A stretch of DNA of 64,000 nt from assembly GCF_002162035.1 (NCBI RefSeq), contig NZ_CP021138.1, positions 496,001-560,000 of the forward strand. Reading direction: 5' to 3'. The notes under the pieces were generated by a model, which saw only the letters and a program-made list of their open reading frames with translations, was not told where the DNA came from and made no database searches. This document shows, piece after piece, positions 1-64,000 of this stretch (its first letter is position 1; each line of letters opens with the position of its first letter). Source of the stretch: Sulfuriferula sp. AH1. GTDB lineage: Bacteria; Pseudomonadota; Gammaproteobacteria; Burkholderiales; Sulfuriferulaceae. The position numbers and the translations under genes were made by a program.

Positions 1-87
1 GCCGATATCGCTACGACCCAGATCTATACGCATGTCGCCCGTGAACGTCTCAAGCAGCTGCATGCCAGGCATCATCCGCGTGGCTAG
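1..87 (+). CDS. xerD: Tyrosine recombinase XerD, C-terminal end (partial)
   Basis: This is the last 28 codons of a reading frame open from the left edge, ending in TAG. The peptide begins ADIATTQIYTHVARERLKQL and matches the C-terminal end of XerC/XerD recombinases: the segment around TQIYTHV includes the catalytic tyrosine, followed by the short C-terminal tail. XerD works with XerC at dif to resolve chromosome dimers. XerD is preferred over XerC from the tail wording, but with so little sequence the paralogue is not certain. The gene on the opposite strand ends just inside its stop codon. Confidence 0.8.
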   Translation, partial: ADIATTQIYTHVARERLKQLHARHHPRG

Positions 88-827
88 GATTGTGCGGCGA
101 AAGCCTTGACCATCAGGCTGATACTGCTGCCAAGCAACAACAAGCCGATCAGCCGCATCATCTGCTCGCGACTCAGGCCAACATGGGCGCGATGTCCCAA
201 CGTCAAGCCGAGGGCGACCACGGGCATGGCGGCGAGGTAGGAAAACAGCAGGCGCGTGTCCGAAAACAGGCCAGCGTAGGCAAAACTGCTGATGCGTAAT
301 GAGCCTTCAATTAGAATCAATCCGGAAAAAGTGGCGCGCAATGCGGTCTTGTCGCTGATGCGATGTCCCAGATAAATGATGTAAGGCGGGCCGCCGGTGC
401 CGAATAACGAGCCGACTGTGCCGCCGCCCAATCCCGCAGGAATGGCCCATTTGCGCGAGATGGGCTTGTCGCCGTGTAGATTGAACAGCGAGCGAAACCC
501 GAAAATGGCGACGAAAACCGACAGCGTGATGAGCATGGGCTGCATCGGCAGACTCGTCAGCAAGTGAGTGCCGAGCAATATACCGATAATGCTGAACGGA
601 ATCAGCGTGCGGATTTCGCGCCAGTTAACCTGACGCAAATTGACTCCGCTCAACATCACCGAGGCGGAAAAATCCAGTAGCAGCATCAGCGGTACGACAA
701 AAGTCAGCGGCAGCCATAACGCCATGATGGGAATGGCGACCAGACCGGAACCGAAACCGGATGTGCCGCGGATGAAATAAGCTGCGAGCAGGATGAGGCC
801 GGAGAGCGCGATGAGTTCCGCGCTCAA
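84..827 (-). CDS. TauE/SafE (TSUP) family membrane permease
   Basis: A 247-residue, very hydrophobic protein with about eight predicted membrane segments. Glycine-rich loops such as RGTSGFGSGLVAIP near the N-terminus and GTVGSLFGTGGPPYI in the middle are typical of the TauE/SafE (formerly DUF81) family, which exports or imports sulfonates, sulfite or other organic anions. The substrate cannot be told from sequence. The frame is open further upstream, but there it overlaps folB in another frame. The chosen TTG start overlaps the folB stop as TTGA, suggesting translational coupling; no ATG would keep the first membrane segment. The stop overlaps the end of xerD by four bases on the other strand. 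Confidence 0.85.
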   Translation of the reverse strand: MSAELIALSGLILLAAYFIRGTSGFGSGLVAIPIMALWLPLTFVVPLMLLLDFSASVMLSGVNLRQVNWREIRTLIPFSIIGILLGTHLLTSLPMQPMLITLSVFVAIFGFRSLFNLHGDKPISRKWAIPAGLGGGTVGSLFGTGGPPYIIYLGHRISDKTALRATFSGLILIEGSLRISSFAYAGLFSDTRLLFSYLAAMPVVALGLTLGHRAHVGLSREQMMRLIGLLLLGSSISLMVKAFAAQS

Positions 828-1180
828 GCTTTTTGCCCGCGTTCGATGCAGATGCCCAGCTGTTTGATGCCGCGGACCACGGCCAGTTTGGTCACGCATA
901 CCTTGACCCATGGCGAGCCGAATTCGGTCAATATCACTTGTGCCACATGTTCGGCCAGTGCTTCCACCAGATTGAAATTGCGCTGTGCTACGGTATCGCG
1001 GATGCGTTGCGCGACATCGGCATAATTGATGGAGTCGGCGACATCGTCGGTTTGGCAGGCACGGCTGTGCGGCAAGCCGATCTCGAGATCGAGCTGTACG
1101 GTTTGCGGTACTTTGCGTTCCCACTCGTAAATGCCGATAATCATTTGCAATCTGAAATCACGCAAAAACAGCGTATCCAT
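824..1180 (-). CDS. folB: Dihydroneopterin aldolase FolB
   Basis: A 118-residue FolB, the usual length, starting at MDTLFLRDFRLQ. It converts dihydroneopterin to hydroxymethyl-dihydropterin in folate synthesis, in the cytoplasm. Visible family features are IGIYEWERKVPQ near the N-terminus (the conserved catalytic-site E/W-E-R region), INYADV in the middle, NLVEALAEHVA with the conserved glutamate, and the terminal region VKVCVTKLAVVRGIKQLG. A longer frame begins at 1198, but ATG at 1180 gives the family N-terminus. folB is followed by the permease gene with a 4-base overlap. folP lies far away at 52 kb. Confidence 0.93.
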   Translation of the reverse strand: MDTLFLRDFRLQMIIGIYEWERKVPQTVQLDLEIGLPHSRACQTDDVADSINYADVAQRIRDTVAQRNFNLVEALAEHVAQVILTEFGSPWVKVCVTKLAVVRGIKQLGICIERGQKA

Positions 1181-1300
1181 GAGGTTTTGCCTTAGCATTA
1201 AAAGACATCATTTTAACCCTATTAGGATGTTGTGTGATGGCGCAGTTACGCTACGCGGTTACAATGCCGTCTGTTTGCCGCTTTTTAAGAAAGAAACAAA

Positions 1301-2128
1301 ATGTTCGCAATCCCTGAAATCAGGCCCGGTCAATCCATAGAACTGCTCAAGGCTTTGCATATCCTCACGCGGGACGGCAAGCTGAATCAGGATAGCCGAC
1401 GCAAGCTGAAGCAGGTCTACCACCTGTATCAGTTCATCGAGCCGCTGTTGCAGGAGATAGGCGGGAATGTGCAACTGGTGGATCACGGCGCGGGCAAATC
1501 GTATCTGGGTTTTATTCTTTACGACCTGTTCTTCAAGCAGCGCAATGACGCGTCGCACATCTACGGCATCGAAACGCGCGAAGCATTGGTGCAAAGCTCG
1601 GTCGAGCTGGCCCAGCAATTGGGTTTTGCCGGCATGTCATTCCTCAACCTGTCGGTGGCGGATTCGATCACATCGGCCCTGTTGCCGGAAAAGATCGATG
1701 TTGTCACGGCCTTGCATGCCTGCGATACCGCTACCGATGATGCCATCCGTTTCGGATTGGAGAAGCAAGCCAGGTTCATGGTGCTGGTGCCGTGCTGCCA
1801 GGCCGAAGTTGCGGCGGCCCTGCGGCAGGGCAAGGCACAGGCGTTAGCGCGCGGAGCGCTGGCCGAAGTTTGGCGGCATCCGATCCATACCAGGGAATTC
1901 GGCAGTCATCTGACCAATGTATTGCGCTGTCTGCAGCTGGAAGCGCATGGCTATCAGGTCACGGTGACAGAGCTGGTGGGGTGGGAGCATTCGATGAAGA
2001 ATGAGTTAATTGTGGCAAATTATAAAAATTTGCCACGTCGCCGTGCGGCAGAACGTTTGCGTGAGTTGTTGATTATGTTTGGTTTAGAAGAACTTGAGTC
2101 GCGATTCTTCATCAGCCCTTTTGACTGA
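1301..2128 (+). CDS. SAM-dependent methyltransferase (Methyltransf_32-like)
   Basis: A 275-residue cytoplasmic protein. The SAM-binding motif I is seen as LVDHGAGKSYLGF at about residue 60. VTALHACDTATDDAI and VLVPCCQAE further on resemble the PF13679 (Methyltransf_32) group, whose members carry an HACD motif and a conserved CC pair. The substrate is unknown; tRNA or rRNA modification is a guess. An AAGAAAG stretch ahead of ATG 1301 can serve as ribosome-binding site. It stands alone between the divergent folB and the tRNA-Gly gene. Confidence 0.75.
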   Translation: MFAIPEIRPGQSIELLKALHILTRDGKLNQDSRRKLKQVYHLYQFIEPLLQEIGGNVQLVDHGAGKSYLGFILYDLFFKQRNDASHIYGIETREALVQSSVELAQQLGFAGMSFLNLSVADSITSALLPEKIDVVTALHACDTATDDAIRFGLEKQARFMVLVPCCQAEVAAALRQGKAQALARGALAEVWRHPIHTREFGSHLTNVLRCLQLEAHGYQVTVTELVGWEHSMKNELIVANYKNLPRRRAAERLRELLIMFGLEELESRFFISPFD

Positions 2129-2143
2129 GATGTCAGGAAAGTG

Positions 2144-2171
2144 TTGACAAGCGGCGCGTAATCATTACAAT
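2144..2171 (+). promoter_or_regulatory. Sigma-70 promoter of tRNA-Gly
   Basis: A perfect -35 TTGACA (2144-2149) and a -10 TACAAT (2166-2171) are separated by 16 bp. The tRNA begins 15 bp after the -10 element, as expected for a stable RNA promoter. Confidence 0.8.
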
Positions 2172-2186
2172 ACGCATCTCATTAAC

Positions 2187-2262
2187 GCGGGAATAGCTCA
2201 GCTGGTAGAGCGATACCTTGCCAAGGTATAGGTCGCGAGTTCGAATCTCGTTTCCCGCTCCA
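2187..2262 (+). tRNA. tRNA-Gly (anticodon GCC)
   Basis: A 76-nt cloverleaf with acceptor GCGGGAA pairing TTCCCGC, D-arm AGCTCAGCTGGTAGAGC, anticodon loop TTGCCAA, T-loop GTTCGAATC and an encoded CCA. It has its own strong promoter just upstream. Confidence 0.97.
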
Positions 2263-2302
2263 GATTATGGAGAAGTCCCGATCGCAAGGGAAGGTCCAAA
2301 AG

Positions 2303-2332
2303 AAAAGGGAAAGCTTGGTGCTTTCCCTTTTT
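2303..2332 (+). terminator. Rho-independent terminator after tRNA-Gly
   Basis: A 12-bp perfect stem (AAAAGGGAAAGC with GCTTTCCCTTTT) around loop TTGGT, ending in a T run. It separates tRNA-Gly from tRNA-Cys. Confidence 0.85.
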
Positions 2333-2371
2333 AGTTACTGGGTGTTTTGGTTAATGTTGCGCTGAGCGATT

Positions 2372-2445
2372 GGCGGGGTGGCAGAGTGGTTATGCAGCGG
2401 CCTGCAAAGCCGTGGACGCCGGTTCGATTCCGACCCCCGCCTCCA
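2372..2445 (+). tRNA. tRNA-Cys (anticodon GCA)
   Basis: A 74-nt tRNA with acceptor GGCGGGG/CCCCGCC, anticodon loop CTGCAAA, T-loop GTTCGATTC and encoded CCA. Only three bases separate it from the following tRNA-Leu, so the two are probably one transcript. Confidence 0.97.
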
Positions 2446-2448
2446 ACC

Positions 2449-2537
2449 GCCCGGGTGGTGGAATAGGTAGACACAAGGGACTTAAAATCCCTCGCTGAGA
2501 AATCGGCGTGCCGGTTCGATTCCGGCTCCGGGCACCA
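2449..2537 (+). tRNA. tRNA-Leu (anticodon TAA)
   Basis: An 89-nt class II tRNA with acceptor GCCCGGG/CCCGGGC, anticodon loop CTTAAAA, a long variable arm, T-loop GTTCGATTC and encoded CCA. It directly follows tRNA-Cys. Confidence 0.97.
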
Positions 2538-2593
2538 GTTTGGTATCGACGGATTATATTTTTGTCTTGGGTTTTTAGGGCCGCAAGATGTTT

Positions 2594-2615
2594 ATGGGCT
2601 TATAGCCCATTTTTT
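2594..2615 (+). terminator. Short terminator/leader hairpin between tRNA-Leu and rimP
   Basis: ATGGGCT and AGCCCAT form a 7-bp stem with a three-base loop, followed by TTTTTG. It can end tRNA transcripts, or act as a partial terminator letting some transcription run into rimP, whose start lies 16 bases downstream. Confidence 0.65.
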
Positions 2616-2630
2616 GTTTGTGGAACGCGA

Positions 2631-3059
2631 ATGTCGTTAGAATCGTTAATAGAAGCTACCCTGGCAGGTCTGGGTTATGAACTGGTCGATATGTCGATGT
2701 CGGCCAAAAGCGGCCTGCTGCGTGTTTTTATTGACAAGCCGGAAGGTATCACGCTGGATGACTGTACGCTGGTCAGCAATCATTTGAGCAACTGGCTGGT
2801 AGTAGAGAATATAGAATACGAGCGATTGGAAGTGTCGTCGCCGGGTATGGACAGACCGCTGAAAAAGCTGGCGGACTATCAGCGTTTCATGGGTGAAAAG
2901 GCGCAGGTCAAATTGCGCGTGGCGCTGGCAGGACAGCGCCGTTTTGTCGGCGTGATACATGGCGCGAGCGATACCCAAATTGAATTGGATGTAGATGGGC
3001 AGATCATCAAGCTGGATGTTGCCAATATTGATGCCGCACGTTTGGTTCCTAATCTGTAA
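2631..3059 (+). CDS. rimP: Ribosome maturation factor RimP
   Basis: A 142-residue RimP, normal for the family, needed for 30S subunit maturation. The frame is open upstream into the tRNA, but ATG 2631 gives the family start [20 protein letters not shown]. Visible hallmarks are [29 protein letters not shown] and the C-terminal SH3-like part ending [15 protein letters not shown]. It is the first gene of the rimP-nusA-infB-rbfA-truB operon, with 29 bases to nusA. Confidence 0.97.
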
Positions 3060-3088
3060 TTGCTAAAAATGGCCGGAGGTTTTCGAGA

Positions 3089-4561
3089 ATGAGCCGCGAG
3101 ATTTTACTGTTGGTTGATGCATTAGCCAGAGAAAAAAATGTAAACAAGGAAATCGTGTTTGGTGCATTGGAGCAGGCTTTGGCTTCGGCTACCAAAAAAC
3201 GCTTCCAGGAAGATGCTGATATCCGCGTGGTAATCAATCGTGATACCGGCGATTATCATGCGTTCCGCTGCTGGGAAGTGGTGGCCGATAACGATCACGA
3301 GTTTCCGGAAAGCCAGATTGCGTGGACTGACGCGCAGATATCGCACCCTGATTTGCAAATCGGCGACTTTGTCGAAGAGCCGCTGGAAGCTGTCGAGTTT
3401 GGCCGCATAGGCGCACAGGCGGCAAAGCAGGTGATCCTGCAGCGCATACGCGATGCCGAGCGTGAGCAGATACTGACCGACTTTCTGGAACGCAAGGAAT
3501 ATCTGGTAACCGGTACTGTCAAACGCATGGAGCGCGGCAGTGCGATCATCGAATCCGGCCGGGTGGAAGGTTTGCTGCCGCGGGACCAGATGATTCCGAA
3601 GGAAAATCTGCGAGTAGGCGATCGGGTGCGCGCCTATCTGTTGCGCGTTGAACGCAGCGGTCGCGGCCCACAGCTGATTCTGTCGCGTACCGCGCCGGAA
3701 TTTATCGCCAAATTGTTCGAACTCGAAGTGCCCGAAATCGAAGAAGGATTGCTGGAAATCAAAGGCGCTGCACGCGACCCCGGCGCGCGCGCTAAAATTG
3801 CAGTAAAATCAAACGATCAGCGTCTGGATCCAATCGGTACTTGCGTCGGCATGCGCGGTTCGCGCGTACAGGCCGTTACCGGTGAATTGGCGGGTGAGCG
3901 TGTCGATATCATTCTGTGGTCGCCCGAAGCCGCGCAGTTCGTCATTAATGCGCTGGCGCCGGCTGAAGTGAGCAGCATCGTGGTCGACGAAGAAAAGCAC
4001 AGCATGGATGTGGTACTGGAAGAAGATCAGCTGGCTCAGGCGATCGGCCGCAGCGGGCAGAATGTGCGTCTGGCTTCGGAATTGACGGGGTGGGAACTGA
4101 ACATCTTGACCGTTGAAGAAGCGCAGAAAAAGAACGAAACTGAAGCCTTGGCGATGCGTGCCTTGTTTGTCGAGAAACTTGACGTCGATGAAGAGATCGC
4201 CGACATGCTGGTGCAGGAAGGTTTCAGCAGCGTGGAAGAAGTGGCTTATGTGCCTATCGGCGAAATGCTGGAAATCGAAGGTTTCGATGAAGAGCTGGTC
4301 AACGAATTGCGTGCACGTGCCCGCAACGTATTATTGACGGATGCGATTGCCAGCGAAGAAAAAGTGGAAAATGTAACAAACGATCTGGCATCATTAGACG
4401 GTATGGATAGTGAAATGCTGCGCTTGCTGGCCGAGCATGGCATTACCAGTTCAGAAGATCTGGCTGAATTGGGCGTGGATGAACTGGTAGAAATGACGGG
4501 TGTGGATGCTGAGCGTGCTTCTACACTGATTATGGCGGCGCGTGCGCCGTGGTTTGCCTAA
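3089..4561 (+). CDS. nusA: Transcription termination/antitermination protein NusA
   Basis: A 490-residue NusA that binds RNA polymerase and controls pausing, termination and antitermination. In order: the N-terminal polymerase-binding domain ([16 protein letters not shown]), an S1 domain (about 135-200, [14 protein letters not shown]), two KH domains ([15 protein letters not shown] and [14 protein letters not shown]) and two acidic C-terminal repeats ending with the helix-hairpin-helix-like segment [23 protein letters not shown] ribosome-binding site precedes ATG 3089. The acidic C-terminal repeats are as expected for Proteobacteria. Confidence 0.98.
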
Positions 4562-4595
4562 ATAAATTAGTAGAGAAAGCCTCGACAGCCCTGAT

Positions 4596-7391
4596 ATGAA
4601 TGTAGAACAATTTGCCCAAGAACTAAAGCTCTCCACCGGATTATTGCTGGAGCAGTTGCGTGCAGCCGGCGTAGAAAAGTCTGCGGCTGTGGATGCTATC
4701 ACCGAGCAGGATAAAGCGCGCTTGCTGGATTACTTAAGCAAAAAGCACGGCGCTACAGACGTGAAAAGTAAAATCACGCTGACACGCAAAGAAACCTCGG
4801 AAATCAAAAAAGCCGACAGCACCGGCAAGGCGCGGACCATTCAGGTCGAAGTGCGTAAAAAACGAGTGCTGGTAAAACGTGAAACCCCGGTGGCCCATGA
4901 AGCGGCTGCAGAGGCGGAATCTGAGCCAGTCGACACCGGCTTGTCTGTTGCCCCGGAGGTTGAAATGCATGCACAACCGGTGGAAGAGGCAGTCATTTCC
5001 GCTGAATCTGCCGAAGCGGTTATCGAAAAAGCCCCGGCAGAGATTGCAGCCGAAGCCACGCCGGTAGAGGAACAATATGGCGCAGAAGAAGCGCCTGCAG
5101 AACATATTACGGAAGAAACGCCTGAAACTGAAGCAGCAACCGCAGCCGAACCGGAAGCGGTTGCTGCAGAGCAACCAGTATTGCAGCGTCGGCGTATCGT
5201 AAAACCGGTACTGGATGAGCAGGAATTGGCTCGTCGAGCCGACGAAGCGCGCCGGCATTCGGCATTACACGAACGTCAGGCCGAGGAAATACGCCTGAAG
5301 CAGGAACGCGAATCGAAACGCAAGCAAGCGCTGGAAGAACAGGCGCAAGCCGCCGAAGCTGCCAAGACTGTTGCAGCTGCCAAACCGGCTGTAACCGAAG
5401 GCACTTTGCACAAGGCGCCAGCGAAACCGGGTGAAAAAGCCAAACCGGTTGATAAAAAGGCCAAACTGGCGCCGGCCAAGACCAAAGATACCGCATGGAA
5501 TGACATGCAGGCCAAAAAACGCGGCATCAAGTCGCGTGGCGATACCGGTGGGGATGCATGGCGTAATCGCAAAGGTGGCAAGCAGCATAAATCCGAGAGC
5601 GAATCGGCAAATTCCTTCAGCGCTCCGACCGAGCCCATAGTCCAGGAAGTGCTGGTGCCGGAAACGATTACCGTCGCCGAGTTGTCGCACAAGATGTCGG
5701 TTAAAGCCGCAGAAGTCATCAAGGCACTGATGAAAATGGGCAGCATGGTGACCATTAACCAGGTGCTGGATCAGGAAACTGCGATGATCGTGGTCGAGGA
5801 AATGGGGCACATCGCCAAACCGGCACCATTGGATACGCCCGAATCGTTCCTGGAAGAATCTGAAAAGCATGAAGTGGAGTTATTGCCGCGCGCGCCGGTG
5901 GTTACCGTTATGGGCCACGTCGATCACGGCAAGACCTCGCTGTTGGACGCGATCCGCCGTGCCCGTGTCGCCAGCGGCGAAGCCGGCGGCATTACCCAGC
6001 ATATCGGCGCATACCACGTCGAGACCGATCATGGTATGGTGACGTTCCTCGATACCCCGGGTCACGAGGCATTTACCGCGATGCGTGCACGCGGTGCCAA
6101 AGTAACCGATCTGGTGGTATTGGTAGTGGCAGCTGACGATGGCGTCATGCCGCAAACGATAGAAGCGATCCATCATGCTAAAGCGGCCAATGTGCCGATG
6201 GTGGTTGCAGTGAACAAGATCGACAAGCCTGAAGCCAATGCGGAGCGTATCCGCCAGGAGCTGGTGGCTCAGGGCGTCGTGCCTGAAGACTGGGGTGGCG
6301 ATACTCAGTTTGTTGAAGTGTCTGCCAAAAAAGGCCTCAATATCGACGGCCTGATCGAAGCGATCCTGTTGCAAGCCGAAGTGCTGGAACTGAAAGCGGC
6401 GAAAACCGTTCCGGCCAAGGGTGTGATTATCGAAGCGCGTCTGGATAAGGGCCGCGGCCCGGTAGCAACGCTCCTGGTGCAGTCCGGTACGCTAAAGCGT
6501 GGCGATGTGGTGCTGGCCGGTGCGGTATATGGCCGTGTGCGTGCGATGCTGGATGAAGATGGCAAGCCTGTGCTGGAAGCCGGCCCGTCTATTCCTGTGG
6601 AAATCCAGGGTTTGTCCGATGTGCCTAAAGCAGGTGAAGACGCGATGGTCTTGCAGGATGAACGCAAGGCGCGCGAAATCGCATTGTTCCGCCAGGGCAA
6701 GTTCCGTGATGTGCAACTGGCCAAGCGTCAGGCGGCGAAGCTCGAAAGCATCATGGAGCAAATGGGCGAAGGCGAAGCGAAACGTCTGCCGCTCATTATC
6801 AAGGCTGACGTCCAGGGTTCTGCGGAAGCCTTGTCCAGTTCGCTGCAGAAAATCTCGACCAGTGAAGTCAAGGTCGATATCCTGCATAATGCGGTCGGTA
6901 CCATTTCCGAATCCGACGTCAACCTGGCCATGGCTTCCAAGGCGGTCATCATCGGCTTTAATACCCGTGCCGACGCGGCCGCACGCAAATTGGCCGAGTC
7001 GCTGGGCGTGGATATCCGTTACTACAATATCATTTATGAAGTCGTGGATCTGGTCAAGGCAGCATTGTCCGGGATGTTGACCCCGGATCTGAAAGAAAAT
7101 GTCACCGGTATGGCGGAAGTGCGCGAAGTCTATGTGATTTCCAAAGTCGGTACGGTGTTGGGCTGCCATGTGCTGGACGGCGTTATCAAGCGTGGTCAGC
7201 GCGTGCGTGTGCTGCGTAACGACGAAATCATCCATGACGGTGAGCTGGATTCGCTGAAGCGCTTCAAGGACGACGTCAAGGAAGTGAAATTCGGCTACGA
7301 TTGCGGTTTGTCGATCAAGAACTTCAATGCGCTGGAAGTCGGCGACAAGATTGAAGGTTACGAAGTCGTGCAGGTTGCACGCAGCTTATAA
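4596..7391 (+). CDS. infB: Translation initiation factor IF-2
   Basis: A 931-residue IF-2, which places initiator tRNA on the 30S subunit in a GTP-dependent step. An N-terminal IF2_N module ([20 protein letters not shown]) is followed by a long charged Ala/Glu/Lys linker (about residues 70-340) and a second IF2_N module. The G domain has G1 GHVDHGKTS (about residue 440), [14 protein letters not shown] and SAKKG. Domains II-IV follow and end in [11 protein letters not shown]. The stop overlaps the rbfA start (ATAATG), so the two are probably coupled. Confidence 0.98.
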
Positions 7392-7771
7392 TGGCCAAGG
7401 ATTTTCCGCGTTCACGTCGTGTCGCTGAACAGATTCAGCGCGAGCTGGCTGATATCATACGCAGTGAAATCCATGATCCTCGCGTGGGCATGATTACGAT
7501 CACCGAGGTGGTGGTCACGCACGATCTGGAACACGCCAAAGTGTATTTCACTGTGTTTGAAAGTCAGGAACGGGCGCAGGCAGCGGCGCGTGCCCTGAAT
7601 CATGCGGCCGGATTTATCCGCGCACAACTGGGGCCGCGCATGCGTCTGCGCATCGTGCCGCAAATCACTTTTGTGTACGATACTTCGGTCGCGCGCGGTG
7701 CTGAACTGTCGCGTCTGATAGATGAAGCAGTTGCTGACGATAACGCTCGTCCCGGCGACGATAACGCGTGA
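7391..7771 (+). CDS. rbfA: Ribosome-binding factor A
   Basis: A 126-residue RbfA, a cold-shock 30S maturation factor that binds near the 5' end of 16S rRNA. The N-terminus KDFPRSRRVAEQIQRELADIIRSEI, here described by its start KDFPRSRRVAEQ, and the KH-fold segment HAAGFIRAQLGPRMRLR are family signatures. The start overlaps the infB stop. The C-terminal tail is short and acidic (DDNARPGDDNA). Confidence 0.96.
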   Translation: MAKDFPRSRRVAEQIQRELADIIRSEIHDPRVGMITITEVVVTHDLEHAKVYFTVFESQERAQAAARALNHAAGFIRAQLGPRMRLRIVPQITFVYDTSVARGAELSRLIDEAVADDNARPGDDNA

Positions 7772-7775
7772 TCCA

Positions 7776-8686
7776 GTGACTCAGGTTAAACGCATTAAAC
7801 GCCCCATTGACGGGGTTTTATTGCTGAATAAACCGGTCGGTATTACTTCCAATACGGCTTTGCAGATCGCCAAACGTCTGTATCAGGCTGAAAAGGCCGG
7901 CCACACCGGTACGCTCGACCCCTTTGCCGATGGTCTGCTGCCCCTGTGTTTCGGTGAGGCCACCAAATTCTCCCAATATCAGCTTGAAGCGGATAAGCGC
8001 TATCGTGCAGTCTTGCAGCTCGGGGTAACCACGACTACCGGCGATCCCGAAGGGGAAGTGCTGGAAACCTGCGCAGTGGATGTAATGGCCGATCAGGTTA
8101 CGCATGTGGTTGCCGGTTTCGTCGGTAATATCATGCAAACTCCACCCATGTATTCTGCATTGAAACATCAAGGCAAGCCCTTGTATGAATATGCACGCGC
8201 CGGCATTACCATCGAGCGCCCGGCCCGGCCTGTCCTCATACGCAGCATCGATATCCTGGAATTTGGCGGGAATACGCTGGTCATTGACGTGACTTGCAGT
8301 GCGGGAACTTATATTCGCACTTTGGCAGAAGATATTGGTCATATGCTGGGTTGCGGCGCACATTTGACCCGATTGACGCGGCTGGCGAGCGGGGGGTCGA
8401 TTTGGCCGATGCCGTTACGCTGGCCCAGTTGGAGCAGGACGCTGCTGCACAGCGTGATGCGCGATTACTTCCGGCGGACGGCCTGGTCGGTTATTTGCCG
8501 CGACTGGAAATCGACGCAGCGGCTGCAAAATCCCTGTTGCAGGGGCAGCGTCCATACTGCCGGGAAGATATCGTTGAAACAGGACTGATGCGCGTTTATC
8601 ATCATGGGCTATTTCTGGGATTGGTGAACCTGGAGTCTGATGGCGCGATTGTGCCGCGGCGTTTAATGCGGTTTAAGCCGTTTTGA
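7776..8686 (+). pseudogene. truB: tRNA pseudouridine-55 synthase TruB, frameshifted
   Basis: TruB makes pseudouridine 55 in the T-loop of tRNA. The frame starting at GTG 7776 reads PIDGVLLLNKPVGITSN, then the catalytic motif GHTGTLDPFADGLLP (Asp in TLDP), and continues correctly to TRLTRLASGG. At a run of six Gs (about 8391-8396) it drops out of the family. The correct continuation, VDLADAVTLAQLEQDAA to RRLMRFKPF, is in the next frame and stops at 8686. One extra G would restore a 303-residue TruB, the normal length. This is either a real single-base deletion or a sequencing error in a homopolymer. Unrepaired, the protein would lose its C-terminal RNA-binding (PUA-like) part and end at 8588 with an unrelated tail. 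Confidence 0.9.
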
Positions 8687-8695
8687 GGAGCAGGC

Positions 8696-9235
8696 ATGAA
8701 ATTTTGTTGTGAATGCGGCAGCCCGGTAAATGAAAGTGTGCCGGCTGGAGATAATCGTTTGCGTTTCGTATGCTCGGACTGCAATACCATTCATTATCAG
8801 AATCCCAAAATGGTGGTCGGCTGTTTGCCGGAGTGGGGGAACAAGATACTGTTATGCAAACGCGCCATCGAACCGCAGTACGGTAAATGGACATTGCCCG
8901 CCGGCTTTATGGAAAACGGTGAGACCACGTTGCAAGGCGCCATGCGTGAAACGCTGGAAGAAGCTGGCGCACGCGTGGAAATCTCGCATTTGTTTACGCT
9001 TTATAATTTGCCTTACATCAGTCAGGTATATCTGATGTTCCGCGCCAGGTTGCTGGATCTGGATTTCGCTGCTGGTGAGGAAAGCCTGGAAGTCGCGCTA
9101 TTCAGCGAAGAGGAAATTCCCTGGGACGAGATCGCTTTCCTGACCATAGAAAAGACGCTGCGGCAATATTTCGAAGATCGCCGCAAGGGCGAGTTCGGAT
9201 TCCATATCGGCGACGTGGAACGGCGCAACCGCTAA
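8696..9235 (+). CDS. NUDIX hydrolase with N-terminal zinc ribbon
   Basis: A 179-residue NUDIX hydrolase. The NUDIX box reads GFMENGETTLQGAMRETLEEAGA (GX5EX7REUXEEXGU pattern) at about residues 68-90. Ahead of it is a four-cysteine zinc ribbon (CCEC near residue 4 and CSDC near residue 27), as in the NudC-like/YfcD-type group. The nucleotide substrate cannot be predicted. ATG 8696 has GGAG eight bases upstream, overlapping the truB stop, so it is probably co-transcribed with truB. Confidence 0.9.
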   Translation: MKFCCECGSPVNESVPAGDNRLRFVCSDCNTIHYQNPKMVVGCLPEWGNKILLCKRAIEPQYGKWTLPAGFMENGETTLQGAMRETLEEAGARVEISHLFTLYNLPYISQVYLMFRARLLDLDFAAGEESLEVALFSEEEIPWDEIAFLTIEKTLRQYFEDRRKGEFGFHIGDVERRNR

Positions 9236-9236
9236 A

Positions 9237-10895
9237 TCATTCAGGTTGGAAGCGCCGTGTCAGTCGGACAAACTGGACGCGTAGCCATTCCGGCTTTTGC
9301 TCCAGCAAATTCTGGATACGGATGCGATAGATATAGCTGCCTTCACGCATATCGAAATATTTATGCTGCATCGGCTCGAAACTCACCAGCGTCGAACCGT
9401 GTGTCTCGGCGATTCCCGTGAATCCGGATTCAACTGCCGGATCCAGGGCAGGACTCATGCCGGCGGCATCCTGAACAGGGTATAGCCGGACGAGCTGCGG
9501 GGCAAATCCCAGGCGTTCCATCCCCAGTGTAATGGTCGAGCTGGCTGATTCTTCCAGCCAGCGTATTGCCGCCAGTGTCTGCACCTGCTTTATGTTTTCG
9601 TCGTAGCTGATTAATAGACCATGCGCCCTGATTTCGCGATTGAAGCGGCCGGTAGTTATGCTCAGCCGATAATAGGCTTCGCTGGGATGCCCCGTGGCCT
9701 GATAATAGGCGGTAATAGGCGCACCTGTGCCGGGATTGCGTAGTCCATCGGTGATGTTTTTTCTTCCGTAACTGACATTTACTGTGGCCGGCATGTCGAA
9801 AACCAGGGTGTCACCCAGCGTTGTATTGCTCGCCAGTTTGCTGTGGATATGTTGCAATAGCGCATCCGGGTTGTCCTCAAATGGTATGCCATACAGCTTG
9901 ATGAGCCTGGAATGGCCATTGGAATCTGGAGGAATCCCCTGCATAAGGGCAAGCACGCCATTGATTGACCAGTAACGCACGGAGTCCGGCATAACGGTCT
10001 GGCCATTGAGTGGCTGCGGCGGCAGGCTGTCCGATAAGGCAACGCAATGGGTGTGCTGACTGGGATCGAGAGTCTTGCTCAGGCTGATGGATTCCCTCCA
10101 TTTCCACGCCCAGTAGGCGGCAAGTTCGATTTCGTTCGGCGTCAGACCAACGGGGCGCATCAGATGCAGAAGCAGTATGCGTGCATAAGCCTGTTCGCAG
10201 CTGCAATAGGCGCTGCCCTTAAGCACCATGCTTTGCGACGCAAAGCCGTGCTGTTCAGCAAGTCTGTAGAGTTTGTGCAACGTATGCCAGATTTGCGGTG
10301 TGGGCAACTCATAGCGCAAATAACGCCATTGAATCAGTTTTCCTTGATAATGTAATGCTCGCAGAACCAGGGTTGGCAGCACAGAAGCCAGGGGTTTTTT
10401 CTGCAGTAGAACCGAGCTGGTCAAATCGTGGTAAGCCTGGGCAAGTTGCCAATAAAACGCCACGATTTCCTGCCACAGCGACTTGCCTGCATATTTGTAA
10501 TCGGCGTGATTTTTCAGAAACTGGGTAATGAGACCGTGTTGCAGCTTGGAACCGAAATGTTCTATGGCGGCGAGTATGTGCAAGCGCTGAACGTCGAATG
10601 GCGTTTTTGACCGATTGTAGGCGCCCAATAAGGTGACGACGTGCTGGTGTGCTTCGTATTCATGCATTCCCTGCAATTGCTCAACCCATTTATGGGTCGC
10701 GCTTAGGCTGTCCAGTGGTGCAATGGCAGCTGGAGCAATTTTTATGCGGAATTTGTCGAATAATTCATTTAGCATTCGCGGTGGCATTGTTTTTTTGCAT
10801 GTGCTGTCTGAGCACATATCATACCAGCCATGATGGATATGATTTATTGATGTTTCTTGCGATGCGTAGCCCATTTTCCCTTGCGATGCTGACAA
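9237..10895 (-). CDS. Unrecognised 55-60 kDa cytoplasmic protein
   Basis: A long frame, up to 552 residues, that I do not recognise. It has no signal peptide and no clear membrane segment. The composition is mixed, with a helical first half (repeated Leu/His/Gln-rich helices such as HILAAIEHFGSKLQHGLITQF) and a more beta-like second half. Betaproteobacteria encode large proteins of this general layout that end in a PilZ-like domain, but I cannot see a clear c-di-GMP motif here. The start is uncertain: ATG codons at 10817, 10787 and 10775 are alternatives to the outermost 10895, and none has a strong ribosome-binding site. It converges with the NUDIX gene, one base between stops. Confidence 0.6.
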   Translation of the reverse strand: MSASQGKMGYASQETSINHIHHGWYDMCSDSTCKKTMPPRMLNELFDKFRIKIAPAAIAPLDSLSATHKWVEQLQGMHEYEAHQHVVTLLGAYNRSKTPFDVQRLHILAAIEHFGSKLQHGLITQFLKNHADYKYAGKSLWQEIVAFYWQLAQAYHDLTSSVLLQKKPLASVLPTLVLRALHYQGKLIQWRYLRYELPTPQIWHTLHKLYRLAEQHGFASQSMVLKGSAYCSCEQAYARILLLHLMRPVGLTPNEIELAAYWAWKWRESISLSKTLDPSQHTHCVALSDSLPPQPLNGQTVMPDSVRYWSINGVLALMQGIPPDSNGHSRLIKLYGIPFEDNPDALLQHIHSKLASNTTLGDTLVFDMPATVNVSYGRKNITDGLRNPGTGAPITAYYQATGHPSEAYYRLSITTGRFNREIRAHGLLISYDENIKQVQTLAAIRWLEESASSTITLGMERLGFAPQLVRLYPVQDAAGMSPALDPAVESGFTGIAETHGSTLVSFEPMQHKYFDMREGSYIYRIRIQNLLEQKPEWLRVQFVRLTRRFQPE

Positions 10896-10949
10896 AGATG
10901 AGTATAAAGTGACGAAATACGCATCATGAATGTGGTAGTGGAATCATTA

Positions 10950-10964
10950 ATTTTGGGTTAAAAT
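10950..10964 (+). promoter_or_regulatory. Probable promoter -10 region of tRNA-Ser
   Basis: The sequence ATTTTGGGTTAAAAT ends 22 bp before tRNA-Ser. It is 13/15 identical to the elements before pgsA (34967) and dnaE (40137). TAAAAT would be the -10; no good -35 is seen. Confidence 0.5.
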
Positions 10965-10986
10965 GCGCGTCTGTCGTAACAGACAT

Positions 10987-11074
10987 GGAGGTTTGGGTGA
11001 GTGGTTTAAACCAGCAGTCTTGAAAACTGCCGAAGGGCAACCTTCCGTGAGTTCGAATCTCACAGCCTCCGCCA
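10987..11074 (+). tRNA. tRNA-Ser (anticodon TGA), integration target
   Basis: An 88-nt class II tRNA with acceptor GGAGGTT/AGCCTCC, anticodon loop CTTGAAA, long variable arm, T-loop GTTCGAATC and terminal GCCA. The integrase gene follows about 215 bp downstream, and a degenerate copy of the tRNA 3' end occurs at 28194-28214. The gene therefore appears to be the attachment site of the mobile element and remains intact. Confidence 0.97.
11052..11074 (+). repeat. Attachment site at the tRNA-Ser 3' end (att, integrase side)
   Basis: The last 23 bases of the tRNA (TTCGAAT, then CT, CACAGCC, TC, CGCCA) recur in degenerate form at the other end of the element. The copy next to the integrase keeps the tRNA functional, as is usual for P4-type integrases. 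Confidence 0.7.
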
Positions 11075-11129
11075 GGACTGGTATTTGATCGTTTTCAAAC
11101 GGTTTCAAACAGTATCAAAAAACTAATTA

Positions 11130-11163
11130 AACCCGCTATCTGTAAGGATTTGCGGGTTTTTTT
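11130..11163 (+). terminator. Rho-independent terminator after tRNA-Ser
   Basis: AACCCGC and GCGGGTT form the stem around a 15-base loop, and a run of Ts follows. It insulates the integrase gene from tRNA transcription. Just before it (about 11091-11119) are three copies of a TTCAAAC/ATCAAAA-type direct repeat. Confidence 0.8.
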
Positions 11164-11207
11164 ACATTCATTCGTTGTCAAATGGTGTCATTGAATCCCA
11201 CGGCAAA

Positions 11208-11276
11208 TGACGGTATATTTCCATTTGTACCGTCACGGTATAAGGGAATATACCGTCAAATTGAAATATACCGTCA
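11208..11276. repeat. TGACGGTATAT repeats at the integrase end
   Basis: Full copies of TGACGGTATAT lie at 11208-11218 (+), 11248-11258 (-) and 11266-11276 (-), with a partial copy at 11227-11235 (-). The motif returns twice at the opposite end of the element (28122-28142). This suggests integrase arm-binding sites. They also cover the integrase promoter region, so autoregulation is possible. Confidence 0.65.
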
Positions 11277-11290
11277 TAAAAGGGATATTA

Positions 11291-12529
11291 ATGACACTCA
11301 CTGCGGTTAAGGTAAGTAAAACTAAGGCAACCGATAAACCGCAGAAATTGAGTGATGGCGGTGGTTTGTATCTACTCATTCATCCGAATGGCGGTAAATA
11401 CTGGCGACTTGATTACCGTTTTGATGGCAAGCGCAAAACTTTAGCCCTTGGTGTTTACCCTGATGTGGTTTTGGTTGAAGCCAGAGAGCGGCGTGAAGAG
11501 GCACGCAAGCAGATAAAAAATGGTGTTGATCCTTGCGGAACCAAGAAAGCCGCCAGGCAAACTACAATAGCGGAAGTTACAAACAGCTTTAAGAGTATCG
11601 CGTTGGAGTATCACCCAATCAAAGTGCCAACATGGACGGAAGGTCACGCCAAGCAGTGGTTACTTAATTTAGAGCGCTATGCTTTTCCAAAGCTTGGTGA
11701 TAGGCCGATCAGTGAGATTGAGCCTCTGGATGTCGTTGCTGTATTGCGCGATTTGGAAGAACGTAAGAATTACGAAACCCGTGACAGGTTAGGGCAATCA
11801 ATCGGCGCAGTATTCAAGTACGCGATCGCGACAGGGCGAGCTAAATACAATCCTGTTGCAGATATTAGAATCGCGTTGGTCGAGCGCCCAAAGACAATAA
11901 ATTTTAAATGTATTGCTCCTGCGGAATTGCCCGTTTTCTTGCGTGCGGTTGCGACCTATGAGAGTTTGGACAAAGTATCACCAATTGCAATATCGGCTTT
12001 CAAGCTGGTTATGTTGACCGCAACCCGTACCAGTGAAGTGCGCTTTGCCAAATGGTGCGATTTTGACCTTGATGCAGGGTTGTGGGTGATCCCTGAAGAA
12101 CAGCAGGGGCGCAAAGGCAAGCATGGCAAGCGCAAGGCTCACACCGTACCGCTATCATCTCAAGTTATAGCGATATTGCGCACACTCTTCCCAATTACTG
12201 GCGGTGGTGATTTTGTATTTCCGAATCGAAATACGCACGGGAGGGTTATCAGTGAAAATACGATATTGAAAATTATTGAAACCATCGGCTATAAGGGCAG
12301 GATGACGGGGCATGGATTTCGAAGTCTAGCGCGTACTATTTTGGGTGAAATGGGATACCGGCGCGAGGTGCTGGAAGCGATGCTATCACATGCGATTGAA
12401 AATCAGACTGAGGCGGCTTACGTCCGCACTAACTACCTGGAAGAACGGCGTGGCATTATGCAGAAATGGGCGGACTATTTGGACATGGTTAGATCGAGTG
12501 CGGATATTGTGGAATTGAAGCGGGCTTAA
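11291..12529 (+). CDS. Tyrosine site-specific integrase (P4/DUF4102 type)
   Basis: A 412-residue integrase that inserts and excises the element at tRNA-Ser. The N-terminal DUF4102 arm-binding domain reads LTAVKVSKTKATDKPQKLSD, then GGLYLLIHPNGGKYWRLDYR. The core-binding domain is followed by the catalytic domain with Arg in TATRTSEVRFAKW, HGFRSLART (the H-x-x-R box), and a C-terminal AYVRTNYLEERR containing the tyrosine. The frame is open to 11207, but ATG 11291 gives the family N-terminus and avoids the repeat region. It is the only long gene on the plus strand in the left part of the element. Confidence 0.95.
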   Translation: MTLTAVKVSKTKATDKPQKLSDGGGLYLLIHPNGGKYWRLDYRFDGKRKTLALGVYPDVVLVEARERREEARKQIKNGVDPCGTKKAARQTTIAEVTNSFKSIALEYHPIKVPTWTEGHAKQWLLNLERYAFPKLGDRPISEIEPLDVVAVLRDLEERKNYETRDRLGQSIGAVFKYAIATGRAKYNPVADIRIALVERPKTINFKCIAPAELPVFLRAVATYESLDKVSPIAISAFKLVMLTATRTSEVRFAKWCDFDLDAGLWVIPEEQQGRKGKHGKRKAHTVPLSSQVIAILRTLFPITGGGDFVFPNRNTHGRVISENTILKIIETIGYKGRMTGHGFRSLARTILGEMGYRREVLEAMLSHAIENQTEAAYVRTNYLEERRGIMQKWADYLDMVRSSADIVELKRA

Positions 12530-12540
12530 TGGTTATTTTG

Positions 12541-12738
12541 AAGTGAATGGCATGTCAATGGCGAAAGCAGAAGCCGCACGCGGAGCGCAACGCAGTGAGC
12601 ACCGAACGGGTGAGCATTTCGGCGTAGCGCACCATTGATAGGGCAGTAACGGCATAAGCTCAGGCAAGGGGTGGGGTTGGTGTTTACCCCGCCCCATGCC
12701 TATCGGCGAGATTGGGGTTTGGGGCAACGCCCCAAGGT
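12541..12738 (+). repeat. Left arm of a ~200-bp inverted repeat
   Basis: About 198 bp match, in inverted orientation, the segment 18957-19159. The first ~115 bp (from AAGTGAATGGCATGTCAATG) are almost identical and the remainder similar with small differences; both arms end in a CCCCAAGGT/ACCTTGGGG segment. It starts 11 bp after the integrase stop. Confidence 0.85.
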
Positions 12739-12750
12739 CTTTGTTCTTGG

Positions 12751-12788
12751 TGGTCGGCATTTCTTGGGGGTATAAGATATGCCGACCA
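12751..12788. repeat. Perfect 10-bp hairpin
   Basis: TGGTCGGCAT (12751-12760) pairs perfectly with ATGCCGACCA (12779-12788) over an 18-base loop. Its function is unknown; it has no T run. Confidence 0.6.
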
Positions 12789-12949
12789 TGCTTGCTGCTT
12801 GGTGGTGGCGTTCTGCGGCCTTTTGCAGTACGTCGCCATATCCATATACCATTCATTAGTTTTGAGTCCAGCGCGGTTAATTACTATACTAATAATATAC
12901 TAAACAAATCATATATTATTCATATACTAAATCAGTTCACCTGCACAAG

Positions 12950-12977
12950 AAAAAAGCCCGTCATTTCTGGCGGGCTT
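12950..12977 (-). terminator. Terminator of the 13036-13362 gene
   Basis: On the minus strand AAGCCCG(CC...)CGGGCTT is followed by six Ts. It lies 59 bases past the stop of the 108-residue gene. Confidence 0.8.
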
Positions 12978-13035
12978 AATGCTCTTGAAAACCGCCAATC
13001 CATTTTCTGCATAGGGTTGGCGGGTAGATTGTGTA

Positions 13036-13362
13036 TTACAGCAGATTGTTGCTTGAGATGATTGCGCGAATACTTGCAAGATACCGCTCATCCATTGTGT
13101 ACTGGTCTGGAATACACCCCTTCATTGATTTCGGTGCTGCATCAAGCGCAAAACGTTTCAACTCTCCAGCGGTCAACTGACCAGCGTCTTGAAGATATTC
13201 GATCACGCACTCCAAGAAATTTTGCGTAGCATTTATCCAGTGGTTTTCATTCGTATCCTTTAGTGAGTCGGGAACGATTGATTTAACCAGGTCGGCAGTC
13301 AAATTCAGTGCGATTTTTTTCTTTGTGATGTAATCGGTAATTGCGTTTTCTATGTTTTCCAT
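13036..13362 (-). CDS. Hypothetical 108-residue element protein
   Basis: I do not recognise this protein. It is soluble and probably all-helical, with an N-terminal MENIENAITDYITKKKIAL helix and an overall charge near neutral. It has its own transcription unit: the repeated promoter/hairpin cassette lies upstream (13383-13430), AAAGGA precedes the start, and a strong terminator follows. Sharing the cassette with the mobilisation genes suggests it belongs to the same regulon. Confidence 0.7.
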   Translation of the reverse strand: MENIENAITDYITKKKIALNLTADLVKSIVPDSLKDTNENHWINATQNFLECVIEYLQDAGQLTAGELKRFALDAAPKSMKGCIPDQYTMDERYLASIRAIISSNNLL

Positions 13363-13382
13363 TTTGTATATCCTTTAGATGG

Positions 13383-13430
13383 GTAAGGCAGATTGCCTTA
13401 CCCTATATGTACAAGCTGCGAAATTTGGCT
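13383..13430 (-). promoter_or_regulatory. Repeated promoter/hairpin cassette, copy A
   Basis: On the minus strand the box CCAAATTTCGCA..., ending TACATATAGG, runs into hairpin GTAAGGC-GCCTTAC (13383-13401). It is 21 bases ahead of the 13362 start. This is one of six copies in the element. Confidence 0.75.
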
Positions 13431-13431
13431 G

Positions 13432-13929
13432 TTAATGCGTCACCCGCGCCACGCCTCCCCACATGCCACCGATTACCTGCACACGATCACCGACACGGAA
13501 GGTTTCGGCGTCAACAGCTTGGCTAATGGCTCTTAGCTGTCCATTGTCCATGCGTACGGTGATTTCAATCCCGCGCTGATTGCTAATCTGGTGTTCTGCG
13601 GCATTGCCCGCTAAACCACCACCAACTGCACCTAGTGCGCTGGCAATGGTTTTGCCGTTACCACTGCCTACCTGAGAGCCTAGCACGCCGCCTAACAGTG
13701 CACCCACGCCAGTACCAACACCCGCGCTTGTGGTCGTGCTGGTGTTGATGGTGACATAACGGAAGCTGGTGACAGTGCCAGTCTCCACCTGCTGCGCTTG
13801 TCGCGCCTGCTGGCTGTTATAGTCACCGCTGCCTACGGCATTTGTGCCATAAGTGCCTGCGCATCCTGCGGTTAGTGCGGTTGCGGTCAGCAATGCCAAA
13901 ACCGCGAATGATTTTTTTGTTGGGAACAT
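13432..13929 (-). CDS. Glycine-zipper outer-membrane lipoprotein (Pcp/SlyB-like)
   Basis: A 165-residue lipoprotein. The signal peptide ends in the lipobox LTAGC near residue 22. After a Gln-rich linker comes a glycine-zipper 2TM segment (GVGTGVGALLGGVLGSQVG, then GGGLAGNAAE), followed by a small beta domain (ITVRMDNGQLRAISQ, FRVGDRVQVIGG). This layout is that of SlyB/Pcp-type envelope lipoproteins. ATG 13929 with GGAGGG upstream is preferred over the longer frame. It is last in a four-gene minus-strand run of envelope proteins starting at 15021. Confidence 0.8.
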   Translation of the reverse strand: MFPTKKSFAVLALLTATALTAGCAGTYGTNAVGSGDYNSQQARQAQQVETGTVTSFRYVTINTSTTTSAGVGTGVGALLGGVLGSQVGSGNGKTIASALGAVGGGLAGNAAEHQISNQRGIEITVRMDNGQLRAISQAVDAETFRVGDRVQVIGGMWGGVARVTH

Positions 13930-13930
13930 T

Positions 13931-14323
13931 TTATTTACCCTCCAGAATTGCACGATGATGTTTTACGCTTACGCATCCATTTTGGTAGCGCTCTTTCTCA
14001 CACTGCCAAAAATCTGGCAATATGACCGCATCCCCAATTTTCGGCTGAGTGTTTTTCCCCAGCGTCACAAGGACTGCTTGTTCCGTATTGGGTTTAAACA
14101 CATACGGTACAACATCAACCAATGAATACCCGTCCATTTGATGAATCGCGGTAATCTTCGCCTCTTCTGGCGCGTAGGTGATGTTTGCCTGAAAAGCCTG
14201 CCCAGCAACAAAGCCCGCCCCTGCTGCCAGAATAAAGACGGCAAAAAATAGCGCCACTTTTAGACGCGGGTTGGGGGTTTTGGGAGCTGTAGCTGGTGCA
14301 TCATTATTGTTTTCGTTGCTCAT
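13931..14323 (-). CDS. Single-pass membrane protein, hypothetical
   Basis: 130 residues. A Pro/Asn/Ala-rich N-terminal tail of about 20 residues is followed by one membrane segment (VALFFAVFILAAGAGFVAG) and a probably periplasmic C-terminal domain with two cysteines (WQCEKERYQNGC). The role is unknown. It has a good GGAG site before ATG 14323, and its stop is two bases from the start of the downstream lipoprotein gene. Confidence 0.7.
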   Translation of the reverse strand: MSNENNNDAPATAPKTPNPRLKVALFFAVFILAAGAGFVAGQAFQANITYAPEEAKITAIHQMDGYSLVDVVPYVFKPNTEQAVLVTLGKNTQPKIGDAVILPDFWQCEKERYQNGCVSVKHHRAILEGK

Positions 14324-14329
14324 GTTTTT

Positions 14330-14566
14330 CTACTCCTGAATTAAGATACAAAATAGCCAGGGTGACTGGGTGTTATTTGCTGATTTCTGCGCTATTCTCG
14401 CTTCATGCTCAATGCGTTCTGCGCGGCATTTCAATCCTTGAAAGACAAGCTGCTCATCACCGTTCGGGTGGATTAAATACACGCTTGCGAGGTCTTCGGC
14501 TTCAATATCAGCTTGGTAAACCACCCGCCCTTTCGGACGGGCGGTAAAGGTCTTTAGCTCACTCAT
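14330..14566 (-). CDS. Hypothetical 78-residue protein
   Basis: A small soluble protein (MSELKTFTARPKGRVVYQ...) that I do not recognise. It contains one or two cysteines and is mainly charged. The start ATG overlaps the stop of the upstream secreted-protein gene (ATGA), so it is translationally coupled. This coupling and the frame's position in a tight operon are the main evidence that it is real. Confidence 0.6.
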   Translation of the reverse strand: MSELKTFTARPKGRVVYQADIEAEDLASVYLIHPNGDEQLVFQGLKCRAERIEHEARIAQKSANNTQSPWLFCILIQE

Positions 14567-15021
14567 TTCGCCAGCTTGCACACATTGACGTTAGCGAGCT
14601 GGTTGCCGTCCTGGTCAACCGTATCGCCCAGCACCCGCAAGCTGACTTTATGGTTGGTGGCGGCATCGTTAACCGTCCATTTCAAGCCTGCGCCATCGCC
14701 TTTCATCTGTAGCATAGTCGCCCAGCCAAATGGATTAAGCGTATCAACGGCAAACACTGGAAGCGAGAGCAAGCCCATTGCTGGCGTGTACGCGCTAAGT
14801 GTCAAATATGCTGTGGCTGGAATAGGCACATCAGGCACGTTGATGGATTGCGAAGCAGCAAAGTCACGCAAGGTAGTGAAGTCTTCTTTTTTGACTGTGG
14901 TGGTCTGACATACCACTGGCGCATTAGCTGCGCCGCCAAGGTCTGCTGCTGTGGGTGGCTCTTGTGCAACCTTTGCAGCTAAAGCCAACGGAAAAAACAA
15001 CATCAAAAATGGAAAAGCCAT
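14563..15021 (-). CDS. Exported hypothetical protein, 152 residues
   Basis: It has a clear signal peptide (MAFPFLMLFFPLALAAKVA) followed by an exported domain with a few cysteines (VVCQTT; VNVCKLAK at the C-terminus). The family is unknown. It is first of the four-gene envelope cluster 15021-13432, preceded by AAGGA and by copy B of the repeated promoter cassette. The cluster may modify the recipient or donor envelope or act in exclusion; that is inference. Confidence 0.7.
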   Translation of the reverse strand: MAFPFLMLFFPLALAAKVAQEPPTAADLGGAANAPVVCQTTTVKKEDFTTLRDFAASQSINVPDVPIPATAYLTLSAYTPAMGLLSLPVFAVDTLNPFGWATMLQMKGDGAGLKWTVNDAATNHKVSLRVLGDTVDQDGNQLANVNVCKLAK

Positions 15022-15045
15022 GATAAAAGTCCTTTATAAGGTAGC

Positions 15046-15090
15046 AAGGCAAATCGCCTTACCCTATATGTACGTGATGCGAAATTTGGC
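15046..15090 (-). promoter_or_regulatory. Repeated promoter/hairpin cassette, copy B
   Basis: On the minus strand, box GCCAAATTTCGCATCACGTA, then CATATAGGG and a short AAGGC-GCCTT stem. It precedes the envelope operon starting at 15021. Confidence 0.75.
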
Positions 15091-15183
15091 GCGAAGAATG
15101 GCAAAGTAAAAAACAAGCGGATTGATCAGGCGAAATTTGAGCGATTATTTTTAATCGGTTGATGTTCTGGTATCAGGCAGGCG

Positions 15184-15208
15184 TAAAAAACCCGCTGGTG
15201 AGGCGGGT
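15184..15208 (-). terminator. Terminator after the relaxase gene
   Basis: Minus-strand stem ACCCGC/GCGGGT followed by six Ts, just past the relaxase stop at 15216. Confidence 0.8.
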
Positions 15209-15215
15209 AAGTGGG

Positions 15216-18200
15216 TTATAGGCTGTAATCGTTGTCGCGGCTTCTGGCTTTGTCTGCTGTATCAGGTTGCTTTGATTCAGGTGTTGGTTGTGGCTGCGGT
15301 GTTGGGATTGGTGTGGCTGCTGTTTTATCTACTCGTACGCCTGCTTGCTCTGCGGCCTTGGTTTTGTCCTGCGTGTATAGCTTGACGTATATCTTAGCGC
15401 GGGTGACGTTCACATACGCTTCACGCTGTCCATGCTTGCCCGCTTCTGTATTATGATGAATCCACGTCATTTTTACGCTCTGCCCTTGTGCGGCTTGGCT
15501 GGTTGAGGCGTAGGCGTGGTCGATATGCTGGTACTTGCTCATGTCGATGGTTTTGGTCTTGCCGCCTTCCAGCCTGACCGTCAGGCTTGCGCCGTCAATT
15601 CGCTCTATGGTCGCGCTTTGCCCATTCTTAACGTCAAAATTACGGTTGTTTTCCGCAAATTTAATCTTGTCGCCTATGCCTAGTTCTCGCTCTTTAGCTT
15701 GATAGGCTTGGGCTTGGTGGCGGTCGGGTTGATAAGTCACTGTGTTGCCCCTGCTGGTCATGGCGGTAATTGTGTTGGTGCGCGTATCAGTCTTTAATAC
15801 TGTTACCAGCTCGCCACGCTCCAAACCTAGATTCTTGTAAGCGTTGCCGAACTTAACAATGTCGCCCTGCTGGTAGTTGACTGCGCGTTTGGCTTGTTCT
15901 GCGGTCATGTCTTTGCGCTCCAGCACTTGCACCATGCGGCTATCCTTGATTTCACCAGCGGCTTTTAGGTTCGTGCGAATTTCAGCGTTGATGCTGGCCC
16001 GGTCTGTATTGGTCGCTGTTATGACGAGGGTTTCAGCGCGCTCTTTGGGTGAAAGCGCGGCGTAATCTTTGGCAAGGTCTTTGATAACGGCGATATTGTC
16101 TTTTTGTGCAGCTTGCTTGATGTCGTCTTTGTAGGTGCGCAGGGTGGATTTTTCACGGTCGGTTAGCTTTTCGCGGCTGGCTTGCTTCGCTTCAAGGCCT
16201 GCTATCTTTTGCTGGTATTGGGCTTTAACCTTGGCTTGCTCGCTTTGGACTTCGTGGCAAGGCAGACTTCTGATTGCTTCCGCGTGCTTGTTGTCCAGTA
16301 TGTGCTTAACCGTTGCCTTTGCGTGGTCGGTTTTTTGGCGGCTAATCTGTTCCAGGTTAGATACAGGCATGTGCTTCTGCGCTTGCTCAAAGGCTGCGCC
16401 TGCTTCAACGGATTGGTGCTGGAGCTTGTCACCTAAATAGATTTGCTTTGCGCCTGCGCTGTCTGCTGTGTGTGCTACGCTGGCGAATTCTTTCTGCCCG
16501 CTCATGGATGCTTCGTCCATGATACGCAATTCATGCACGGGCTTGATTTCCGCCTGTTGTTTGAGGTCGGTAAGGGCTTGGCTATGGTGCGCACGATTTT
16601 CTACCGCAATTTTGATTCGTGCTGCCGTACTCTCTAACGTGCCTGCTTGCTTCCAACCTTCGGCTTTGCTAATTACGCTTTTAGCCAAACGAGCAGCGAA
16701 ATTGTGAGATTTGATGCTGTCCCTGATTGCACCTGCGGCTTCATTTTTCAAGCTACCGCCCGTTTTAATAACGGTGGTCATGCCCACGATGCCCGCCAGC
16801 CCCTTGCTGTTAACAATCTGGTATTTGCTCTGAGTCAAGCCTAGATGGTTGATGTTGTGGCTCGTGGTGCTGTTGCTGGTGGCGTGCAAGGCAAGTGCAT
16901 GGGTGTTGCCTGCTTTGTCGATGATGTAGGCATTGCCCGCGCTGTCATACTCTTTGACGGCTTCGCCATTGCTCACCTGTTCTTCCAGTTTTGCCAGATT
17001 TGGTTTGATGCCTGCCTCAAAGGTTTTGAGGGCTGCGGCGGCGCGTTGCTGGTCACGCTGTGCCTTGGCTTGCGATAGCAGGTAGCTGGCGGTTGTGGTG
17101 GTCTGGATGCCGCTTTCCTGCTGCATCTTTTGAGCTTGGTTTGCGCCATTGGAAAAGCCGGTTACTGTCCAGCCTTGGCTTTCTGCGGCTACGCGCACAA
17201 ATTCTAGCATGGTGGTTTTGCCCGTGCCTGCCAAGCCTTGCACGCCAGCATGTGCATCCTTGCCCGTTAGTATCATGCTGGCGGCTGCCCGCTGTTCTTC
17301 CGTGAGGGCAAAGCCTTTGTCACGCTCAAAGTTAGCCAATGCCTTGTCGAATGCCTGCGGCGTCATCACGGCTTGATGCGCGTCTTTGCCAGCCTCAAGG
17401 CGTGCGGCCAGGGCTTGTTCTGAGGCCGTCGCTGCAAGGGTGGTTAGCTTGCCGTCGGCACGATGGATCAGCTCGCCGTTGCGCTCTGCCTTGATTATCG
17501 CTGCGCGTATCTGGCTATAGGTTGCCCGCCCCTCGCTGAATTTAGCAGCGTTGGCATAAATCTCTTTTTGGCTGAATGCGGCTTCACGTTCTGCAAGGTG
17601 CGCAATTGAAGAAGCAACGGCTTCCTTGCCCGCGTTCAGTGTATATGCCTGTGCTTGGCTGATACGGGGTAATGGCTCTTTCAAGTTGATGCTTGTTGCG
17701 CGTTCCAGCCATTGCGCCCGCTGTTGCGCGGCGGATTCCGGTGCTGATTTGGCGGCACGGGTCGCCAGACAGGCAACCTCGCGCTGCTTGTTGGTTGCGC
17801 GGTCTGGGTCTATGCCTTTGGCTTTAAGATAATCGTCGATTTGCTGGCTGCGGTTGCTGAATTCTGCACGTTGTTCGACTGTGATACCCATTAACTCGGG
17901 ATTTCCGTACTTGTCGAATTCAATCTGATAGCCGCGCATTTGCAGTTCTGCCGCTAATTCGTTTTTGTAGATTTGGTCGGCGGTTGCGCGGTTATTCAAT
18001 AAGGCTTCGTTTGATAAGCTGTAAGCCTTGCCGTTGTGGTAGGTGACATTGGCAATGGCAACATGCGTGTGCGTGCTGGGGTCTAGCTCGCGGGTCAGGC
18101 TGTGCTCAAATCTGGCATACACAAGATTTTGCGTTTGCACCATTTGCCCGTTGGCGCGGGTTTGTGCGCAGTTTGATTCCAGATAGTTCATGGCCGCGTT

Positions 18201-18587
18201 TACGGCGGCTTCGTGAGCGGCGCGGATGCCTGTGCTGTCGTATATTTCAGCCGCGATTGAGATGGATTTGGGGGCGCTAAAGGTAAAGTCCATGCCTGCG
18301 CGGTGGTCTATCTTGCCTTCTGCATCTATCCTGCCTAGCTGCCGTTCTGCGTTGTTGTTTGCAGGTTCGCGGAATTGACCAGACAGGACTTTATGCAGAT
18401 CGGCAGCGGAAACGCTGCCGCCAAGTTCATATCCTGCTAAGGCTGCACCTTCGCCGCCCCATGTGCTTCTAACCTGGTCGTCGGCGTAATACTCACCCCG
18501 CGCTTTATCTGGTTGTGTGCCATTTTGCTCTTTTGTTAAGTAACCTGCTGCGCCTTTGGCGGATTTGAAGTGGGTGCAACTAATCAT
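15216..18587 (-). CDS. MobF relaxase-helicase (TrwC/TraI-like)
   Basis: A 1123-residue conjugative relaxase. The N-terminal relaxase domain carries tyrosines at Y16 and Y33-Y34 and the family motif DFTFSAPKSISI. The metal-binding histidine triad is H162, H173 and H175 (in STHTHVAIANV), with the same 11- and 2-residue spacing as TrwC. A superfamily 1 helicase follows, with Walker A GLAGTGKTT at 451-459 and a DEASMSG Walker B box. It ends in a Pro/Gln-rich tail (TPIPTPQPQPTPES). It nicks oriT, stays bound to the 5' end and unwinds the strand for transfer. AAGGA precedes ATG 18587. It is longer than TrwC (966 residues). Confidence 0.95.
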   Translation of the reverse strand: MISCTHFKSAKGAAGYLTKEQNGTQPDKARGEYYADDQVRSTWGGEGAALAGYELGGSVSAADLHKVLSGQFREPANNNAERQLGRIDAEGKIDHRAGMDFTFSAPKSISIAAEIYDSTGIRAAHEAAVNAAMNYLESNCAQTRANGQMVQTQNLVYARFEHSLTRELDPSTHTHVAIANVTYHNGKAYSLSNEALLNNRATADQIYKNELAAELQMRGYQIEFDKYGNPELMGITVEQRAEFSNRSQQIDDYLKAKGIDPDRATNKQREVACLATRAAKSAPESAAQQRAQWLERATSINLKEPLPRISQAQAYTLNAGKEAVASSIAHLAEREAAFSQKEIYANAAKFSEGRATYSQIRAAIIKAERNGELIHRADGKLTTLAATASEQALAARLEAGKDAHQAVMTPQAFDKALANFERDKGFALTEEQRAAASMILTGKDAHAGVQGLAGTGKTTMLEFVRVAAESQGWTVTGFSNGANQAQKMQQESGIQTTTTASYLLSQAKAQRDQQRAAAALKTFEAGIKPNLAKLEEQVSNGEAVKEYDSAGNAYIIDKAGNTHALALHATSNSTTSHNINHLGLTQSKYQIVNSKGLAGIVGMTTVIKTGGSLKNEAAGAIRDSIKSHNFAARLAKSVISKAEGWKQAGTLESTAARIKIAVENRAHHSQALTDLKQQAEIKPVHELRIMDEASMSGQKEFASVAHTADSAGAKQIYLGDKLQHQSVEAGAAFEQAQKHMPVSNLEQISRQKTDHAKATVKHILDNKHAEAIRSLPCHEVQSEQAKVKAQYQQKIAGLEAKQASREKLTDREKSTLRTYKDDIKQAAQKDNIAVIKDLAKDYAALSPKERAETLVITATNTDRASINAEIRTNLKAAGEIKDSRMVQVLERKDMTAEQAKRAVNYQQGDIVKFGNAYKNLGLERGELVTVLKTDTRTNTITAMTSRGNTVTYQPDRHQAQAYQAKERELGIGDKIKFAENNRNFDVKNGQSATIERIDGASLTVRLEGGKTKTIDMSKYQHIDHAYASTSQAAQGQSVKMTWIHHNTEAGKHGQREAYVNVTRAKIYVKLYTQDKTKAAEQAGVRVDKTAATPIPTPQPQPTPESKQPDTADKARSRDNDYSL

Positions 18588-18628
18588 GGCTGATTCCTTT
18601 CTTATTGGTAGTGAAACTGCATTGGCTT

Positions 18629-18826
18629 TTAGTGAATGACAGTGAACGCAGCGGGTAGCCAGTCAGAAGGTGAAAACATGATGATTAGACACAAGGCGAA
18701 GACAAACAGCGCAAATGCGACAGCTAACACGTTGATGATTGACCAGGCTGTTAGCAGCATTTCTTTTGCTTTGGCGAGGCGTGTAGCTGGCTTGGTTGGG
18801 GTTGCTGGTGTGGGTAGGGTTTGCAT
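18629..18826 (-). CDS. Small single-pass membrane protein, 65 residues
   Basis: A Thr/Pro-rich N-terminal tail (TLPTPATPTKPATRLAKAKE) precedes one strong membrane segment (INVLAVAFALFVFALCLIIM). The function is unknown. It lies between copy C of the promoter cassette and the relaxase gene, so it probably leads the relaxase transcript. The overlapping frame from ATG 18833 has a better-placed AAGGA but reads as His/Ser/Cys-rich noise, so the hydrophobic frame is preferred. Confidence 0.6.
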   Translation of the reverse strand: MQTLPTPATPTKPATRLAKAKEMLLTAWSIINVLAVAFALFVFALCLIIMFSPSDWLPAAFTVIH

Positions 18827-18842
18827 GGTGCATGTTCCTTTT

Positions 18843-18892
18843 GGTTATAAGCAAAAGTGCTTAACCTATATGGAACCCATGCGAAATATGGC
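18843..18892 (-). promoter_or_regulatory. Repeated promoter/hairpin cassette, copy C
   Basis: The most divergent of the six boxes (GCCATATTTCGCATGGGTTC, then CATATAGG), followed by hairpin GGTTAAGCA...TGCTTATAACC. It precedes the 65-residue protein and the relaxase. Confidence 0.7.
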
Positions 18893-18956
18893 GGCGTAAG
18901 ATTGGTGCGACTATCGGGGTATCGGGGCAGCTATCGGATATCATGATTGCATGAAC

Positions 18957-19159
18957 ACCTTGGGGCGTCGCCCCAAACCCCAATATTCGCCATATAGGCA
19001 AGGGTGCGGGGTTAAACAACAACCCCACACCCTTACCAGAGCTTAGGCCGTTACTGTCCTGTCAATGGTGCGCTACGCCGAAATGCTCACCCGTTCGGTG
19101 CTCACTGCGTTGCGCTCCGCGTGCGGCTTCTGCTTTCGCCATTGACATGCCATTCACTT
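18957..19159 (-). repeat. Right arm of the ~200-bp inverted repeat
   Basis: The inverted counterpart of 12541-12738. Together they enclose about 6.2 kb holding the envelope cluster and the relaxase. The right arm overlaps the last two codons of a 39-residue gene. Confidence 0.85.
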
Positions 19160-19273
19160 GATAAAGCCGAAAAAATCAGCGATCTTGATGATTGCACCAA
19201 CAACTAACCCCACAATAATGGCGACGTAAATGATGTCGGTGCAGTTCTGGCAAAACGGACGATCTGGACGCAT
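19154..19273 (-). CDS. Small membrane protein, 39 residues
   Basis: It reads MRPDRPFCQNCTDIIY, then a membrane segment VAIIVGLVVGAIIKIA and a short tail FFGFIK. A CxxC pair (CQNC) sits just before the membrane. It is preceded four bases upstream by the stop of the 59-residue gene. The tail lies within the inverted repeat. Its length means that only the hydrophobic pattern and operon position support it. Confidence 0.5.
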   Translation of the reverse strand: MRPDRPFCQNCTDIIYVAIIVGLVVGAIIKIADFFGFIK

Positions 19274-19277
19274 TTGA

Positions 19278-19457
19278 TTACCTTTTCGAGATTAAAAGCA
19301 AAAAATACTTCAGCATGTAAAGCGGGAAAAACGCCAATAATAGCGCGACTCGCAAAGTTAATTTAGCACCGAATTTGACAACAAACAGGGCTGTTTTCTT
19401 GTTCGCGCCCCATTCGTTCTTCGCTGGCATGTAATCTGGCATTTCAATTTTGAACAT
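19278..19457 (-). CDS. Small membrane protein, 59 residues
   Basis: An N-terminal soluble part (MFKIEMPDYMPAKNEWGANK) is followed by one or two hydrophobic segments (LTLRVALLLAFFPLYMLKYF) and a basic end (ISKR). GGAAA precedes ATG 19457. Its role is unknown. It is the middle gene of three small membrane genes between the coupling protein and the relaxase. Confidence 0.55.
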   Translation of the reverse strand: MFKIEMPDYMPAKNEWGANKKTALFVVKFGAKLTLRVALLLAFFPLYMLKYFLLLISKR

Positions 19458-19493
19458 GATGTTTCCTTTCGATTTAGTTAATAATGCGCTGGC

Positions 19494-19589
19494 TCACAAA
19501 CCAAACATCCAGCCCATAAATGCGAACCCTGCGACACAGAAAGCCAAGGTTGGTAACATGTGCAATACGCCGTTATCGTAATTTTCCAT
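19494..19589 (-). CDS. Very small membrane protein, 31 residues
   Basis: The frame reads MENYDNGVLHMLPTLAFCVA, then GFAFMGWMFGL and stop: one hydrophobic segment with short acidic front. AGGAG precedes the start at 19589, and copy D of the promoter cassette lies 23 bases upstream of the ATG. It heads the small-protein operon. Confidence 0.55.
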   Translation of the reverse strand: MENYDNGVLHMLPTLAFCVAGFAFMGWMFGL

Positions 19590-19611
19590 TTTGCGAACTC
19601 CTGATTTGGTT

Positions 19612-19659
19612 GTTAAGCAAAGGTGCTTACCCTATATGTACGTGATGCGAAATTTGAGC
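19612..19659 (-). promoter_or_regulatory. Repeated promoter/hairpin cassette, copy D
   Basis: Box CAAATTTCGCATCACGTA, then CATATAGGG, followed by hairpin TAAGCA-TGCTTA. It precedes the three small membrane genes. Confidence 0.75.
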
Positions 19660-19666
19660 GGTGACA

Positions 19667-19690
19667 ATGCCCGCCATTTTCGGCGGGCAT
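19667..19690. terminator. Hairpin after the coupling-protein gene
   Basis: A perfect 9-bp GC-rich stem ATGCCCGCC/GGCGGGCAT with a 6-base loop, six bases past the coupling-protein stop. It has no T run, so it may be an RNA 3' end protector or weak terminator. Confidence 0.5.
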
Positions 19691-19695
19691 GATGG

Positions 19696-21378
19696 TCACA
19701 CTTGCGGGGTATCGTCGTCTTCGGGCAGATCAAAAGGCAGGTATGAATTGCTGATCGGGGCTGGCGCTTCTTCCTGCTGTTGCGCGGGCTGGGCTTGCGG
19801 GATGTACGCTACAGGCTCAAAGCGTGGCGCTGGGTCTGGCAATGCGGCGGGTATATCTAGCGAAATTTTGACAATATCGTAAGCGCCGCCTAACACCAGA
19901 TAGCCCTCACGCTCTGGCAAGTTCTGTATTTGGCTGGGCAATATGGTGCGCTGGCGTTGGATGCTGGTGTTTTCGGATGTTTTGTCCTCAAATTCCAGTC
20001 CGGTTGCATGGCTTTTGCCTTCACTCGTGCGCCAAACTTCCTGGTCACCAAGTGTCTTGGACATATATTCTGCGGTTTCACCGTCCATTACCCGCAAAAT
20101 CAGCCAACTGGATAAACACGATACCAATACGTTAGCCGCCTGATGCCCGTAGTTTTCTCGGAACTGGTCAATGTTCTGTAATCCGATTACCGCACATCCG
20201 CCTGATTTTCTGGCTTTCGTCAGGAAGTCAGCAAGCGATCCGATTTTATTGAGGCTGGCGCACTCGTCAATCATTAGCCAGGTGCGGCGGGTTGGATCTG
20301 GGTCTTGTGATAATACAACTTTGCTCACAACGTCCAGAATCGCTGAAATGATGGGCTTTAATGATTGCAGCTGGTCGTCGCGGAAGGTTAGAAACGCCCA
20401 CTGGTTGCCCTCGCTTTCCGCATATCGGCGGAAACTAAAGGCTTCGCGTCCCGCCTTCGGCGGTAGGTAGTTAAAGGGCTGTATTGCACTGGCGGCAATG
20501 GCGCGCACACTTCCAAACATCCGTTCATTGCCCTCTGCCATGAGGGGCGCGGCGGGTGTGCCTGCGGCTAATATCCGCAGGTTTTCAATAGTGGATACGC
20601 AAACATAATGGAACAGATCGGCGTTGGTGGCGTGTCCTGATTCAAACAGCCTCAGCAAAACGACTGACAGGAAGGTTTGCGCATAGCCACTGAACTGCCC
20701 CGCTTCGCCCTGCATATCAGGGATGATGGATTTAGCCATGCTGTCTGCATCCCACGGGTAGCGCATTTCAGCGAATGGTGACCAACTGACTGAACGCGCA
20801 TCAAACGGATTGAACAGGATAGGGTCAGTTAAGTTGTTAGCGTATCGGCTGTAAAATCCGCCGCCGGAATCCACGCAAATCACTTTTTCTGTTGGATTGG
20901 CACGCGCTTTGATTTTGTCCAGCATTTCTATGAAAGCAACGGATTTACCCGTGCCTGTCGCCCCTGCGAACAGAAAATGATAGGGTTCAAGATTGTCTGG
21001 AACTGGCACGCCAGCAAGACTTAAATCAGCCGTCACACCTGCTTTGCGCATTTGTTTTATCACTTTGCTATGACTGGAGATTGACGAGCCACGCACATGA
21101 TTAGGGTCGCTATCTGCCGCATCCAGCCAACTGGCAATATGTTCCTTTATCGCAAATTCCCAAATGCTCATGAAGATAAATACGGCTGCAAAGTAACCAA
21201 GCCAGCTGCTAAAAAATGCATTGTGGTTTGCCGGGTTAATGCTGAAAATCAGACTTGCAACTGTCGGGATAATGAATAATTTGAATTTCATATTATCTGC
21301 CGAATAGATATAAATCCGTGCGGCGATTAATGACAAAACAGCAATGACAAAAATTATTGTGTAGATGGATTCGAACAT
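19696..21378 (-). CDS. Type IV coupling protein (TrwB/TraD-like)
   Basis: A 560-residue inner-membrane ATPase that links the relaxase-DNA complex to a type IV secretion channel. Two N-terminal membrane segments (IYTIIFVIAVLSLIAARIYI; SWLGYFAAVFIFMSIW) precede Walker A GATGTGKS at 139-146 and Walker B TWLMIDECAS. An acidic, Pro-rich C-terminus ends LPFDLPEDDDTPQV, typical of coupling-protein tails. ATG 21378 with GGAG seven bases upstream is chosen over the longer frame. Directly upstream is the TrwA-like gene, giving the R388-type order trwA-trwB-trwC. Confidence 0.93.
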   Translation of the reverse strand: MFESIYTIIFVIAVLSLIAARIYIYSADNMKFKLFIIPTVASLIFSINPANHNAFFSSWLGYFAAVFIFMSIWEFAIKEHIASWLDAADSDPNHVRGSSISSHSKVIKQMRKAGVTADLSLAGVPVPDNLEPYHFLFAGATGTGKSVAFIEMLDKIKARANPTEKVICVDSGGGFYSRYANNLTDPILFNPFDARSVSWSPFAEMRYPWDADSMAKSIIPDMQGEAGQFSGYAQTFLSVVLLRLFESGHATNADLFHYVCVSTIENLRILAAGTPAAPLMAEGNERMFGSVRAIAASAIQPFNYLPPKAGREAFSFRRYAESEGNQWAFLTFRDDQLQSLKPIISAILDVVSKVVLSQDPDPTRRTWLMIDECASLNKIGSLADFLTKARKSGGCAVIGLQNIDQFRENYGHQAANVLVSCLSSWLILRVMDGETAEYMSKTLGDQEVWRTSEGKSHATGLEFEDKTSENTSIQRQRTILPSQIQNLPEREGYLVLGGAYDIVKISLDIPAALPDPAPRFEPVAYIPQAQPAQQQEEAPAPISNSYLPFDLPEDDDTPQV

Positions 21379-21413
21379 TTTATTTGCTCCTTGATTATGC
21401 AAAATCGGATTGG

Positions 21414-21749
21414 TTATTCGCTGATTTCTGATTCGTTTCCTGTGCTGTCACCATCAAAAAAAGTTGATGTTTGATTGATGGCGTCTTGCTTCGCTTTGTC
21501 TAAAATCTCTGCGCGTTTATCTGCTGGCGAAAGTTTATAGAGGATGTGAATACTCGTTGCGGCCAGTCTGAAAAGCTCGCGGTTTATTAGCATCTGTGCT
21601 TCAAAGTTCTGCATGTTCTGCGCATTTTCTTTTCCGATTTCATAGCGCGTTTTTACGAATGTCGCTAAAGGCAATCCCGCGCTTTTTGCAAGTTCCTGAA
21701 CTTGTGAAAACTCAATATCTGACACACGGATATAAAGTTGTTTGCTCAT
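21414..21749 (-). CDS. TrwA-like DNA-binding mobilisation accessory protein
   Basis: 111 residues starting MSKQLYIRVSDIEFSQVQEL. The short beta-strand plus two helices at the N-terminus (residues 1-45, ending FVKTRYEIGKE) look like a ribbon-helix-helix DNA-binding domain, and the acidic helical remainder like an oligomerisation part. By position (between putative oriT and coupling protein) and size it matches R388 TrwA (about 121 residues), which binds oriT, represses its own operon and stimulates the coupling ATPase. The family assignment is by layout, not by strong motif. GGAG lies 8 bases before ATG 21749. Confidence 0.65.
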   Translation of the reverse strand: MSKQLYIRVSDIEFSQVQELAKSAGLPLATFVKTRYEIGKENAQNMQNFEAQMLINRELFRLAATSIHILYKLSPADKRAEILDKAKQDAINQTSTFFDGDSTGNESEISE

Positions 21750-21778
21750 TTTTGGCACTCCATTAAGTTTATAAAACG

Positions 21779-21825
21779 GGTCAGGTTGACCAGTTAATCT
21801 ATATGTACATGATGCGAAATTTGGC
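21779..21825 (-). promoter_or_regulatory. Repeated promoter/hairpin cassette, copy E
   Basis: Box GCCAAATTTCGCATCATGTA, then CATATAGATTAACT and hairpin GGTCA-TGACC. It precedes the trwA-trwB-like operon. Confidence 0.75.
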
Positions 21826-22049
21826 GGATTGTGAGATATACTTTGATTTCAGATGCTTTCGCCTATGTTTACTGACTTGTAGCTTCATTTCGATAGTGCA
21901 CAAAAGCACTTTTCTAGTTTGGGTGCTTTTGGGCTATGAGCCAGGAGCGGCAAGGGTTTGAACGGTTTGCATACACATGCGTAATGTGTGCCTGCTTCCC
22001 TATGGTTTTTAGGGAGGCAGGAAAGTGTAGTGAAACGGAACGACCTTAT
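21826..22049 (+). other. Candidate origin of transfer (oriT)
   Basis: This noncoding stretch lies directly upstream of the trwA-like gene, where R388 has oriT. It is rich in inverted repeats: AAAAGCAC/GTGCTTTT (21902-21930), AGTGC/GCACT (21895-21910), GCAT-ACAC-ATGC (21969-21980) and CCTGCTTCCCT/AGGGAGGCAGG (21991-22021). The GCAT hairpin is followed by TGCGTAATGTGT (21978-21989), 10 of 12 identical to the R388 nic region as I recall it. Nicking would fall after 21989 on the plus strand, so trwABC would transfer last, as in R388. Confidence 0.6.
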
Positions 22050-22427
22050 TTAGGTTTTAATGTTGGTGGCTGATCTGTTTCTTGATGCCGTTAAAAACGC
22101 AAACGTGAAAATGATGATAGTGACGAGTGGGTAAATTATGAATATGAGTTGATGCTCAAATTGATAATCCGCGATTAGGTGAAGATTGAAATTTATCAAT
22201 GTGGCATGTATTGATTCTGGTAAGTGATTAGCCAGCCAAACAGTCAAGTTTGAATCTATCGGCAGATAAAAAAATAACGATGCGGCAAACAAGTCAAAGT
22301 TGAAATTATGCTTATAGGCTTCGATCTTAAAACCAATAAATGTACCTGCGCAATATCCGATAAAAATTAGCCAGGCTAAAATTTTAATGTTCAGTTTTAA
22401 GTTATTTACGTGATCAACTTTAATCAT
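22050..22427 (-). CDS. Membrane protein, 125 residues, hypothetical
   Basis: Three hydrophobic segments are visible (IKILAWLIFIGYCAGTFIGF; LFAASLFFYLP; LIFIIYPLVTIIIFTFAFLT). I do not recognise the family. The ATG overlaps the stop of the preceding gene (ATGA at 22424-22427), so both form one operon under promoter cassette F. On the other side its stop faces the candidate oriT. Confidence 0.65.
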   Translation of the reverse strand: MIKVDHVNNLKLNIKILAWLIFIGYCAGTFIGFKIEAYKHNFNFDLFAASLFFYLPIDSNLTVWLANHLPESIHATLINFNLHLIADYQFEHQLIFIIYPLVTIIIFTFAFLTASRNRSATNIKT

Positions 22428-22663
22428 GATTGATCGCCTTGGGGAAATTGAGAACTAACGTTTTGCGATTCTGCGTTAATTCCGCTTTGATAAGATAACG
22501 CAATCTGTTCAAACGCAGTTTTCAGAAAGTCATCTGGAAGATTTAGAATCCCCGCTTTATGCGCAATATTGGCAACTGCGATTTTACGTTTTTCTGATTT
22601 TTGGTAATCAGCGATTTTCTGATTTAGCTGATCACGTTTTTTGATGAGTACATTAACGCTCAT
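22424..22663 (-). CDS. Small helical mobilisation-type protein, 79 residues
   Basis: It starts MSVNVLIKKRDQLNQKIADY and continues with a basic coiled-coil-like helix (QKSEKRKIAVANIAHKAG). The pattern of a KRD/Q-rich helix followed by a short C-terminal domain resembles small TraD/MobC-type accessory proteins of mobilizable plasmids, but I cannot assign a family. The frame is open to 22840, but GGAAA and promoter copy F place the start at ATG 22663. Confidence 0.6.
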   Translation of the reverse strand: MSVNVLIKKRDQLNQKIADYQKSEKRKIAVANIAHKAGILNLPDDFLKTAFEQIALSYQSGINAESQNVSSQFPQGDQS

Positions 22664-22698
22664 GGTGATTTTCCTTTCGGGTGAAGTTTGATAATGAC

Positions 22699-22747
22699 AA
22701 CCAAAAACTTTGGTTAATGCATATGTAACAGATGCGAAATTTTGGGC
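22699..22747 (-). promoter_or_regulatory. Repeated promoter/hairpin cassette, copy F
   Basis: Box CCAAAATTTCGCATCTGTTA, then CATATGCATT and hairpin AACCAAA-TTTGGTT. It precedes the 22663-22050 operon. Confidence 0.7.
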
Positions 22748-22831
22748 TGTATGAAAGGGATTGACATCGTGATAACCAGCAAGTGAAAATGTTTTAACGT
22801 TGCGTGTGTTGATATTTTTAGGAGTCGAAAA

Positions 22832-23293
22832 ATGGACCAAAATGCTTTTCTAGAGAGGGTGGGCAATGGCGACGATGAGGCAGGAGCGCTTTATTACCAC
22901 TATCGCAGCCAGGAAGACCATGCATTTTTACAGCAAAAAGCCAGGGAGGTCCGGGAGCGCAAAGAACGCATCCTCGCTAATATGAGCGTTGCTGAACTGG
23001 AGCGGCTTGATACTGAAGCAGCCAAGCAAAGACGAGAATCTGAAATTGCTCAAAGCACTTTCAAAAAAAAGTTGGAAGAATTTGTTGGTTTTTTTGTGTT
23101 GTTGTTTATCGGCGGTAATATGGCAAACCCAGAAAATCATGTTCCTGGTTACATCCATGCGCTAGGCTGGTTCGTGGTATCCATGCTGGCGTTATCCGTT
23201 ATTTTGGTTATTAAGAAATTCTTTTCTGGATTTTCAGTCTTCAGCAGAGGAAAAAACAAAAAAGTAGCTGGGATAGAAGGATACATGCAATGA
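22832..23293 (+). CDS. Membrane protein with coiled-coil N-terminal half, 153 residues
   Basis: The first ~75 residues are charged and helical (QQKAREVRERKERILANMS). Two membrane segments follow (FVGFFVLLFIGGNMA and LGWFVVSMLALSVILVI), then a basic tail. The family is unknown. It starts a plus-strand run of three genes, divergent from the minus-strand operon at 22663; AGGAG lies before ATG 22832. Confidence 0.65.
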   Translation: MDQNAFLERVGNGDDEAGALYYHYRSQEDHAFLQQKAREVRERKERILANMSVAELERLDTEAAKQRRESEIAQSTFKKKLEEFVGFFVLLFIGGNMANPENHVPGYIHALGWFVVSMLALSVILVIKKFFSGFSVFSRGKNKKVAGIEGYMQ

Positions 23294-23529
23294 ACGCCGA
23301 ACAAAATGATTTTAAACGGCTGCGTGCCGCTCAGACAGCCATTCTTAAAGGAACTGATGAAGAAGCTGCGCCGTATCTGAAATGGGTGTTTGATGACATC
23401 TTTGACGAAGAAAAGGCGCTTGAACAAACCAGCTTTCGGATGACAATGAAGCGCCTGGGGTTGGATTTCGAGAAATTTTTAAACAAGCTGTATGAAAATG
23501 CGCGTGTAATGCATTTTTTGATTGGGTAA
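23290..23529 (+). CDS. Hypothetical 79-residue soluble protein
   Basis: A small acidic helical protein (MNAEQNDFKRLRAAQTAILK...) that I do not recognise. Its start overlaps the stop of the preceding membrane-protein gene (ATGA), which supports it as a real, coupled gene. Confidence 0.6.
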   Translation: MNAEQNDFKRLRAAQTAILKGTDEEAAPYLKWVFDDIFDEEKALEQTSFRMTMKRLGLDFEKFLNKLYENARVMHFLIG

Positions 23530-23552
23530 ATAGGGGGGGGTAGGGTGGGGTT

Positions 23553-23969
23553 ATGATAAAAAAACGAATTGCGGTGGTTCTGGTCGCTCTGGGGGCCATT
23601 TCTTTGGCTGGTTGCGGAGATAGTAAGCCAAGCGAAAAAGATGGTAAGGAAGGGTTTGATAAGCAATATGCAGTTTCACAGTGCGCAATCATTAAGAGTT
23701 TCAAAAAAACTAATGGTGCAAATACTGATTTTATGGGTGCTCCTGCGTATGAAATGTATTATGAAGCTGAATTAAAGCTTAATAAAACATGCTTTGTGAA
23801 TTATTCTGAACAGGGCAAACATCTTCATAGTAAATTTACAGTTGGCATACCGGACTGGCATGTTAATCTTGCGGAACATCAGGTCTATCATGCAGGTGAT
23901 ACGTTGCTCGTTAGTGACAAGCTATATCTTCACAATACTGAGAATGGGTGGGTACTGCTGGAGTTGTGA
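23553..23969 (+). CDS. Lipoprotein, 138 residues (possible entry-exclusion type)
   Basis: It has a lipoprotein signal peptide (MIKKRIAVVLVALGAISLAGC) with the cysteine at residue 21, then a charged linker and a domain with two cysteines (SQCAIIKS, KTCFVNYS). Small lipoproteins next to mobilisation genes often serve in entry exclusion; here that is only inferred from context. It is the last gene of the plus-strand trio. An inverted repeat (24010-24033) follows 41 bases after the stop. Confidence 0.65.
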   Translation: MIKKRIAVVLVALGAISLAGCGDSKPSEKDGKEGFDKQYAVSQCAIIKSFKKTNGANTDFMGAPAYEMYYEAELKLNKTCFVNYSEQGKHLHSKFTVGIPDWHVNLAEHQVYHAGDTLLVSDKLYLHNTENGWVLLEL

Positions 23970-24009
23970 GCAATCAGAATTAGGTATCCGGGTTTGATAT
24001 AGAAGCGAT

Positions 24010-24033
24010 GGTGTCGATGCCATTATCGACACC
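24010..24033. repeat. Hairpin after the lipoprotein gene
   Basis: A perfect 9-bp stem GGTGTCGAT/ATCGACACC with loop GCCATT. There is no T run. Confidence 0.5.
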
Positions 24034-24072
24034 ACTCGCAGAAAGCTGAATCGCAAGAACAGGTTAGTTATT

Positions 24073-25294
24073 TGTAGTAGTCGCGATCTGATCTGACAGT
24101 TCCCCGGTTTGACAGATGCAGCTGTCAGTTCAGATTCAGTTGTTCAATGTGGTGATTTTATCGTGCCATGCCTCCTTTCCGTCAATAAGTGTTTGCGTCG
24201 GAGTGCGGCCGCAGCACATCTTGCCCTGATGGGTGCGGTCATTGTTGTAATAAACCAGCCATTCATCCAGATCCGTTTGCAGCTCCGCGATTGACCGGTA
24301 AATCTTGCGCCGGAACGCGACCTGATAGAACTCCTGCAGGATGGTCTTGTGGAAGCGTTCACAGATGCCGTTGGTCTGCGGATGATTGGCTTTGGTCCTG
24401 GTATGCTCGATGTCATTCAAGGCCAGATAGAGCTGATAGTCATGGGATTCCGGTTTGCCGCAATATTCGGTGCCGCGATCCGTCAGGATGCGTATCATCC
24501 CCATGTTCTGCTCGGCGAAGAATGGCAGCACCCGGTCATTAAGCAGATCGGCTGCGGTGATCGGCATTTTGGTCGTGTAGAGTTTGGCCGCTGCCCACTT
24601 CGAATAGGTGTCAACGAAGGTCTGCTGGTAAATCCGGCCGACGCCTTTGAGGGTGCCCACATAGAACGTATCCTGGCTGCCGAGATAGCCTGGGTGAGCC
24701 GTTTCAATCTCGCCATGCGCCACATCGTCGTCCTGTTTCTTTTCCAGGGCGCCTACTTGCGCTTCGGTCAGCACCTCGCCCGTTTCAGCAACATGCCGTT
24801 CCAGTGCAGTCAGGCGCTTCTTGAACGATTCGAGATCACGCCGCAGCCAAACAGAGCGTACACCAGAGGGAGAAACAAAGATGCCGCGTTTGCGCAGCTC
24901 ATTGGATACGCGCACCTGACCAAATGCCGGTTGTTCCAGGGCGAAGGCGGCAACCGCTAATTCTGTGGCCTCTTCAACCCGGTTCTTGTGGTTCGGCTTT
25001 CTGCGATTAGCATCGATCAGGGCGTCGACACCACCGTTTTCCATAGCCGACTGATAACGGTAGAAGGTATCGCGGGAAAAGCCCATCACCTTGCAGGCGC
25101 GGGACACATTACCGAGTTCAGCAGCCAGATTCAGCAGGCCAACCTTGTGTTTGATAACGTTTTGGTGAAAACTGTTCATGGGGTTACTCCTTGGCGCTTG
25201 CGCGCTTTGTTTGATAAAGATTCGCACCTATATCAAACCGGGTAACCTCACCTTTGGCAAGGCCATACTGTCAGATCAAGTCGGAACTACTACA
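24073..25294 (-). mobile_element. IS481-like insertion sequence, 1222 bp
   Basis: 28-bp terminal inverted repeats beginning TGTAGTAGT and ending GATCTGACAGT match at 24 of 28 positions (24073-24100 and 25267-25294). They are flanked by a 7-bp direct repeat AGTTATT (24066-24072 and 25295-25301). The ends TGT...ACA and the single DDE transposase gene fit the IS481 family. The target duplication is intact, suggesting a fairly recent single insertion into the element. Confidence 0.92.
24136..25179 (-). CDS. IS481-family DDE transposase
   Basis: A 347-residue transposase starting MNSFHQNVIKHKVGLLNLAA. The N-terminal helix-turn-helix part has ELGNVSRACKVMGFSRDTFY, followed by a second HTH region (FGQVRVSNELRKRGIFVS). 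The rve/DDE core shows DTFYVGTLKG...FVDTYSKWAA, LTDRGTEYCG and HPQTNGICERFHKTILQEF (the terminal Glu). It appears complete and without frameshift. The start at 25179 is preferred over the longer frame, which would run into the terminal region. Confidence 0.95.
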   Translation of the reverse strand: MNSFHQNVIKHKVGLLNLAAELGNVSRACKVMGFSRDTFYRYQSAMENGGVDALIDANRRKPNHKNRVEEATELAVAAFALEQPAFGQVRVSNELRKRGIFVSPSGVRSVWLRRDLESFKKRLTALERHVAETGEVLTEAQVGALEKKQDDDVAHGEIETAHPGYLGSQDTFYVGTLKGVGRIYQQTFVDTYSKWAAAKLYTTKMPITAADLLNDRVLPFFAEQNMGMIRILTDRGTEYCGKPESHDYQLYLALNDIEHTRTKANHPQTNGICERFHKTILQEFYQVAFRRKIYRSIAELQTDLDEWLVYYNNDRTHQGKMCCGRTPTQTLIDGKEAWHDKITTLNN

Positions 25295-25296
25295 AG

Positions 25297-25974
25297 TTAT
25301 TTTGCTGGGAGCGGAAGTTTCTTAATGCCTAAAATATCAAACATTTCTTTTTTCTTGGCTTCAATTACTGTTGTGTTCGGCTTTTGCTCGATTGTTCCAG
25401 CTGGCTTTGGTGGCACGTCTGGCAGTATGTTAGGGTGATTAATCGCATAATTTAAAATATCTTGAATTTTTAAAATCAGGTTTAAACGACCATTCGGAGC
25501 GTGCTTTAACTCCCACACATCTATTTTTTTAATGCAGTAATACTCTTCTCTGGTCAGAAGGTATAGTGGGGTGTATGGTGATGTAATCACTTTATATATT
25601 TTATTTAGTGCTGCTTCTGCCATTGATTCGTTCACTGGCTGGGTTGCCGTTGATAGTAATGCACCCAAGTCAGGCGGGAACCGCTTGTCTGTTAGCTGGC
25701 TTAAGGCCGCGCCCATTCTGCGATTGTCAATAACTCCGGCTTCAGCCATTCCCCGCCCCCACGCTTTTTTCATTTTAGAGATGTCCCAAGATTTTGTTTG
25801 TCCTGGCCACCTCAACATAATCTCCTGTAAAATCAAATCAGCGACAGATTCAGCGTCTTTTAAAATTGACGATAGCGCGGATTTATTCTTCTGAGCTGAG
25901 TCCGTATACCTCTCGTGCGTAGTCTGCGCTTGATTCGGTTGAATAAGTGTTAAAGTCTTGCTGGTGGTTTGCAT
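25297..25974 (-). CDS. Phage lambda P-like replication protein
   Basis: 225 residues. The middle part DISKMKKAWGRGMAEAGVID with RRMGAALSQLTDKRFPPDLG resembles replication protein P of lambdoid phages and related elements, which brings the replicative helicase to the origin. AAAGGAA stands six bases before ATG 25974. The start lies 92 bases inside the upstream O-like gene in a different frame. The stop TAA lies within the AGTTATT target duplication of the insertion sequence, so the insertion left the protein complete. Confidence 0.65.
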   Translation of the reverse strand: MQTTSKTLTLIQPNQAQTTHERYTDSAQKNKSALSSILKDAESVADLILQEIMLRWPGQTKSWDISKMKKAWGRGMAEAGVIDNRRMGAALSQLTDKRFPPDLGALLSTATQPVNESMAEAALNKIYKVITSPYTPLYLLTREEYYCIKKIDVWELKHAPNGRLNLILKIQDILNYAINHPNILPDVPPKPAGTIEQKPNTTVIEAKKKEMFDILGIKKLPLPAK

Positions 25975-26599
25975 TGTGATTTCCTTTGAAATTTGTGGTT
26001 TTGGAGGTTAGGAATTTGTACACTACTGTTTGATATGGATATGCCTGCCCTAAAGCTGGCGGCACTTGCGATGCTGCCAGCTCTACTTTTTCCTGCCCGA
26101 ATTTACTTACCAATCCCTTGATGTTGTCAACGTCTTGCTGGTTTTTAACAAGAATTCCATGCAGTGATTGGTTTTTTTCAGTAGCCGCTTTGCTACTAGA
26201 GATATCCTTATTAATAGTATTATTAGTATCTTTACCCGTTTCAAAACCACGCGTGGTTTTTCCGCTCGTGGTTTTTGTACGTATGGTTTTGTCTGTCAAT
26301 AAAAATAGTGGTTCGTCTGTGAATGTGTTGACCCATTCGATCTTCCCTTCTTCTGTCCGTTTTTTTTCCTGAATAAAAAAACCGTGCTCAATCAGCTCTT
26401 TTTTAACCCGCCTCCACTGAGTGTCACTTATACCAACTGATCGCAACATATGGGTTATGTAAAAAACCCAATCCCCCGGCTTTGTTAATGCCCAAATCGT
26501 CACGACCCTTGAAGACGTGGACATTTTCCACTCGATGAGGTTGGTCGAGACGCTGACGTTTTCATGTCTCTTTTTGATTGACGCTGTTGTATTTTCCAT
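25883..26599 (-). CDS. Replication O-like winged-helix protein
   Basis: 238 residues from ATG 26599 (a GTG two codons earlier is possible). The N-terminal winged-helix-like part (VVTIWALTKPGDWVFYITHM, then SVGISDTQWRRVKKELIEHG) matches the layout of phage replication O or DnaD-type proteins. A Thr/Lys-rich linker follows, then a C-terminal region rich in Asn/Gln. Paired with the P-like gene it suggests an O/P-type replication module, possibly giving the excised circle limited replication. The assignment rests on layout. Confidence 0.6.
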   Translation of the reverse strand: MENTTASIKKRHENVSVSTNLIEWKMSTSSRVVTIWALTKPGDWVFYITHMLRSVGISDTQWRRVKKELIEHGFFIQEKKRTEEGKIEWVNTFTDEPLFLLTDKTIRTKTTSGKTTRGFETGKDTNNTINKDISSSKAATEKNQSLHGILVKNQQDVDNIKGLVSKFGQEKVELAASQVPPALGQAYPYQTVVYKFLTSKTTNFKGNHNANHQQDFNTYSTESSADYAREVYGLSSEE

Positions 26600-26609
26600 C
26601 GTCACACCA

Positions 26610-27074
26610 TCACACCATCAACCCAAACAAATCGTCACCTGATTTTAAATCTGCGATCTTCGCCTGCATGATTTGCTGAGCACGCCGAACGCTCACACCA
26701 AGTCTGTTTGCTAGTTCGCGAGGGTTTGTGATAACACCTGGCGGCAGTTCAACTTGTTCTTCATCAGTGTATTCTTCACGTTCATTGATCAAGTCAAAGC
26801 CTTGTTCTTCAATATCTGCAAGGCTTATGGCGTGTCCGTGAACAGGATCAACTGAACACCAAACCCCGTCTATTTTTCTGACCCCGATTTCTTTGGCTAG
26901 CTCTGGTAAAGTGAGCCGAAGTTCCTCACAAAGTATCCAAATTGTTGACAAAACATCGTTTTCAGTTGTGAGATTTAATCTTATGAGTTTATTAATAAAT
27001 GGCGCGTGCATTACGTAAAAAGCCTCGCCACGTGGAGGATATGCTGCCAAGATTGCGCTTGTGGTGATTTTCAT
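26610..27074 (-). CDS. Hypothetical protein with C-terminal helix-turn-helix
   Basis: 154 residues. The last third (NPRELANRLGVSVRRAQQIM) is a helix-turn-helix-like segment. The N-terminal half (AFYVMHAPFINKLIRLNLTT) is helical and unknown. Its start overlaps the AlpA-like gene's stop (ATGA), and its stop is 10 bases from the O-like gene, so it belongs to the regulatory/replication operon. Confidence 0.6.
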   Translation of the reverse strand: MKITTSAILAAYPPRGEAFYVMHAPFINKLIRLNLTTENDVLSTIWILCEELRLTLPELAKEIGVRKIDGVWCSVDPVHGHAISLADIEEQGFDLINEREEYTDEEQVELPPGVITNPRELANRLGVSVRRAQQIMQAKIADLKSGDDLFGLMV

Positions 27075-27298
27075 GCTGACGCCTCAGTCTCAGTATCGCT
27101 TCTTGTCGCAGCAATTTGCGCGGACAGGTAAGCCTCCAGGTCGCTTGCCAGCCAACGGTTTGCCGTACCGATTTTGACTGGCGGTGGGAATTGGTGCGTT
27201 TTGACCAACCTATAAAGTTTTGCTTGACTGATTTTTAGTTTTTTAAGAACGTCCTCAGGTTTCAAAAACTCGACGTCTAAAAATTTGCATAAATTCAT
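27071..27298 (-). CDS. AlpA-family regulator / excisionase-like protein
   Basis: 75 residues of the AlpA/MerR-like winged-helix type: FLKPEDVLKKLKISQAKLYR followed by FPPPVKIGTANRWLASDLEA. The F-P-x-P-x-K-x-G-x-x-x-R-W pattern is characteristic. Members act as activators of integrase or as excisionases of P4-type elements. It is the first gene of the minus-strand replication operon; an imperfect palindrome (27302-27322) lies just upstream. Confidence 0.88.
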   Translation of the reverse strand: MNLCKFLDVEFLKPEDVLKKLKISQAKLYRLVKTHQFPPPVKIGTANRWLASDLEAYLSAQIAATRSDTETEASA

Positions 27299-27301
27299 GA
27301 T

Positions 27302-27322
27302 GCGTCCTCACATGTTGAGACG
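27302..27322. promoter_or_regulatory. Imperfect palindrome upstream of the AlpA-like gene
   Basis: GCGTCCTCA and TGAGACGC face each other across CATGT. It touches the AlpA-like start codon region and may be an operator. Confidence 0.45.
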
Positions 27323-27410
27323 CGAGGTGCTGAATTTGTTTGAAAGTGTGATCAGCGCCAATCGCGCCTAATTAAATCCTAAAAACTAAATGCTTTTTTA
27401 AAAGAGATAA

Positions 27411-27869
27411 TTAGGCGTTGGCAGCGGGGGATTGCACCAAGCGGGGTGCAAGGGTGTATGGAAGGTTGATTTCCAGTTTGTTATCTTTGATTGAGTGTGC
27501 TTCAAAGAGTTTCGTAAAACTGTTAATTGCTATAGCTAGGAACAATGCAGCGGCGGCGATCAACAACTTCGACAAGTGAACAATCAAGTCCACAAATCGA
27601 TTAAAAGTAGGCATCAAATATCGTTGATACGCTTCAAGATTCTCGCAGTATTCTTCGTACTCTTCTAAGCTGGTAACGGTAGGCGGCAAGTAATCTGCAA
27701 ACTCTACAACTCCATACTCAGTGTCAACCAATCGTGCATTTTTTTTCATACCAATCTGAAAATCATCCCAAATTCGTTTGTTCTTTGCAAGATCGTACTC
27801 CACAGCCATTTTTCTATGGGTGAGTATGGTTCGAAGTATTGCAAGATGGTTTTTGGTTGACTTATCCAT
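27411..27869 (-). CDS. Membrane-anchored hypothetical protein, 152 residues
   Basis: It is soluble and helical for about 100 residues (MDKSTKNHLAILRTILTHRK...; acidic EEYEEYCENLEAYQRY). One membrane segment follows (LLIAAAALFLAIAINSF), then a short tail. The family is unknown. ATG 27869 is preferred to TTG 27875. It is the last gene before the right end of the element. Confidence 0.6.
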   Translation of the reverse strand: MDKSTKNHLAILRTILTHRKMAVEYDLAKNKRIWDDFQIGMKKNARLVDTEYGVVEFADYLPPTVTSLEEYEEYCENLEAYQRYLMPTFNRFVDLIVHLSKLLIAAAALFLAIAINSFTKLFEAHSIKDNKLEINLPYTLAPRLVQSPAANA

Positions 27870-27968
27870 TCGCAAATCTTATCACCTGTGCTCAAAAAGC
27901 ACAAGCAATTAATGCAATTTAATTCAATTAAATCAGTTGGTTGTGTAATAACCATTTATTCAGCGCCT

Positions 27969-27987
27969 GATTAGTTTTAAACTAATC
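27969..27987. repeat. Perfect 19-bp palindrome
   Basis: GATTAGTTT and AAACTAATC mirror each other around a single T. It is probably an operator or recombination-protein site near the element end. Confidence 0.6.
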
Positions 27988-28121
27988 CAGCATGGCTATT
28001 TTGCCAAGGAAGGAACAAGAGATAAAAACGCCTCACCACTGCTATAATCACAGCAAATCGAACTTGTGGAAGGCTCCTAAACGCACGTTCTTCAGTTACG
28101 ATTCTTTATCAGAATATATTT

Positions 28122-28142
28122 TGACGGTATATTTGACGGTAC
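28122..28142 (+). repeat. TGACGGTATAT repeats at the far end
   Basis: TGACGGTATAT (28122-28132) and TGACGGTAC (28134-28142) in tandem. The same motif surrounds the integrase promoter at the other end, as expected for integrase arm sites. Confidence 0.65.
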
Positions 28143-28193
28143 AAAGAAAAAGTGAATTTTTTATCTTATCTAAAACATGTGGTTGTTGAACTT

Positions 28194-28214
28194 TTCGAAT
28201 GACACAGCCCGCCA
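28194..28214 (+). repeat. Degenerate tRNA-Ser 3' end (att, far side)
   Basis: TTCGAAT-GA-CACAGCC-CGCCA against TTCGAAT-CT-CACAGCC-TC-CGCCA in the tRNA: 19 identical positions with two substitutions and a 2-base gap. It is probably the displaced original tRNA end, free to decay. Confidence 0.6.
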
Positions 28215-28238
28215 TCAAACATAGTCCCCATCATCACG

Positions 28239-29099
28239 TTGAACACCCCTGAATTTAAACTTGCTGTGACACAGCACCCGCGCGATGCCGTGGGGATGAC
28301 TTACGTTTATCCCGTGGTTTCGCGCCGCGCCGGCGGCGTCTCGGTGGGTATCAACCTCAACCCCAATAACGCCTGTAACTGGCGTTGTCTGTATTGCCAG
28401 GTGCCCGGATTGCAGCGCGGGACCGCGCCTGAAATCGATCTGGCGATGCTGGAACGAGAGCTGACGGAATTCATGCAGCAATTGCTGCATGGCGATTTTA
28501 TGCAAACCCGTGTACCGGAATCAGCTCGACGCCTGAACGATATCGCGCTGTCGGGCAATGGCGAGCCGACCAGCAGCAAGGTGTTTGCCGAGGTGATCGA
28601 GGTGATTGACCGGGTGATGGCCCAATTCGAATTGGTCGGTAAAATCAGGCTGATCCTTATCACCAATGGCAGTCTGATGGATAAAACCCGTGTGCAAGCC
28701 GGTTTGCGTAAAATGGCTGCATTGGGCGGCGAAGTATGGTTCAAGGTGGACAGCGCCACGCCCGAAGGTTTGCGGCGCATCAACGATACGGAAATCGCGC
28801 CGCAGCGGGTGCTTGCTAACCTGGAAATTGCCGCCAGTCTGTGTCCGACTTGGTTGCAGACTTGCGTGTTCGCATTGGATGGCGCGCCGCCGTCAGCGGC
28901 AGAGCAGGCTGCCTATCTTGATTTTGTCCGGCAAGCGATTGCGCGCGGCGTGGCATTGCAAGGGGTATTGCTGTACGGTCTGGCGCGGGATTCGCAGCAG
29001 CCTGAAGCGTCGCGGCTGTCGGCCTTGCCCGCAGCCTGGCTGGATGCATTTGCAGCACAAATCGAGGATTGCGGAGTAAAGGTCAGGGTGAGCGTGTGA
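28239..29099 (+). CDS. Radical SAM protein
   Basis: 286 residues. The 4Fe-4S radical SAM motif is CNWRCLYC (CxxxCxxC), preceded by YPVVSRRAGGVSVGINLNPN, which is conserved in a group of short radical SAM proteins of Proteobacteria. LSGNGEPTSS is the SAM-binding GGE-like motif. The function is unknown. No ATG is available before the conserved start, so TTG 28239 is used, about 25 bases beyond the element border. The stop overlaps the acpS start (GTGA). Confidence 0.88.
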   Translation: MNTPEFKLAVTQHPRDAVGMTYVYPVVSRRAGGVSVGINLNPNNACNWRCLYCQVPGLQRGTAPEIDLAMLERELTEFMQQLLHGDFMQTRVPESARRLNDIALSGNGEPTSSKVFAEVIEVIDRVMAQFELVGKIRLILITNGSLMDKTRVQAGLRKMAALGGEVWFKVDSATPEGLRRINDTEIAPQRVLANLEIAASLCPTWLQTCVFALDGAPPSAAEQAAYLDFVRQAIARGVALQGVLLYGLARDSQQPEASRLSALPAAWLDAFAAQIEDCGVKVRVSV

Positions 29100-29479
29100 T
29101 TTACGGCATAGGCACGGATATAGTCAGTGTTCCGCGTATTGCCGCGATGCTGGCGCGCCATGGTGAGCGCGCTGCGTTACGCCTGCTGGCAGAAGCGGAG
29201 CTGGCGGCTTTTGCCGTGCATGGCGATCCTGCACGGCTGCTGGCAAAGCGCTTCGCTGCCAAAGAGGCGTTCGCCAAGGCGGCGGGAACGGGATTGCGCG
29301 CGCCCGTTGCTTTTGCCAATATTGCCGTGAAACATAATGCGCTGGGTCAGCCGCAATTTGAATTTGCGCCCCAGTTGCAGGACTGGATGGACGCGCGCGG
29401 GATGACGTCCAGCCATTTATCAATTAGCGACGAGGTGGATACTGTGGTGGCATTTGTCATTCTGGAGGGAGCAGCATGA
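29096..29479 (+). CDS. acpS: Holo-[acyl-carrier-protein] synthase AcpS
   Basis: 127 residues. AcpS transfers phosphopantetheine from CoA to acyl carrier protein. Family motifs are [14 protein letters not shown] at the N-terminus (metal-binding Asp) and [20 protein letters not shown] (with the catalytic-site Glu). The start is GTG 29096, overlapping the stop of the radical SAM gene, and the stop overlaps the nagZ start (ATGA). The three genes read as one operon. Confidence 0.95.
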
Positions 29480-30561
29480 GTCTGGGACCGGTAATGGTCG
29501 ATGTGCCGGGGCTGGCGCTGACGGATGACGACCGGCGGCGGCTGATGCATCCGCTGGTAGGCGGCGTGATTCTATTCGCGCGCAATTATCAGTCGCCAGG
29601 CCAGTTGCTCGCCCTGACCACCGCGATACGTGAACTGCGTACGCCGCATCTGCTGATTGCGGTCGATCACGAAGGTGGCCGGGTACAGCGTTTCCGCGAC
29701 GGCTTTACCCGGTTGCCTGCAATGCGCGAACTGGGCAAGGTGTGGGAGCACAATCCCGGCCAGGCGAGGCGTCTGGCACAGGATTGCGGTTATGTCTTGG
29801 CGGCGGAGTTGCGGGCGCATGGCGTGGATTTGAGCTTTACCCCGGTGCTGGATCTGGATTATGGCGCTTCCGGCGTTATCGGCGACCGGGCCTTCCATGC
29901 GCAACCCGAGGTGGTGGCCGAGTTGGCGCATGCCCTGATGCTGGGGCTCAAGGAAGCAGGCATGGGCAGTGTGGGCAAGCATTTCCCCGGTCACGGCTAT
30001 GTGCGTGCCGATTCCCACCTCGCCGTGCCGGTGGATGAGCGCAGCTTGCATGACATCGAGCAGGCGGACCTGATCCCGTTTGCGCGTCTGATCGCGGACG
30101 GCATGACCGGCATCATGCCCGCCCATGTGATTTATCCGGCAGCCGACAGTTTGCCGGCGGGCTTCTCGCCTTTCTGGCTGCAACAGGTCTTGCGCCAGCA
30201 ATTGGGTTTTGATGGCGTGATCTTCAGCGATGACTTGTCGATGGAAGGCGCCAGCGTCGCAGGCGGCATTGTCGAGCGCGCACAAGCGGCGCTGGATGCC
30301 GGCTGCGACATGGTACTGGTTTGCAATAACTGCGCTGCGGCCGATGCCGTGCTGCATGATCTGAAATGGCAAAAGCCGGTGTTGAGCATCGTGCGCATGG
30401 CGCGCTTGCATGGCCACCCCCATCCGCTGGGCATGACGGCCTTGCATGAGCAGGCGCGCTATGTGGATGCGGTGCGGGATGTTGCGGCATTAGGCCATGA
30501 CAGCGGCGATCTGTGGGCGACGGATGCAAGCAATAGCTGCGGTTTGAGCGGCACGACATGA
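29476..30561 (+). CDS. nagZ: Beta-N-acetylhexosaminidase NagZ
   Basis: 361 residues, a cytoplasmic glycoside hydrolase family 3 enzyme that removes GlcNAc from anhydromuropeptides in cell-wall recycling. Visible motifs are [34 protein letters not shown] (the K-H-F-P-G-H-G substrate/catalytic loop with DSH) and [13 protein letters not shown] containing the catalytic Asp. There is no signal peptide, as expected. It overlaps acpS and the uracil-DNA glycosylase gene by four bases each. Confidence 0.96.
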
Positions 30562-31190
30562 GTGCGCAATTCGATATCAACTGTGTAGCCTGCCCGCGTC
30601 TGGCGGGTTTTTTGCAGCAAGTGCGTACTGACTATCCGACTTATTATGCGCGCCCGGTGCCGCCGTTCGGCGATGCGCAACCACGGTTGCTGATAGTGGG
30701 GCTGGCGCCCGGCCTCCATGGCGCGAACCGTACCGGACGTCCATTTACCGGCGATCATGCCGGTATCCTGTTATATCAGACGTTGCACCAGTTCGGCTTT
30801 GCCAGCCAGCAGCATTCCGTGGGCGCAGACGATGCGCTGGTATTGCACGGATGCCGGATTACCAATGCGGTGAAATGCCTGCCGCCGGCAAACAAGCCGG
30901 AGCCGGCCGAAGTGCGGCGCTGCAATCATTTTCTGGCTGCCGAAATCGCGGCGTTGCCGGCGGATACGGCGATACTGGCGCTGGGCAATGTGGCGCACGG
31001 CGCTGTGTTGATGGCGTCAGGCCTGCCGGCCAAGGCCCACAAGTTCACCCATGGTGCGGTACATGCGTTGGCGCAAGGGCGGAAACTGTACGACAGCTAT
31101 CACTGCAGTCGTTACAACACGCAAACGCGGCGGCTGACCACCGAGATGTTTCATGCCGTGTTTGCCCGGATCGTTGCCGATAGCAATTAG
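30558..31190 (+). CDS. Uracil-DNA glycosylase, family 5 (UDGb-like)
   Basis: 210 residues. It is a DNA repair glycosylase of the thermostable family 4/5 group. [19 protein letters not shown] at about residue 50 is the family 5 active-site motif, followed by [14 protein letters not shown] and [13 protein letters not shown] near the C-terminus. N-terminal cysteines (NCVACPRL) suggest an Fe-S cluster. Its start overlaps the nagZ stop, and uvrC follows after two bases, grouping two repair genes. Confidence 0.9.
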
Positions 31191-31192
31191 CC

Positions 31193-32986
31193 ATGTTTGA
31201 TAGTGCGCACTTACTTGCAACATTGCCTAACCTGCCCGGCGTCTACCGCATGCTGGGAGAGGATGGCGAGGTTCTGTATGTAGGCAAGGCGCGCGACCTG
31301 AAAAAACGCGTTTCCTCGTATTTCCAGAAAAACGACCTGTCGCCCCGCATCCGGCTGATGGTGGGCAGAATCGGTGCGGTCGAAATTACCGTTACCCGTT
31401 CCGAATCCGAAGCGCTGGTGCTGGAAAATAATCTCATCAAGGCACTGGCGCCGCGCTATAACATCCTGTTTCGCGACGACAAGTCTTATCCGTATCTGGT
31501 TTTGTCCGGGCATCGTTATCCGCGGCTGGCCTATTTCCGCGGTACGCCGCAGCGTCAGGACCAGTGCTTCGGTCCGTTTCCCAATGCGTATGCCGTACGC
31601 GAAAGCATTCAGATATTGCAAAAAGTGTTTCGTTTGCGTACCTGCGAGGATAGCGTTTTCAATCACCGTTCGCGTTCCTGCCTGTTGCACCAGATCCAGC
31701 GCTGTACGGCGCCATGCGTGGGCATGATCAGTCCGGAAGACTATGCCGCCGACGTACGCAATGCGGGGCTGTTTCTGGCGGGGAAGGCCAATCAGGTATT
31801 GCAGGCGATCACGCGGAAAATGCAGCATGCGGCGGAGCGGATGCATTATGAAGAGGCCGCCCTGTATCGCGACCAGATCAAGAGCCTGACTGCGGTGCGG
31901 GAAAAGCAGTTCGTCGCCAGTCACAGTCAGGCGGATGCCGACGTCATCGCCGTGGTGGCCGCTCAGGGATTGCTGTGCGTCAATCTGCTGATGATCCGTG
32001 GCGGACGGCATTTGGGTGATCGCAGCATCTTCCCGCAAAACGCTCAGGACGTCACGACGCAGGAGGCGCTGACTGCGTTTCTGACCCAGCATTACCTGGA
32101 CCGGGCCATTCCCCCGCAGATTATCGTCTCCGAAGCCATCGAGCATGAAGCCATTGCCGCCATGCTCAGCGAACAGGCCGGATACAAAGTCATAATCAAC
32201 GCGAATCCCGGCGCCGAGCGTAAAACCTGGCTGCGCATGACTGTCAATAATGCCGAGCTGGCCATTGCCCGCCAGGTTGCACAGAAATCCACCCAGAATG
32301 CACGGCTCGCAGCGCTGCAAAATGCGTTGAACCTGCCGAATCTGCAACGCGTAGAATGTTTCGATATCAGTCATACCATGGGCGAAGCCACGGTGGCGTC
32401 GTGCGTGGTGTACGATCAGGAAGCCATGCAGCCAGGGCAATACCGGCGTTACAACATCAGCGGCATTACCCCTGGCGATGACTATGCAGCGATGCGCGAT
32501 GCGCTGACCCGGCGCTACACCAGAATCCAGCAAACCGAAGCCAGGCGTCCCGGCCTGATATTGATAGACGGCGGCGCAGGTCAGCTCAATATCGCGCAGT
32601 CGGTGATGGACGACCTCGGCATCACCGATATCACGCTTATCGGCGTTGCCAAAGGCGTGGAGCGCAAGGCGGGGATGGAACAGCTCATCACCACTGATGG
32701 ACACGCGACCCGCCTGTCACCTGACGACCCTGCCCTGCATCTGATCCAGCAGATTCGCGATGAAGCTCACCGCTTTGCGATTACTGGGCATCGTGCCCGT
32801 CGCGGCAAGGCGCGAACCACCTCCAGTCTCGAAGATATCGCCGGAGTCGGGCCGAAACGCCGGCAGAAACTGCTGGAAACCTTCGGCGGCCTGCGTGAGT
32901 TGAAAAATGCGGGCGTAGAAGAGATCGCTCAGGTGGAAGGAATCAGCAAGGTGCTGGCCGAACATATCTACCAGGCATTGCGTTAG
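31193..32986 (+). CDS. uvrC: Excinuclease ABC subunit C
   Basis: 597 residues, normal length. The GIY-YIG nuclease domain is at the N-terminus (LPGVYRMLGEDGEVLYVGKA). The UVR motif around residue 210 (MHYEEAALYRDQIKSLTAV), the RNase H-like C-terminal nuclease region (ECFDISHTMGEATVASCVVY) and tandem helix-hairpin-helix segments (IAGVGPKRRQKLLETFGG; VEGISKVLAEHIYQ) follow. It makes both incisions in nucleotide excision repair after UvrAB. It is preceded by the glycosylase gene. Confidence 0.98.
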   Translation: MFDSAHLLATLPNLPGVYRMLGEDGEVLYVGKARDLKKRVSSYFQKNDLSPRIRLMVGRIGAVEITVTRSESEALVLENNLIKALAPRYNILFRDDKSYPYLVLSGHRYPRLAYFRGTPQRQDQCFGPFPNAYAVRESIQILQKVFRLRTCEDSVFNHRSRSCLLHQIQRCTAPCVGMISPEDYAADVRNAGLFLAGKANQVLQAITRKMQHAAERMHYEEAALYRDQIKSLTAVREKQFVASHSQADADVIAVVAAQGLLCVNLLMIRGGRHLGDRSIFPQNAQDVTTQEALTAFLTQHYLDRAIPPQIIVSEAIEHEAIAAMLSEQAGYKVIINANPGAERKTWLRMTVNNAELAIARQVAQKSTQNARLAALQNALNLPNLQRVECFDISHTMGEATVASCVVYDQEAMQPGQYRRYNISGITPGDDYAAMRDALTRRYTRIQQTEARRPGLILIDGGAGQLNIAQSVMDDLGITDITLIGVAKGVERKAGMEQLITTDGHATRLSPDDPALHLIQQIRDEAHRFAITGHRARRGKARTTSSLEDIAGVGPKRRQKLLETFGGLRELKNAGVEEIAQVEGISKVLAEHIYQALR

Positions 32987-33244
32987 CAAAATGTCAGCAT
33001 CTGCGCAATATGATATCAGGCGCAGTGATCCGGTATCCGTTTGCGTCTTCTAAGGATGGCGGATACCGTATGCCGCCGGGCTTACTCATAATCAGAAAAA
33101 CCTGTTCCGCATTCACATGATGCCCTATTGAAATCCGGTTTTTTCGCCAAGGGGTTCATAGCGGACGAATGGACGAGGATCAGCCCCGGCAGCAGGACAT
33201 CGGATTTATCCGCATGGAGTGAATAATGCTGGAAGGGGAGAAAG

Positions 33245-34234
33245 ATGCGGTTATTTAGTTGCCTGCATAACGTATTTTGCGTGACCATGTTTGCGATAGG
33301 CATGTTGCTCATGTGGCAACTGGCATACGGCGGACAGCTTTTCGATCGTATCATGGAATACCGGGCGGCGCAGCAGGGGGAAGATAGCGAGGATGGCGAA
33401 TCCTCCGATTCCGTAGCCTTGCCTGCCGGGGCGCGCCTTATGCGCGACGTGCCCTACGGGAAAAACGCCAGGCAGAGCATAGATATCTATTTGCCACAGC
33501 AAGCAGCCGGCGCTCCGGTGATTTTTATGGTGCACGGCGGCGCCTGGCGTGCGGACGACAAGCGCGCGAAAGCGGTTGTCGAAAACAAAATGGCCCGTTG
33601 GGTGGCCAAAGGCTTCATCTTTATTTCTGTCAATTATCGCTTGCTGCCCGAAACCGCACCTATGGAGCAGGCTGAAGATATTGCGCTTGCACTTGCTACC
33701 GCACAAGCGCAAGCCGCGTCATGGGGCGGAGACCCTGCAAAATTCATTCTGATGGGGCATTCGGCAGGCGCTCATCTCGTCTCCCTGCTTGCGGCGTCTC
33801 CGGACAAGGCATACCGATGGGGAGTGAAGCCGTGGCTGGGCACCGTGGCGCTCGATAGCGCAGCGTTCGATGTGGCGGAAATAATGAGTGTCCGGCATGC
33901 CCCGCTTTACGACAGCGCGTTCGGCAGTGATGCCGCATACTGGAAAGAGGCGTCGCCGTTTTATGCGCTGTCCGCGGCAGCCGCGCCTATGCTGGCAGTG
34001 TGCTCAACACAGCGCGGCGATTCATGTGCACAGGCGGTGCGTTTCGCTGGCAGGGCCCGCTCGCTGAATGTGCAGATTACGGTGCTGCGCCAGGAACTGT
34101 CGCATCGTGACATCAATCGGCAGCTGGGGGTCGAGGGCGCCTACACCGATGCGGTCGAAGCATTCATGGCGGGACTCGACGATTCGGTCAGGCGAATGCT
34201 GGCAACTCACGCCGGCAACGCGCTCCAGGCATAA
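33245..34234 (+). CDS. Alpha/beta hydrolase (HSL-like esterase), membrane-anchored
   Basis: 329 residues. One hydrophobic N-terminal segment (CVTMFAIGMLLMWQLAYGG) serves as anchor or uncleaved signal. An acidic linker precedes the hydrolase domain. The oxyanion motif is FMVHGGAWR, and the nucleophile elbow is ILMGHSAGAHLVS with the catalytic Ser. The histidine is probably in LSHRDIN near the end. The substrate is unknown. It stands alone; the 258 bp upstream after uvrC show no gene or clear signal. The frame could use a slightly different start. Confidence 0.85.
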   Translation: MRLFSCLHNVFCVTMFAIGMLLMWQLAYGGQLFDRIMEYRAAQQGEDSEDGESSDSVALPAGARLMRDVPYGKNARQSIDIYLPQQAAGAPVIFMVHGGAWRADDKRAKAVVENKMARWVAKGFIFISVNYRLLPETAPMEQAEDIALALATAQAQAASWGGDPAKFILMGHSAGAHLVSLLAASPDKAYRWGVKPWLGTVALDSAAFDVAEIMSVRHAPLYDSAFGSDAAYWKEASPFYALSAAAAPMLAVCSTQRGDSCAQAVRFAGRARSLNVQITVLRQELSHRDINRQLGVEGAYTDAVEAFMAGLDDSVRRMLATHAGNALQA

Positions 34235-34254
34235 TCGTCGATCTGACGCAGCGT

Positions 34255-34761
34255 TTACCTGATGGACTCTATGCTGTGCTGTCTGATTAGTATGCGCGGG
34301 GTGATCAGCGCGTAGCCCTGTTGTTGCCAATAGGATAATTCGGCCATGGCTGACGGTACCACCTTGATAAAATCCTGAAAGTCATTGACGCTGTATCCAT
34401 ACTCTTCCGCTGCCAGCGCGCAGACGCGGAAATCCACTCCCAAACTGGCGTAATAGCGCATACGGTCGACTGCGGTCTGGTATTTACTGTAATTTTTCGT
34501 CGCGATCGTGGCTATCTCGGTACCGTGAATGACGACCACGATTTTCATGTCTTCCGGCTGGATATTGTACGGCTCTTCCATAAGCGGATTGATTTGCGAG
34601 CGCAGCCAGTACAGGGCGCTGTTGATATATTCAGGGTCGTCAAAATAGAAATCGTAGAGCGTCTTCGGCGCTGTGTAAGGCGTGTATTCGAGTTTCCCGG
34701 CGGCAATGGCTGTGTTGCAGGCAAGCAGGCCGATTAGAATGGCGGAAATAATGTGACGCAT
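34255..34761 (-). CDS. Periplasmic DsrE/DsrF-like protein
   Basis: 168 residues with a signal peptide (MRHIISAILIGLLACNTAIA). The mature domain has the DsrE-like layout: KIVVVIHGTEIATIATKNYS, then a helix, DFRVCALAAEEYGYS with a conserved cysteine, and PSAMAELSYWQQQGYALITP. Members bind or transfer sulfur or are of unknown function in the periplasm. It converges with the esterase gene. Confidence 0.85.
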   Translation of the reverse strand: MRHIISAILIGLLACNTAIAAGKLEYTPYTAPKTLYDFYFDDPEYINSALYWLRSQINPLMEEPYNIQPEDMKIVVVIHGTEIATIATKNYSKYQTAVDRMRYYASLGVDFRVCALAAEEYGYSVNDFQDFIKVVPSAMAELSYWQQQGYALITPRILIRQHSIESIR

Positions 34762-34966
34762 GATGTGGGCCTCCCGGAAGTATTCGTTAGCATGAATGAA
34801 GTATAGTCAAGGCGGGCAGAAACGCAGGAATTTATGCATGCGTTTGATTTTTCATGTGGTTTATCCGAGTTTTGCGGCCTGTATGGCTGGCGGGAAGGCT
34901 GTTCGTCATGCACCAGGGCCGCTTGCTGTTGTTGTTTTCCGGCACATGGCATGAAGTTATGATGAC

Positions 34967-34981
34967 TTTCTGGGTTAAAAT
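34967..34981 (+). promoter_or_regulatory. Probable promoter of pgsA (TTTCTGGGTTAAAAT)
   Basis: The 15-mer is identical to the one directly before dnaE and nearly so to that before tRNA-Ser. TAAAAT (34976-34981) would be the -10. Transcription would begin near 34988, leaving a short leader before ATG 35011. Confidence 0.55.
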
Positions 34982-35010
34982 GTGCGCTCACTTTATGTTT
35001 ATTAATCATC

Positions 35011-35580
35011 ATGCCGCTTAATGCACCGAATTTGTTGACCTGGTTGCGTATTCTGTTAATTCCGCTGGTGGTGGCCGTGTTTTATCTGCCTGAAGGCTGG
35101 TTGAATGTTCATCAGGTGAATGTGGCGGCAACGGTGATGTTTGCGGTAGCGGCCGTCACCGACTGGCTGGACGGTTATCTGGCGCGTATCCTGAACCAGA
35201 CTTCGGCATTCGGAGCGTTTCTGGACCCGGTCGCGGACAAGCTGATGGTGGCTGCCGCATTGATTGTGCTGGTACAGCTGGGGCGTGCGGATGCGCTGAT
35301 CGCATTGATTATTATCGGGCGCGAGATCACGATTTCGGCATTGCGCGAATGGATGGCGAGTATCGGCGCACGTGCCAGCGTCGCGGTATCGATGATAGGG
35401 AAATTCAAAACCGCTGCGCAAATGATAGCGATTTCGTTATTGTTATTTCATGAATCGGTGTGGGGACTGGATATCCAGCAGCTGGGTACCTGGCTGATCT
35501 GGCTGGCAGCTGTATTGACACTGTGGTCCATGGTGTATTATCTGCGCCGGGCTATCCCGGAAGTAATTCGCCATCGTTAA
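35011..35580 (+). CDS. pgsA: CDP-diacylglycerol-glycerol-3-phosphate 3-phosphatidyltransferase
   Basis: 189 residues with about four membrane segments. PgsA makes phosphatidylglycerol phosphate in the inner membrane. The CDP-alcohol transferase signature is seen as TDWLDGYLARILNQTSAFGA followed by FLDPVADK (DGxxAR...G...D...D). The N-terminus MPLNAPNLLTWLRILLIPLV is typical. kup follows after 9 bases. Confidence 0.95.
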   Translation: MPLNAPNLLTWLRILLIPLVVAVFYLPEGWLNVHQVNVAATVMFAVAAVTDWLDGYLARILNQTSAFGAFLDPVADKLMVAAALIVLVQLGRADALIALIIIGREITISALREWMASIGARASVAVSMIGKFKTAAQMIAISLLLFHESVWGLDIQQLGTWLIWLAAVLTLWSMVYYLRRAIPEVIRHR

Positions 35581-35589
35581 GGAATTCAT

Positions 35590-37482
35590 ATGCAACCAGC
35601 TAATTCAGCTGATGCTGTACATAAGCAAAGTCTGGCAGCGTTATCAGTTGCCGCAATCGGCGTGGTATATGGTGATATCGGTACCAGCCCGCTCTATACC
35701 TTAAAGGAAGTATTCAGTCCCGCACATGGCATTGCTACCAGCCATGAAAATGTCCTCGGTATTCTGTCGCTGGTGTTCTGGTCGCTACTCATCGTGGTAT
35801 CGCTGAAATATGTGGTGTTTATCATGCGCGCGGATAACCGCGGCGAGGGCGGGATCATGGCGCTGATCGCGCTGATGCAGCGCGTGGTCGGTACCGACTC
35901 CAGGCTGCGCTGGCCGTTGCTGATGCTGGGGTTGTTTGGCGGCGCGCTATTTTTCGGCGATGGCATCATCACGCCGGCCATTTCGGTATTGTCTGCCGTC
36001 GAGGGGCTGGAGATCGCTACTCCCGCTCTCAAGACCTATGTGATCCCGATTTCGCTGGGCGTGCTGGGCGCCCTGTTTTTCATCCAGCGTAAAGGTACGG
36101 CCACGGTGGGCATCCTGTTCGGCCCGATCATGATCGTATGGTTTGTAACCCTGGCGGTGCTGGGCGTGATTAAAATAATTGCGTATCCGGCAGTGTTGCA
36201 TGCGTTGAATCCGGTTTATGCGTTTGAGTTTTTTGCGGAACATCGGCTGCATGGCTTTCTGGCGCTGGGGGCAGTGGTGCTGGCGCTGACTGGTGCAGAA
36301 GCGCTGTATGCCGACATGGGGCATTTTGGCAAGCGGCCGATACGCGCAGCCTGGTTCGTGTTTGTGCTGCCGGCGTTGCTGCTGAATTATTTTGGCCAGG
36401 GTGCGATGCTGATTCATGACCCCAGTGCTATTACCAATCCGTTCTACAATCTGGCGCCGGACTGGGCGCTGTATCCGATGGTGGGACTGGCGACATTGGC
36501 CACTGTGATCGCTTCCCAAGCGGTGATTTCCGGCGTGTTTTCGGTGACACGGCAGGCTACGCAGCTGGGTTTCATGCCGCGCATGGACATCGTGCATACC
36601 TCTGCGCGCGAGATCGGGCAGATCTATGTGCCGATGATGAACTGGGCCATGTTGCTGGGTATCGTCGCGCTGATACTTGGATTTCAGACTTCAAGTAATC
36701 TGGCGTCGGCTTACGGTATCGCCGTGACCGGCACCATGGCGATCGACACCATACTGGCGTTTGTTGTGGTGCGCGGCATGTGGCGATGGAACTGGCCGGC
36801 GACGCTGGCCGGCATGCTGTTCTTCCTTAGTGTGGATCTGGCTTTTTTCAGCGCCAACGCGATCAAGATCTTTCAGGGCGGCTGGTTTCCACTGGCGATA
36901 GGCGTGCTGATGTTTACGCTGATGACCACCTGGAAACGGGGACGGCAGATACTGGCCGAGCGCCAGCAGGTGAATTCCATCGCGTTACGGCCTTTCCTGC
37001 AAGGCATCGCGGCCCATCCTCCGATTCGTGTGCCCGGTACCGCAGTATTCCTGACCACCAATCTGGAAGGCGTGCCGCATGCCATGCTGCATAATCTGGT
37101 ACATAACAAAGTCATACACGAGACGGTGATTCTGCTGACAGTGAAAACCCGGGATGTGCCGTGGGTGCCGGATGAAGAGCGTGTCCAGGTCGAAGCGGTG
37201 GGGAATGAGTTCTATCTGGTTACGGTATATTACGGCTTCAAGGATGAGCCGGATATTCCGCTGGCGCTGCAGAGCGTGAGAATTCACGATAACGGGTTCA
37301 ATATGCTGGAAACCTCGTTTTTCCTCAGCCGTGAAACGCTAATTGCGACCAAGGTGCCGGGTATGGCGCTGTGGCGTGAAAAGCTGTTCGTCAACATGGC
37401 GCGTAACGGCAGCAGCGCGACAGCGTTCTTCCATATTCCTACGAATCGCGTCATCGAATTGGGCACGCAAGTCGAGTTATAA
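35590..37482 (+). CDS. kup: Low-affinity potassium transporter Kup
   Basis: 630 residues with 12 expected membrane segments, the usual Kup length. Diagnostic stretches are [19 protein letters not shown] near the N-terminus and [11 protein letters not shown], then [21 protein letters not shown] soluble C-terminal domain follows (about residues 470-630, with [14 protein letters not shown] and [12 protein letters not shown]). It takes up K+ with protons. def follows with a single-base spacing. Confidence 0.97.
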
Positions 37483-37483
37483 C

Positions 37484-38023
37484 ATGGCCATCAGAACCAC
37501 GTTAAAAATGGGCGAGCCGCGGCTGTTGCAGCAGGCATTGCCGGTTACCGCGTTTGATACCCCCGAGTTACACGAGCTGATAGCGGATTTGCGCGATACC
37601 ATGGTCGCATTGAATGGCGCCGGACTGGCTGCGCCGCAAATCGGCGTCAGCCAGCAGGTGGTGATATTCAGTGTCACCGATAATCCGCGTTATCCGGATG
37701 CGGAAGCCGTGCCTGAAACCGTGCTTATCAATCCCACGCTTACCCCGTTAAGCGAAACGCAGGACGAGGCCTGGGAAGGCTGCCTATCCGTCCCCGGCAT
37801 GCGCGGCCTGGTGCCGCGCTACACGCATTTGCGCTATCAGGGTTTTGATCAGTTCGGCAATGCCATCGATCGTACCGTATCGGGTTTTCACGCCCGGGTG
37901 GTGCAGCATGAAGTCGATCATCTGTGGGGCATCCTCTATCCGATGCGGATCAGGGATCTGCGCTATTTCGGTTTTACCGAGATATTGTTTCCGCATCTGG
38001 GCGCGACGGCGGCCGACGACTAG
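37484..38023 (+). CDS. def: Peptide deformylase
   Basis: 179 residues. It removes the formyl group from nascent proteins. All three motifs are visible: [24 protein letters not shown] and HEVDHLWG (HExxH metal site). The first frame is open back into kup, but ATG 37484, just after the kup stop, gives the family start [16 protein letters not shown]. No fmt gene is adjacent here. Confidence 0.95.
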
Positions 38024-38029
38024 GGTTTG

Positions 38030-38857
38030 TCAGGCCGCAACCGGCTTGCTCGCGCAATGTGGGCAGGAAACGCCGACGACATAATCCGGCGAAGCCTGCT
38101 CATCCGGGGTGAGCACGGTACGGCAGGCGAAGCAGATGCAGGTGTCGGTAGGCTTGAGGTTGCCGTCCAGCGCGACGCGCTTGTCGAACACGAAGCATTC
38201 GCCGTCATAGTGACTGGCACCGCATTCCTCGAAATACTTCAGTATTCCGCCCTGCAATTGATAAACCTGGTTGAACCCTTCGCCTGCCATGAACGGCGCG
38301 GCTTTTTCGCAGCGCACGCCGCCGGTGCAGAAAGTGACGATGGGGATGTTGCGGTAGTCCTTGAGTTGCTCGGTTGCTGCCGCAAAATCGCCGAACGTGT
38401 TGAGCTGCAGGTTGACGGCGTTTTTGAACGTGCCGACCTGATATTCAAAGTCGTTGCGGGTATCGACGATGATGAACTCGCGGCCTTCGTCGTACCATTT
38501 TTTCAATTCTGCCGCCGGCAGTTGCGATGCGGGATGGGCAGTGCGATCGAAATCGGGCTGATGGAAGGTGATGATTTCTTTTTTCAGCTTGACCAGCATG
38601 CGGTTGAACGGCACTTCGTCCGACCAGCTGCGTTTGATCTCGATATCGGCAAAACGCGCATCGCCCGTGAGCCAGCCGATGAACGCTTCCAGCTCCGTCT
38701 CCTCGCCTGCCAGAAACATGTTGATGCCCTCTGGCGTGAGCAGGATAGTGCCTTTGAGTTTGTGGGCGGCGCTGCGCTGGCGGAATTGTTCGCGCAATTC
38801 CGGGAGTTGATCGAGTTCGACGAAACGGTAAGCGGCGATGTTTAATATGCTGGACAT
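38030..38857 (-). CDS. trhO: Rhodanese-type tRNA uridine hydroxylase TrhO
   Basis: 275 residues, formerly UPF0176. It hydroxylates U34 of certain tRNAs. The N-terminal acylphosphatase-like part is followed by the rhodanese domain with active-site loop CTGGVRCEKA. Ahead of it is IVDTRNDFEYQVGTF. A C-terminal zinc-ribbon-like segment carries CICFAC and CPHC. The start ATG 38857 gives the expected first strand, ILNIAAYRFVELD. It converges with def. Confidence 0.93.
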   Translation of the reverse strand: MSSILNIAAYRFVELDQLPELREQFRQRSAAHKLKGTILLTPEGINMFLAGEETELEAFIGWLTGDARFADIEIKRSWSDEVPFNRMLVKLKKEIITFHQPDFDRTAHPASQLPAAELKKWYDEGREFIIVDTRNDFEYQVGTFKNAVNLQLNTFGDFAAATEQLKDYRNIPIVTFCTGGVRCEKAAPFMAGEGFNQVYQLQGGILKYFEECGASHYDGECFVFDKRVALDGNLKPTDTCICFACRTVLTPDEQASPDYVVGVSCPHCASKPVAA

Positions 38858-38908
38858 GATGTGCGGATGGTGCGGTTTGATTAATCAGCATTATAGCGTA
38901 TCGGGACG

Positions 38909-39964
38909 TTAAAGCCGGGTTCCCAGCTTTTTGGCCAATTCCAGCAGCCGTTCGCCATTGTCGAGTCCGTTGATGAAGCGCTGGGGGATGCCGTCCAGCC
39001 CGACTTGTGCGCCGACCAGTGCGCCGGTCAGCATGGCGCGCGACATGTTCTGTCCGCCGCCGTTGATGGCGTGCAATACGGCGGATTCGAAGTCGTTGGC
39101 AAAGCGCGCCGCCAGATAATAGGCTGCCGGCAACTGGTGGTAAATGGCGCAGGGCATGCCGTACACGATAGCGGCTTTCCAGGCCGGTTCGATGCTGATG
39201 CCGGGGTCCAGTGCGGCTAGAGCCATATAGTGCGGCGTCAGCAGCGCATCGGGAGAGGAAAAACGTCCGGCCAGCGGCGGGTCGGGGTCGCCGGGGCGAG
39301 GCGCGGAAAAATCACTTTTGGTCACGGCATGGAAGGGCAGCTCGTTGCTGTGCACCAGATGCATGAGTTTGCCCGAGATATCCGGCGTCAGTTTTTCCCC
39401 GTTGACGAGCAAGGAGAGAACCGCATTGTAGGCCGTGCTCATAGCGACGATGGCTTCGTCGGCCTGAGTCAGCATGCAGTTGGAACTGACGAACCGTGCA
39501 ACCAGATGCGGGTGTTTGGCATATCTGACTGCCAGCACGATGGCGCGTTCGGCCGATTCGGTGGTGTCGGCATGGCCGCCGGTTTCGTGCCAGGATTTGT
39601 GCTGCTGTATGCGGCGCCGGTAGGCTTCGCGTATGGACTGGTTGGTGTAGCCGCCGGGGCCGCATACCGGAGTGCCGTTCAGTAACGGGAATAATTTTTC
39701 GTCCAGGCGGCGGGTGAAATCTTCTTCACTGTATTCGCCATGCTCGACCACAGATTCAAGCAGCATGACCATGATGAGTCCGCTCTGCGACAGTTCCCCG
39801 GCACGCATGCCGCCATGATAGCGTTCCGGTTTTGGCGTAGTGTAGCCGGTAATCCAGTCGCCGTAGTCACGCCGCAGCTCGGCAAGATCGTAATACCAGT
39901 GGCACCCCAGACCCAGGGCATCGCCGATCAGGGCGCCCATGATGGCGCCGGCAGCTCGATCCAT
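38909..39964 (-). CDS. ADP-ribosylglycohydrolase family protein
   Basis: 351 residues from ATG 39964, which gives MDRAAGAIMGALIGDALGLG. This N-terminal G-D-A-L-G motif and the C-terminal GGQNMSRAMLTGALVGAQVG (metal ligands) mark the ADP-ribosyl-hydrolase (ARH/DraG) fold. It probably removes ADP-ribose from a protein or nucleic acid target. No DraT-type partner is visible nearby. The frame is open to 40135, but that part is a noncoding, basic sequence. It diverges from dnaE. Confidence 0.9.
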   Translation of the reverse strand: MDRAAGAIMGALIGDALGLGCHWYYDLAELRRDYGDWITGYTTPKPERYHGGMRAGELSQSGLIMVMLLESVVEHGEYSEEDFTRRLDEKLFPLLNGTPVCGPGGYTNQSIREAYRRRIQQHKSWHETGGHADTTESAERAIVLAVRYAKHPHLVARFVSSNCMLTQADEAIVAMSTAYNAVLSLLVNGEKLTPDISGKLMHLVHSNELPFHAVTKSDFSAPRPGDPDPPLAGRFSSPDALLTPHYMALAALDPGISIEPAWKAAIVYGMPCAIYHQLPAAYYLAARFANDFESAVLHAINGGGQNMSRAMLTGALVGAQVGLDGIPQRFINGLDNGERLLELAKKLGTRL

Positions 39965-40136
39965 AGCGATCCCCTTTCGGATGTTTGGGTGGCGGTTACG
40001 CAAAAATACAAATTTTGACAGCATGCCGGAACATTGAATTCGGCTTTGCCGCCGATGCCCATGTTTAATTGTAGCTATCTTTGCGTGCGCTGCAAGTTGT
40101 CGTGACGGGCGCATGCGGGTATGCCTTCCAGGCATG

Positions 40137-40151
40137 TTTCTGGGTTAAAAT
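40137..40151 (+). promoter_or_regulatory. Promoter -10 region directly before dnaE
   Basis: TTTCTGGGTTAAAAT is followed at once by ATGCCCATG. With TAAAAT as -10, transcription would begin at about 40157-40159, at the preferred dnaE start codon itself. Confidence 0.55.
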
Positions 40152-40157
40152 ATGCCC

Positions 40158-43100
40158 ATGTCCTCTTCTCAATTTATTCATCTGCGGCTCCATTCGGAGT
40201 ATTCCATCACTGACGGTATCGTGCGCATCGACGACGCGGTAGCGCGTGCAGCGGCCGATGCGATGCCGGCGCTGGCACTGACCGATTTGTCGAATCTGTT
40301 CGGTCTGGTGAAGTTTTATCAGGCAGCGCGCGGCAAGGGCGTCAAGCCGATCATGGGTTGCGATGTCTGGGTCAGTAACGATCTGGAGCGAGACCGGCCG
40401 AGCCGGTTGCTATTGCTCGCGCAAAATCTCAGCGGCTACCGAACGCTCTCCGAATTGCTGACCCGCGCTTATCGCGAAAATCGTTCGCGCGGGCGTGCCG
40501 AATTGCAGTCGGCATGGTTTGATGAGGTGAGCACCGACGGACTGATCGTGCTGTCCGGGGCGCAGGCCGGCGATGTCGGCCGCGCCTTGCAGACAGGAAA
40601 CGAGGCAGGGGCACGCGCAGCGGCAAGCCGCTGGTCAGCGTTATTTCCCGGACGCTATTACCTCGAGATCCAGCGCACCGGGCAAATCGACGCGGAAAGT
40701 TGCCTGCAGATGACATTGCCGCTGGCGGCCGAACTGGGTTTGCCGGTAGTGGCGACGCACCCGATTCAGTTTCTCGACCGCGACGATTACAAAGCCCATG
40801 AAGCGCGGGTGTGCATTGCCGAAGGCGCTTTGCTCGGCGACCGGCGCCGGCAGCGCGTCTTTACCGAGGAACAGTATTTCAAAACCCAGGCAGAGATGGC
40901 AGAACTGTTCGCCGATCTGCCTGAGGCCTTGGCGAACAGTGTGGAAATCGCCAAACGCTGCTCGCTGAATCTGGAGCTGGGAAAGAGCAAACTGCCGCAA
41001 TTCCCGACGCCGGACGGCATGACGCTGGATGATTTCCTGCGTCAGCGTTCTGCCGAAGGGCTCGCGGAGCGCATGCAGGTGCTGTACCCGGATGCCGCCG
41101 AGCGCGAACGGCGCTACCCGGAATACCGGGAGCGGCTGGAATTCGAGCTGGGCACGATCATCCAGATGGGTTTCCCCGGCTACTTTCTGATCGTGGCCGA
41201 CTTCATCAACTGGGCCAAGCATAACGGCGTGCCGGTAGGGCCGGGGCGGGGTTCCGGTGCCGGGTCGCTGGTGGCCTATGTGCTGGGCATTACCGACCTG
41301 GACCCGTTGCCGTACGATCTGCTGTTCGAGCGTTTTCTGAATCCGGAACGGGTGTCCATGCCCGACTTCGACGTCGATTTCTGCCAGGACGGTCGCGAGC
41401 GCGTGATCAATTACGTCAAGGATAAATACGGTCGCGAGGCGGTATCGCAGATCGTGACCTTCGGTACGCTCGGTTCAAAGTCGGTGATCCGCGACGTCGG
41501 CCGGGTGCTGGATCTGCCGTATAACCTGTGCGACCAGTTGTCAAAGATGATACCGATAGAAGGCGTGAAGCCCGTATCGCTGCGCAAGGCGCTGGAAATG
41601 GAGCCGCAGCTCAAGGAGCGTTACGACAACGAAGAAGATGTGCGCGAGCTGTTCGGGCTGGCGGAAAAGCTCGAAGACCTCACGCGCAACGTCGGCATGC
41701 ACGCTGGCGGCGTGCTGATCGCGCCGGGCAAGATCACCGATTTCTGTCCGATCTATCTGGCCGAGGGTTCGGATTCGGCTGTGTCGCAGTTCGACAAGGA
41801 CGACGTGGAAAAAGCCGGGCTGGTAAAGTTCGACTTTCTGGGCTTGCGCACGCTGACCATCCTCGACTGGGCGATGCGTTATGTGGCGATGCTGGCACCG
41901 GACGGCAAGGCGCCGTTCAGTCTGGAAACCCTGCCGCTGAACGATCGCGGCAGTTATAGCCTGCTCAAGTCGTGCAAGACCACGGCTGTGTTCCAGCTGG
42001 AATCGCGCGGCATGAAAGACCTGATCCGGCGTCTGCAGCCGGACTGCTTCGAAGACGTGGTGGCTCTGGTGGCATTGTTCCGTCCGGGCCCGCTTGAATC
42101 CGGCATGGTGGACGACTTCATCAACCGCAAGCACGGCAAGGCCAAGGTCGATTACATGCACCCGATGCTGGAGGCTACGCTGAAGCCGACCTACGGCGTC
42201 ATCGTGTATCAGGAGCAGGTGATGCAGATCGCGCAGATCATGGGCGGTTATACACTGGGTTCTGCGGACTTGCTGCGTCGCGCGATGGGCAAGAAAAAGG
42301 CCGAGGAAATGGCCGAGCACCGTGACATTTTCGTGACCGGTGCGGTGACAAAAGGCGTGGACGCCAAGCAGGCGACGTATATCTTCGACCTGATGGAAAA
42401 ATTCGCCGGCTACGGTTTCAACAAATCGCACTCCGCCGCGTATGCGCTGGTGGCTTATCATACTGCCTACCTGAAAGCGCACCATCCGGCGGCATTCATG
42501 GCTGCTACGCTGTCGGCTGATATGGACGATACCGACAAGGTCAAGAATTTCTATGAAGATGCGCTGGCGAGTGGACTGGAAATCCTGCTGCCGGATATCA
42601 ACCGTTCCGGTTACCGCTTTGCGCCGGAAAGCGAACGTCAGATACGCTACGGTCTGGGCGCGGTCAAGGGTACCGGCGAGGCGGCGATCAGCGCGATCGT
42701 CGCGGCGCGCGAGCAGGATGGGCCGTTCGCCGACCTGTTCGATCTGGCGCAGCGCGTGGACAAGCGCAGCGTCAATCGCCGCACGCTGGAATCGCTGATT
42801 CGCGCAGGTGCGTTCGATAGCGTCAACGACCATCGCGCGTCGCTGTTGGCGTCGGTCGGCATGGCGCTGGAACTGGCCGATCAGGCGGCGGCATCAGTGA
42901 ATCAGGGCGGTCTGTTCGATGATTTCGATAGCCATCCCGATACGCAACCGGCGCTGGTTGACGTGCCGCGCTGGCCGGAAAAGGAAAAACTGCTGCAGGA
43001 AAAATCCGCGCTGGGCTTCTATTTCAGCGGGCATCCGTTCAATGCCTACGCCAGCGAGTTGAAATCCCTGCTGAAGACGCGTCTGGACAAGCTCGTGCCC

Positions 43101-43604
43101 AATCCACAGCCGGTGTTGCTGGCAGGTATCATCGTTTCCATGCGCACGCAAATGACGCGGCGCGGCAAGATGGCGTTCGTGTTGCTGGATGACGGCCTGG
43201 CGACGGTAGAGGTGCCGATTTTCAATGAAGTGTTCGAGCGTCACCGGGAGTGGCTCAAGGAAGATCAACTTTTGCTGGTGGAAGGCAAAGTCAGCAAGGA
43301 CGATTATTCCGGCGGCCTGCGCATCAATGTGGACAAGCTGTTCGACGTGACCAGCGCGCGCACGCGCTATGCCAAGGCGTTGCAATTGACTGTGAGTCAG
43401 GCACTCAATGTGTCCCAGCTGCAGGGCTGGCTGCGACCTTACTGCAATGATGAAAATGGCTGTCTGGTGCAATTGCGCTACCGATTGCCGCAGGTGCAGA
43501 CGGATATGCTGCTGGGCGCGGCCTGGAAAGTGATGCTGCACGACGATTTGCTGGCGGCGTTGCAATCCGGCCTCGGCAGCGCGGCAGTGGCTGTAAGTTA
43601 TTAG
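40158..43604 (+). CDS. dnaE: DNA polymerase III alpha subunit
   Basis: 1148 residues, the replicative polymerase subunit. The PHP domain begins FIHLRLHSEYSITDG. The palm domain carries GVPVGPGRGSGAGSLVAY and PDFDVDFCQDGRE with catalytic aspartates. Then come the fingers (NVGMHAGGVLIAPG), a helix-hairpin-helix region, an OB domain (VLLAGIIVSMRTQMTRRGKM) and the C-terminal tau-binding part. ATG 40158 is preferred over ATG 40152 from family N-termini. No ribosome-binding site is present, in line with leaderless initiation. Confidence 0.98.
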   Translation: MSSSQFIHLRLHSEYSITDGIVRIDDAVARAAADAMPALALTDLSNLFGLVKFYQAARGKGVKPIMGCDVWVSNDLERDRPSRLLLLAQNLSGYRTLSELLTRAYRENRSRGRAELQSAWFDEVSTDGLIVLSGAQAGDVGRALQTGNEAGARAAASRWSALFPGRYYLEIQRTGQIDAESCLQMTLPLAAELGLPVVATHPIQFLDRDDYKAHEARVCIAEGALLGDRRRQRVFTEEQYFKTQAEMAELFADLPEALANSVEIAKRCSLNLELGKSKLPQFPTPDGMTLDDFLRQRSAEGLAERMQVLYPDAAERERRYPEYRERLEFELGTIIQMGFPGYFLIVADFINWAKHNGVPVGPGRGSGAGSLVAYVLGITDLDPLPYDLLFERFLNPERVSMPDFDVDFCQDGRERVINYVKDKYGREAVSQIVTFGTLGSKSVIRDVGRVLDLPYNLCDQLSKMIPIEGVKPVSLRKALEMEPQLKERYDNEEDVRELFGLAEKLEDLTRNVGMHAGGVLIAPGKITDFCPIYLAEGSDSAVSQFDKDDVEKAGLVKFDFLGLRTLTILDWAMRYVAMLAPDGKAPFSLETLPLNDRGSYSLLKSCKTTAVFQLESRGMKDLIRRLQPDCFEDVVALVALFRPGPLESGMVDDFINRKHGKAKVDYMHPMLEATLKPTYGVIVYQEQVMQIAQIMGGYTLGSADLLRRAMGKKKAEEMAEHRDIFVTGAVTKGVDAKQATYIFDLMEKFAGYGFNKSHSAAYALVAYHTAYLKAHHPAAFMAATLSADMDDTDKVKNFYEDALASGLEILLPDINRSGYRFAPESERQIRYGLGAVKGTGEAAISAIVAAREQDGPFADLFDLAQRVDKRSVNRRTLESLIRAGAFDSVNDHRASLLASVGMALELADQAAASVNQGGLFDDFDSHPDTQPALVDVPRWPEKEKLLQEKSALGFYFSGHPFNAYASELKSLLKTRLDKLVPNPQPVLLAGIIVSMRTQMTRRGKMAFVLLDDGLATVEVPIFNEVFERHREWLKEDQLLLVEGKVSKDDYSGGLRINVDKLFDVTSARTRYAKALQLTVSQALNVSQLQGWLRPYCNDENGCLVQLRYRLPQVQTDMLLGAAWKVMLHDDLLAALQSGLGSAAVAVSY

Positions 43605-43645
43605 CGGGAAACGTGATGCAGATTGAATTCGACCGTCAGATGCGG

Positions 43646-43702
43646 TAAAATGACGGAATTCTTGCAGAAGCGGGCGCGGTGCGAACCTTGCCCGCTTCTT
43701 TG
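43646..43702 (+). promoter_or_regulatory. carA leader: promoter and attenuator-like hairpin
   Basis: A -10-like TAAAAT (43646-43651) is followed by a perfect 10-bp stem AGAAGCGGGC (43666-43675) / GCCCGCTTCT (43690-43699) with a 14-base loop, then TTTGT. This intrinsic-terminator-like structure lies in the transcribed leader, 26 bases before carA. Confidence 0.6.
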
Positions 43703-43728
43703 TATAAGCCTCACACCGGAGTACTCCC

Positions 43729-44856
43729 TTGTCGCCTGCTCAATCCGCTATCTTGGTGCTTGCTGATGGTTCAGTTTTTCGCGGTGTTGCCATCGGCGCG
43801 TTAGGTTCAACAGTTGGCGAGGTGGTGTTTAATACCGCCATGTCGGGCTATCAGGAGATTCTGACCGATCCGTCCTATTCTCGTCAGATCGTCACACTTA
43901 CTTATCCTCATATTGGTAATACCGGCGTAAATCCAGAAGACGTCGAATCAACGCAAATTCACGCTGCCGGTCTGGTGGTGCGCGACCTGCCATTGTTAGC
44001 CAGTAATTTCCGTTCTACCCAGTCGTTGTCTGATTATCTGACAGCGCAAAATGTGGTCGCCATCGCCGATATCGACACCCGCCGCTTGACGCGTCTGCTG
44101 CGCGAAACCGGTGCGCAGTCGGGCTGCATCATGGCGGGCGATATCGACGAAGCCGAAGCGCTGCGTCTGGCGTGCGCCTTTCCCGGTTTGGCAGGGATGG
44201 ATCTGGCCAAAGTGGTGTCGGTAAAATCCGCTTACACCTGGACTGAAGGCGAATGGCGTCTCGGCAAAGGTTTCGTCAGCCCTGAAGCCGCACCGTTCCA
44301 TGTGGTCGCGTTCGACTACGGGATCAAGATGAACATCCTGCGCATGCTGGCGCAACGCGGCTGCAAGATAACCGTATTGCCGGCGCAGGCAAGTGCCCAG
44401 GATGCGCTGGCGCTGAACCCGGACGGCATATTCTTATCCAATGGTCCGGGCGATCCGGAGCCGTGCGATTATGCGATTACGGCCATCCGTGAACTGATCG
44501 CTACCGGCATCCCGACTTTCGGTATCTGCCTGGGCCATCAACTGCTGGCATTGGCTTCCGGCGCCAAAACCGTGAAAATGAAATTCGGTCACCATGGCGC
44601 CAATCATCCGGTGAAAGACATGGATACCGGCCGCGTGGCGATTACCAGTCAGAATCACGGTTTCGCAGTGGATGCCGATACTTTGCCGGACAATATCCGG
44701 GTGACGCACGTGTCGCTGTTTGACGGATCGTTGCAGGGTATCACCCGCACCGATGTGCCGGCGTTCAGCTTTCAGGGGCACCCTGAAGCCAGTCCCGGCC
44801 CGCATGACGTGGATTATTTGTTTGATCGGTTTATCGCGCTGATGCAGGCGCGCTAA
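43729..44856 (+). CDS. carA: Carbamoyl-phosphate synthase small subunit
   Basis: 375 residues, starting at TTG 43729 with GGAG eight bases upstream. CarA is the glutaminase subunit feeding ammonia to CarB for arginine and pyrimidine synthesis. The N-terminal domain ([19 protein letters not shown]) is followed by a class I amidotransferase domain with [15 protein letters not shown] (catalytic Cys) and [13 protein letters not shown] (His-Glu). carB follows after 135 bases. Confidence 0.97.
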
Positions 44857-44871
44857 ACGTATTGCCTTGAT

Positions 44872-44897
44872 AACCGGCAGGCTGAGGCGTGCCGGTT
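44872..44897 (+). terminator. Hairpin between carA and carB
   Basis: An 8-bp stem AACCGGCA/TGCCGGTT with a 10-base loop, then TTGTGTTG. A weak terminator or processing site within the car operon. Confidence 0.5.
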
Positions 44898-44991
44898 TGT
44901 GTTGTCAGAAGATGTTTAGATTTGGGGATGCCGTGCAGCAGCAAGGCGGTTCTGATTTTTAGATGTGTTCGTTAATCTTGTCCAAAAAATT

Positions 44992-47900
44992 ATGCCTAAG
45001 CGTACAGACCTACATAGCATACTGATTATCGGTGCCGGCCCCATTGTCATCGGCCAGGCATGTGAATTTGACTATTCCGGCGCACAGGCTTGCAAAGCCT
45101 TGCGGGAAGAAGGCTATAAAGTCATTCTGGTGAACTCCAATCCGGCGACGATCATGACCGATCCGGAAATGGCCGATGTGACGTATATCGAGCCGATCAC
45201 CTGGCAGGTGCTGGAAAAAATCATCGAAAAAGAGCGCCCGGATGCGCTTCTGCCCACCATGGGCGGGCAGACTGCGTTGAACTGCGCGCTGGATCTGGCC
45301 AAACACGGTGTGCTGGAAAAACACCAGGTCGAAATGATCGGCGCGTCGCGTGAAGCCATCGATATGGCCGAAGACCGCGAAAAATTCAAGCAGGCGATGA
45401 CGCGTATCGGTCTGGCCTCGCCGCGTTCCTCTATCGCCCACAGCATGGAAGAGGCATTGCAGGTGCAGGCGGTGATGGGTTTTCCTACCATTATCCGGCC
45501 ATCGTTCACCATGGGCGGCACCGGCGGCGGTATCGCCTATAACAAGGAAGAATTCACCGAGATCTGCGAGCGCGGTCTGGAAGCTTCGCCTACGCACGAG
45601 CTGCTGATCGAAGAGTCGCTGATCGGCTGGAAAGAATACGAAATGGAAGTGGTGCGTGACCGCAAGGATAACTGCATCATCGTCTGCTCCATTGAAAACC
45701 TTGATCCGATGGGTGTGCATACCGGCGACTCCATCACCGTGGCGCCATCGCAAACCCTGACCGACCGCGAATATCAGATTCTGCGCAATGCTTCGATTGC
45801 CGTATTGCGCGAGATCGGCGTGGAAACTGGCGGTTCCAATGTGCAGTTCGGCATCAATCCGGCCGATGGCCGCATGGTGGTGATCGAGATGAATCCGCGC
45901 GTGTCGCGCTCCTCGGCGCTGGCATCGAAAGCGACCGGTTTTCCGATTGCCAAAATCGCGGCGAAGCTGGCGATCGGTTATACGCTGGATGAATTGAAAA
46001 ACGATATTACCGGCGGCGCCACTCCAGCCTCGTTCGAGCCGAGCATCGATTACGTCGTCACCAAGATCCCGCGTTTTGCATTCGAGAAATTTCCGCAAGC
46101 GAACGACCGGCTGACTACGCAGATGAAATCGGTGGGTGAGGTAATGGCCATTGGTCGTACTTTCCGCGAATCGTTGCAAAAGGCATTGCGTGGCTTGGAA
46201 ACCGGTATGGACGGGCTGAATTCGCTGACCGACGATCGCGATGTAATCGAGGCGGAAATCGGCAATCCCGGACCGGAGCGCTTATGGTACGTGGCCGATG
46301 CCTTCCGTATCGGCATGAGCATGCAGGAAATTTTCGAGTTCACCAAGATCGATCCGTGGTTTCTGGTGCAGATTCAAGCGCTGGTCGCGGATGAGGCGGC
46401 TTTGCAAGGGTGCCAGCTGGCAGATCTGGATGCGGGCGAATTGCGCCGCCTGAAACGTAACGGTTTTGCCGATCGCCGTCTGTCCAGCCTGCTGGGCTGC
46501 GACAAACATGCAGTGCGTGCCCGGCGCTGGGAGCTGGGCGTGCATCCGGTTTACAAGCGCGTGGATACCTGTGCTGCCGAGTTTGCGACGCACACTGCAT
46601 ACATGTATTCCACCTACGAGGAAGAGTGCGAATCGCATCCGACTGATCGCAAGAAGATCATGGTGCTGGGCGGTGGCCCTAACCGTATCGGCCAGGGTAT
46701 CGAATTCGATTACTGCTGTGTGCATGCGGCGCTGGCGATGCGCGAAGACGGCTATGAGACCATCATGGTCAATTGCAATCCGGAAACCGTATCGACCGAC
46801 TATGACACCTCGGATCGTCTGTATTTTGAATCACTGACGCTGGAAGATGTGCTGGAAATCGTGCGCATCGAGCAGCCGGTGGGTGTGATCGTGCAGTACG
46901 GCGGCCAGACTCCGTTAAAACTGGCGCGCGAACTGGAAGCCTTCGGCGCGCCGATTATCGGCACCACGCCGGACATGATCGATTGCGCGGAAGATCGTGA
47001 GCGCTTCCAGCAAATGCTGATGGGTCTGGGATTGAAACAGCCGCCTAACCGCACCGCGCGTTCTGCCGAGGAGGCGATCCGGCTGGCAGCGGAAATCGGC
47101 TACCCGCTGGTAGTACGGCCATCTTATGTGCTGGGCGGACGGGCGATGGAAATCGTGCGTGCCGAGGAAGATTTGCAGCGCTACATGCGCGAAGCGGTAA
47201 AGGTGTCGAACGATTCGCCGGTATTGCTCGATCGTTTTCTTAACGATGCGATCGAGATTGACGTGGACGCGGTTTCCGACGGTACTGATGTCGTTATTGG
47301 CGGCATTATGGAGCACATTGAACAGGCTGGCGTGCACTCGGGCGATTCGGCTTGCTCCCTACCGCCTTACAGCCTGTCGGTCGCTATCCAGGATGAAATT
47401 CGTCGCCAGACTGTGGCCATGGCGAAGGCATTGAACGTGGTCGGACTGATGAATGTGCAGTTCGCGTTGCAAGGCGAGACTGTCTACGTGCTGGAAGTCA
47501 ACCCGCGCGCATCGCGTACCGTGCCATTCGTATCCAAAGCCACCGGCGTGCCGCTGGCGAAAGTTGCGGCGCGTTGCATGGCGGGCAGTACATTGCGGGC
47601 GCAGGGTGTGACCAAGGAAATCGTGCCGCCTTATTATTCGGTGAAAGAGGCGGTGTTCCCGTTCGCCAAATTCCAGGGGGTCGATACCTTGCTGGGCCCG
47701 GAAATGAAATCCACTGGTGAAGTGATGGGTGTAGGCAAGACGTTTGCCGAAGCCTTCGTCAAATCCCAGTTGGCGGCAGGCGTCAAATTGCCGCGTGGCG
47801 GTCATGCGTTCATCAGCGTGCGCAACGCAGATAAGCAGAAGGTCGTTGAAATCGGCGCGCGGCTGATCGCATTGGGCTTTGTGCTGCATGCCACGCGCGG

Positions 47901-48198
47901 TACGGCGGCTGCTTTAAGCGACGGCGGTCTGGAGGTGACTATCGTGAATAAAGTCGCCGAAGGCCGTCCACATATTGTGGATATGATTAAAAACAACGAA
48001 ATCAGTTTTATCGTCAATGTGGTTGATGACAAGCGAGCCGTGCGCGACTCGGTTGAAATCCGGCGTGCCGCATTGGCACAGAGGGTAACCTATTACACTA
48101 CGCTGGCCGGTGCGAAGGCTGCCTGCATCGGCATGCAGGCGATGAGTGAATTGAAAGTTTACGATTTACAAGGATTACATGGGCAATTATCTGCCTGA
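44992..48198 (+). CDS. carB: Carbamoyl-phosphate synthase large subunit
   Basis: 1068 residues. It makes carbamoyl phosphate from bicarbonate, ammonia and two ATP. It has two homologous ATP-grasp halves (first with [19 protein letters not shown], second with [19 protein letters not shown]), an oligomerisation domain between them and a C-terminal MGS-like allosteric domain ([20 protein letters not shown]). ATG 44992 is used instead of GTG 44965 to give the family start [14 protein letters not shown]. It is followed 11 bases later by greA. Confidence 0.98.
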
Positions 48199-48209
48199 GG
48201 ATAAGTAAC

Positions 48210-48695
48210 ATGAATATGATGACAAAAATTCCATTGACAGTGAAGGGTGCGCAACTGCTGCGCGACGAGTTGCATCACCTGAAAACCGTGGAACGTCCCG
48301 CGGTGATTACCGCTATTGCTGAAGCGCGCGCTCAGGGCGACCTTTCGGAGAACGCGGAGTACGATGCCGCGAAGGAAAAACAGGGCTTTATTGAGGGGCG
48401 TATTGCCGATTTGGAAGGCAAGCTGTCCTCGGCGCAGATTATCGATCCGTCAGAACTCGAAGCTGAAGGGCGTGTGGTATTCGGCGCGACTGTTGAACTT
48501 GAAGAGCTGGAAACTGGCGAAACAGTGACCTACCAGATCGTCGGCGACGATGAAGCCGATATCAAACAGGCGAAAATTTCCATCAGCTCGCCGATCGCGC
48601 GTGCACTGATCGGCAAATACGCCGGCGATACGGCGGATGTGCAGGCACCAGGCGGGGTACGTCAATATGAAGTGCTGGATGTGAAGTATATCTGA
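48210..48695 (+). CDS. greA: Transcription elongation factor GreA
   Basis: 161 residues. GreA rescues backtracked RNA polymerase by stimulating transcript cleavage. An N-terminal coiled coil carries the tip motif [20 protein letters not shown], with the acidic residues. A C-terminal FKBP-like domain ends [12 protein letters not shown]. The carB-greA order is common in Proteobacteria. GAGG precedes ATG 48210; an in-frame ATG two or three codons later is also possible. Confidence 0.96.
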
Positions 48696-48697
48696 TC

Positions 48698-49153
48698 ATG
48701 CCAAAATTCCCAGATGCGCTGGCTAAAATAGCCGTTACTTTGTGGGTGGGTGGTCTGTGGGCCATCGGTTATATCGCCGCGCCGGTGCTGTTCAGCAAAT
48801 TGGCAGACAAGCAGCTGGCAGGAAATCTGGCCGGCGGCATGTTTACGGTGATAGCTTATGTGGGCATGGCATGCGGCTTGTATTTGCTCGTACACCGTCT
48901 GATGCAGTTTGGCGGCGGCGCATTGAAGCAGACGTTTTTCTGGGCTGCGCTGATCATGTTGTTGCTCACGCTGGGGATACATTTCGGCATCCAGCCGATT
49001 ATGGAGAGTCTGAAAGAACAAGCCATGCCGAAAGCGGTGATGCAAAGCATGTTCAGCGATCGCTTTGCGCGGTGGCATGGCGTTTCCAGTATTGTTTATC
49101 TGATTGAAAGCCTGTTGGGTCTGGTGCTGCTGTTCAAGCAATCGGGCAAGTAA
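48698..49153 (+). CDS. DUF4149 membrane protein
   Basis: 151 residues with four hydrophobic segments (VTLWVGGLWAIGYIAAPVLF; MFTVIAYVGMACGLYLLVH; FFWAALIMLLLTLGIHFG; SIVYLIESLLGLVLLF). The N-terminal WVGGLW...APVLF pattern fits the DUF4149/TMEM205-like family found next to greA or yhbY in many Betaproteobacteria. The function is unknown. It starts two bases after the greA stop. Confidence 0.85.
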   Translation: MPKFPDALAKIAVTLWVGGLWAIGYIAAPVLFSKLADKQLAGNLAGGMFTVIAYVGMACGLYLLVHRLMQFGGGALKQTFFWAALIMLLLTLGIHFGIQPIMESLKEQAMPKAVMQSMFSDRFARWHGVSSIVYLIESLLGLVLLFKQSGK

Positions 49154-49154
49154 G

Positions 49155-49451
49155 TTATTTAGGCAGGCTAAGCTTTGGTTTTTCGGCCGGGCGATATACC
49201 AGCAGCAATTTTCCTATGTGTTGCACGGGGGCAGCCTTGAGATCCGTGCAAATGCGGTCTAGCATGGCTATCCGTGCTTCACGATCATCCCCGAGTACCC
49301 GAATTTTAATCAGTTCATGGGCTTTCAGGCTAAGATCGATTTCGCGCATGACCGCATCGGATAGTCCGGCATCACCTATCATTACAACGGGGTGGAGCGA
49401 ATGGGCTTGGGCGCGCAGGTAGCGACGCTGCACTGCATTGAGAGTGGTCAT
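49155..49451 (-). CDS. yhbY: YhbY-type RNA-binding (CRM) protein
   Basis: 98 residues with a single CRM domain: RYLRAQAHSLHPVVMIGDAG is the family signature and HELIKIRVLGDDREAR follows. It associates with pre-50S ribosomal particles. It diverges from rlmE, the usual neighbour, with only 37 bases between start codons. Its stop directly abuts the DUF4149 gene. Confidence 0.93.
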   Translation of the reverse strand: MTTLNAVQRRYLRAQAHSLHPVVMIGDAGLSDAVMREIDLSLKAHELIKIRVLGDDREARIAMLDRICTDLKAAPVQHIGKLLLVYRPAEKPKLSLPK

Positions 49452-49488
49452 TGGTACTATCCCTTTAACTAAACCGTTATTTTAGCCG

Positions 49489-50109
49489 ATGAAGCCAAGT
49501 AGAACCAGCAAAGCGTGGATGCGCGAACATCTGAATGATCCTTATGTAAAACAAGCCAAGGCCCAAGGTTACCGGTCGCGTGCCGCTTTCAAGCTTGAGG
49601 AGATCAACGAGCGCGATCATTTGATCAGGCCGGGAACGTTGCTGGTAGACCTCGGCGCCACGCCGGGCGGTTGGTCGCAATTGGCGATCCGTCATGGGGC
49701 GCAGGTGATTGCGCTGGATATCCTGGAAATGGAACCCATTGCGGGAGTGACTTTTATCCAGGGTGATTTCACTGCCGACGAGACCTTGGCTGAATTGGCT
49801 CAGGTATTAAATAATCGGCCGGTAGACCTTGTAATATCCGATATGGCGCCCAATATGAGTGGTGTGGCGAGCGTCGATCAGGCGCGCAGCATGTATTTAT
49901 GCGAGTTGGCGCTGGATTTTGCACGTAATCATTTGAAACCAAATGGTCAGTTTCTTGTCAAGGTATTTCAGGGTGAAGGATTTCAGGAATATCTGAAAAA
50001 TTTGCGGGAAACATTCGAGCAAGTGCTTAACCGCAAGCCTAAAGCCTCGCGAGATCGAAGCAATGAAGTTTATTTTCTGTGCAAAAATCTGCGTAAAGCG
50101 GTTACATAG
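49489..50109 (+). CDS. rlmE: 23S rRNA (uridine-2'-O) methyltransferase RlmE
   Basis: 206 residues, formerly FtsJ/RrmJ. It methylates U2552 of 23S rRNA. The start region [19 protein letters not shown] is typical. The SAM motif is [16 protein letters not shown] and the catalytic aspartate is in [13 protein letters not shown]; the lysines of the K-D-K tetrad are K at [10 protein letters not shown] and [10 protein letters not shown]. It precedes ftsH, as in E. coli. Confidence 0.96.
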
Positions 50110-50180
50110 CCATTAAATTAGAGTTAGAATCAAAAATCGTCGTCTAAAATATTCGTATATGCTCAGGTGGAGCTTGATTA

Positions 50181-52079
50181 ATGAATAATATGTTCAAAAA
50201 TATTGCTATCTGGTTAGTGGTAGCGCTAGTGCTGATGACGGTGTTTAACCAGTTCAGCAACCGTCAGGTCGCGCAATCCCAAATGGATTATTCTCAATTC
50301 ATTGAGGAAGTCAAACAGGGCCAGATCGCCAAGGTCGTGGTTGAGAACCACGTCATCAAGGGCGTGAAAAATGACGGCAAGCGTTTTAGTACCTATGCGC
50401 CATCAGATCCATGGATGGTGTCGGATTTGCTTAAAAACGGCGTAGCGATCGAAGCCAAGCCCGAAGAAGAACCATCGTTCCTGATGAGCATATTCATTTC
50501 CTGGTTCCCGATGTTGCTGCTGATCGGCGTGTGGGTGTTTTTCATGCGGCAAATGCAGGGCGGGGGCAAGGGCGGCGCGTTTTCTTTCGGTAAAAGCAAG
50601 GCGCGCATGCTGGACGAGTCCACCAATCAGATTACTTTTGCCGATGTTGCCGGTTGCGATGAAGCCAAGGAAGAAGTGGCGGAACTGGTCGATTTTCTGC
50701 GCGATCCGTCGAAATTCCAGAAGCTGGGTGGCCGCGTACCGCGCGGCGTGCTGATGGCAGGTAGCCCGGGTACAGGTAAAACCCTGCTGGCCAAAGCGAT
50801 TGCTGGCGAAGCCAAAGTGCCATTTTTCAGCATTTCCGGTTCGGATTTCGTGGAAATGTTCGTCGGTGTAGGTGCGGCACGGGTGCGCGACATGTTCGAG
50901 CAGGCCAAGAAACATGCGCCATGCATCATCTTTATTGACGAAATCGATGCCGTAGGTCGGCAGCGTGGCGCCGGCATGGGCGGTGGCAATGATGAGCGTG
51001 AACAGACGCTGAATCAGTTGCTGGTCGAGATGGACGGTTTTGAAGGTTCGGCCGGGGTAATTGTGATTGCGGCTACCAACCGGCCAGACGTACTGGATCC
51101 CGCCTTGTTACGCCCGGGCCGTTTCGACCGTCAGGTGGTAGTGCCATTGCCGGACATCCGCGGTCGCGAGCAGATTTTGCTGGTGCACATGCGCAAGATC
51201 CCGAGTGCGCCGGATGTGCGTGCCGATATTCTGGCACGCGGCACGCCCGGTTTCTCGGGTGCGGATTTGGCCAACCTGGTAAATGAAGCCGCGCTGTTTG
51301 CTGCGCGCAGCAATAAGCGTCTGGTGGAAATGGATGATTTTGAGCGCGCCAAGGACAAAATCATGATGGGCGCGGAACGTAAAAACATGGTGATGCCGGA
51401 AGAAGAGCGGCGCAATACGGCGTACCACGAGTCCGGACACGCGGTAGTCGCCTACCTGCTGGACAAGACCGACCCGGTGCACAAGGTGACGATTATTCCG
51501 CGCGGACGGGCTTTGGGTCTGACCATGCAGTTGCCGACAGAAGATCGCTACAGCATGGATCGTTCGCAGTTGCTGCAGAATATTTCGGTGCTGTTTGGCG
51601 GCCGTATCGCCGAAGAGGTGTTCATGAATCACATGACCACCGGTGCTTCCAATGACTTTGAGCGTGCTACCGATATGGCGCGACGCATGGTCACGCAGTG
51701 GGGTATGTCGCCGGCTCTAGGCCCCATGGTTTACGGTGAGAATGAAGGCGAAGTGTTTCTGGGACGTAGCGTAACCACGCATAAAAACGTTTCCGAGGCG
51801 ACCATGCAAAAAGTGGATGCCGAGATCCGGCGGATTATCGATGAGCAATATACGCTTGCGCGTAAAATCCTCGAGGATAATCGGGATAAAGTTGAAGCGA
51901 TGGCCAAAGCCTTGCTGGAATGGGAAACGATCGACTCCGACCAGATCAAGGATATCATGGATGGCCTGGCGCCGCGTCCGCCCAAGCCGGTTGCGACCGG
52001 CTCGGTAACGCCGCCCCCACAAGGGGGCGCGCCGACGGCGACCGCAACGCCTACCGTCACGCCAACAGCCGGAGCGTAA
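50181..52079 (+). CDS. ftsH: ATP-dependent zinc metalloprotease FtsH
   Basis: 632 residues, a membrane-anchored AAA+ protease that degrades misfolded membrane proteins and short-lived regulators. There are two membrane segments (about residues 5-22 and 97-118) around a periplasmic loop. The AAA domain has Walker [32 protein letters not shown] and the SRH arginines. The zinc protease motif is HESGHAVVA. The tail is Pro/Thr/Ala-rich ([15 protein letters not shown]), longer than needed but common. A terminator follows. Confidence 0.98.
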
Positions 52080-52096
52080 TAACAATCGTGTGCATG

Positions 52097-52124
52097 AGCC
52101 GGGGGAAACCCCGGCTTTTCTTTT
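52097..52124 (+). terminator. Rho-independent terminator after ftsH
   Basis: An 8-bp perfect stem AGCCGGGG/CCCCGGCT with a GAAA tetraloop and a T-rich tail. It separates ftsH from folP-glmM. Confidence 0.9.
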
Positions 52125-52154
52125 GTGTAGGATAAATAACCAGCGAGTCAGCGT

Positions 52155-52982
52155 ATGCAGGTAACTTGTGGCGACATGCGGCTGGATTTGAGCCGTCCGC
52201 GCATAATGGGGATAGTGAACGTCACTCCCGATTCGTTTTCAGATGGAGGCGAGCATGATACGCTGGCAGCGGCGGCGGATCATGCTCGTAAATTAATTGC
52301 GGAAGGCGCCGATATCATCGATATCGGCGGTGAATCCACCCGTCCGATGGCAGAAACGGTCAGTGTTGCCGAAGAGCTGGAGCGGGTGATTCCTCTGGTA
52401 GAGATATTGCGCGGGTGCGGTGCGATCATTTCCGTCGATACACGCAAGCCCGAAGTGATGCACGCGGCGATTCAGGCTGGCGCGCACATGATTAACGATG
52501 TGCAGGCATTGCAAGCCGAGGGCGCGTTGTCTATAGTGGCCCCTGCCGGGGTGGCGGTATGCGTCCTGCATATGCAGGGCGAACCGCAAAACATGCAGCG
52601 GCAGGCGAATTATAACGACGTGACAGAAACCGTTTACGAATTTCTGCAGCAGCGTATCGATGCACTACTGGCAGCAGGTGTGGCACGTGAGCGTATTATT
52701 ATCGACCCGGGCTTCGGCTTCGGCAAGCAGTTGCAACACAATTTGCAATTGTTGAAGCATCTGGCGGTGTTTACCGGGTTGAATTATCCGATCCTGGTCG
52801 GGATGTCGCGCAAATCGATGCTGGGTGCGCTTACTGGGCGTGCTGTGGGCGAGCGCGAGGCGGCAGGACTGGCGGCACATTTGTATGCAGTAAATCAGGG
52901 CGCGAATATAATCAGAGTGCATGATGTGGCGGCTTGCCGCGATGCATTAACGGTATGGCAAGCAATAAAGGGGACGCAATGA
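52155..52982 (+). CDS. folP: Dihydropteroate synthase
   Basis: 275 residues. It joins the pterin to p-aminobenzoate in folate synthesis. Motifs are [56 protein letters not shown] and a C-terminal [15 protein letters not shown] 52155 starts [19 protein letters not shown]. The stop overlaps the glmM start (ATGA), which is the usual folP-glmM arrangement. Confidence 0.97.
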
Positions 52983-54334
52983 GCAGGCAATATTTTGGTA
53001 CCGACGGTATTCGCGGCCGGGTAGGCGAAGCGCCGATTACGCCGGATTTTGTGATGCGGCTTGGTTACGCGGCGGGCAAGGTGCTGGCAAGCGATCGTAG
53101 CGCCCTGGCCCCCGGGGAAAATCCCGTGGTGCTGATCGGCAAGGACACGCGTATTTCAGGTTATATGCTGGAAGCCGCCTTGCAGGCAGGGTTATGTGCT
53201 GCCGGCGTGAATGTGCGACTGGTAGGGCCCATGCCAACGCCCGCCGTGGCTTACTTGACGCGTGCATTGCGATTGCAGGCGGGTGTGGTGATTTCGGCAT
53301 CGCATAATCCGTTTGAAGATAATGGCATCAAATTCTTTTCCGGCACCGGGCAGAAGCTGGCGGATGCGACCGAGCTGGCGATTGAAGCGCAGCTGTCCTT
53401 GCCTATGCAAACCATGGCATCACGCGAATTGGGCCGGGTAAAACGCATAGATGACGCTGCTGCGCGCTATATCGAATTCTGCAAGAGCAGTTTTCCGTTC
53501 GACCTTGATTTGCGCGGCTTGCGCATAGTGGTCGATTGCGCACAGGGGGCGACTTATCATGTGGCGCCCCCGGTATTGCACGAGCTGGGTGCGGAAGTGA
53601 TCCCTATCGGCAATCATCCGGATGGCACCAATATCAATCGCGAATGCGGTGCTACTTATACCTCGACTTTGAGTGCATCAGTGCGTCATCATCGCGCGGA
53701 TTTCGGGATTGCGCTTGACGGTGACGGCGATCGGGTAATGATGGCAGATAGTGATGGCAAGATATATAACGGTGATCAGCTGATTTATATCATTGCCAAG
53801 CATCGGCAGCACATGGGCAAGATGAAGGGCGGTGTGGTTGGTACGCTGATGACGAATCTGGGGATGGAGCATGCGCTGGCACGTCTGGAAATTCCTTTTG
53901 CCAGGGCAAAAGTAGGCGACCGGTATGTATTGGAGATGTTGGCCGAGCGCGGTTGGCAGCTCGGCGGAGAAGCTTCCGGGCACATTCTGTGTCTGGAGAA
54001 GCATACTACCGGGGATGGCATTATCGCCGCATTGCAAGTGTTGCGCGCCTTGCGTGAAGTCGGGATGTCGCTGGCGCAGTATACGGCAGACATGCAGCAA
54101 TATCCGCAAACCTTGTTGAACGTGCGCGTAACCGGCAATGTTGATTTGCAGCATGCGGCCATTCAGCAGGCGGTGCAGCAGGCCGAAGCGGCATTGGGCA
54201 ATACCGGACGTGTAGTATTGCGGGCATCGGGTACTGAACCATTGATACGGGTGATGGTGGAGAGCCAGTGTGCGGATCAATCAAAACATGAAGCGGAGCA
54301 CATTGCCAAGGCGGTGAGGCATTCGGCTGCATAA
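52979..54334 (+). CDS. glmM: Phosphoglucosamine mutase
   Basis: 451 residues. It turns glucosamine-6-phosphate into glucosamine-1-phosphate for UDP-GlcNAc synthesis. Motifs are [18 protein letters not shown] at the start, [15 protein letters not shown] with the phosphorylated Ser, [15 protein letters not shown] for Mg binding, and the substrate loop GGEASGHIL. The phosphate-binding C-terminus has [15 protein letters not shown]. The frame upstream (52934) belongs to folP; ATG 52979 overlaps the folP stop. Confidence 0.97.
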
Positions 54335-54390
54335 TCTGGCCCGGCAAGAAACAAAACCGGGGTTGCTGCCAGGGTGCGGAGACTGCTTAA

Positions 54391-54428
54391 TAAAAACGCG
54401 ATGTCCGGCAAGAAACATCGCGTTTTTA
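54391..54428. terminator. Bidirectional terminator between glmM and pstB
   Basis: TAAAAACGCGATGT pairs perfectly with ACATCGCGTTTTTA over a 10-base loop. The A/T tracts serve both strands, ending glmM on the plus strand and pstB on the minus strand. Confidence 0.9.
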
Positions 54429-54449
54429 TTTGGAGTCGGGGTGTGAAAA

Positions 54450-55223
54450 TTAACCGAATTTTCCGGTAATGTAATCTTCGGTTTCTTTCTTGCTGGGATT
54501 GGTGAATACCACGTCGGTTTTGCCAAATTCCACCATCTCGCCCAGATACATGTAGGCCGTAAAATCTGACACGCGGGCCGCCTGCTGCATGCTGTGCGTA
54601 ACGATGGTGATGGTGTAATCGGTTTTCAGTTCGTGGATGAGTTCCTCAATACGCGCTGTAGAAATCGGGTCTAGTGCCGATGCAGGTTCGTCCAGCAACA
54701 AAACCTCGGGTTTGACGGCGATGCCGCGTGCGATGCATAAGCGTTGTTGCTGACCGCCGGACAAGCTGTAGCCGCTCTGGTTGAGTTTGTCTTTTACTTC
54801 ATTCCACAGCGCGGCTTTTTTCAGTGCCCATTCGACCCGGTCATCCAGTTCCGAACGCGAAGGGCTGTCATACAGCTTGATGCCAAATGCGATATTGTCG
54901 TAGATGGACATGGGAAAGGGCGTCGGCTTCTGAAACACCATGCCTACACGTGCGCGGAGCTTATTCAGATCGGTGGATTTGTCGAGGATGTCATGGCCGT
55001 CGAGCATGATCTGGCCTTCGGCGCGTTGACCCGGATAAAGGTCATACATGCGATTGAGTGTGCGCAGTAGCGTTGACTTGCCGCAACCGGATGGCCCAAT
55101 GAAAGCGGTCACATGGTTACTCGGAATATCGAGATTGATATTTTTAAGCGCGTGATGCTTGCCGTAAAAGAAGTTCAGATTACGGAGGCTGATTTTTGCG
55201 TTGGTATCCATAGTTTTGCTCAT
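54450..55223 (-). CDS. pstB: Phosphate ABC transporter ATP-binding protein
   Basis: 257 residues. The cytoplasmic ATPase of the high-affinity phosphate importer. Walker A is [14 protein letters not shown], the Q-loop is [18 protein letters not shown], the signature is [18 protein letters not shown] and Walker B is [14 protein letters not shown]. It ends [20 protein letters not shown]. It follows pstA by 12 bases. No phoU follows; the next structure is the terminator shared with glmM. Confidence 0.98.
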
Positions 55224-55235
55224 GGTTTTGCGATT

Positions 55236-56081
55236 TTAGTAGGATGTTTTTTCTTGCCGGAACATGGCACGGGCCAGGATGCTCAGGCCTAACACGGTAC
55301 AGGTGATCAATAACGCGCCGGCCCAGGCCAGGTCATGCCAGTCATCGTAGGGGCTCATCGCCATCTGGAAGATGACGACGGGCAGGTTGGCTATCGGTGC
55401 ATTCATGTTCGTACTCCAGAACTGGTTGTTGAGTGCGGTAAACAGCAAGGGGGCCGTTTCGCCGCTGATACGCGCGATGGCCAGCAAAATACCCGTCATC
55501 ATGCCTGCCTTGGATGCGCGCCAGGTAATCATGGTGACGATCTTCCATTGGGGCGCACCTAATGCGGCCGCCGCTTCCCTCAGGGTGTTTGGCACCAGTT
55601 TCAGCATGTTTTCGGTAGTGCGGACCACGACCGGAATTACCAGCAATGCCAGTGCCAATGAGCCGGCCCAGCCAGAGAAATGCTTGCTGGTCATGACGTA
55701 GGTCGTATAGACAAACAGACCGATTACGATTGACGGCGCCGACAGTAAAATGTCGTTAATGAAACGGGTGACAGGTGCCAGCCATCCGCGCTGGCCGAAT
55801 TCTGCCAGATAAGTACCTGCCAGGATGCCGATGGGCGTGCCGATCATTGTGCCTATCATGGACATCAGGAAGCTGCCGGCAATGGCGTTCAGTAACCCAC
55901 CTTGACTGCCGGGGGGCGGCGTGTTCTTGGTGAACATGTCCATGCTCACGCCATGCAGGCCGTAACTTAAAAGGGTCCATAAAATCCAGCCCAAAGCCAT
56001 CAGCCCTAGCAGCATGGACATAGCGGCGATAAGCAAATTGAACTGGTTGATCAGGCGGCGACGATTATAAATGGATAACAT
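55236..56081 (-). CDS. pstA: Phosphate ABC transporter permease PstA
   Basis: 281 residues with six membrane segments. It is one of two inner-membrane channel subunits for phosphate uptake. The EAA-type loop [20 protein letters not shown], which couples to PstB, is visible. The N-terminus has a positively charged stretch ([11 protein letters not shown]) before the first membrane segment. It lies 5 bases after pstC. Confidence 0.96.
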
Positions 56082-56086
56082 ATTTC

Positions 56087-57049
56087 CTAGCCCTTTTTGC
56101 CTTCCTGTTTGCTCAGCTGGAGCAGCAGTAGCTTGGAGATGGTTAAAACAACGAAGGTGATGAAGAACAGGATCAGACCCAGTTCGATCAGCGAGGAGGT
56201 GTACAGGACCCCGTCAGCTTCGGTAAATTCGTTGGCCAGCGCCGACGATATGCTGTTGCCCGGCATCATCAGGGATTTGCTCAACTGGTGTGCGTTACCG
56301 ATGACAAAGGTTACCGCCATGGTTTCACCTAAGGCACGGCCAAGACCCAGCATGATACTGCCTACTACGCCAATTTTGGTATAGGGCAGAACGACATAGC
56401 GCACGACTTCCCATGTGGTGGCACCAAGGCCGTAGGCAGACTCCTTCAATAACGGCGGCACGATTTCAAACACGTCGCGCATTACCGAGGCTATGAACGG
56501 GATTACCATGATGGCCAGTATGAGCCCTGCGGTTAACATGCCTATCCCCATCGGGACGCCCTGGAACAAGAAACCGAAAACGGGCAGCGGGCCTAATGTG
56601 TCGATTAACCAGGGCTGCACATGTTCTGCGAACATGGGGGCGAATACGAACAGGCCCCACATGCCATAAATGATGCTGGGGATGCCCGCGAGCAGTTCGA
56701 TAGCGATGCCCAGAGGGCGTTTAAGCCAGTTCGGAGAAAGTTCAGTCAGGAACAGAGCGATGCCGAAGCTGATTGGCACGCCTATCAGCAGTGCGATAAT
56801 CGAGGTTGCGATAGTGCCGGTTATGGGCACCAGGGCGCCAAATTTGTCTGTTACCGGGTTCCAGTCATCGCTGGTCAGGAATCCGAAGCCGAAGGCCTTG
56901 ATGGACGGCATGCTGCCGACTATCAGTGAAATAATGATGCTTAACAGTAATGCCAGGACAATAAAAGCAAACAGGCGTGTCGCATTGCGAAACAGCGCGT
57001 CTTCTATAATAAAACGTTTGGTACGGCGATCAGATATTGATTTATTCAT
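56087..57049 (-). CDS. pstC: Phosphate ABC transporter permease PstC
   Basis: 320 residues with six membrane segments and the EAA loop [20 protein letters not shown]. It pairs with Pst[21 protein letters not shown] in the first periplasmic loop is a family hallmark. It is separated from pstS by 89 bases that contain a strong hairpin. Confidence 0.96.
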
Positions 57050-57068
57050 AGCGTAGTATGCATTGCAA

Positions 57069-57100
57069 GACTAAGGGGGAGATTGCGCTCCCCCTTAGTC
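57069..57100 (-). terminator. Stem-loop between pstS and pstC
   Basis: A perfect 13-bp stem GACTAAGGGGGAG/CTCCCCCTTAGTC with loop ATTGCG lies 38 bases past the pstS stop. No T run follows on the minus strand, so it more likely protects the pstS mRNA 3' end and lowers pstCAB expression than stops all transcription. Confidence 0.75.
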
Positions 57101-57138
57101 TGGTTTGGTTACAAAAACACAGCCAACTTATGCAAATT

Positions 57139-58185
57139 TTACCAAACTGCTTTACCGCTAGTATCTTTTATCTCGTTCTTCCAAGATTTGGCAATAAGTT
57201 TGACCAGGCTGTCAGGCAGAGGAACATAATCCAGATCAGACGCCATTTTATCGCCGTTTGCGTAAGACCAGTCAAAGAATTTTAAAACTTCTTTGGCATT
57301 GGCCGGTTTCTCCTGCGCTTTGTGCATCAGAATGAAGGTGGCGCCAGTGATTGGCCAGCTCATTTTGCCAGGTTCGTCAGTCAGGATTTCGTAGAAGCCG
57401 GGAGCGTGCTCCCAGTCTGCGCCAGCAGCTGCGGATTGGAATGTGGTGTCATCAGGGGCTACAAAATGGCCTTCCTTGTTTTGCATCAGGGTGTAGGTCA
57501 TTTTGTTTTGTTTGGCATAAGCGTATTCAACATAGCCGATGGAGCCCTTGATGCGTTGTACAAAGGAAGCTACGCCTTCGTTACCTTTGCCGCCTACACC
57601 GGCTGGCCATGCCACGGAAGTGTCGTTACCCACTTTTTCTTTCCATTCGGGGCTGACTTTGGCCAGGTAGTTGGTGAAAATGAAAGTGGTGCCGGAACCG
57701 TCCGAACGATGCACAACTGTGATCGGGGTGGCTGGCAATTTAACGGTCTTGTTTAAAGCTGCAATTGCCGGGTCGTTCCAGGTCAGGATCTTGCCCATAT
57801 AAATTTCAGCCAGTACTTTACCGGTCAGGTGGATTTGGCCAGGTGCAATGCCTTCCACGTTCATGACTGGAACAACGCCGCCGATAACGGTCGGGAATTG
57901 CATTAAGCCGCCTTTTGCCAGCACATCGGCCTTCAAGGGCATGTCGGAAGCGCCGAAATCAACGGTTTTTGCATTGATCTGCTTGATGCCGCCGCCGGAA
58001 CCGATCGACTGGTAATTCAGGCTAACGCCGGATTTGGCTTTGTAAGCTTCCGCCCATTTGGCATAGATAGGATAAGGGAATGTTGCGCCGGCACCAGTGA
58101 TTTCGGCGGCTTGGCTATTAGCGGCAAAAGCCCAGCCAGCGCTGAGCAATAATATGGTAGCGAGATTGCGGGTTGTAGTTTGCAT
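57139..58185 (-). CDS. pstS: Periplasmic phosphate-binding protein PstS
   Basis: 348 residues with a signal peptide (MQTTTRNLATILLLSAGWAF, cleavage after SQA). The mature start AEITGAGATFPYPIYAKWAE is typical. Phosphate-binding signatures are YQSIGSGGGIKQI, DFGASDMPLK and HRSDGSGTTFIFTNYL. It captures phosphate for PstCAB. GGAG lies ahead of ATG 58185. A Pho-box-like site lies about 105 bases upstream. Confidence 0.97.
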   Translation of the reverse strand: MQTTTRNLATILLLSAGWAFAANSQAAEITGAGATFPYPIYAKWAEAYKAKSGVSLNYQSIGSGGGIKQINAKTVDFGASDMPLKADVLAKGGLMQFPTVIGGVVPVMNVEGIAPGQIHLTGKVLAEIYMGKILTWNDPAIAALNKTVKLPATPITVVHRSDGSGTTFIFTNYLAKVSPEWKEKVGNDTSVAWPAGVGGKGNEGVASFVQRIKGSIGYVEYAYAKQNKMTYTLMQNKEGHFVAPDDTTFQSAAAGADWEHAPGFYEILTDEPGKMSWPITGATFILMHKAQEKPANAKEVLKFFDWSYANGDKMASDLDYVPLPDSLVKLIAKSWKNEIKDTSGKAVW

Positions 58186-58291
58186 GTGCTTTGTATCTCC
58201 GTATAGATAAAAATTGAATCAGAACAAAAAGCAATATGGTTAAAGTGTTTGCTGTTTGCTGTTCACATACTACCGGCCCAATATTACATAA

Positions 58292-58310
58292 TTGTGACAA
58301 AATGGTTAAG
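58292..58310 (-). promoter_or_regulatory. Pho-box-like site upstream of pstS
   Basis: On the minus strand the sequence CTTAACCATTTTGTCACAA has one good PhoB half-site (TTGTCACAAT) preceded at the right distance by a weaker one. It fits PhoB activation under phosphate starvation. Confidence 0.5.
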
Positions 58311-58400
58311 CGTCTTACACGGGCTTGCAAATTTTGTAAGGATTGACCAAACGTGGGTGTTGTGTGTACTATCTAGGGTTTTAGAAGGTGGGGTTGAGCA

Positions 58401-59156
58401 ATGCGGCAAAAGTTAGTCGCCGGTAATTGGAAAATGCACGGCAGCCTGGATGAAAATCAGGCGTTACTCAATGAGTTGCGTATTGCATTGGCTGATATGC
58501 GTAATATGGCTTGCGCTGTGTGTGTTCCTTCTCCCTATCTTGCTCAAACTCAAAGCGTGTTGGCCGATTCGCCAATTGGCTGGGGCGCTCAGAACATGAG
58601 CGAATATGCCAAAGGCGCTTATACGGGCGAGGTATCGGCATCGATGTTGCTGGATTTCGGATGTCACTATGTGATTATCGGACATTCGGAACGTCGGGCG
58701 CTGTATGGCGAAACCGATCAGGTTGTAGCGGCAAAATTTGCGGCGGCAATCAAGGCGGGTCTGACGCCTATCCTGTGTGTCGGCGAAACGCTTGCCGAAC
58801 GCGAAGCGGATATGGCCGAGTCGGTAATAGCGCGTCAACTCGATGCGGTGCTGGCGGTTTCGGGCATGGCTGGTATGGCGCAGGCCGTGATAGCGTATGA
58901 GCCGGTTTGGGCTATAGGCACAGGAAAAACGGCAAGCCCGGCACAGGCGCAAGCCGTGCATGCGTTCATACGGCAGAAACTAGCCGTGCAGGATGCGGAT
59001 ATTGCTGAACGTTTGGTGATTCAGTATGGTGGCAGCGTTAAAGCCGCCAATGCGGCGGAATTGTTTTCTCAACCAGACATTGATGGCGGGTTGATTGGTG
59101 GGGCATCGTTAGTGGCGGATGAATTTGTTGCTATTTGCAAAGCTGCGCAATCTTAA
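58401..59156 (+). CDS. tpiA: Triosephosphate isomerase
   Basis: 251 residues. It interconverts dihydroxyacetone phosphate and glyceraldehyde-3-phosphate in glycolysis. Motifs are KLVAGNWKMHGS, VIIGHSERRALYGETD (catalytic His), VIAYEPVWAIGTGKTASPAQ (catalytic Glu and flexible loop) and QYGGSVKAANAAELF. It is followed by secG, as usual in this group. Confidence 0.98.
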   Translation: MRQKLVAGNWKMHGSLDENQALLNELRIALADMRNMACAVCVPSPYLAQTQSVLADSPIGWGAQNMSEYAKGAYTGEVSASMLLDFGCHYVIIGHSERRALYGETDQVVAAKFAAAIKAGLTPILCVGETLAEREADMAESVIARQLDAVLAVSGMAGMAQAVIAYEPVWAIGTGKTASPAQAQAVHAFIRQKLAVQDADIAERLVIQYGGSVKAANAAELFSQPDIDGGLIGGASLVADEFVAICKAAQS

Positions 59157-59181
59157 GCAATTTGGTTTAAAGGATTAAGAT

Positions 59182-59559
59182 TTGGAAACGATAATTTGGA
59201 TTTTGCATTTGCTGGCTGCGGTTTCGGTCATTGTGCTGGTGCTTTTGCAGCAGGGCAAGGGCGCCGACATGGGGGCTTCGTTTGGTAGCGGAGCGTCCGG
59301 CAGTTTGTTCGGTTCAACCGGATCGGCAAATTTTTTGAGCCGCACGACAGCTGTGCTGGCAGCAACTTTTTTTATGACCAGTTTGGTGCTGACTTATTTT
59401 TCAGGCCACCAAACCAAGTCAATTGGCGTCATGCAAGCGCAACAAAAATTGCAGACAGTTAAGCCTGTGGCACCGGCTGGTACAACCATGCCAGCAGCGC
59501 CGACAGGCCAAGCAGTTCCAGGTAACGCCGGGTCAAAAGCCGGGGAAATTCCCAAGTAA
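59182..59559 (+). CDS. secG: Preprotein translocase subunit SecG
   Basis: 125 residues, starting at TTG 59182 with AAAGGA upstream. It has two membrane segments (IIWILHLLAAVSVIVLVLLQ and TTAVLAATFFMTSLVLTYF) around the conserved QGKGADMGASFGSGASGSLF loop. A Pro/Ala/Gly-rich C-terminal tail is longer than in E. coli. It assists SecYEG protein export. Confidence 0.95.
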   Translation: METIIWILHLLAAVSVIVLVLLQQGKGADMGASFGSGASGSLFGSTGSANFLSRTTAVLAATFFMTSLVLTYFSGHQTKSIGVMQAQQKLQTVKPVAPAGTTMPAAPTGQAVPGNAGSKAGEIPK

Positions 59560-59607
59560 GCGGGATGTGTTACCGTGGGGCGGATTATCGATCCGTCCTG
59601 TCAATCG

Positions 59608-59693
59608 GCCGACGTGGTGAAATTGGTAGACACGCTATCTTGAGGGGGTAGTGGCGTAAAGCTGTGCGAGTTCGAGTCTCGCCGTCGGCACCA
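59608..59693 (+). tRNA. tRNA-Leu (anticodon GAG)
   Basis: An 86-nt class II tRNA with acceptor GCCGACG/CGTCGGC, anticodon loop CTTGAGG, long variable arm, T-loop GTTCGAGTC and encoded CCA. It lies between secG and nuoA, a common arrangement in Betaproteobacteria. Confidence 0.97.
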
Positions 59694-59737
59694 TTAGATT
59701 TTCGAATAGGCACGACGTTGCTGCTTATCGTAATCAA

Positions 59738-59767
59738 TTGATTGTTATGAATAAATTGGTGTATTCT
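59738..59767 (+). promoter_or_regulatory. Possible nuo operon promoter
   Basis: TTGATT (59738-59743) and TATTCT (59762-59767) are 18 bp apart, 88 bases before nuoA. A second weak candidate (TTGACG...TTAAAC) follows near 59787. Confidence 0.4.
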
Positions 59768-59854
59768 GGCAATCTTTTTTTAAGCTTGACGCGGTGCTTT
59801 TAGGGCAATTAAACTGAGAGGCTGTGTGCCTGTAAATGGCTTGGGGGCGTATCC

Positions 59855-60211
59855 ATGCTTGAAAATTATTTTCCTGTGTTGTTGTTTGTCTTGGTGGGTT
59901 TGGCGGTAGGTGTAGGCCCCATGTTGATGGGCTGGTTGCTGGCGCCTAATCACCCCGATAGTGAAAAGCTCTCGCCGTATGAATGCGGTTTCGAAGCCTT
60001 TGAGGATGCGCGCATGCGATTTGACGTGCGTTATTATCTGGTTGCCATTCTGTTTATCCTGTTCGATCTGGAAATTGCGTTCCTGTTTCCCTGGGCGATC
60101 GTGCTGGAAAAAATCGGTTTGTTCGGCTATTTAGCCATGGTGCTGTTTTTGGCTATTCTCGTGGTCGGTTTTGTTTATGAGTGGATGAAAGGAGCGCTGG
60201 AATGGGAATAG
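59855..60211 (+). CDS. nuoA: NADH-quinone oxidoreductase subunit A
   Basis: 118 residues with three membrane segments. A membrane subunit of respiratory complex [21 protein letters not shown] is the conserved loop, followed by [17 protein letters not shown]. Its stop overlaps the nuoB start by ten bases. It is the first of the nuo genes. Confidence 0.96.
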
Positions 60212-60678
60212 AAGGCGTTTTGGAACAGGGCTTCGTAACCACGACAGCGGATAAGTTAATAAACTGGACCCGCACCGGATCGCTGTGGCCCATGACTTTC
60301 GGCTTGGCATGCTGTGCTGTGGAAATGATGCAGGCAGGTGCTTCGCGGTATGACCTCGATCGTTTTGGCGTGGTGTTCCGCCCTAGTCCGCGCCAGTCTG
60401 ACGTGATGATTGTGGCGGGAACGCTATGCAACAAGATGGCACCTGCTCTGCGCAAGGTGTATGACCAGATGGCTGAGCCACGCTGGGTGATTTCCATGGG
60501 GTCGTGTGCGAACGGCGGCGGCTATTACCACTATTCCTATTCGGTGGTGCGCGGTTGCGACCGCATTGTGCCGGTTGACATTTATGTGCCCGGTTGCCCG
60601 CCCACGGCTGAGGCGCTGCTGTACGGCATTATTCAGTTACAAAACAAGATCAAGCGCACAAATACTATTGCGCGTTAA
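60202..60678 (+). CDS. nuoB: NADH-quinone oxidoreductase subunit B
   Basis: 158 residues from ATG 60202. It binds the N2 Fe-S cluster of complex I near the quinone site. Cluster ligands are seen in [21 protein letters not shown] and [13 protein letters not shown]. It overlaps the end of nuoA; the ORF is open upstream, but the family start is [15 protein letters not shown]. Confidence 0.97.
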
Positions 60679-60697
60679 TGATTAAAAGCGAGTTGCT

Positions 60698-61297
60698 ATG
60701 AATCCATCATTAGAGAGCCTGTCTGTTTCCTTGCTGACTACGCTGGGTACTAAAATAGTGCGCCAGATAGAGGCGTTGGATGAATTGACAATAGAGGTGC
60801 GGGCGGCTGATTTGCGCGATGTGATGCTGGTACTGCGTGACCATGCCGGATTGCGTTTTGAGCAATTAACCGACTTGTGCGGCATGGATTACTCCGATTA
60901 CCGTGAAGGCGCGTGGGAAGGTGCTCGTTTTGCAGTGGTTTATCACCTGCTGTCGCTGGCCAAGAATCGTCGTCTGCGCATACGCGTGTTTGCGAATGAA
61001 GATGAATTTCCAGTGCTCGAAAGCATGGTGGACGTGTGGCCGTCAGCAAACTGGTTTGAGCGTGAAGCGTTTGATTTGTTCGGTATCGTGTTTGACGGAC
61101 ACCCGGATTTGCGCCGCATTCTGACCGACTACGGTTTTGTGGGCTATCCGTTCCGCAAGGATTTCCCGATCTCGGGTAACGTGGAAATGCGTTATGACCC
61201 GGATCAGCAGCGTGTCATTTATCAGCCTGTGAGTATCGATCCGCGAGAGATTACGCCGCGCATCGTCCGCGAGGAAAATTATGGAGAGTTTGCATAA
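60698..61297 (+). CDS. nuoC: NADH-quinone oxidoreductase subunit C
   Basis: 199 residues, the 30-kDa hydrophilic subunit of complex I. The signature ERETYDLFGI-type segment reads [20 protein letters not shown], followed by [19 protein letters not shown]. Its stop overlaps the nuoD start. The gene is separate from nuoD, not fused as in E. coli. Confidence 0.96.
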
Positions 61298-62550
61298 TGG
61301 CTGAAATTCGTAATTACACCATGAACTTCGGGCCGCAGCACCCGGCCGCTCACGGCGTGTTGCGTCTGGTGCTGGAACTGGATGGCGAAGTTATCGAACG
61401 GGCGGATCCGCATATTGGTCTGCTGCACCGCGCTACTGAAAAACTGGCAGAAAACAAGACATTCCTGCAGGCGCTGCCTTATATGGATCGACTCGATTAT
61501 GTGTCGATGATGAGTAATGAGCATGCTTATGTCATGGCCATTGAAAAGCTGATGGGTATAGCGATTCCGGAGCGCGCTCAGTACATACGCGTGCTGTTCG
61601 ATGAGGTGACACGCATCCTCAATCACCTGTTGTGGCTGGGTGCTCACGCCATTGATATCGGTGCGATGACCGTGTTTCTTTATGCTTTCCGTGAACGTGA
61701 AGACTTGATGGACTGCTATGAGGCCGTGTCAGGTGCGCGCATGCATGCTGCCTATTATCGTCCGGGCGGGGTATACCGCGACTTGCCGGATACCATGCCG
61801 CAGTACAAAGCCTCCAAAATCCACAATGAGGCTGCCATTCGCGAAATGAACGCGAATCGTCAGGGGTCCTTGCTGGATTTTTTGGAAGATTTTACGCGCC
61901 GCTTTGATGTTTATGTCGATGAATATGAAACTCTGCTGACGGATAATCGTATCTGGAAACAGCGTACGGTCGGGATCGGCGTAGTGTCGCCGGAACGTGC
62001 TTTGGCGCTGGGCTTTTCCGGGCCCATGTTGCGTGGCTCTGGCATCGAATGGGATTTGCGCAAGAAGCAGCCTTACGAAGTTTATGACCGGCTGGATTTT
62101 GATATTCCGGTTGGCGTTAATGGCGATTGCTACGATCGGTATCTGGTGCGGATGGAAGAAATGCGCCAGTCCAACCGTATTATCAAGCAATGCGTGACCT
62201 GGCTGCGGCAGAATCCCGGCCCCGTTATTACCGAGAACCATAAGGTAGCGCCGCCTTCGCGAGTTGGCATGAAGCTGGGTATGGAAGACCTTATCCATCA
62301 CTTCAAGCTGTTTACCGAAGGGATGCATGTGCCGGAAGGCGAAGCTTACGCGGCGGTCGAACATCCCAAAGGCGAGTTCGGCATCTACATGGTGTCAGAT
62401 GGTGCAAACAAGCCTTATCGTTTAAAAATTCGTGCACCCGGTTATCCGCATTTGGCGGCACTGGATGAAATGGTGCGTGGCCACATGATCGCCGACGTTG
62501 TTGCGATCATTGGTACGCAAGATATTGTGTTTGGGGAGATAGACCGATAA
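61297..62550 (+). CDS. nuoD: NADH-quinone oxidoreductase subunit D
   Basis: 417 residues, the 49-kDa subunit that forms the quinone-binding site with NuoB. Hallmarks are [39 protein letters not shown] and [20 protein letters not shown], with the C-terminal DIVFGEIDR. It overlaps nuoC and nuoE by single bases. Confidence 0.97.
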
Positions 62551-63023
62551 TGCTGAGCCCAGAATCCCTTGCCCAGATCGATCTTGAGATCGCGAAATAC
62601 CCGGCTGACCAACGCCAGTCGGCCGTGATGTCGGCTTTGCGTATCGCTCAGGTAGAAAAAGGCTGGCTATCGACGGAAACGATGGACTTCGTCGCCAATT
62701 ACCTCGGTATGCCGACAATTGCGGTTTATGAAGTGGCGACATTTTATAATATGTACGACACAGCCCCAGTCGGTAAATACAAGGTTACCTTGTGCACCAA
62801 TATTTCCTGCATGCTGATGGGCGCGCCGGAAATGGCTGAGCATTTAAAGCAGCATCTCGGTTGTGAATTCGGTGAAACCACGGCCGATGGCCGCTTCACT
62901 CTGAAAGAGGGTGAATGCATGGGGGCTTGTGGCGATGCGCCATTGTGTCTTATCAATAATCATCGCATGGAAGGTTTTCTCACCCCGGAGAAAATCGATT
63001 CGATCCTTGAAGAGCTGAAATAA
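62550..63023 (+). CDS. nuoE: NADH-quinone oxidoreductase subunit E
   Basis: 157 residues, the 24-kDa subunit with a 2Fe-2S cluster. Ligands are in [11 protein letters not shown] and [13 protein letters not shown]. It works with NuoF in NADH oxidation. Its start is the last base of nuoD's stop codon. Confidence 0.96.
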
Positions 63024-63024
63024 T

Positions 63025-64000
63025 ATGGTCATTAAAGGCGGCGAAGTAATATTTAATACAGCCCATCTTCCTGAATCGTGGAAGCTGGAGACCTATGTGG
63101 CGAATGGCGGTTACGCCGCGCTGCGCAAGGTGCTGACGGAAAAAATATCGGCTGAAACCATCATTGCCGAGGTAAAGAAATCCGCATTGCGCGGTCGTGG
63201 CGGCGCGGGCTTTCCAACCGGATTAAAATGGAGTTTCATGCCGCGTCATTATCAGGGTGACAAGTATCTGGTGTGCAATTCGGATGAGGGCGAGCCTGGC
63301 ACCTTCAAGGATCGCGACATCATGCTGCTTAATCCACATGCCCTGATCGAGGGGATGGTCATTGCTGCCTATACCATGGGTGTCAAGCGCGCCTATAACT
63401 ATATTCATGGTGAAATCTGGCAGACCTATGAGCGCATGGAAGTTGCGCTGGAAGAAGCGCGGGCAGCCGGTTTCCTTGGCGATAACATCCTGGGTACCGA
63501 TTTCAGTTTCAATCTGTTCAATCATCACGGCTACGGCGCCTATATTTGTGGCGAAGAAACCGCCTTGCTGGAATCGATTGAAGGCAAAAAGGGCCAGCCG
63601 CGTTTCAAGCCGCCATTCCCTGCAAGTTTCGGTTTATACGGCAAGCCGACCACCATCAATAATACGGAAACCTTTGCGAGCATTCCTTACATCATTCGTG
63701 AGGGCGGACAAAAATTTCTCGAGCTGGGCAAACCCAACAACGGCGGCACCAAGATTTTTTCGGTGTCCGGGCATGTGAACAAGCCGGGTAACTTTGAAGT
63801 GCCGATGGGCATGCCTTTCGCGGAATTGCTCGAAATGGCTGGCGGTATTCGTACCGGCCATACTTTTAAAGCCTGTATCCCCGGCGGATCTTCGACCCCC
63901 GTGGTACCCGCTGAAATGATGATGGAATGCACGATGGATTATGATTCCATCGCCAAGGCCGGCTCGGCATTAGGTGCAGGCTCGGTCATCATCATGGATG
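63025..64000 (+). CDS. nuoF: NADH-quinone oxidoreductase subunit F (partial)
   Basis: The first 325 residues of NuoF, running off the right edge in frame. NADH- and FMN-binding sites are seen in [15 protein letters not shown] and [17 protein letters not shown], then [16 protein letters not shown] and [15 protein letters not shown]. The C-terminal 4Fe-4S region lies beyond the window. It starts one base after the nuoE stop. Confidence 0.96.

Follow-up and report, generated by a model that had tools for sequence, protein, structure and literature searches.

The window analysed here, a 64,000-nt stretch of the Sulfuriferula sp. AH1 genome, carries a MobF (TrwC) integrative element whose mobilisation module is marked by matches to PF08751 (1.6e-70) and PF10412 (1e-102). 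Judging by the flanks shared with a same-genus relative (G012), the element probably extends over positions ~11075-27915; no exact direct repeat of at least 12 nt from the tRNA end was found. T4SS core genes are absent among the 20 window proteins, and VirB4, searched as PF03135, gave no match in genomes G000, G012 and G013 and a match in 10 of 18 genus genomes, 9 of them above cut-off. The transfer genes form six units, each with its own upstream box and hairpin, as listed in the table.

Table. Features of the element in window positions; box coordinates run from AAATTT through CATATA.
Feature	Positions	Strand	Remarks
box 1	22720..22742	-	AAATTTCGCATCTGTTACATATG; ends in CATATG
hairpin 1	22698..22716	-	8-bp stem, AACCAAA/TTTGGTT core
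unit 1	22050..22663	-	two proteins (79 and 125 aa) with matches in G012 and G013 but not in Pfam
box 2	21800..21822	-	from genome pattern search
hairpin 2	21775..21795	-	GGTCAACCTGACC core
unit 2	19696..21749	-	TrwA-like protein (NikA-like ribbon-helix-helix, below Pfam cut-off) and TrwB coupling protein
box 3	19633..19655	-	from genome pattern search
hairpin 3	19608..19631	-	TAAGCA/TGCTTA
unit 3	19154..19589	-	three small ORFs (31, 59 and 39 aa) that look hydrophobic
box 4	18867..18889	-	variant ATATTTCGCATGGGTTCCATATA
hairpin 4	18843..18866	-	GGTTAAGCACTTTTGCTTATAACC
unit 4	15216..18826	-	small ORF and MobF/TrwC relaxase-helicase (relaxase 15216-18587)
intrinsic terminator after relaxase	15190..15208	-	like terminator before orthologous box in G012 and G013
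box 5	15065..15087	-	from genome pattern search
hairpin 5	15043..15063	-	GGTAAGGC-GATTT-GCCTTGCT, two G-U pairs
unit 5	13432..15021	-	152-, 83- and 130-aa proteins and glycine-zipper lipoprotein
box 6	13404..13426	-	five bases past unit 5 stop codon; GCAG in place of GCAT
hairpin 6	13381..13403	-	GGGTAAGGCAATCTGCCTTACCC, 10-bp stem beginning right after TATA
unit 6	13036..13362	-	108-aa protein
tyrosine integrase	11207..12529	+	adjoins tRNA-Ser (10987-11074)

The control box reads AAATTTCGCAT-N4-TACATATA and occurs in six minus-strand copies, 63-79 nt before the first start codon of each transfer-gene unit (79, 73, 66, 63, 66 and 64 nt from first box base to ATG for boxes 1-6); box, TATA and hairpin together form one 45-nt cassette. 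Both direct reading of the copies and a genome pattern search uphold the preliminary description's claim of a common minus-strand box in six copies just upstream of separate minus-strand units, although the starts it gave for them correspond approximately to the far ends of the hairpins and not to the boxes. The composite pattern ATTTCGCANNNNNTNCATAT has six matches with zero mismatches in the 2.9 Mb genome, all on one strand and all inside the element, with no match at one mismatch and 24 at two. A chance origin of the box is thus rejected, even though its 10-mer AAATTTCGCA alone occurs at chance level (10 matches with at most one mismatch vs. 9.73 expected). The boxes are confined to the transfer units, and none stands in front of the tyrosine integrase.

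Two same-genus elements, G012 and G013, contain six box copies each; all six in the first and five in the second lie at orthologous genes. A covariance model search of the kind proposed at the outset, run over 18 same-genus genomes, returned 18 sites at E<=6.8e-9, six in each of the three elements, with the next best match at 0.05. Homologous elements without box and hairpin, which the preliminary description had named as evidence against its proposal, did not appear: the layout is kept at the same genes in the relatives. Across five window-G013 ortholog pairs 17-19 of the 23 box positions are preserved, and in the same pairs the 60 nt upstream of the box are at the level of shuffled sequence in three and slightly above it in two. 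The unit order in G013 is slightly different and an extra inverted copy lies at 1073744; the 130-aa protein of unit 5 has no tblastn match in either G012 or G013. Furthermore, an intrinsic terminator separates the relaxase from the next box in all three elements, so that the unit after the relaxase needs its own promoter. Together, these data support the view that separate transfer units are each preceded by cis elements of one dedicated set.

In all 18 copies a stem-loop of variable sequence lies within a few nucleotides of the box, much as described initially. The mean minimum free energy of 26-nt segments at this fixed offset is -9.2 kcal/mol, whereas offsets -150 to +199 average -2.3 (sd 1.3), and 14 of 16 distinct hairpins fold better than their mononucleotide shuffles (p<0.05). 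The first paired base falls 1-7 nt past CATA in 18/18 folds, which by design began after CATA; with the box included, the hairpin is kept in 16/18 minimum-energy folds and CATA bases are paired in 7/18, so pairing does not stop sharply where the box ends. The stem sequences differ even between orthologous genes, yet the two arms of each stem are matched to one another: in loop-anchored permutations of 15 distinct arm pairs, 0/20,000 reached the observed energy, with 6/20,000 doing so for one representative of each of the 8 stem families and 20/3,600 for the window's six alone. Selection acts on hairpin pairing and not on hairpin sequence, and the permutation result bears out the earlier claim of selection on RNA structure. 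A common stem that could be aligned was rejected, as the stems are copy-specific and column-wise covariation was not clearly above controls: in the model-fitted alignment 56.6% of cells were paired vs. 53.1% in shuffles (28/500 as high), the covariation score was 0.187 vs. 0.165 (96/500 as high), double changes were rarer than in shuffles (2 vs. 3.2) and RNAalifold returned no pairs. This column-wise signal is weak because stems of unlike length and register do not align. Rfam at gathering score has no match over the hairpins, and the stretch 10900-29000 gave only a tRNA and psRNA2.

The arrangement recurs with another box in a distant element, G229, whose TrwC is ~40% identical and which carries 11 copies of the unrelated sequence CTGACAG..GCGCGAA-N2-TRTR (type B, as opposed to the type A box of the window, G012 and G013 elements). 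These boxes are likewise followed by unlike hairpins (arm permutation 0/20,000), the main stem beginning 1-4 nt past TRTR in 10/11 when folds were read by eye, and the boxed units include TrwB, TrwC and a NikA-like protein whose Pfam match, below cut-off in the window, is above it here. Two divergent units (691107 minus, 691728 plus) have a box each, with no sigma-70-like promoter between them. A candidate activator common to the type A elements and G229 was not found beyond TrwB, TrwC and the ribbon-helix-helix protein.

Elsewhere, the strict box pattern has five matches in 257 Gb of genome contigs, all single copies in unrelated taxa and near the ~2 expected by chance (19 fixed bases, even base use), and three patterns gave no box in viral contigs. 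Covariance model R1, searched against 399 order and 369 class genomes, matched strongly only in G000, G012 and G013; the 11 other matches were single and weak (E 3e-4 to 7e-3). Eight more distant TrwC loci (L099-L104, L106, L107; ~25-37% identical) showed no such upstream-repeat family with a detector able to pick out 4 sites of the window element and 6 of G229, with the caveats that the L102 minus match is a tandem array and L104 minus has no usable starts; a cruder repeat detector was useless in GC-rich DNA. Searches for TrwB relatives in viral contigs, for relatives of the 152-aa protein in plasmids and for phage matches to 12900-20800 found none, and the parts of the literature that our search reached contained no published report of such a box-plus-hairpin cassette.

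A usable sigma-70 promoter (hexamers 16-18 nt apart, -35/-10 pair of at least 9/12, A-11 and T-7, -10 placed to begin within -60 to +41 of the box) is found at 0/18 sites in the window and its two relatives, consistent with the earlier remark that no sigma-70 -35 stands at the right distance. Further downstream, matches of 9/12 extend over the start codon of unit 5 (15047-15020; likewise in G012 and G013) and over that of unit 3 (19616-19588); RNA made from them would start inside the gene. Within type A boxes, A-11 and T-7 are present in 15/18 copies for the hexamer whose last base is the invariant T and in 17/18 for CAAATT at the left box edge; both average 3.1 matches and neither has a -35. 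The main puzzle is that the stem follows TATA(G) directly, a position at odds with the start spacing of sigma-70.

In light of these results we propose, with about an even chance of being right, that the box is a putative promoter of the transfer regulon, that transcription would start at TATA(G) and that the mRNAs would begin with a protective hairpin. We infer promoter function, the start site, mRNA protection and the single factor. The box would serve as the recognition and melting site of the transfer regulon promoters of an integrative mobilisable element, and a start at or just after TATA(G) would place at the 5' end of every transfer mRNA its own short stem-loop, most likely shielding it from 5'-end-dependent decay and free to drift in sequence as long as pairing holds. 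Under this proposal boxes would be near-identical within one element family because all of them have to be recognised by a single factor, which may be an activator or polymerase encoded by the element, a helper or the host. A phage-type RNA polymerase (PF00940) was found in 0/18 same-genus genomes by a search that detected its T7 positive control. The TrwA-like protein is an unlikely box binder: the strand that presumably contacts DNA differs (KQLYIRV in the window vs. ERLSIRL in G012/G013) and the box motif is the same. The 108-aa protein has no tblastn match in a 38-kb G013 stretch that still carries the box. An AlpA-like 154-aa protein, with only sub-threshold HTH matches in Pfam, is 54% identical to a G013 protein and 27% to a G012 protein; for the 79-aa protein, Pfam gave nothing at E up to 10, and for its ortholog in G013 one sub-threshold match. 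Both were considered as candidate regulators, but their AlphaFold models are too poor to support this (mean pLDDT 50 for the 154-aa and 61 for the 79-aa protein).

An activator-dependent sigma-70 promoter is an unlikely alternative. Here the box would be an activator site over the -35/spacer and TATAGR a weak -10, with the start inside the hairpin, such that the complete hairpin would form only in read-through RNA from outside and shield the genes, much as inverted repeats at IS10/IS50 ends shield genes from external transcription. All 11 G229 sites have a -35-like CTGACA (5/6 to TTGACA) 16 nt before a TATA-like hexamer with 3-4/6 TATAAT matches, a spacing that suits sigma-70 and would place the start inside the hairpin; against this, the hexamer lacks T-7 in 11/11. 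Also in favour, at the AcaCD-activated Pxis of SGI1 removal of a putative -35 box had no effect (PMC4605294). Against such a promoter at type A sites stand the few hexamer matches without a -35, and a read-through shield would need to cover the ribosome-binding site, which the hairpin leaves uncovered.

Rather improbable, in our estimate, is that box and hairpin are both transcribed and function at the RNA level, as a site of intercistronic processing or regulator binding at which a long transcript would be cut into units whose 5' ends are protected by hairpins. RNase E acts in single-stranded A/U-rich RNA beside structure, some boxes lie at or just past the stop codon before them (window 13432/13426; G229 692285, 698304), and the hairpin persists in most box-included folds. 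The intrinsic terminator upstream of one box in three elements, the separately boxed divergent G229 units and the scarcely conserved sequence upstream of the box in the window-G013 pairs all count against it. A bolder form of our promoter proposal is doubtful as a whole: a start immediately after TATA(G) by a mode not known for host RNA polymerase, through a helper-supplied polymerase or an activator shifting host initiation, would cap each transfer mRNA with a co-selected 5' hairpin, the box having diverged with its partner (type A vs. type B) and the start-plus-hairpin design having been kept.

That the cassettes are DNA-level elements, folded single strands recognised by e.g. the relaxase or a recombinase and marking module borders, we regard as very improbable; a MobF element should travel as single-stranded DNA, and the unit order and inverted copy of G013 would fit, but 18/18 copies keep the same orientation to a gene start within ~80 nt and G-U pairs (19/160 in the stems, weak since RNAfold favours them) suit RNA better. 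Functionless recent duplicates of one leader, with the hairpin kept by accident, are hardly credible: stems common to several units (AAGGC..GCCTT) indicate that copying or gene conversion probably occurred, but within each copy the arms match far better than permuted arms do, and G229 shows the layout again beside an unrelated box.

Under the promoter proposal, a compact expression cassette of box, start region and hairpin stands before every transfer unit under structural selection across related elements, reaching down to a relative with only ~40% identical TrwC and a different recognition box, and suggests an on-switch reserved for DNA transfer. This makes two questions testable, namely what recognises the box and whether the 5' ends of the mRNAs throughout a regulon are under selection; should the hairpins mark the true start, conjugative elements would have a non-standard initiation mode.

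Known systems share parts of this design. Like the present element, those of the SGI1 family are mobilisable; in them a motif for the helper's AcaCD activator controls transfer-related genes, and the integrase promoter is constitutive. Their motif, a 13-bp inverted repeat (GCCCTAAAAGGGC), is placed upstream of where transcription starts and differs in sequence from the present box; the available part of the report mentions no 5' hairpin for SGI1 (PMC4605294). Here, box, TATA and hairpin are one cassette. In ompA/papA-type mRNA stabilisers a short stem-loop sits at the extreme 5' end, and pairing matters more than sequence. The hairpins described here resemble them in the weight of pairing over sequence and, if transcription starts where we propose, would do so in position as well. 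Work on such stabilisers is cited in PMC3997798 and PMC7509114. Those stabilisers serve single host genes, in contrast to a whole mobile-element regulon. KorA/KorB of RP4 and KorA/ArdK of R388 and pKM101 bind a near-identical operator repeated before transfer operons, like the box, but their operators overlap ordinary sigma-70 promoters and are not known to have a hairpin. T4 middle promoters have a good -10 TATAAT at normal start distance and no known hairpin. They are similar in having a conserved box (MotA, -30) in place of the -35 (PMC6755090, PMC2988021). T7 late promoters (phi10, phi3.8, phi17) pair a ~20-bp box ending in TATA with a hairpin first in the RNA, as the present sites would under our proposal. 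The T7 start lies right at the GGG after TATA, and the stem position in the present sites is compatible with a start at the first G there. T7 polymerase reads bases 9-11 before the start, which are variable before the presumed start in the present boxes. Across 13 T7 promoters the mean folding minimum lies at the annotated start, which speaks for our proposal, with phi3.8, phi10 and phi17 strong and several having no hairpin, whereas the hairpins here vary copy by copy.

On the evidence of the sequence, the box-hairpin cassette is promoter-like and belongs to a transfer regulon: in the transfer half of the window's element, whose genes read leftwards, a model search places the box, a ~23-nt minus-strand motif running from AAATTT through CATATA, upstream of all six transfer units and nowhere else in the window. 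Read directly, the six boxes are as first described, with small deviations only, and a composite pattern has six exact matches genome-wide, all in the element and all on one strand, the remaining 24 listed matches having two mismatches each.

Features of the integrative element in the window
Feature	Position	Strand	Remark
tRNA-Ser	10987-11074		one end of the element
Tyrosine integrase gene	11207-12529		adjoins tRNA-Ser
Long inverted repeat	12536-12681 and 19019-19164		146 nt, 92%
Further inverted-repeat pair	12711-12741 and 18954-18984		
Half box AAATTTCGC, no CATATA	15129-15138	minus	51 nt ahead of box 5; G012 has it too
Half box AAATTTCGC, no CATATA	19859-19868	minus	within TrwB gene
Four tiny ORFs (31-66 aa)	18630-19589	minus	between TrwB and TrwC
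Transposase gene	24136-25227		rve domain
Rfam psRNA2 match	25181-25373	plus	126.7 bits
Other end of the element	about 27915		flanks common to G012 resume
Unit		minus	79-aa and 125-aa proteins
Unit		minus	NikA/TrwA-like ribbon-helix-helix protein, TrwB coupling protein
Unit		minus	three small ORFs
Unit		minus	small ORF, MobF/TrwC relaxase
Unit		minus	152/83/130-aa proteins, glycine-zipper lipoprotein
Unit		minus	108-aa protein

Box and hairpin are both kept in the related elements of two same-genus genomes, G012 and G013, whose relaxases, found by searching 18 genomes of the genus, are 91% and 83% identical to the window's. Each element carries six copies, mostly at orthologous genes: all six in G012 are orthologous to the window's, while in G013 five precede orthologous genes and the sixth a duplicated, inverted small-ORF unit. 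The G013 relaxase box lies directly ahead of its gene, without the small ORF, and the 108-aa gene has no match in the 38-kb G013 stretch examined. Among 150 relatives the strict box pattern recovers one further genome, G012; the covariance model search proposed in the preliminary description returns exactly these 18 sites from the 18 genomes (E<=6.8e-9; next best E=0.05), with strong matches in the window's genome, G012 and G013 alone among 399 genomes of the order, and in the window's own genome only among 369 of the class. The tiny ORFs between TrwB and TrwC appear hydrophobic by eye, and all but one of them have matches in G012 as well as in G013.

A stem of 5-10 bp, longer with bulges, can be folded directly after CATA(TA) in 18/18 copies, exactly where the mean energy of 26-nt windows reaches its minimum (-9.2 kcal/mol), and 14 of 16 distinct hairpin sequences beat shuffles at p<0.05 (p=0.053 and 0.068 for the other two). 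With the box included in the fold the hairpin stays in 16/18 copies, and CATA bases are paired in seven of the 18. The stems themselves differ between orthologous genes: that of the 79-aa gene is AACCAAA..TTTGGTT in the window vs a TGAGC..GCTCA type in G013, and the TrwA gene has three unlike stems across the three elements. Stem covariation with preserved pairing, as originally suggested, holds for the arms but not by column: exchanging arms between sites raises the mean energy from -9.4 to -5.5, and the observed energy is reached in 0/20,000 permutations overall, 6/20,000 with one representative for each of eight stem families and 20/3,600 for the window's six hairpins alone, whereas a column-based covariation test is negative because stems of different copies do not align. 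The cassette is real, conserved and structurally selected.

The box is most likely a promoter, since no usable sigma-70 promoter is found around any of the 18 sites, in agreement with the initial reading, a terminator lies ahead of one box, and the box is better kept than the sequence upstream. Matches of 9-of-12 to sigma-70 overlap two start codons, and RNA from them would start inside genes; all three elements have an intrinsic terminator after the relaxase and ahead of the box that follows; and across five window-G013 pairs 17-19 of the 23 box positions are kept, with the 60 nt upstream at or little above shuffled-sequence level. Because outer hairpin pairs often use GG(G) directly behind TATA(G), an mRNA with the complete hairpin would start at or before the first bases past TATA(G). 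A sigma-70 start would fall 6-8 bases past the -10 hexamer, inside the hairpin, and would conflict with this. T7 polymerase promoters do start directly after TATA, several with the same kind of hairpin, but a search of the 18 genomes of the genus turned up no T7-type polymerase. In ompA, a 5'-terminal stem-loop protects the mRNA from 5'-end-dependent decay, and by analogy the stem-loops here, if 5'-terminal, likely give the same protection.

The design recurs with a changed box in G229, a genome from another family of the order with a distant element (TrwC about 40% identical, TrwB 34%). Its direct-repeat family, CTGACAG..GCGCGAA-N2-TRTR in 11 copies, precedes NikA-like, TrwB, TrwC and other genes; folds read by eye place the main stem 1-4 nt past the TATA-like core at 10/11 sites, with a weak fold at site 693284 and outer pairs reaching back into the core at two sites, and the arms are again matched (0/20,000 permutations). 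A simple detector found no such family at eight TrwC loci more distant than G229, so either the design is perhaps confined to this TrwC branch or the detector was too weak.

As reader of the box, TrwA is unlikely. Beyond TrwB and TrwC, tblastn found no protein common to G229 and the three elements sharing the window's box; ribbon-helix-helix proteins (Pfam) are present in both, and structure predictions for two candidate regulators were too poor for use. VirB4, sought through PF03135 alone, has no match in the window's genome, G012 or G013, so these elements probably depend on a helper. In SGI1 (PMC4605294) a helper signal is reported to switch on that element's transfer regulon, and a similar signal could activate the window's regulon.

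Plasmid-wide regulatory sites and 5' stem-loops are a general kind of layout already known; the literature listings searched hold no report of this cassette, and to our knowledge neither the combination of box and hairpin nor the return of this combination with a different box has been described.

One arm of the long inverted repeat lies by the integrase and the other immediately ahead of the relaxase unit; the repeat is 93% conserved in G013 (neighbours 75-81%). In a plasmid search the best 10 of 85 matching records all hit the repeat (71-79%, unannotated DNA), six of them at several places each. It is a candidate oriT or a widespread plasmid repeat. Another TrwC locus (L104 of genome G378) has two copies of GGGTTTGGGGGCGGCGATGAGCCCCCA.. 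(782-832 and 4351-4401) resembling the window's GGGGTTTGGGGC..GCCCCAAGG block beside the repeat. The psRNA2 match overlaps the end of the transposase gene, with inverted repeats flanking the region; what Rfam lists as an RNA family may in fact be part of an insertion sequence. The G012 element carries additional cargo (L013, 12253-18606), with resolvase-like, DNA adenine methylase-like and ATPase/OLD-nuclease-like ORFs named by eye, which is perhaps a defence island.
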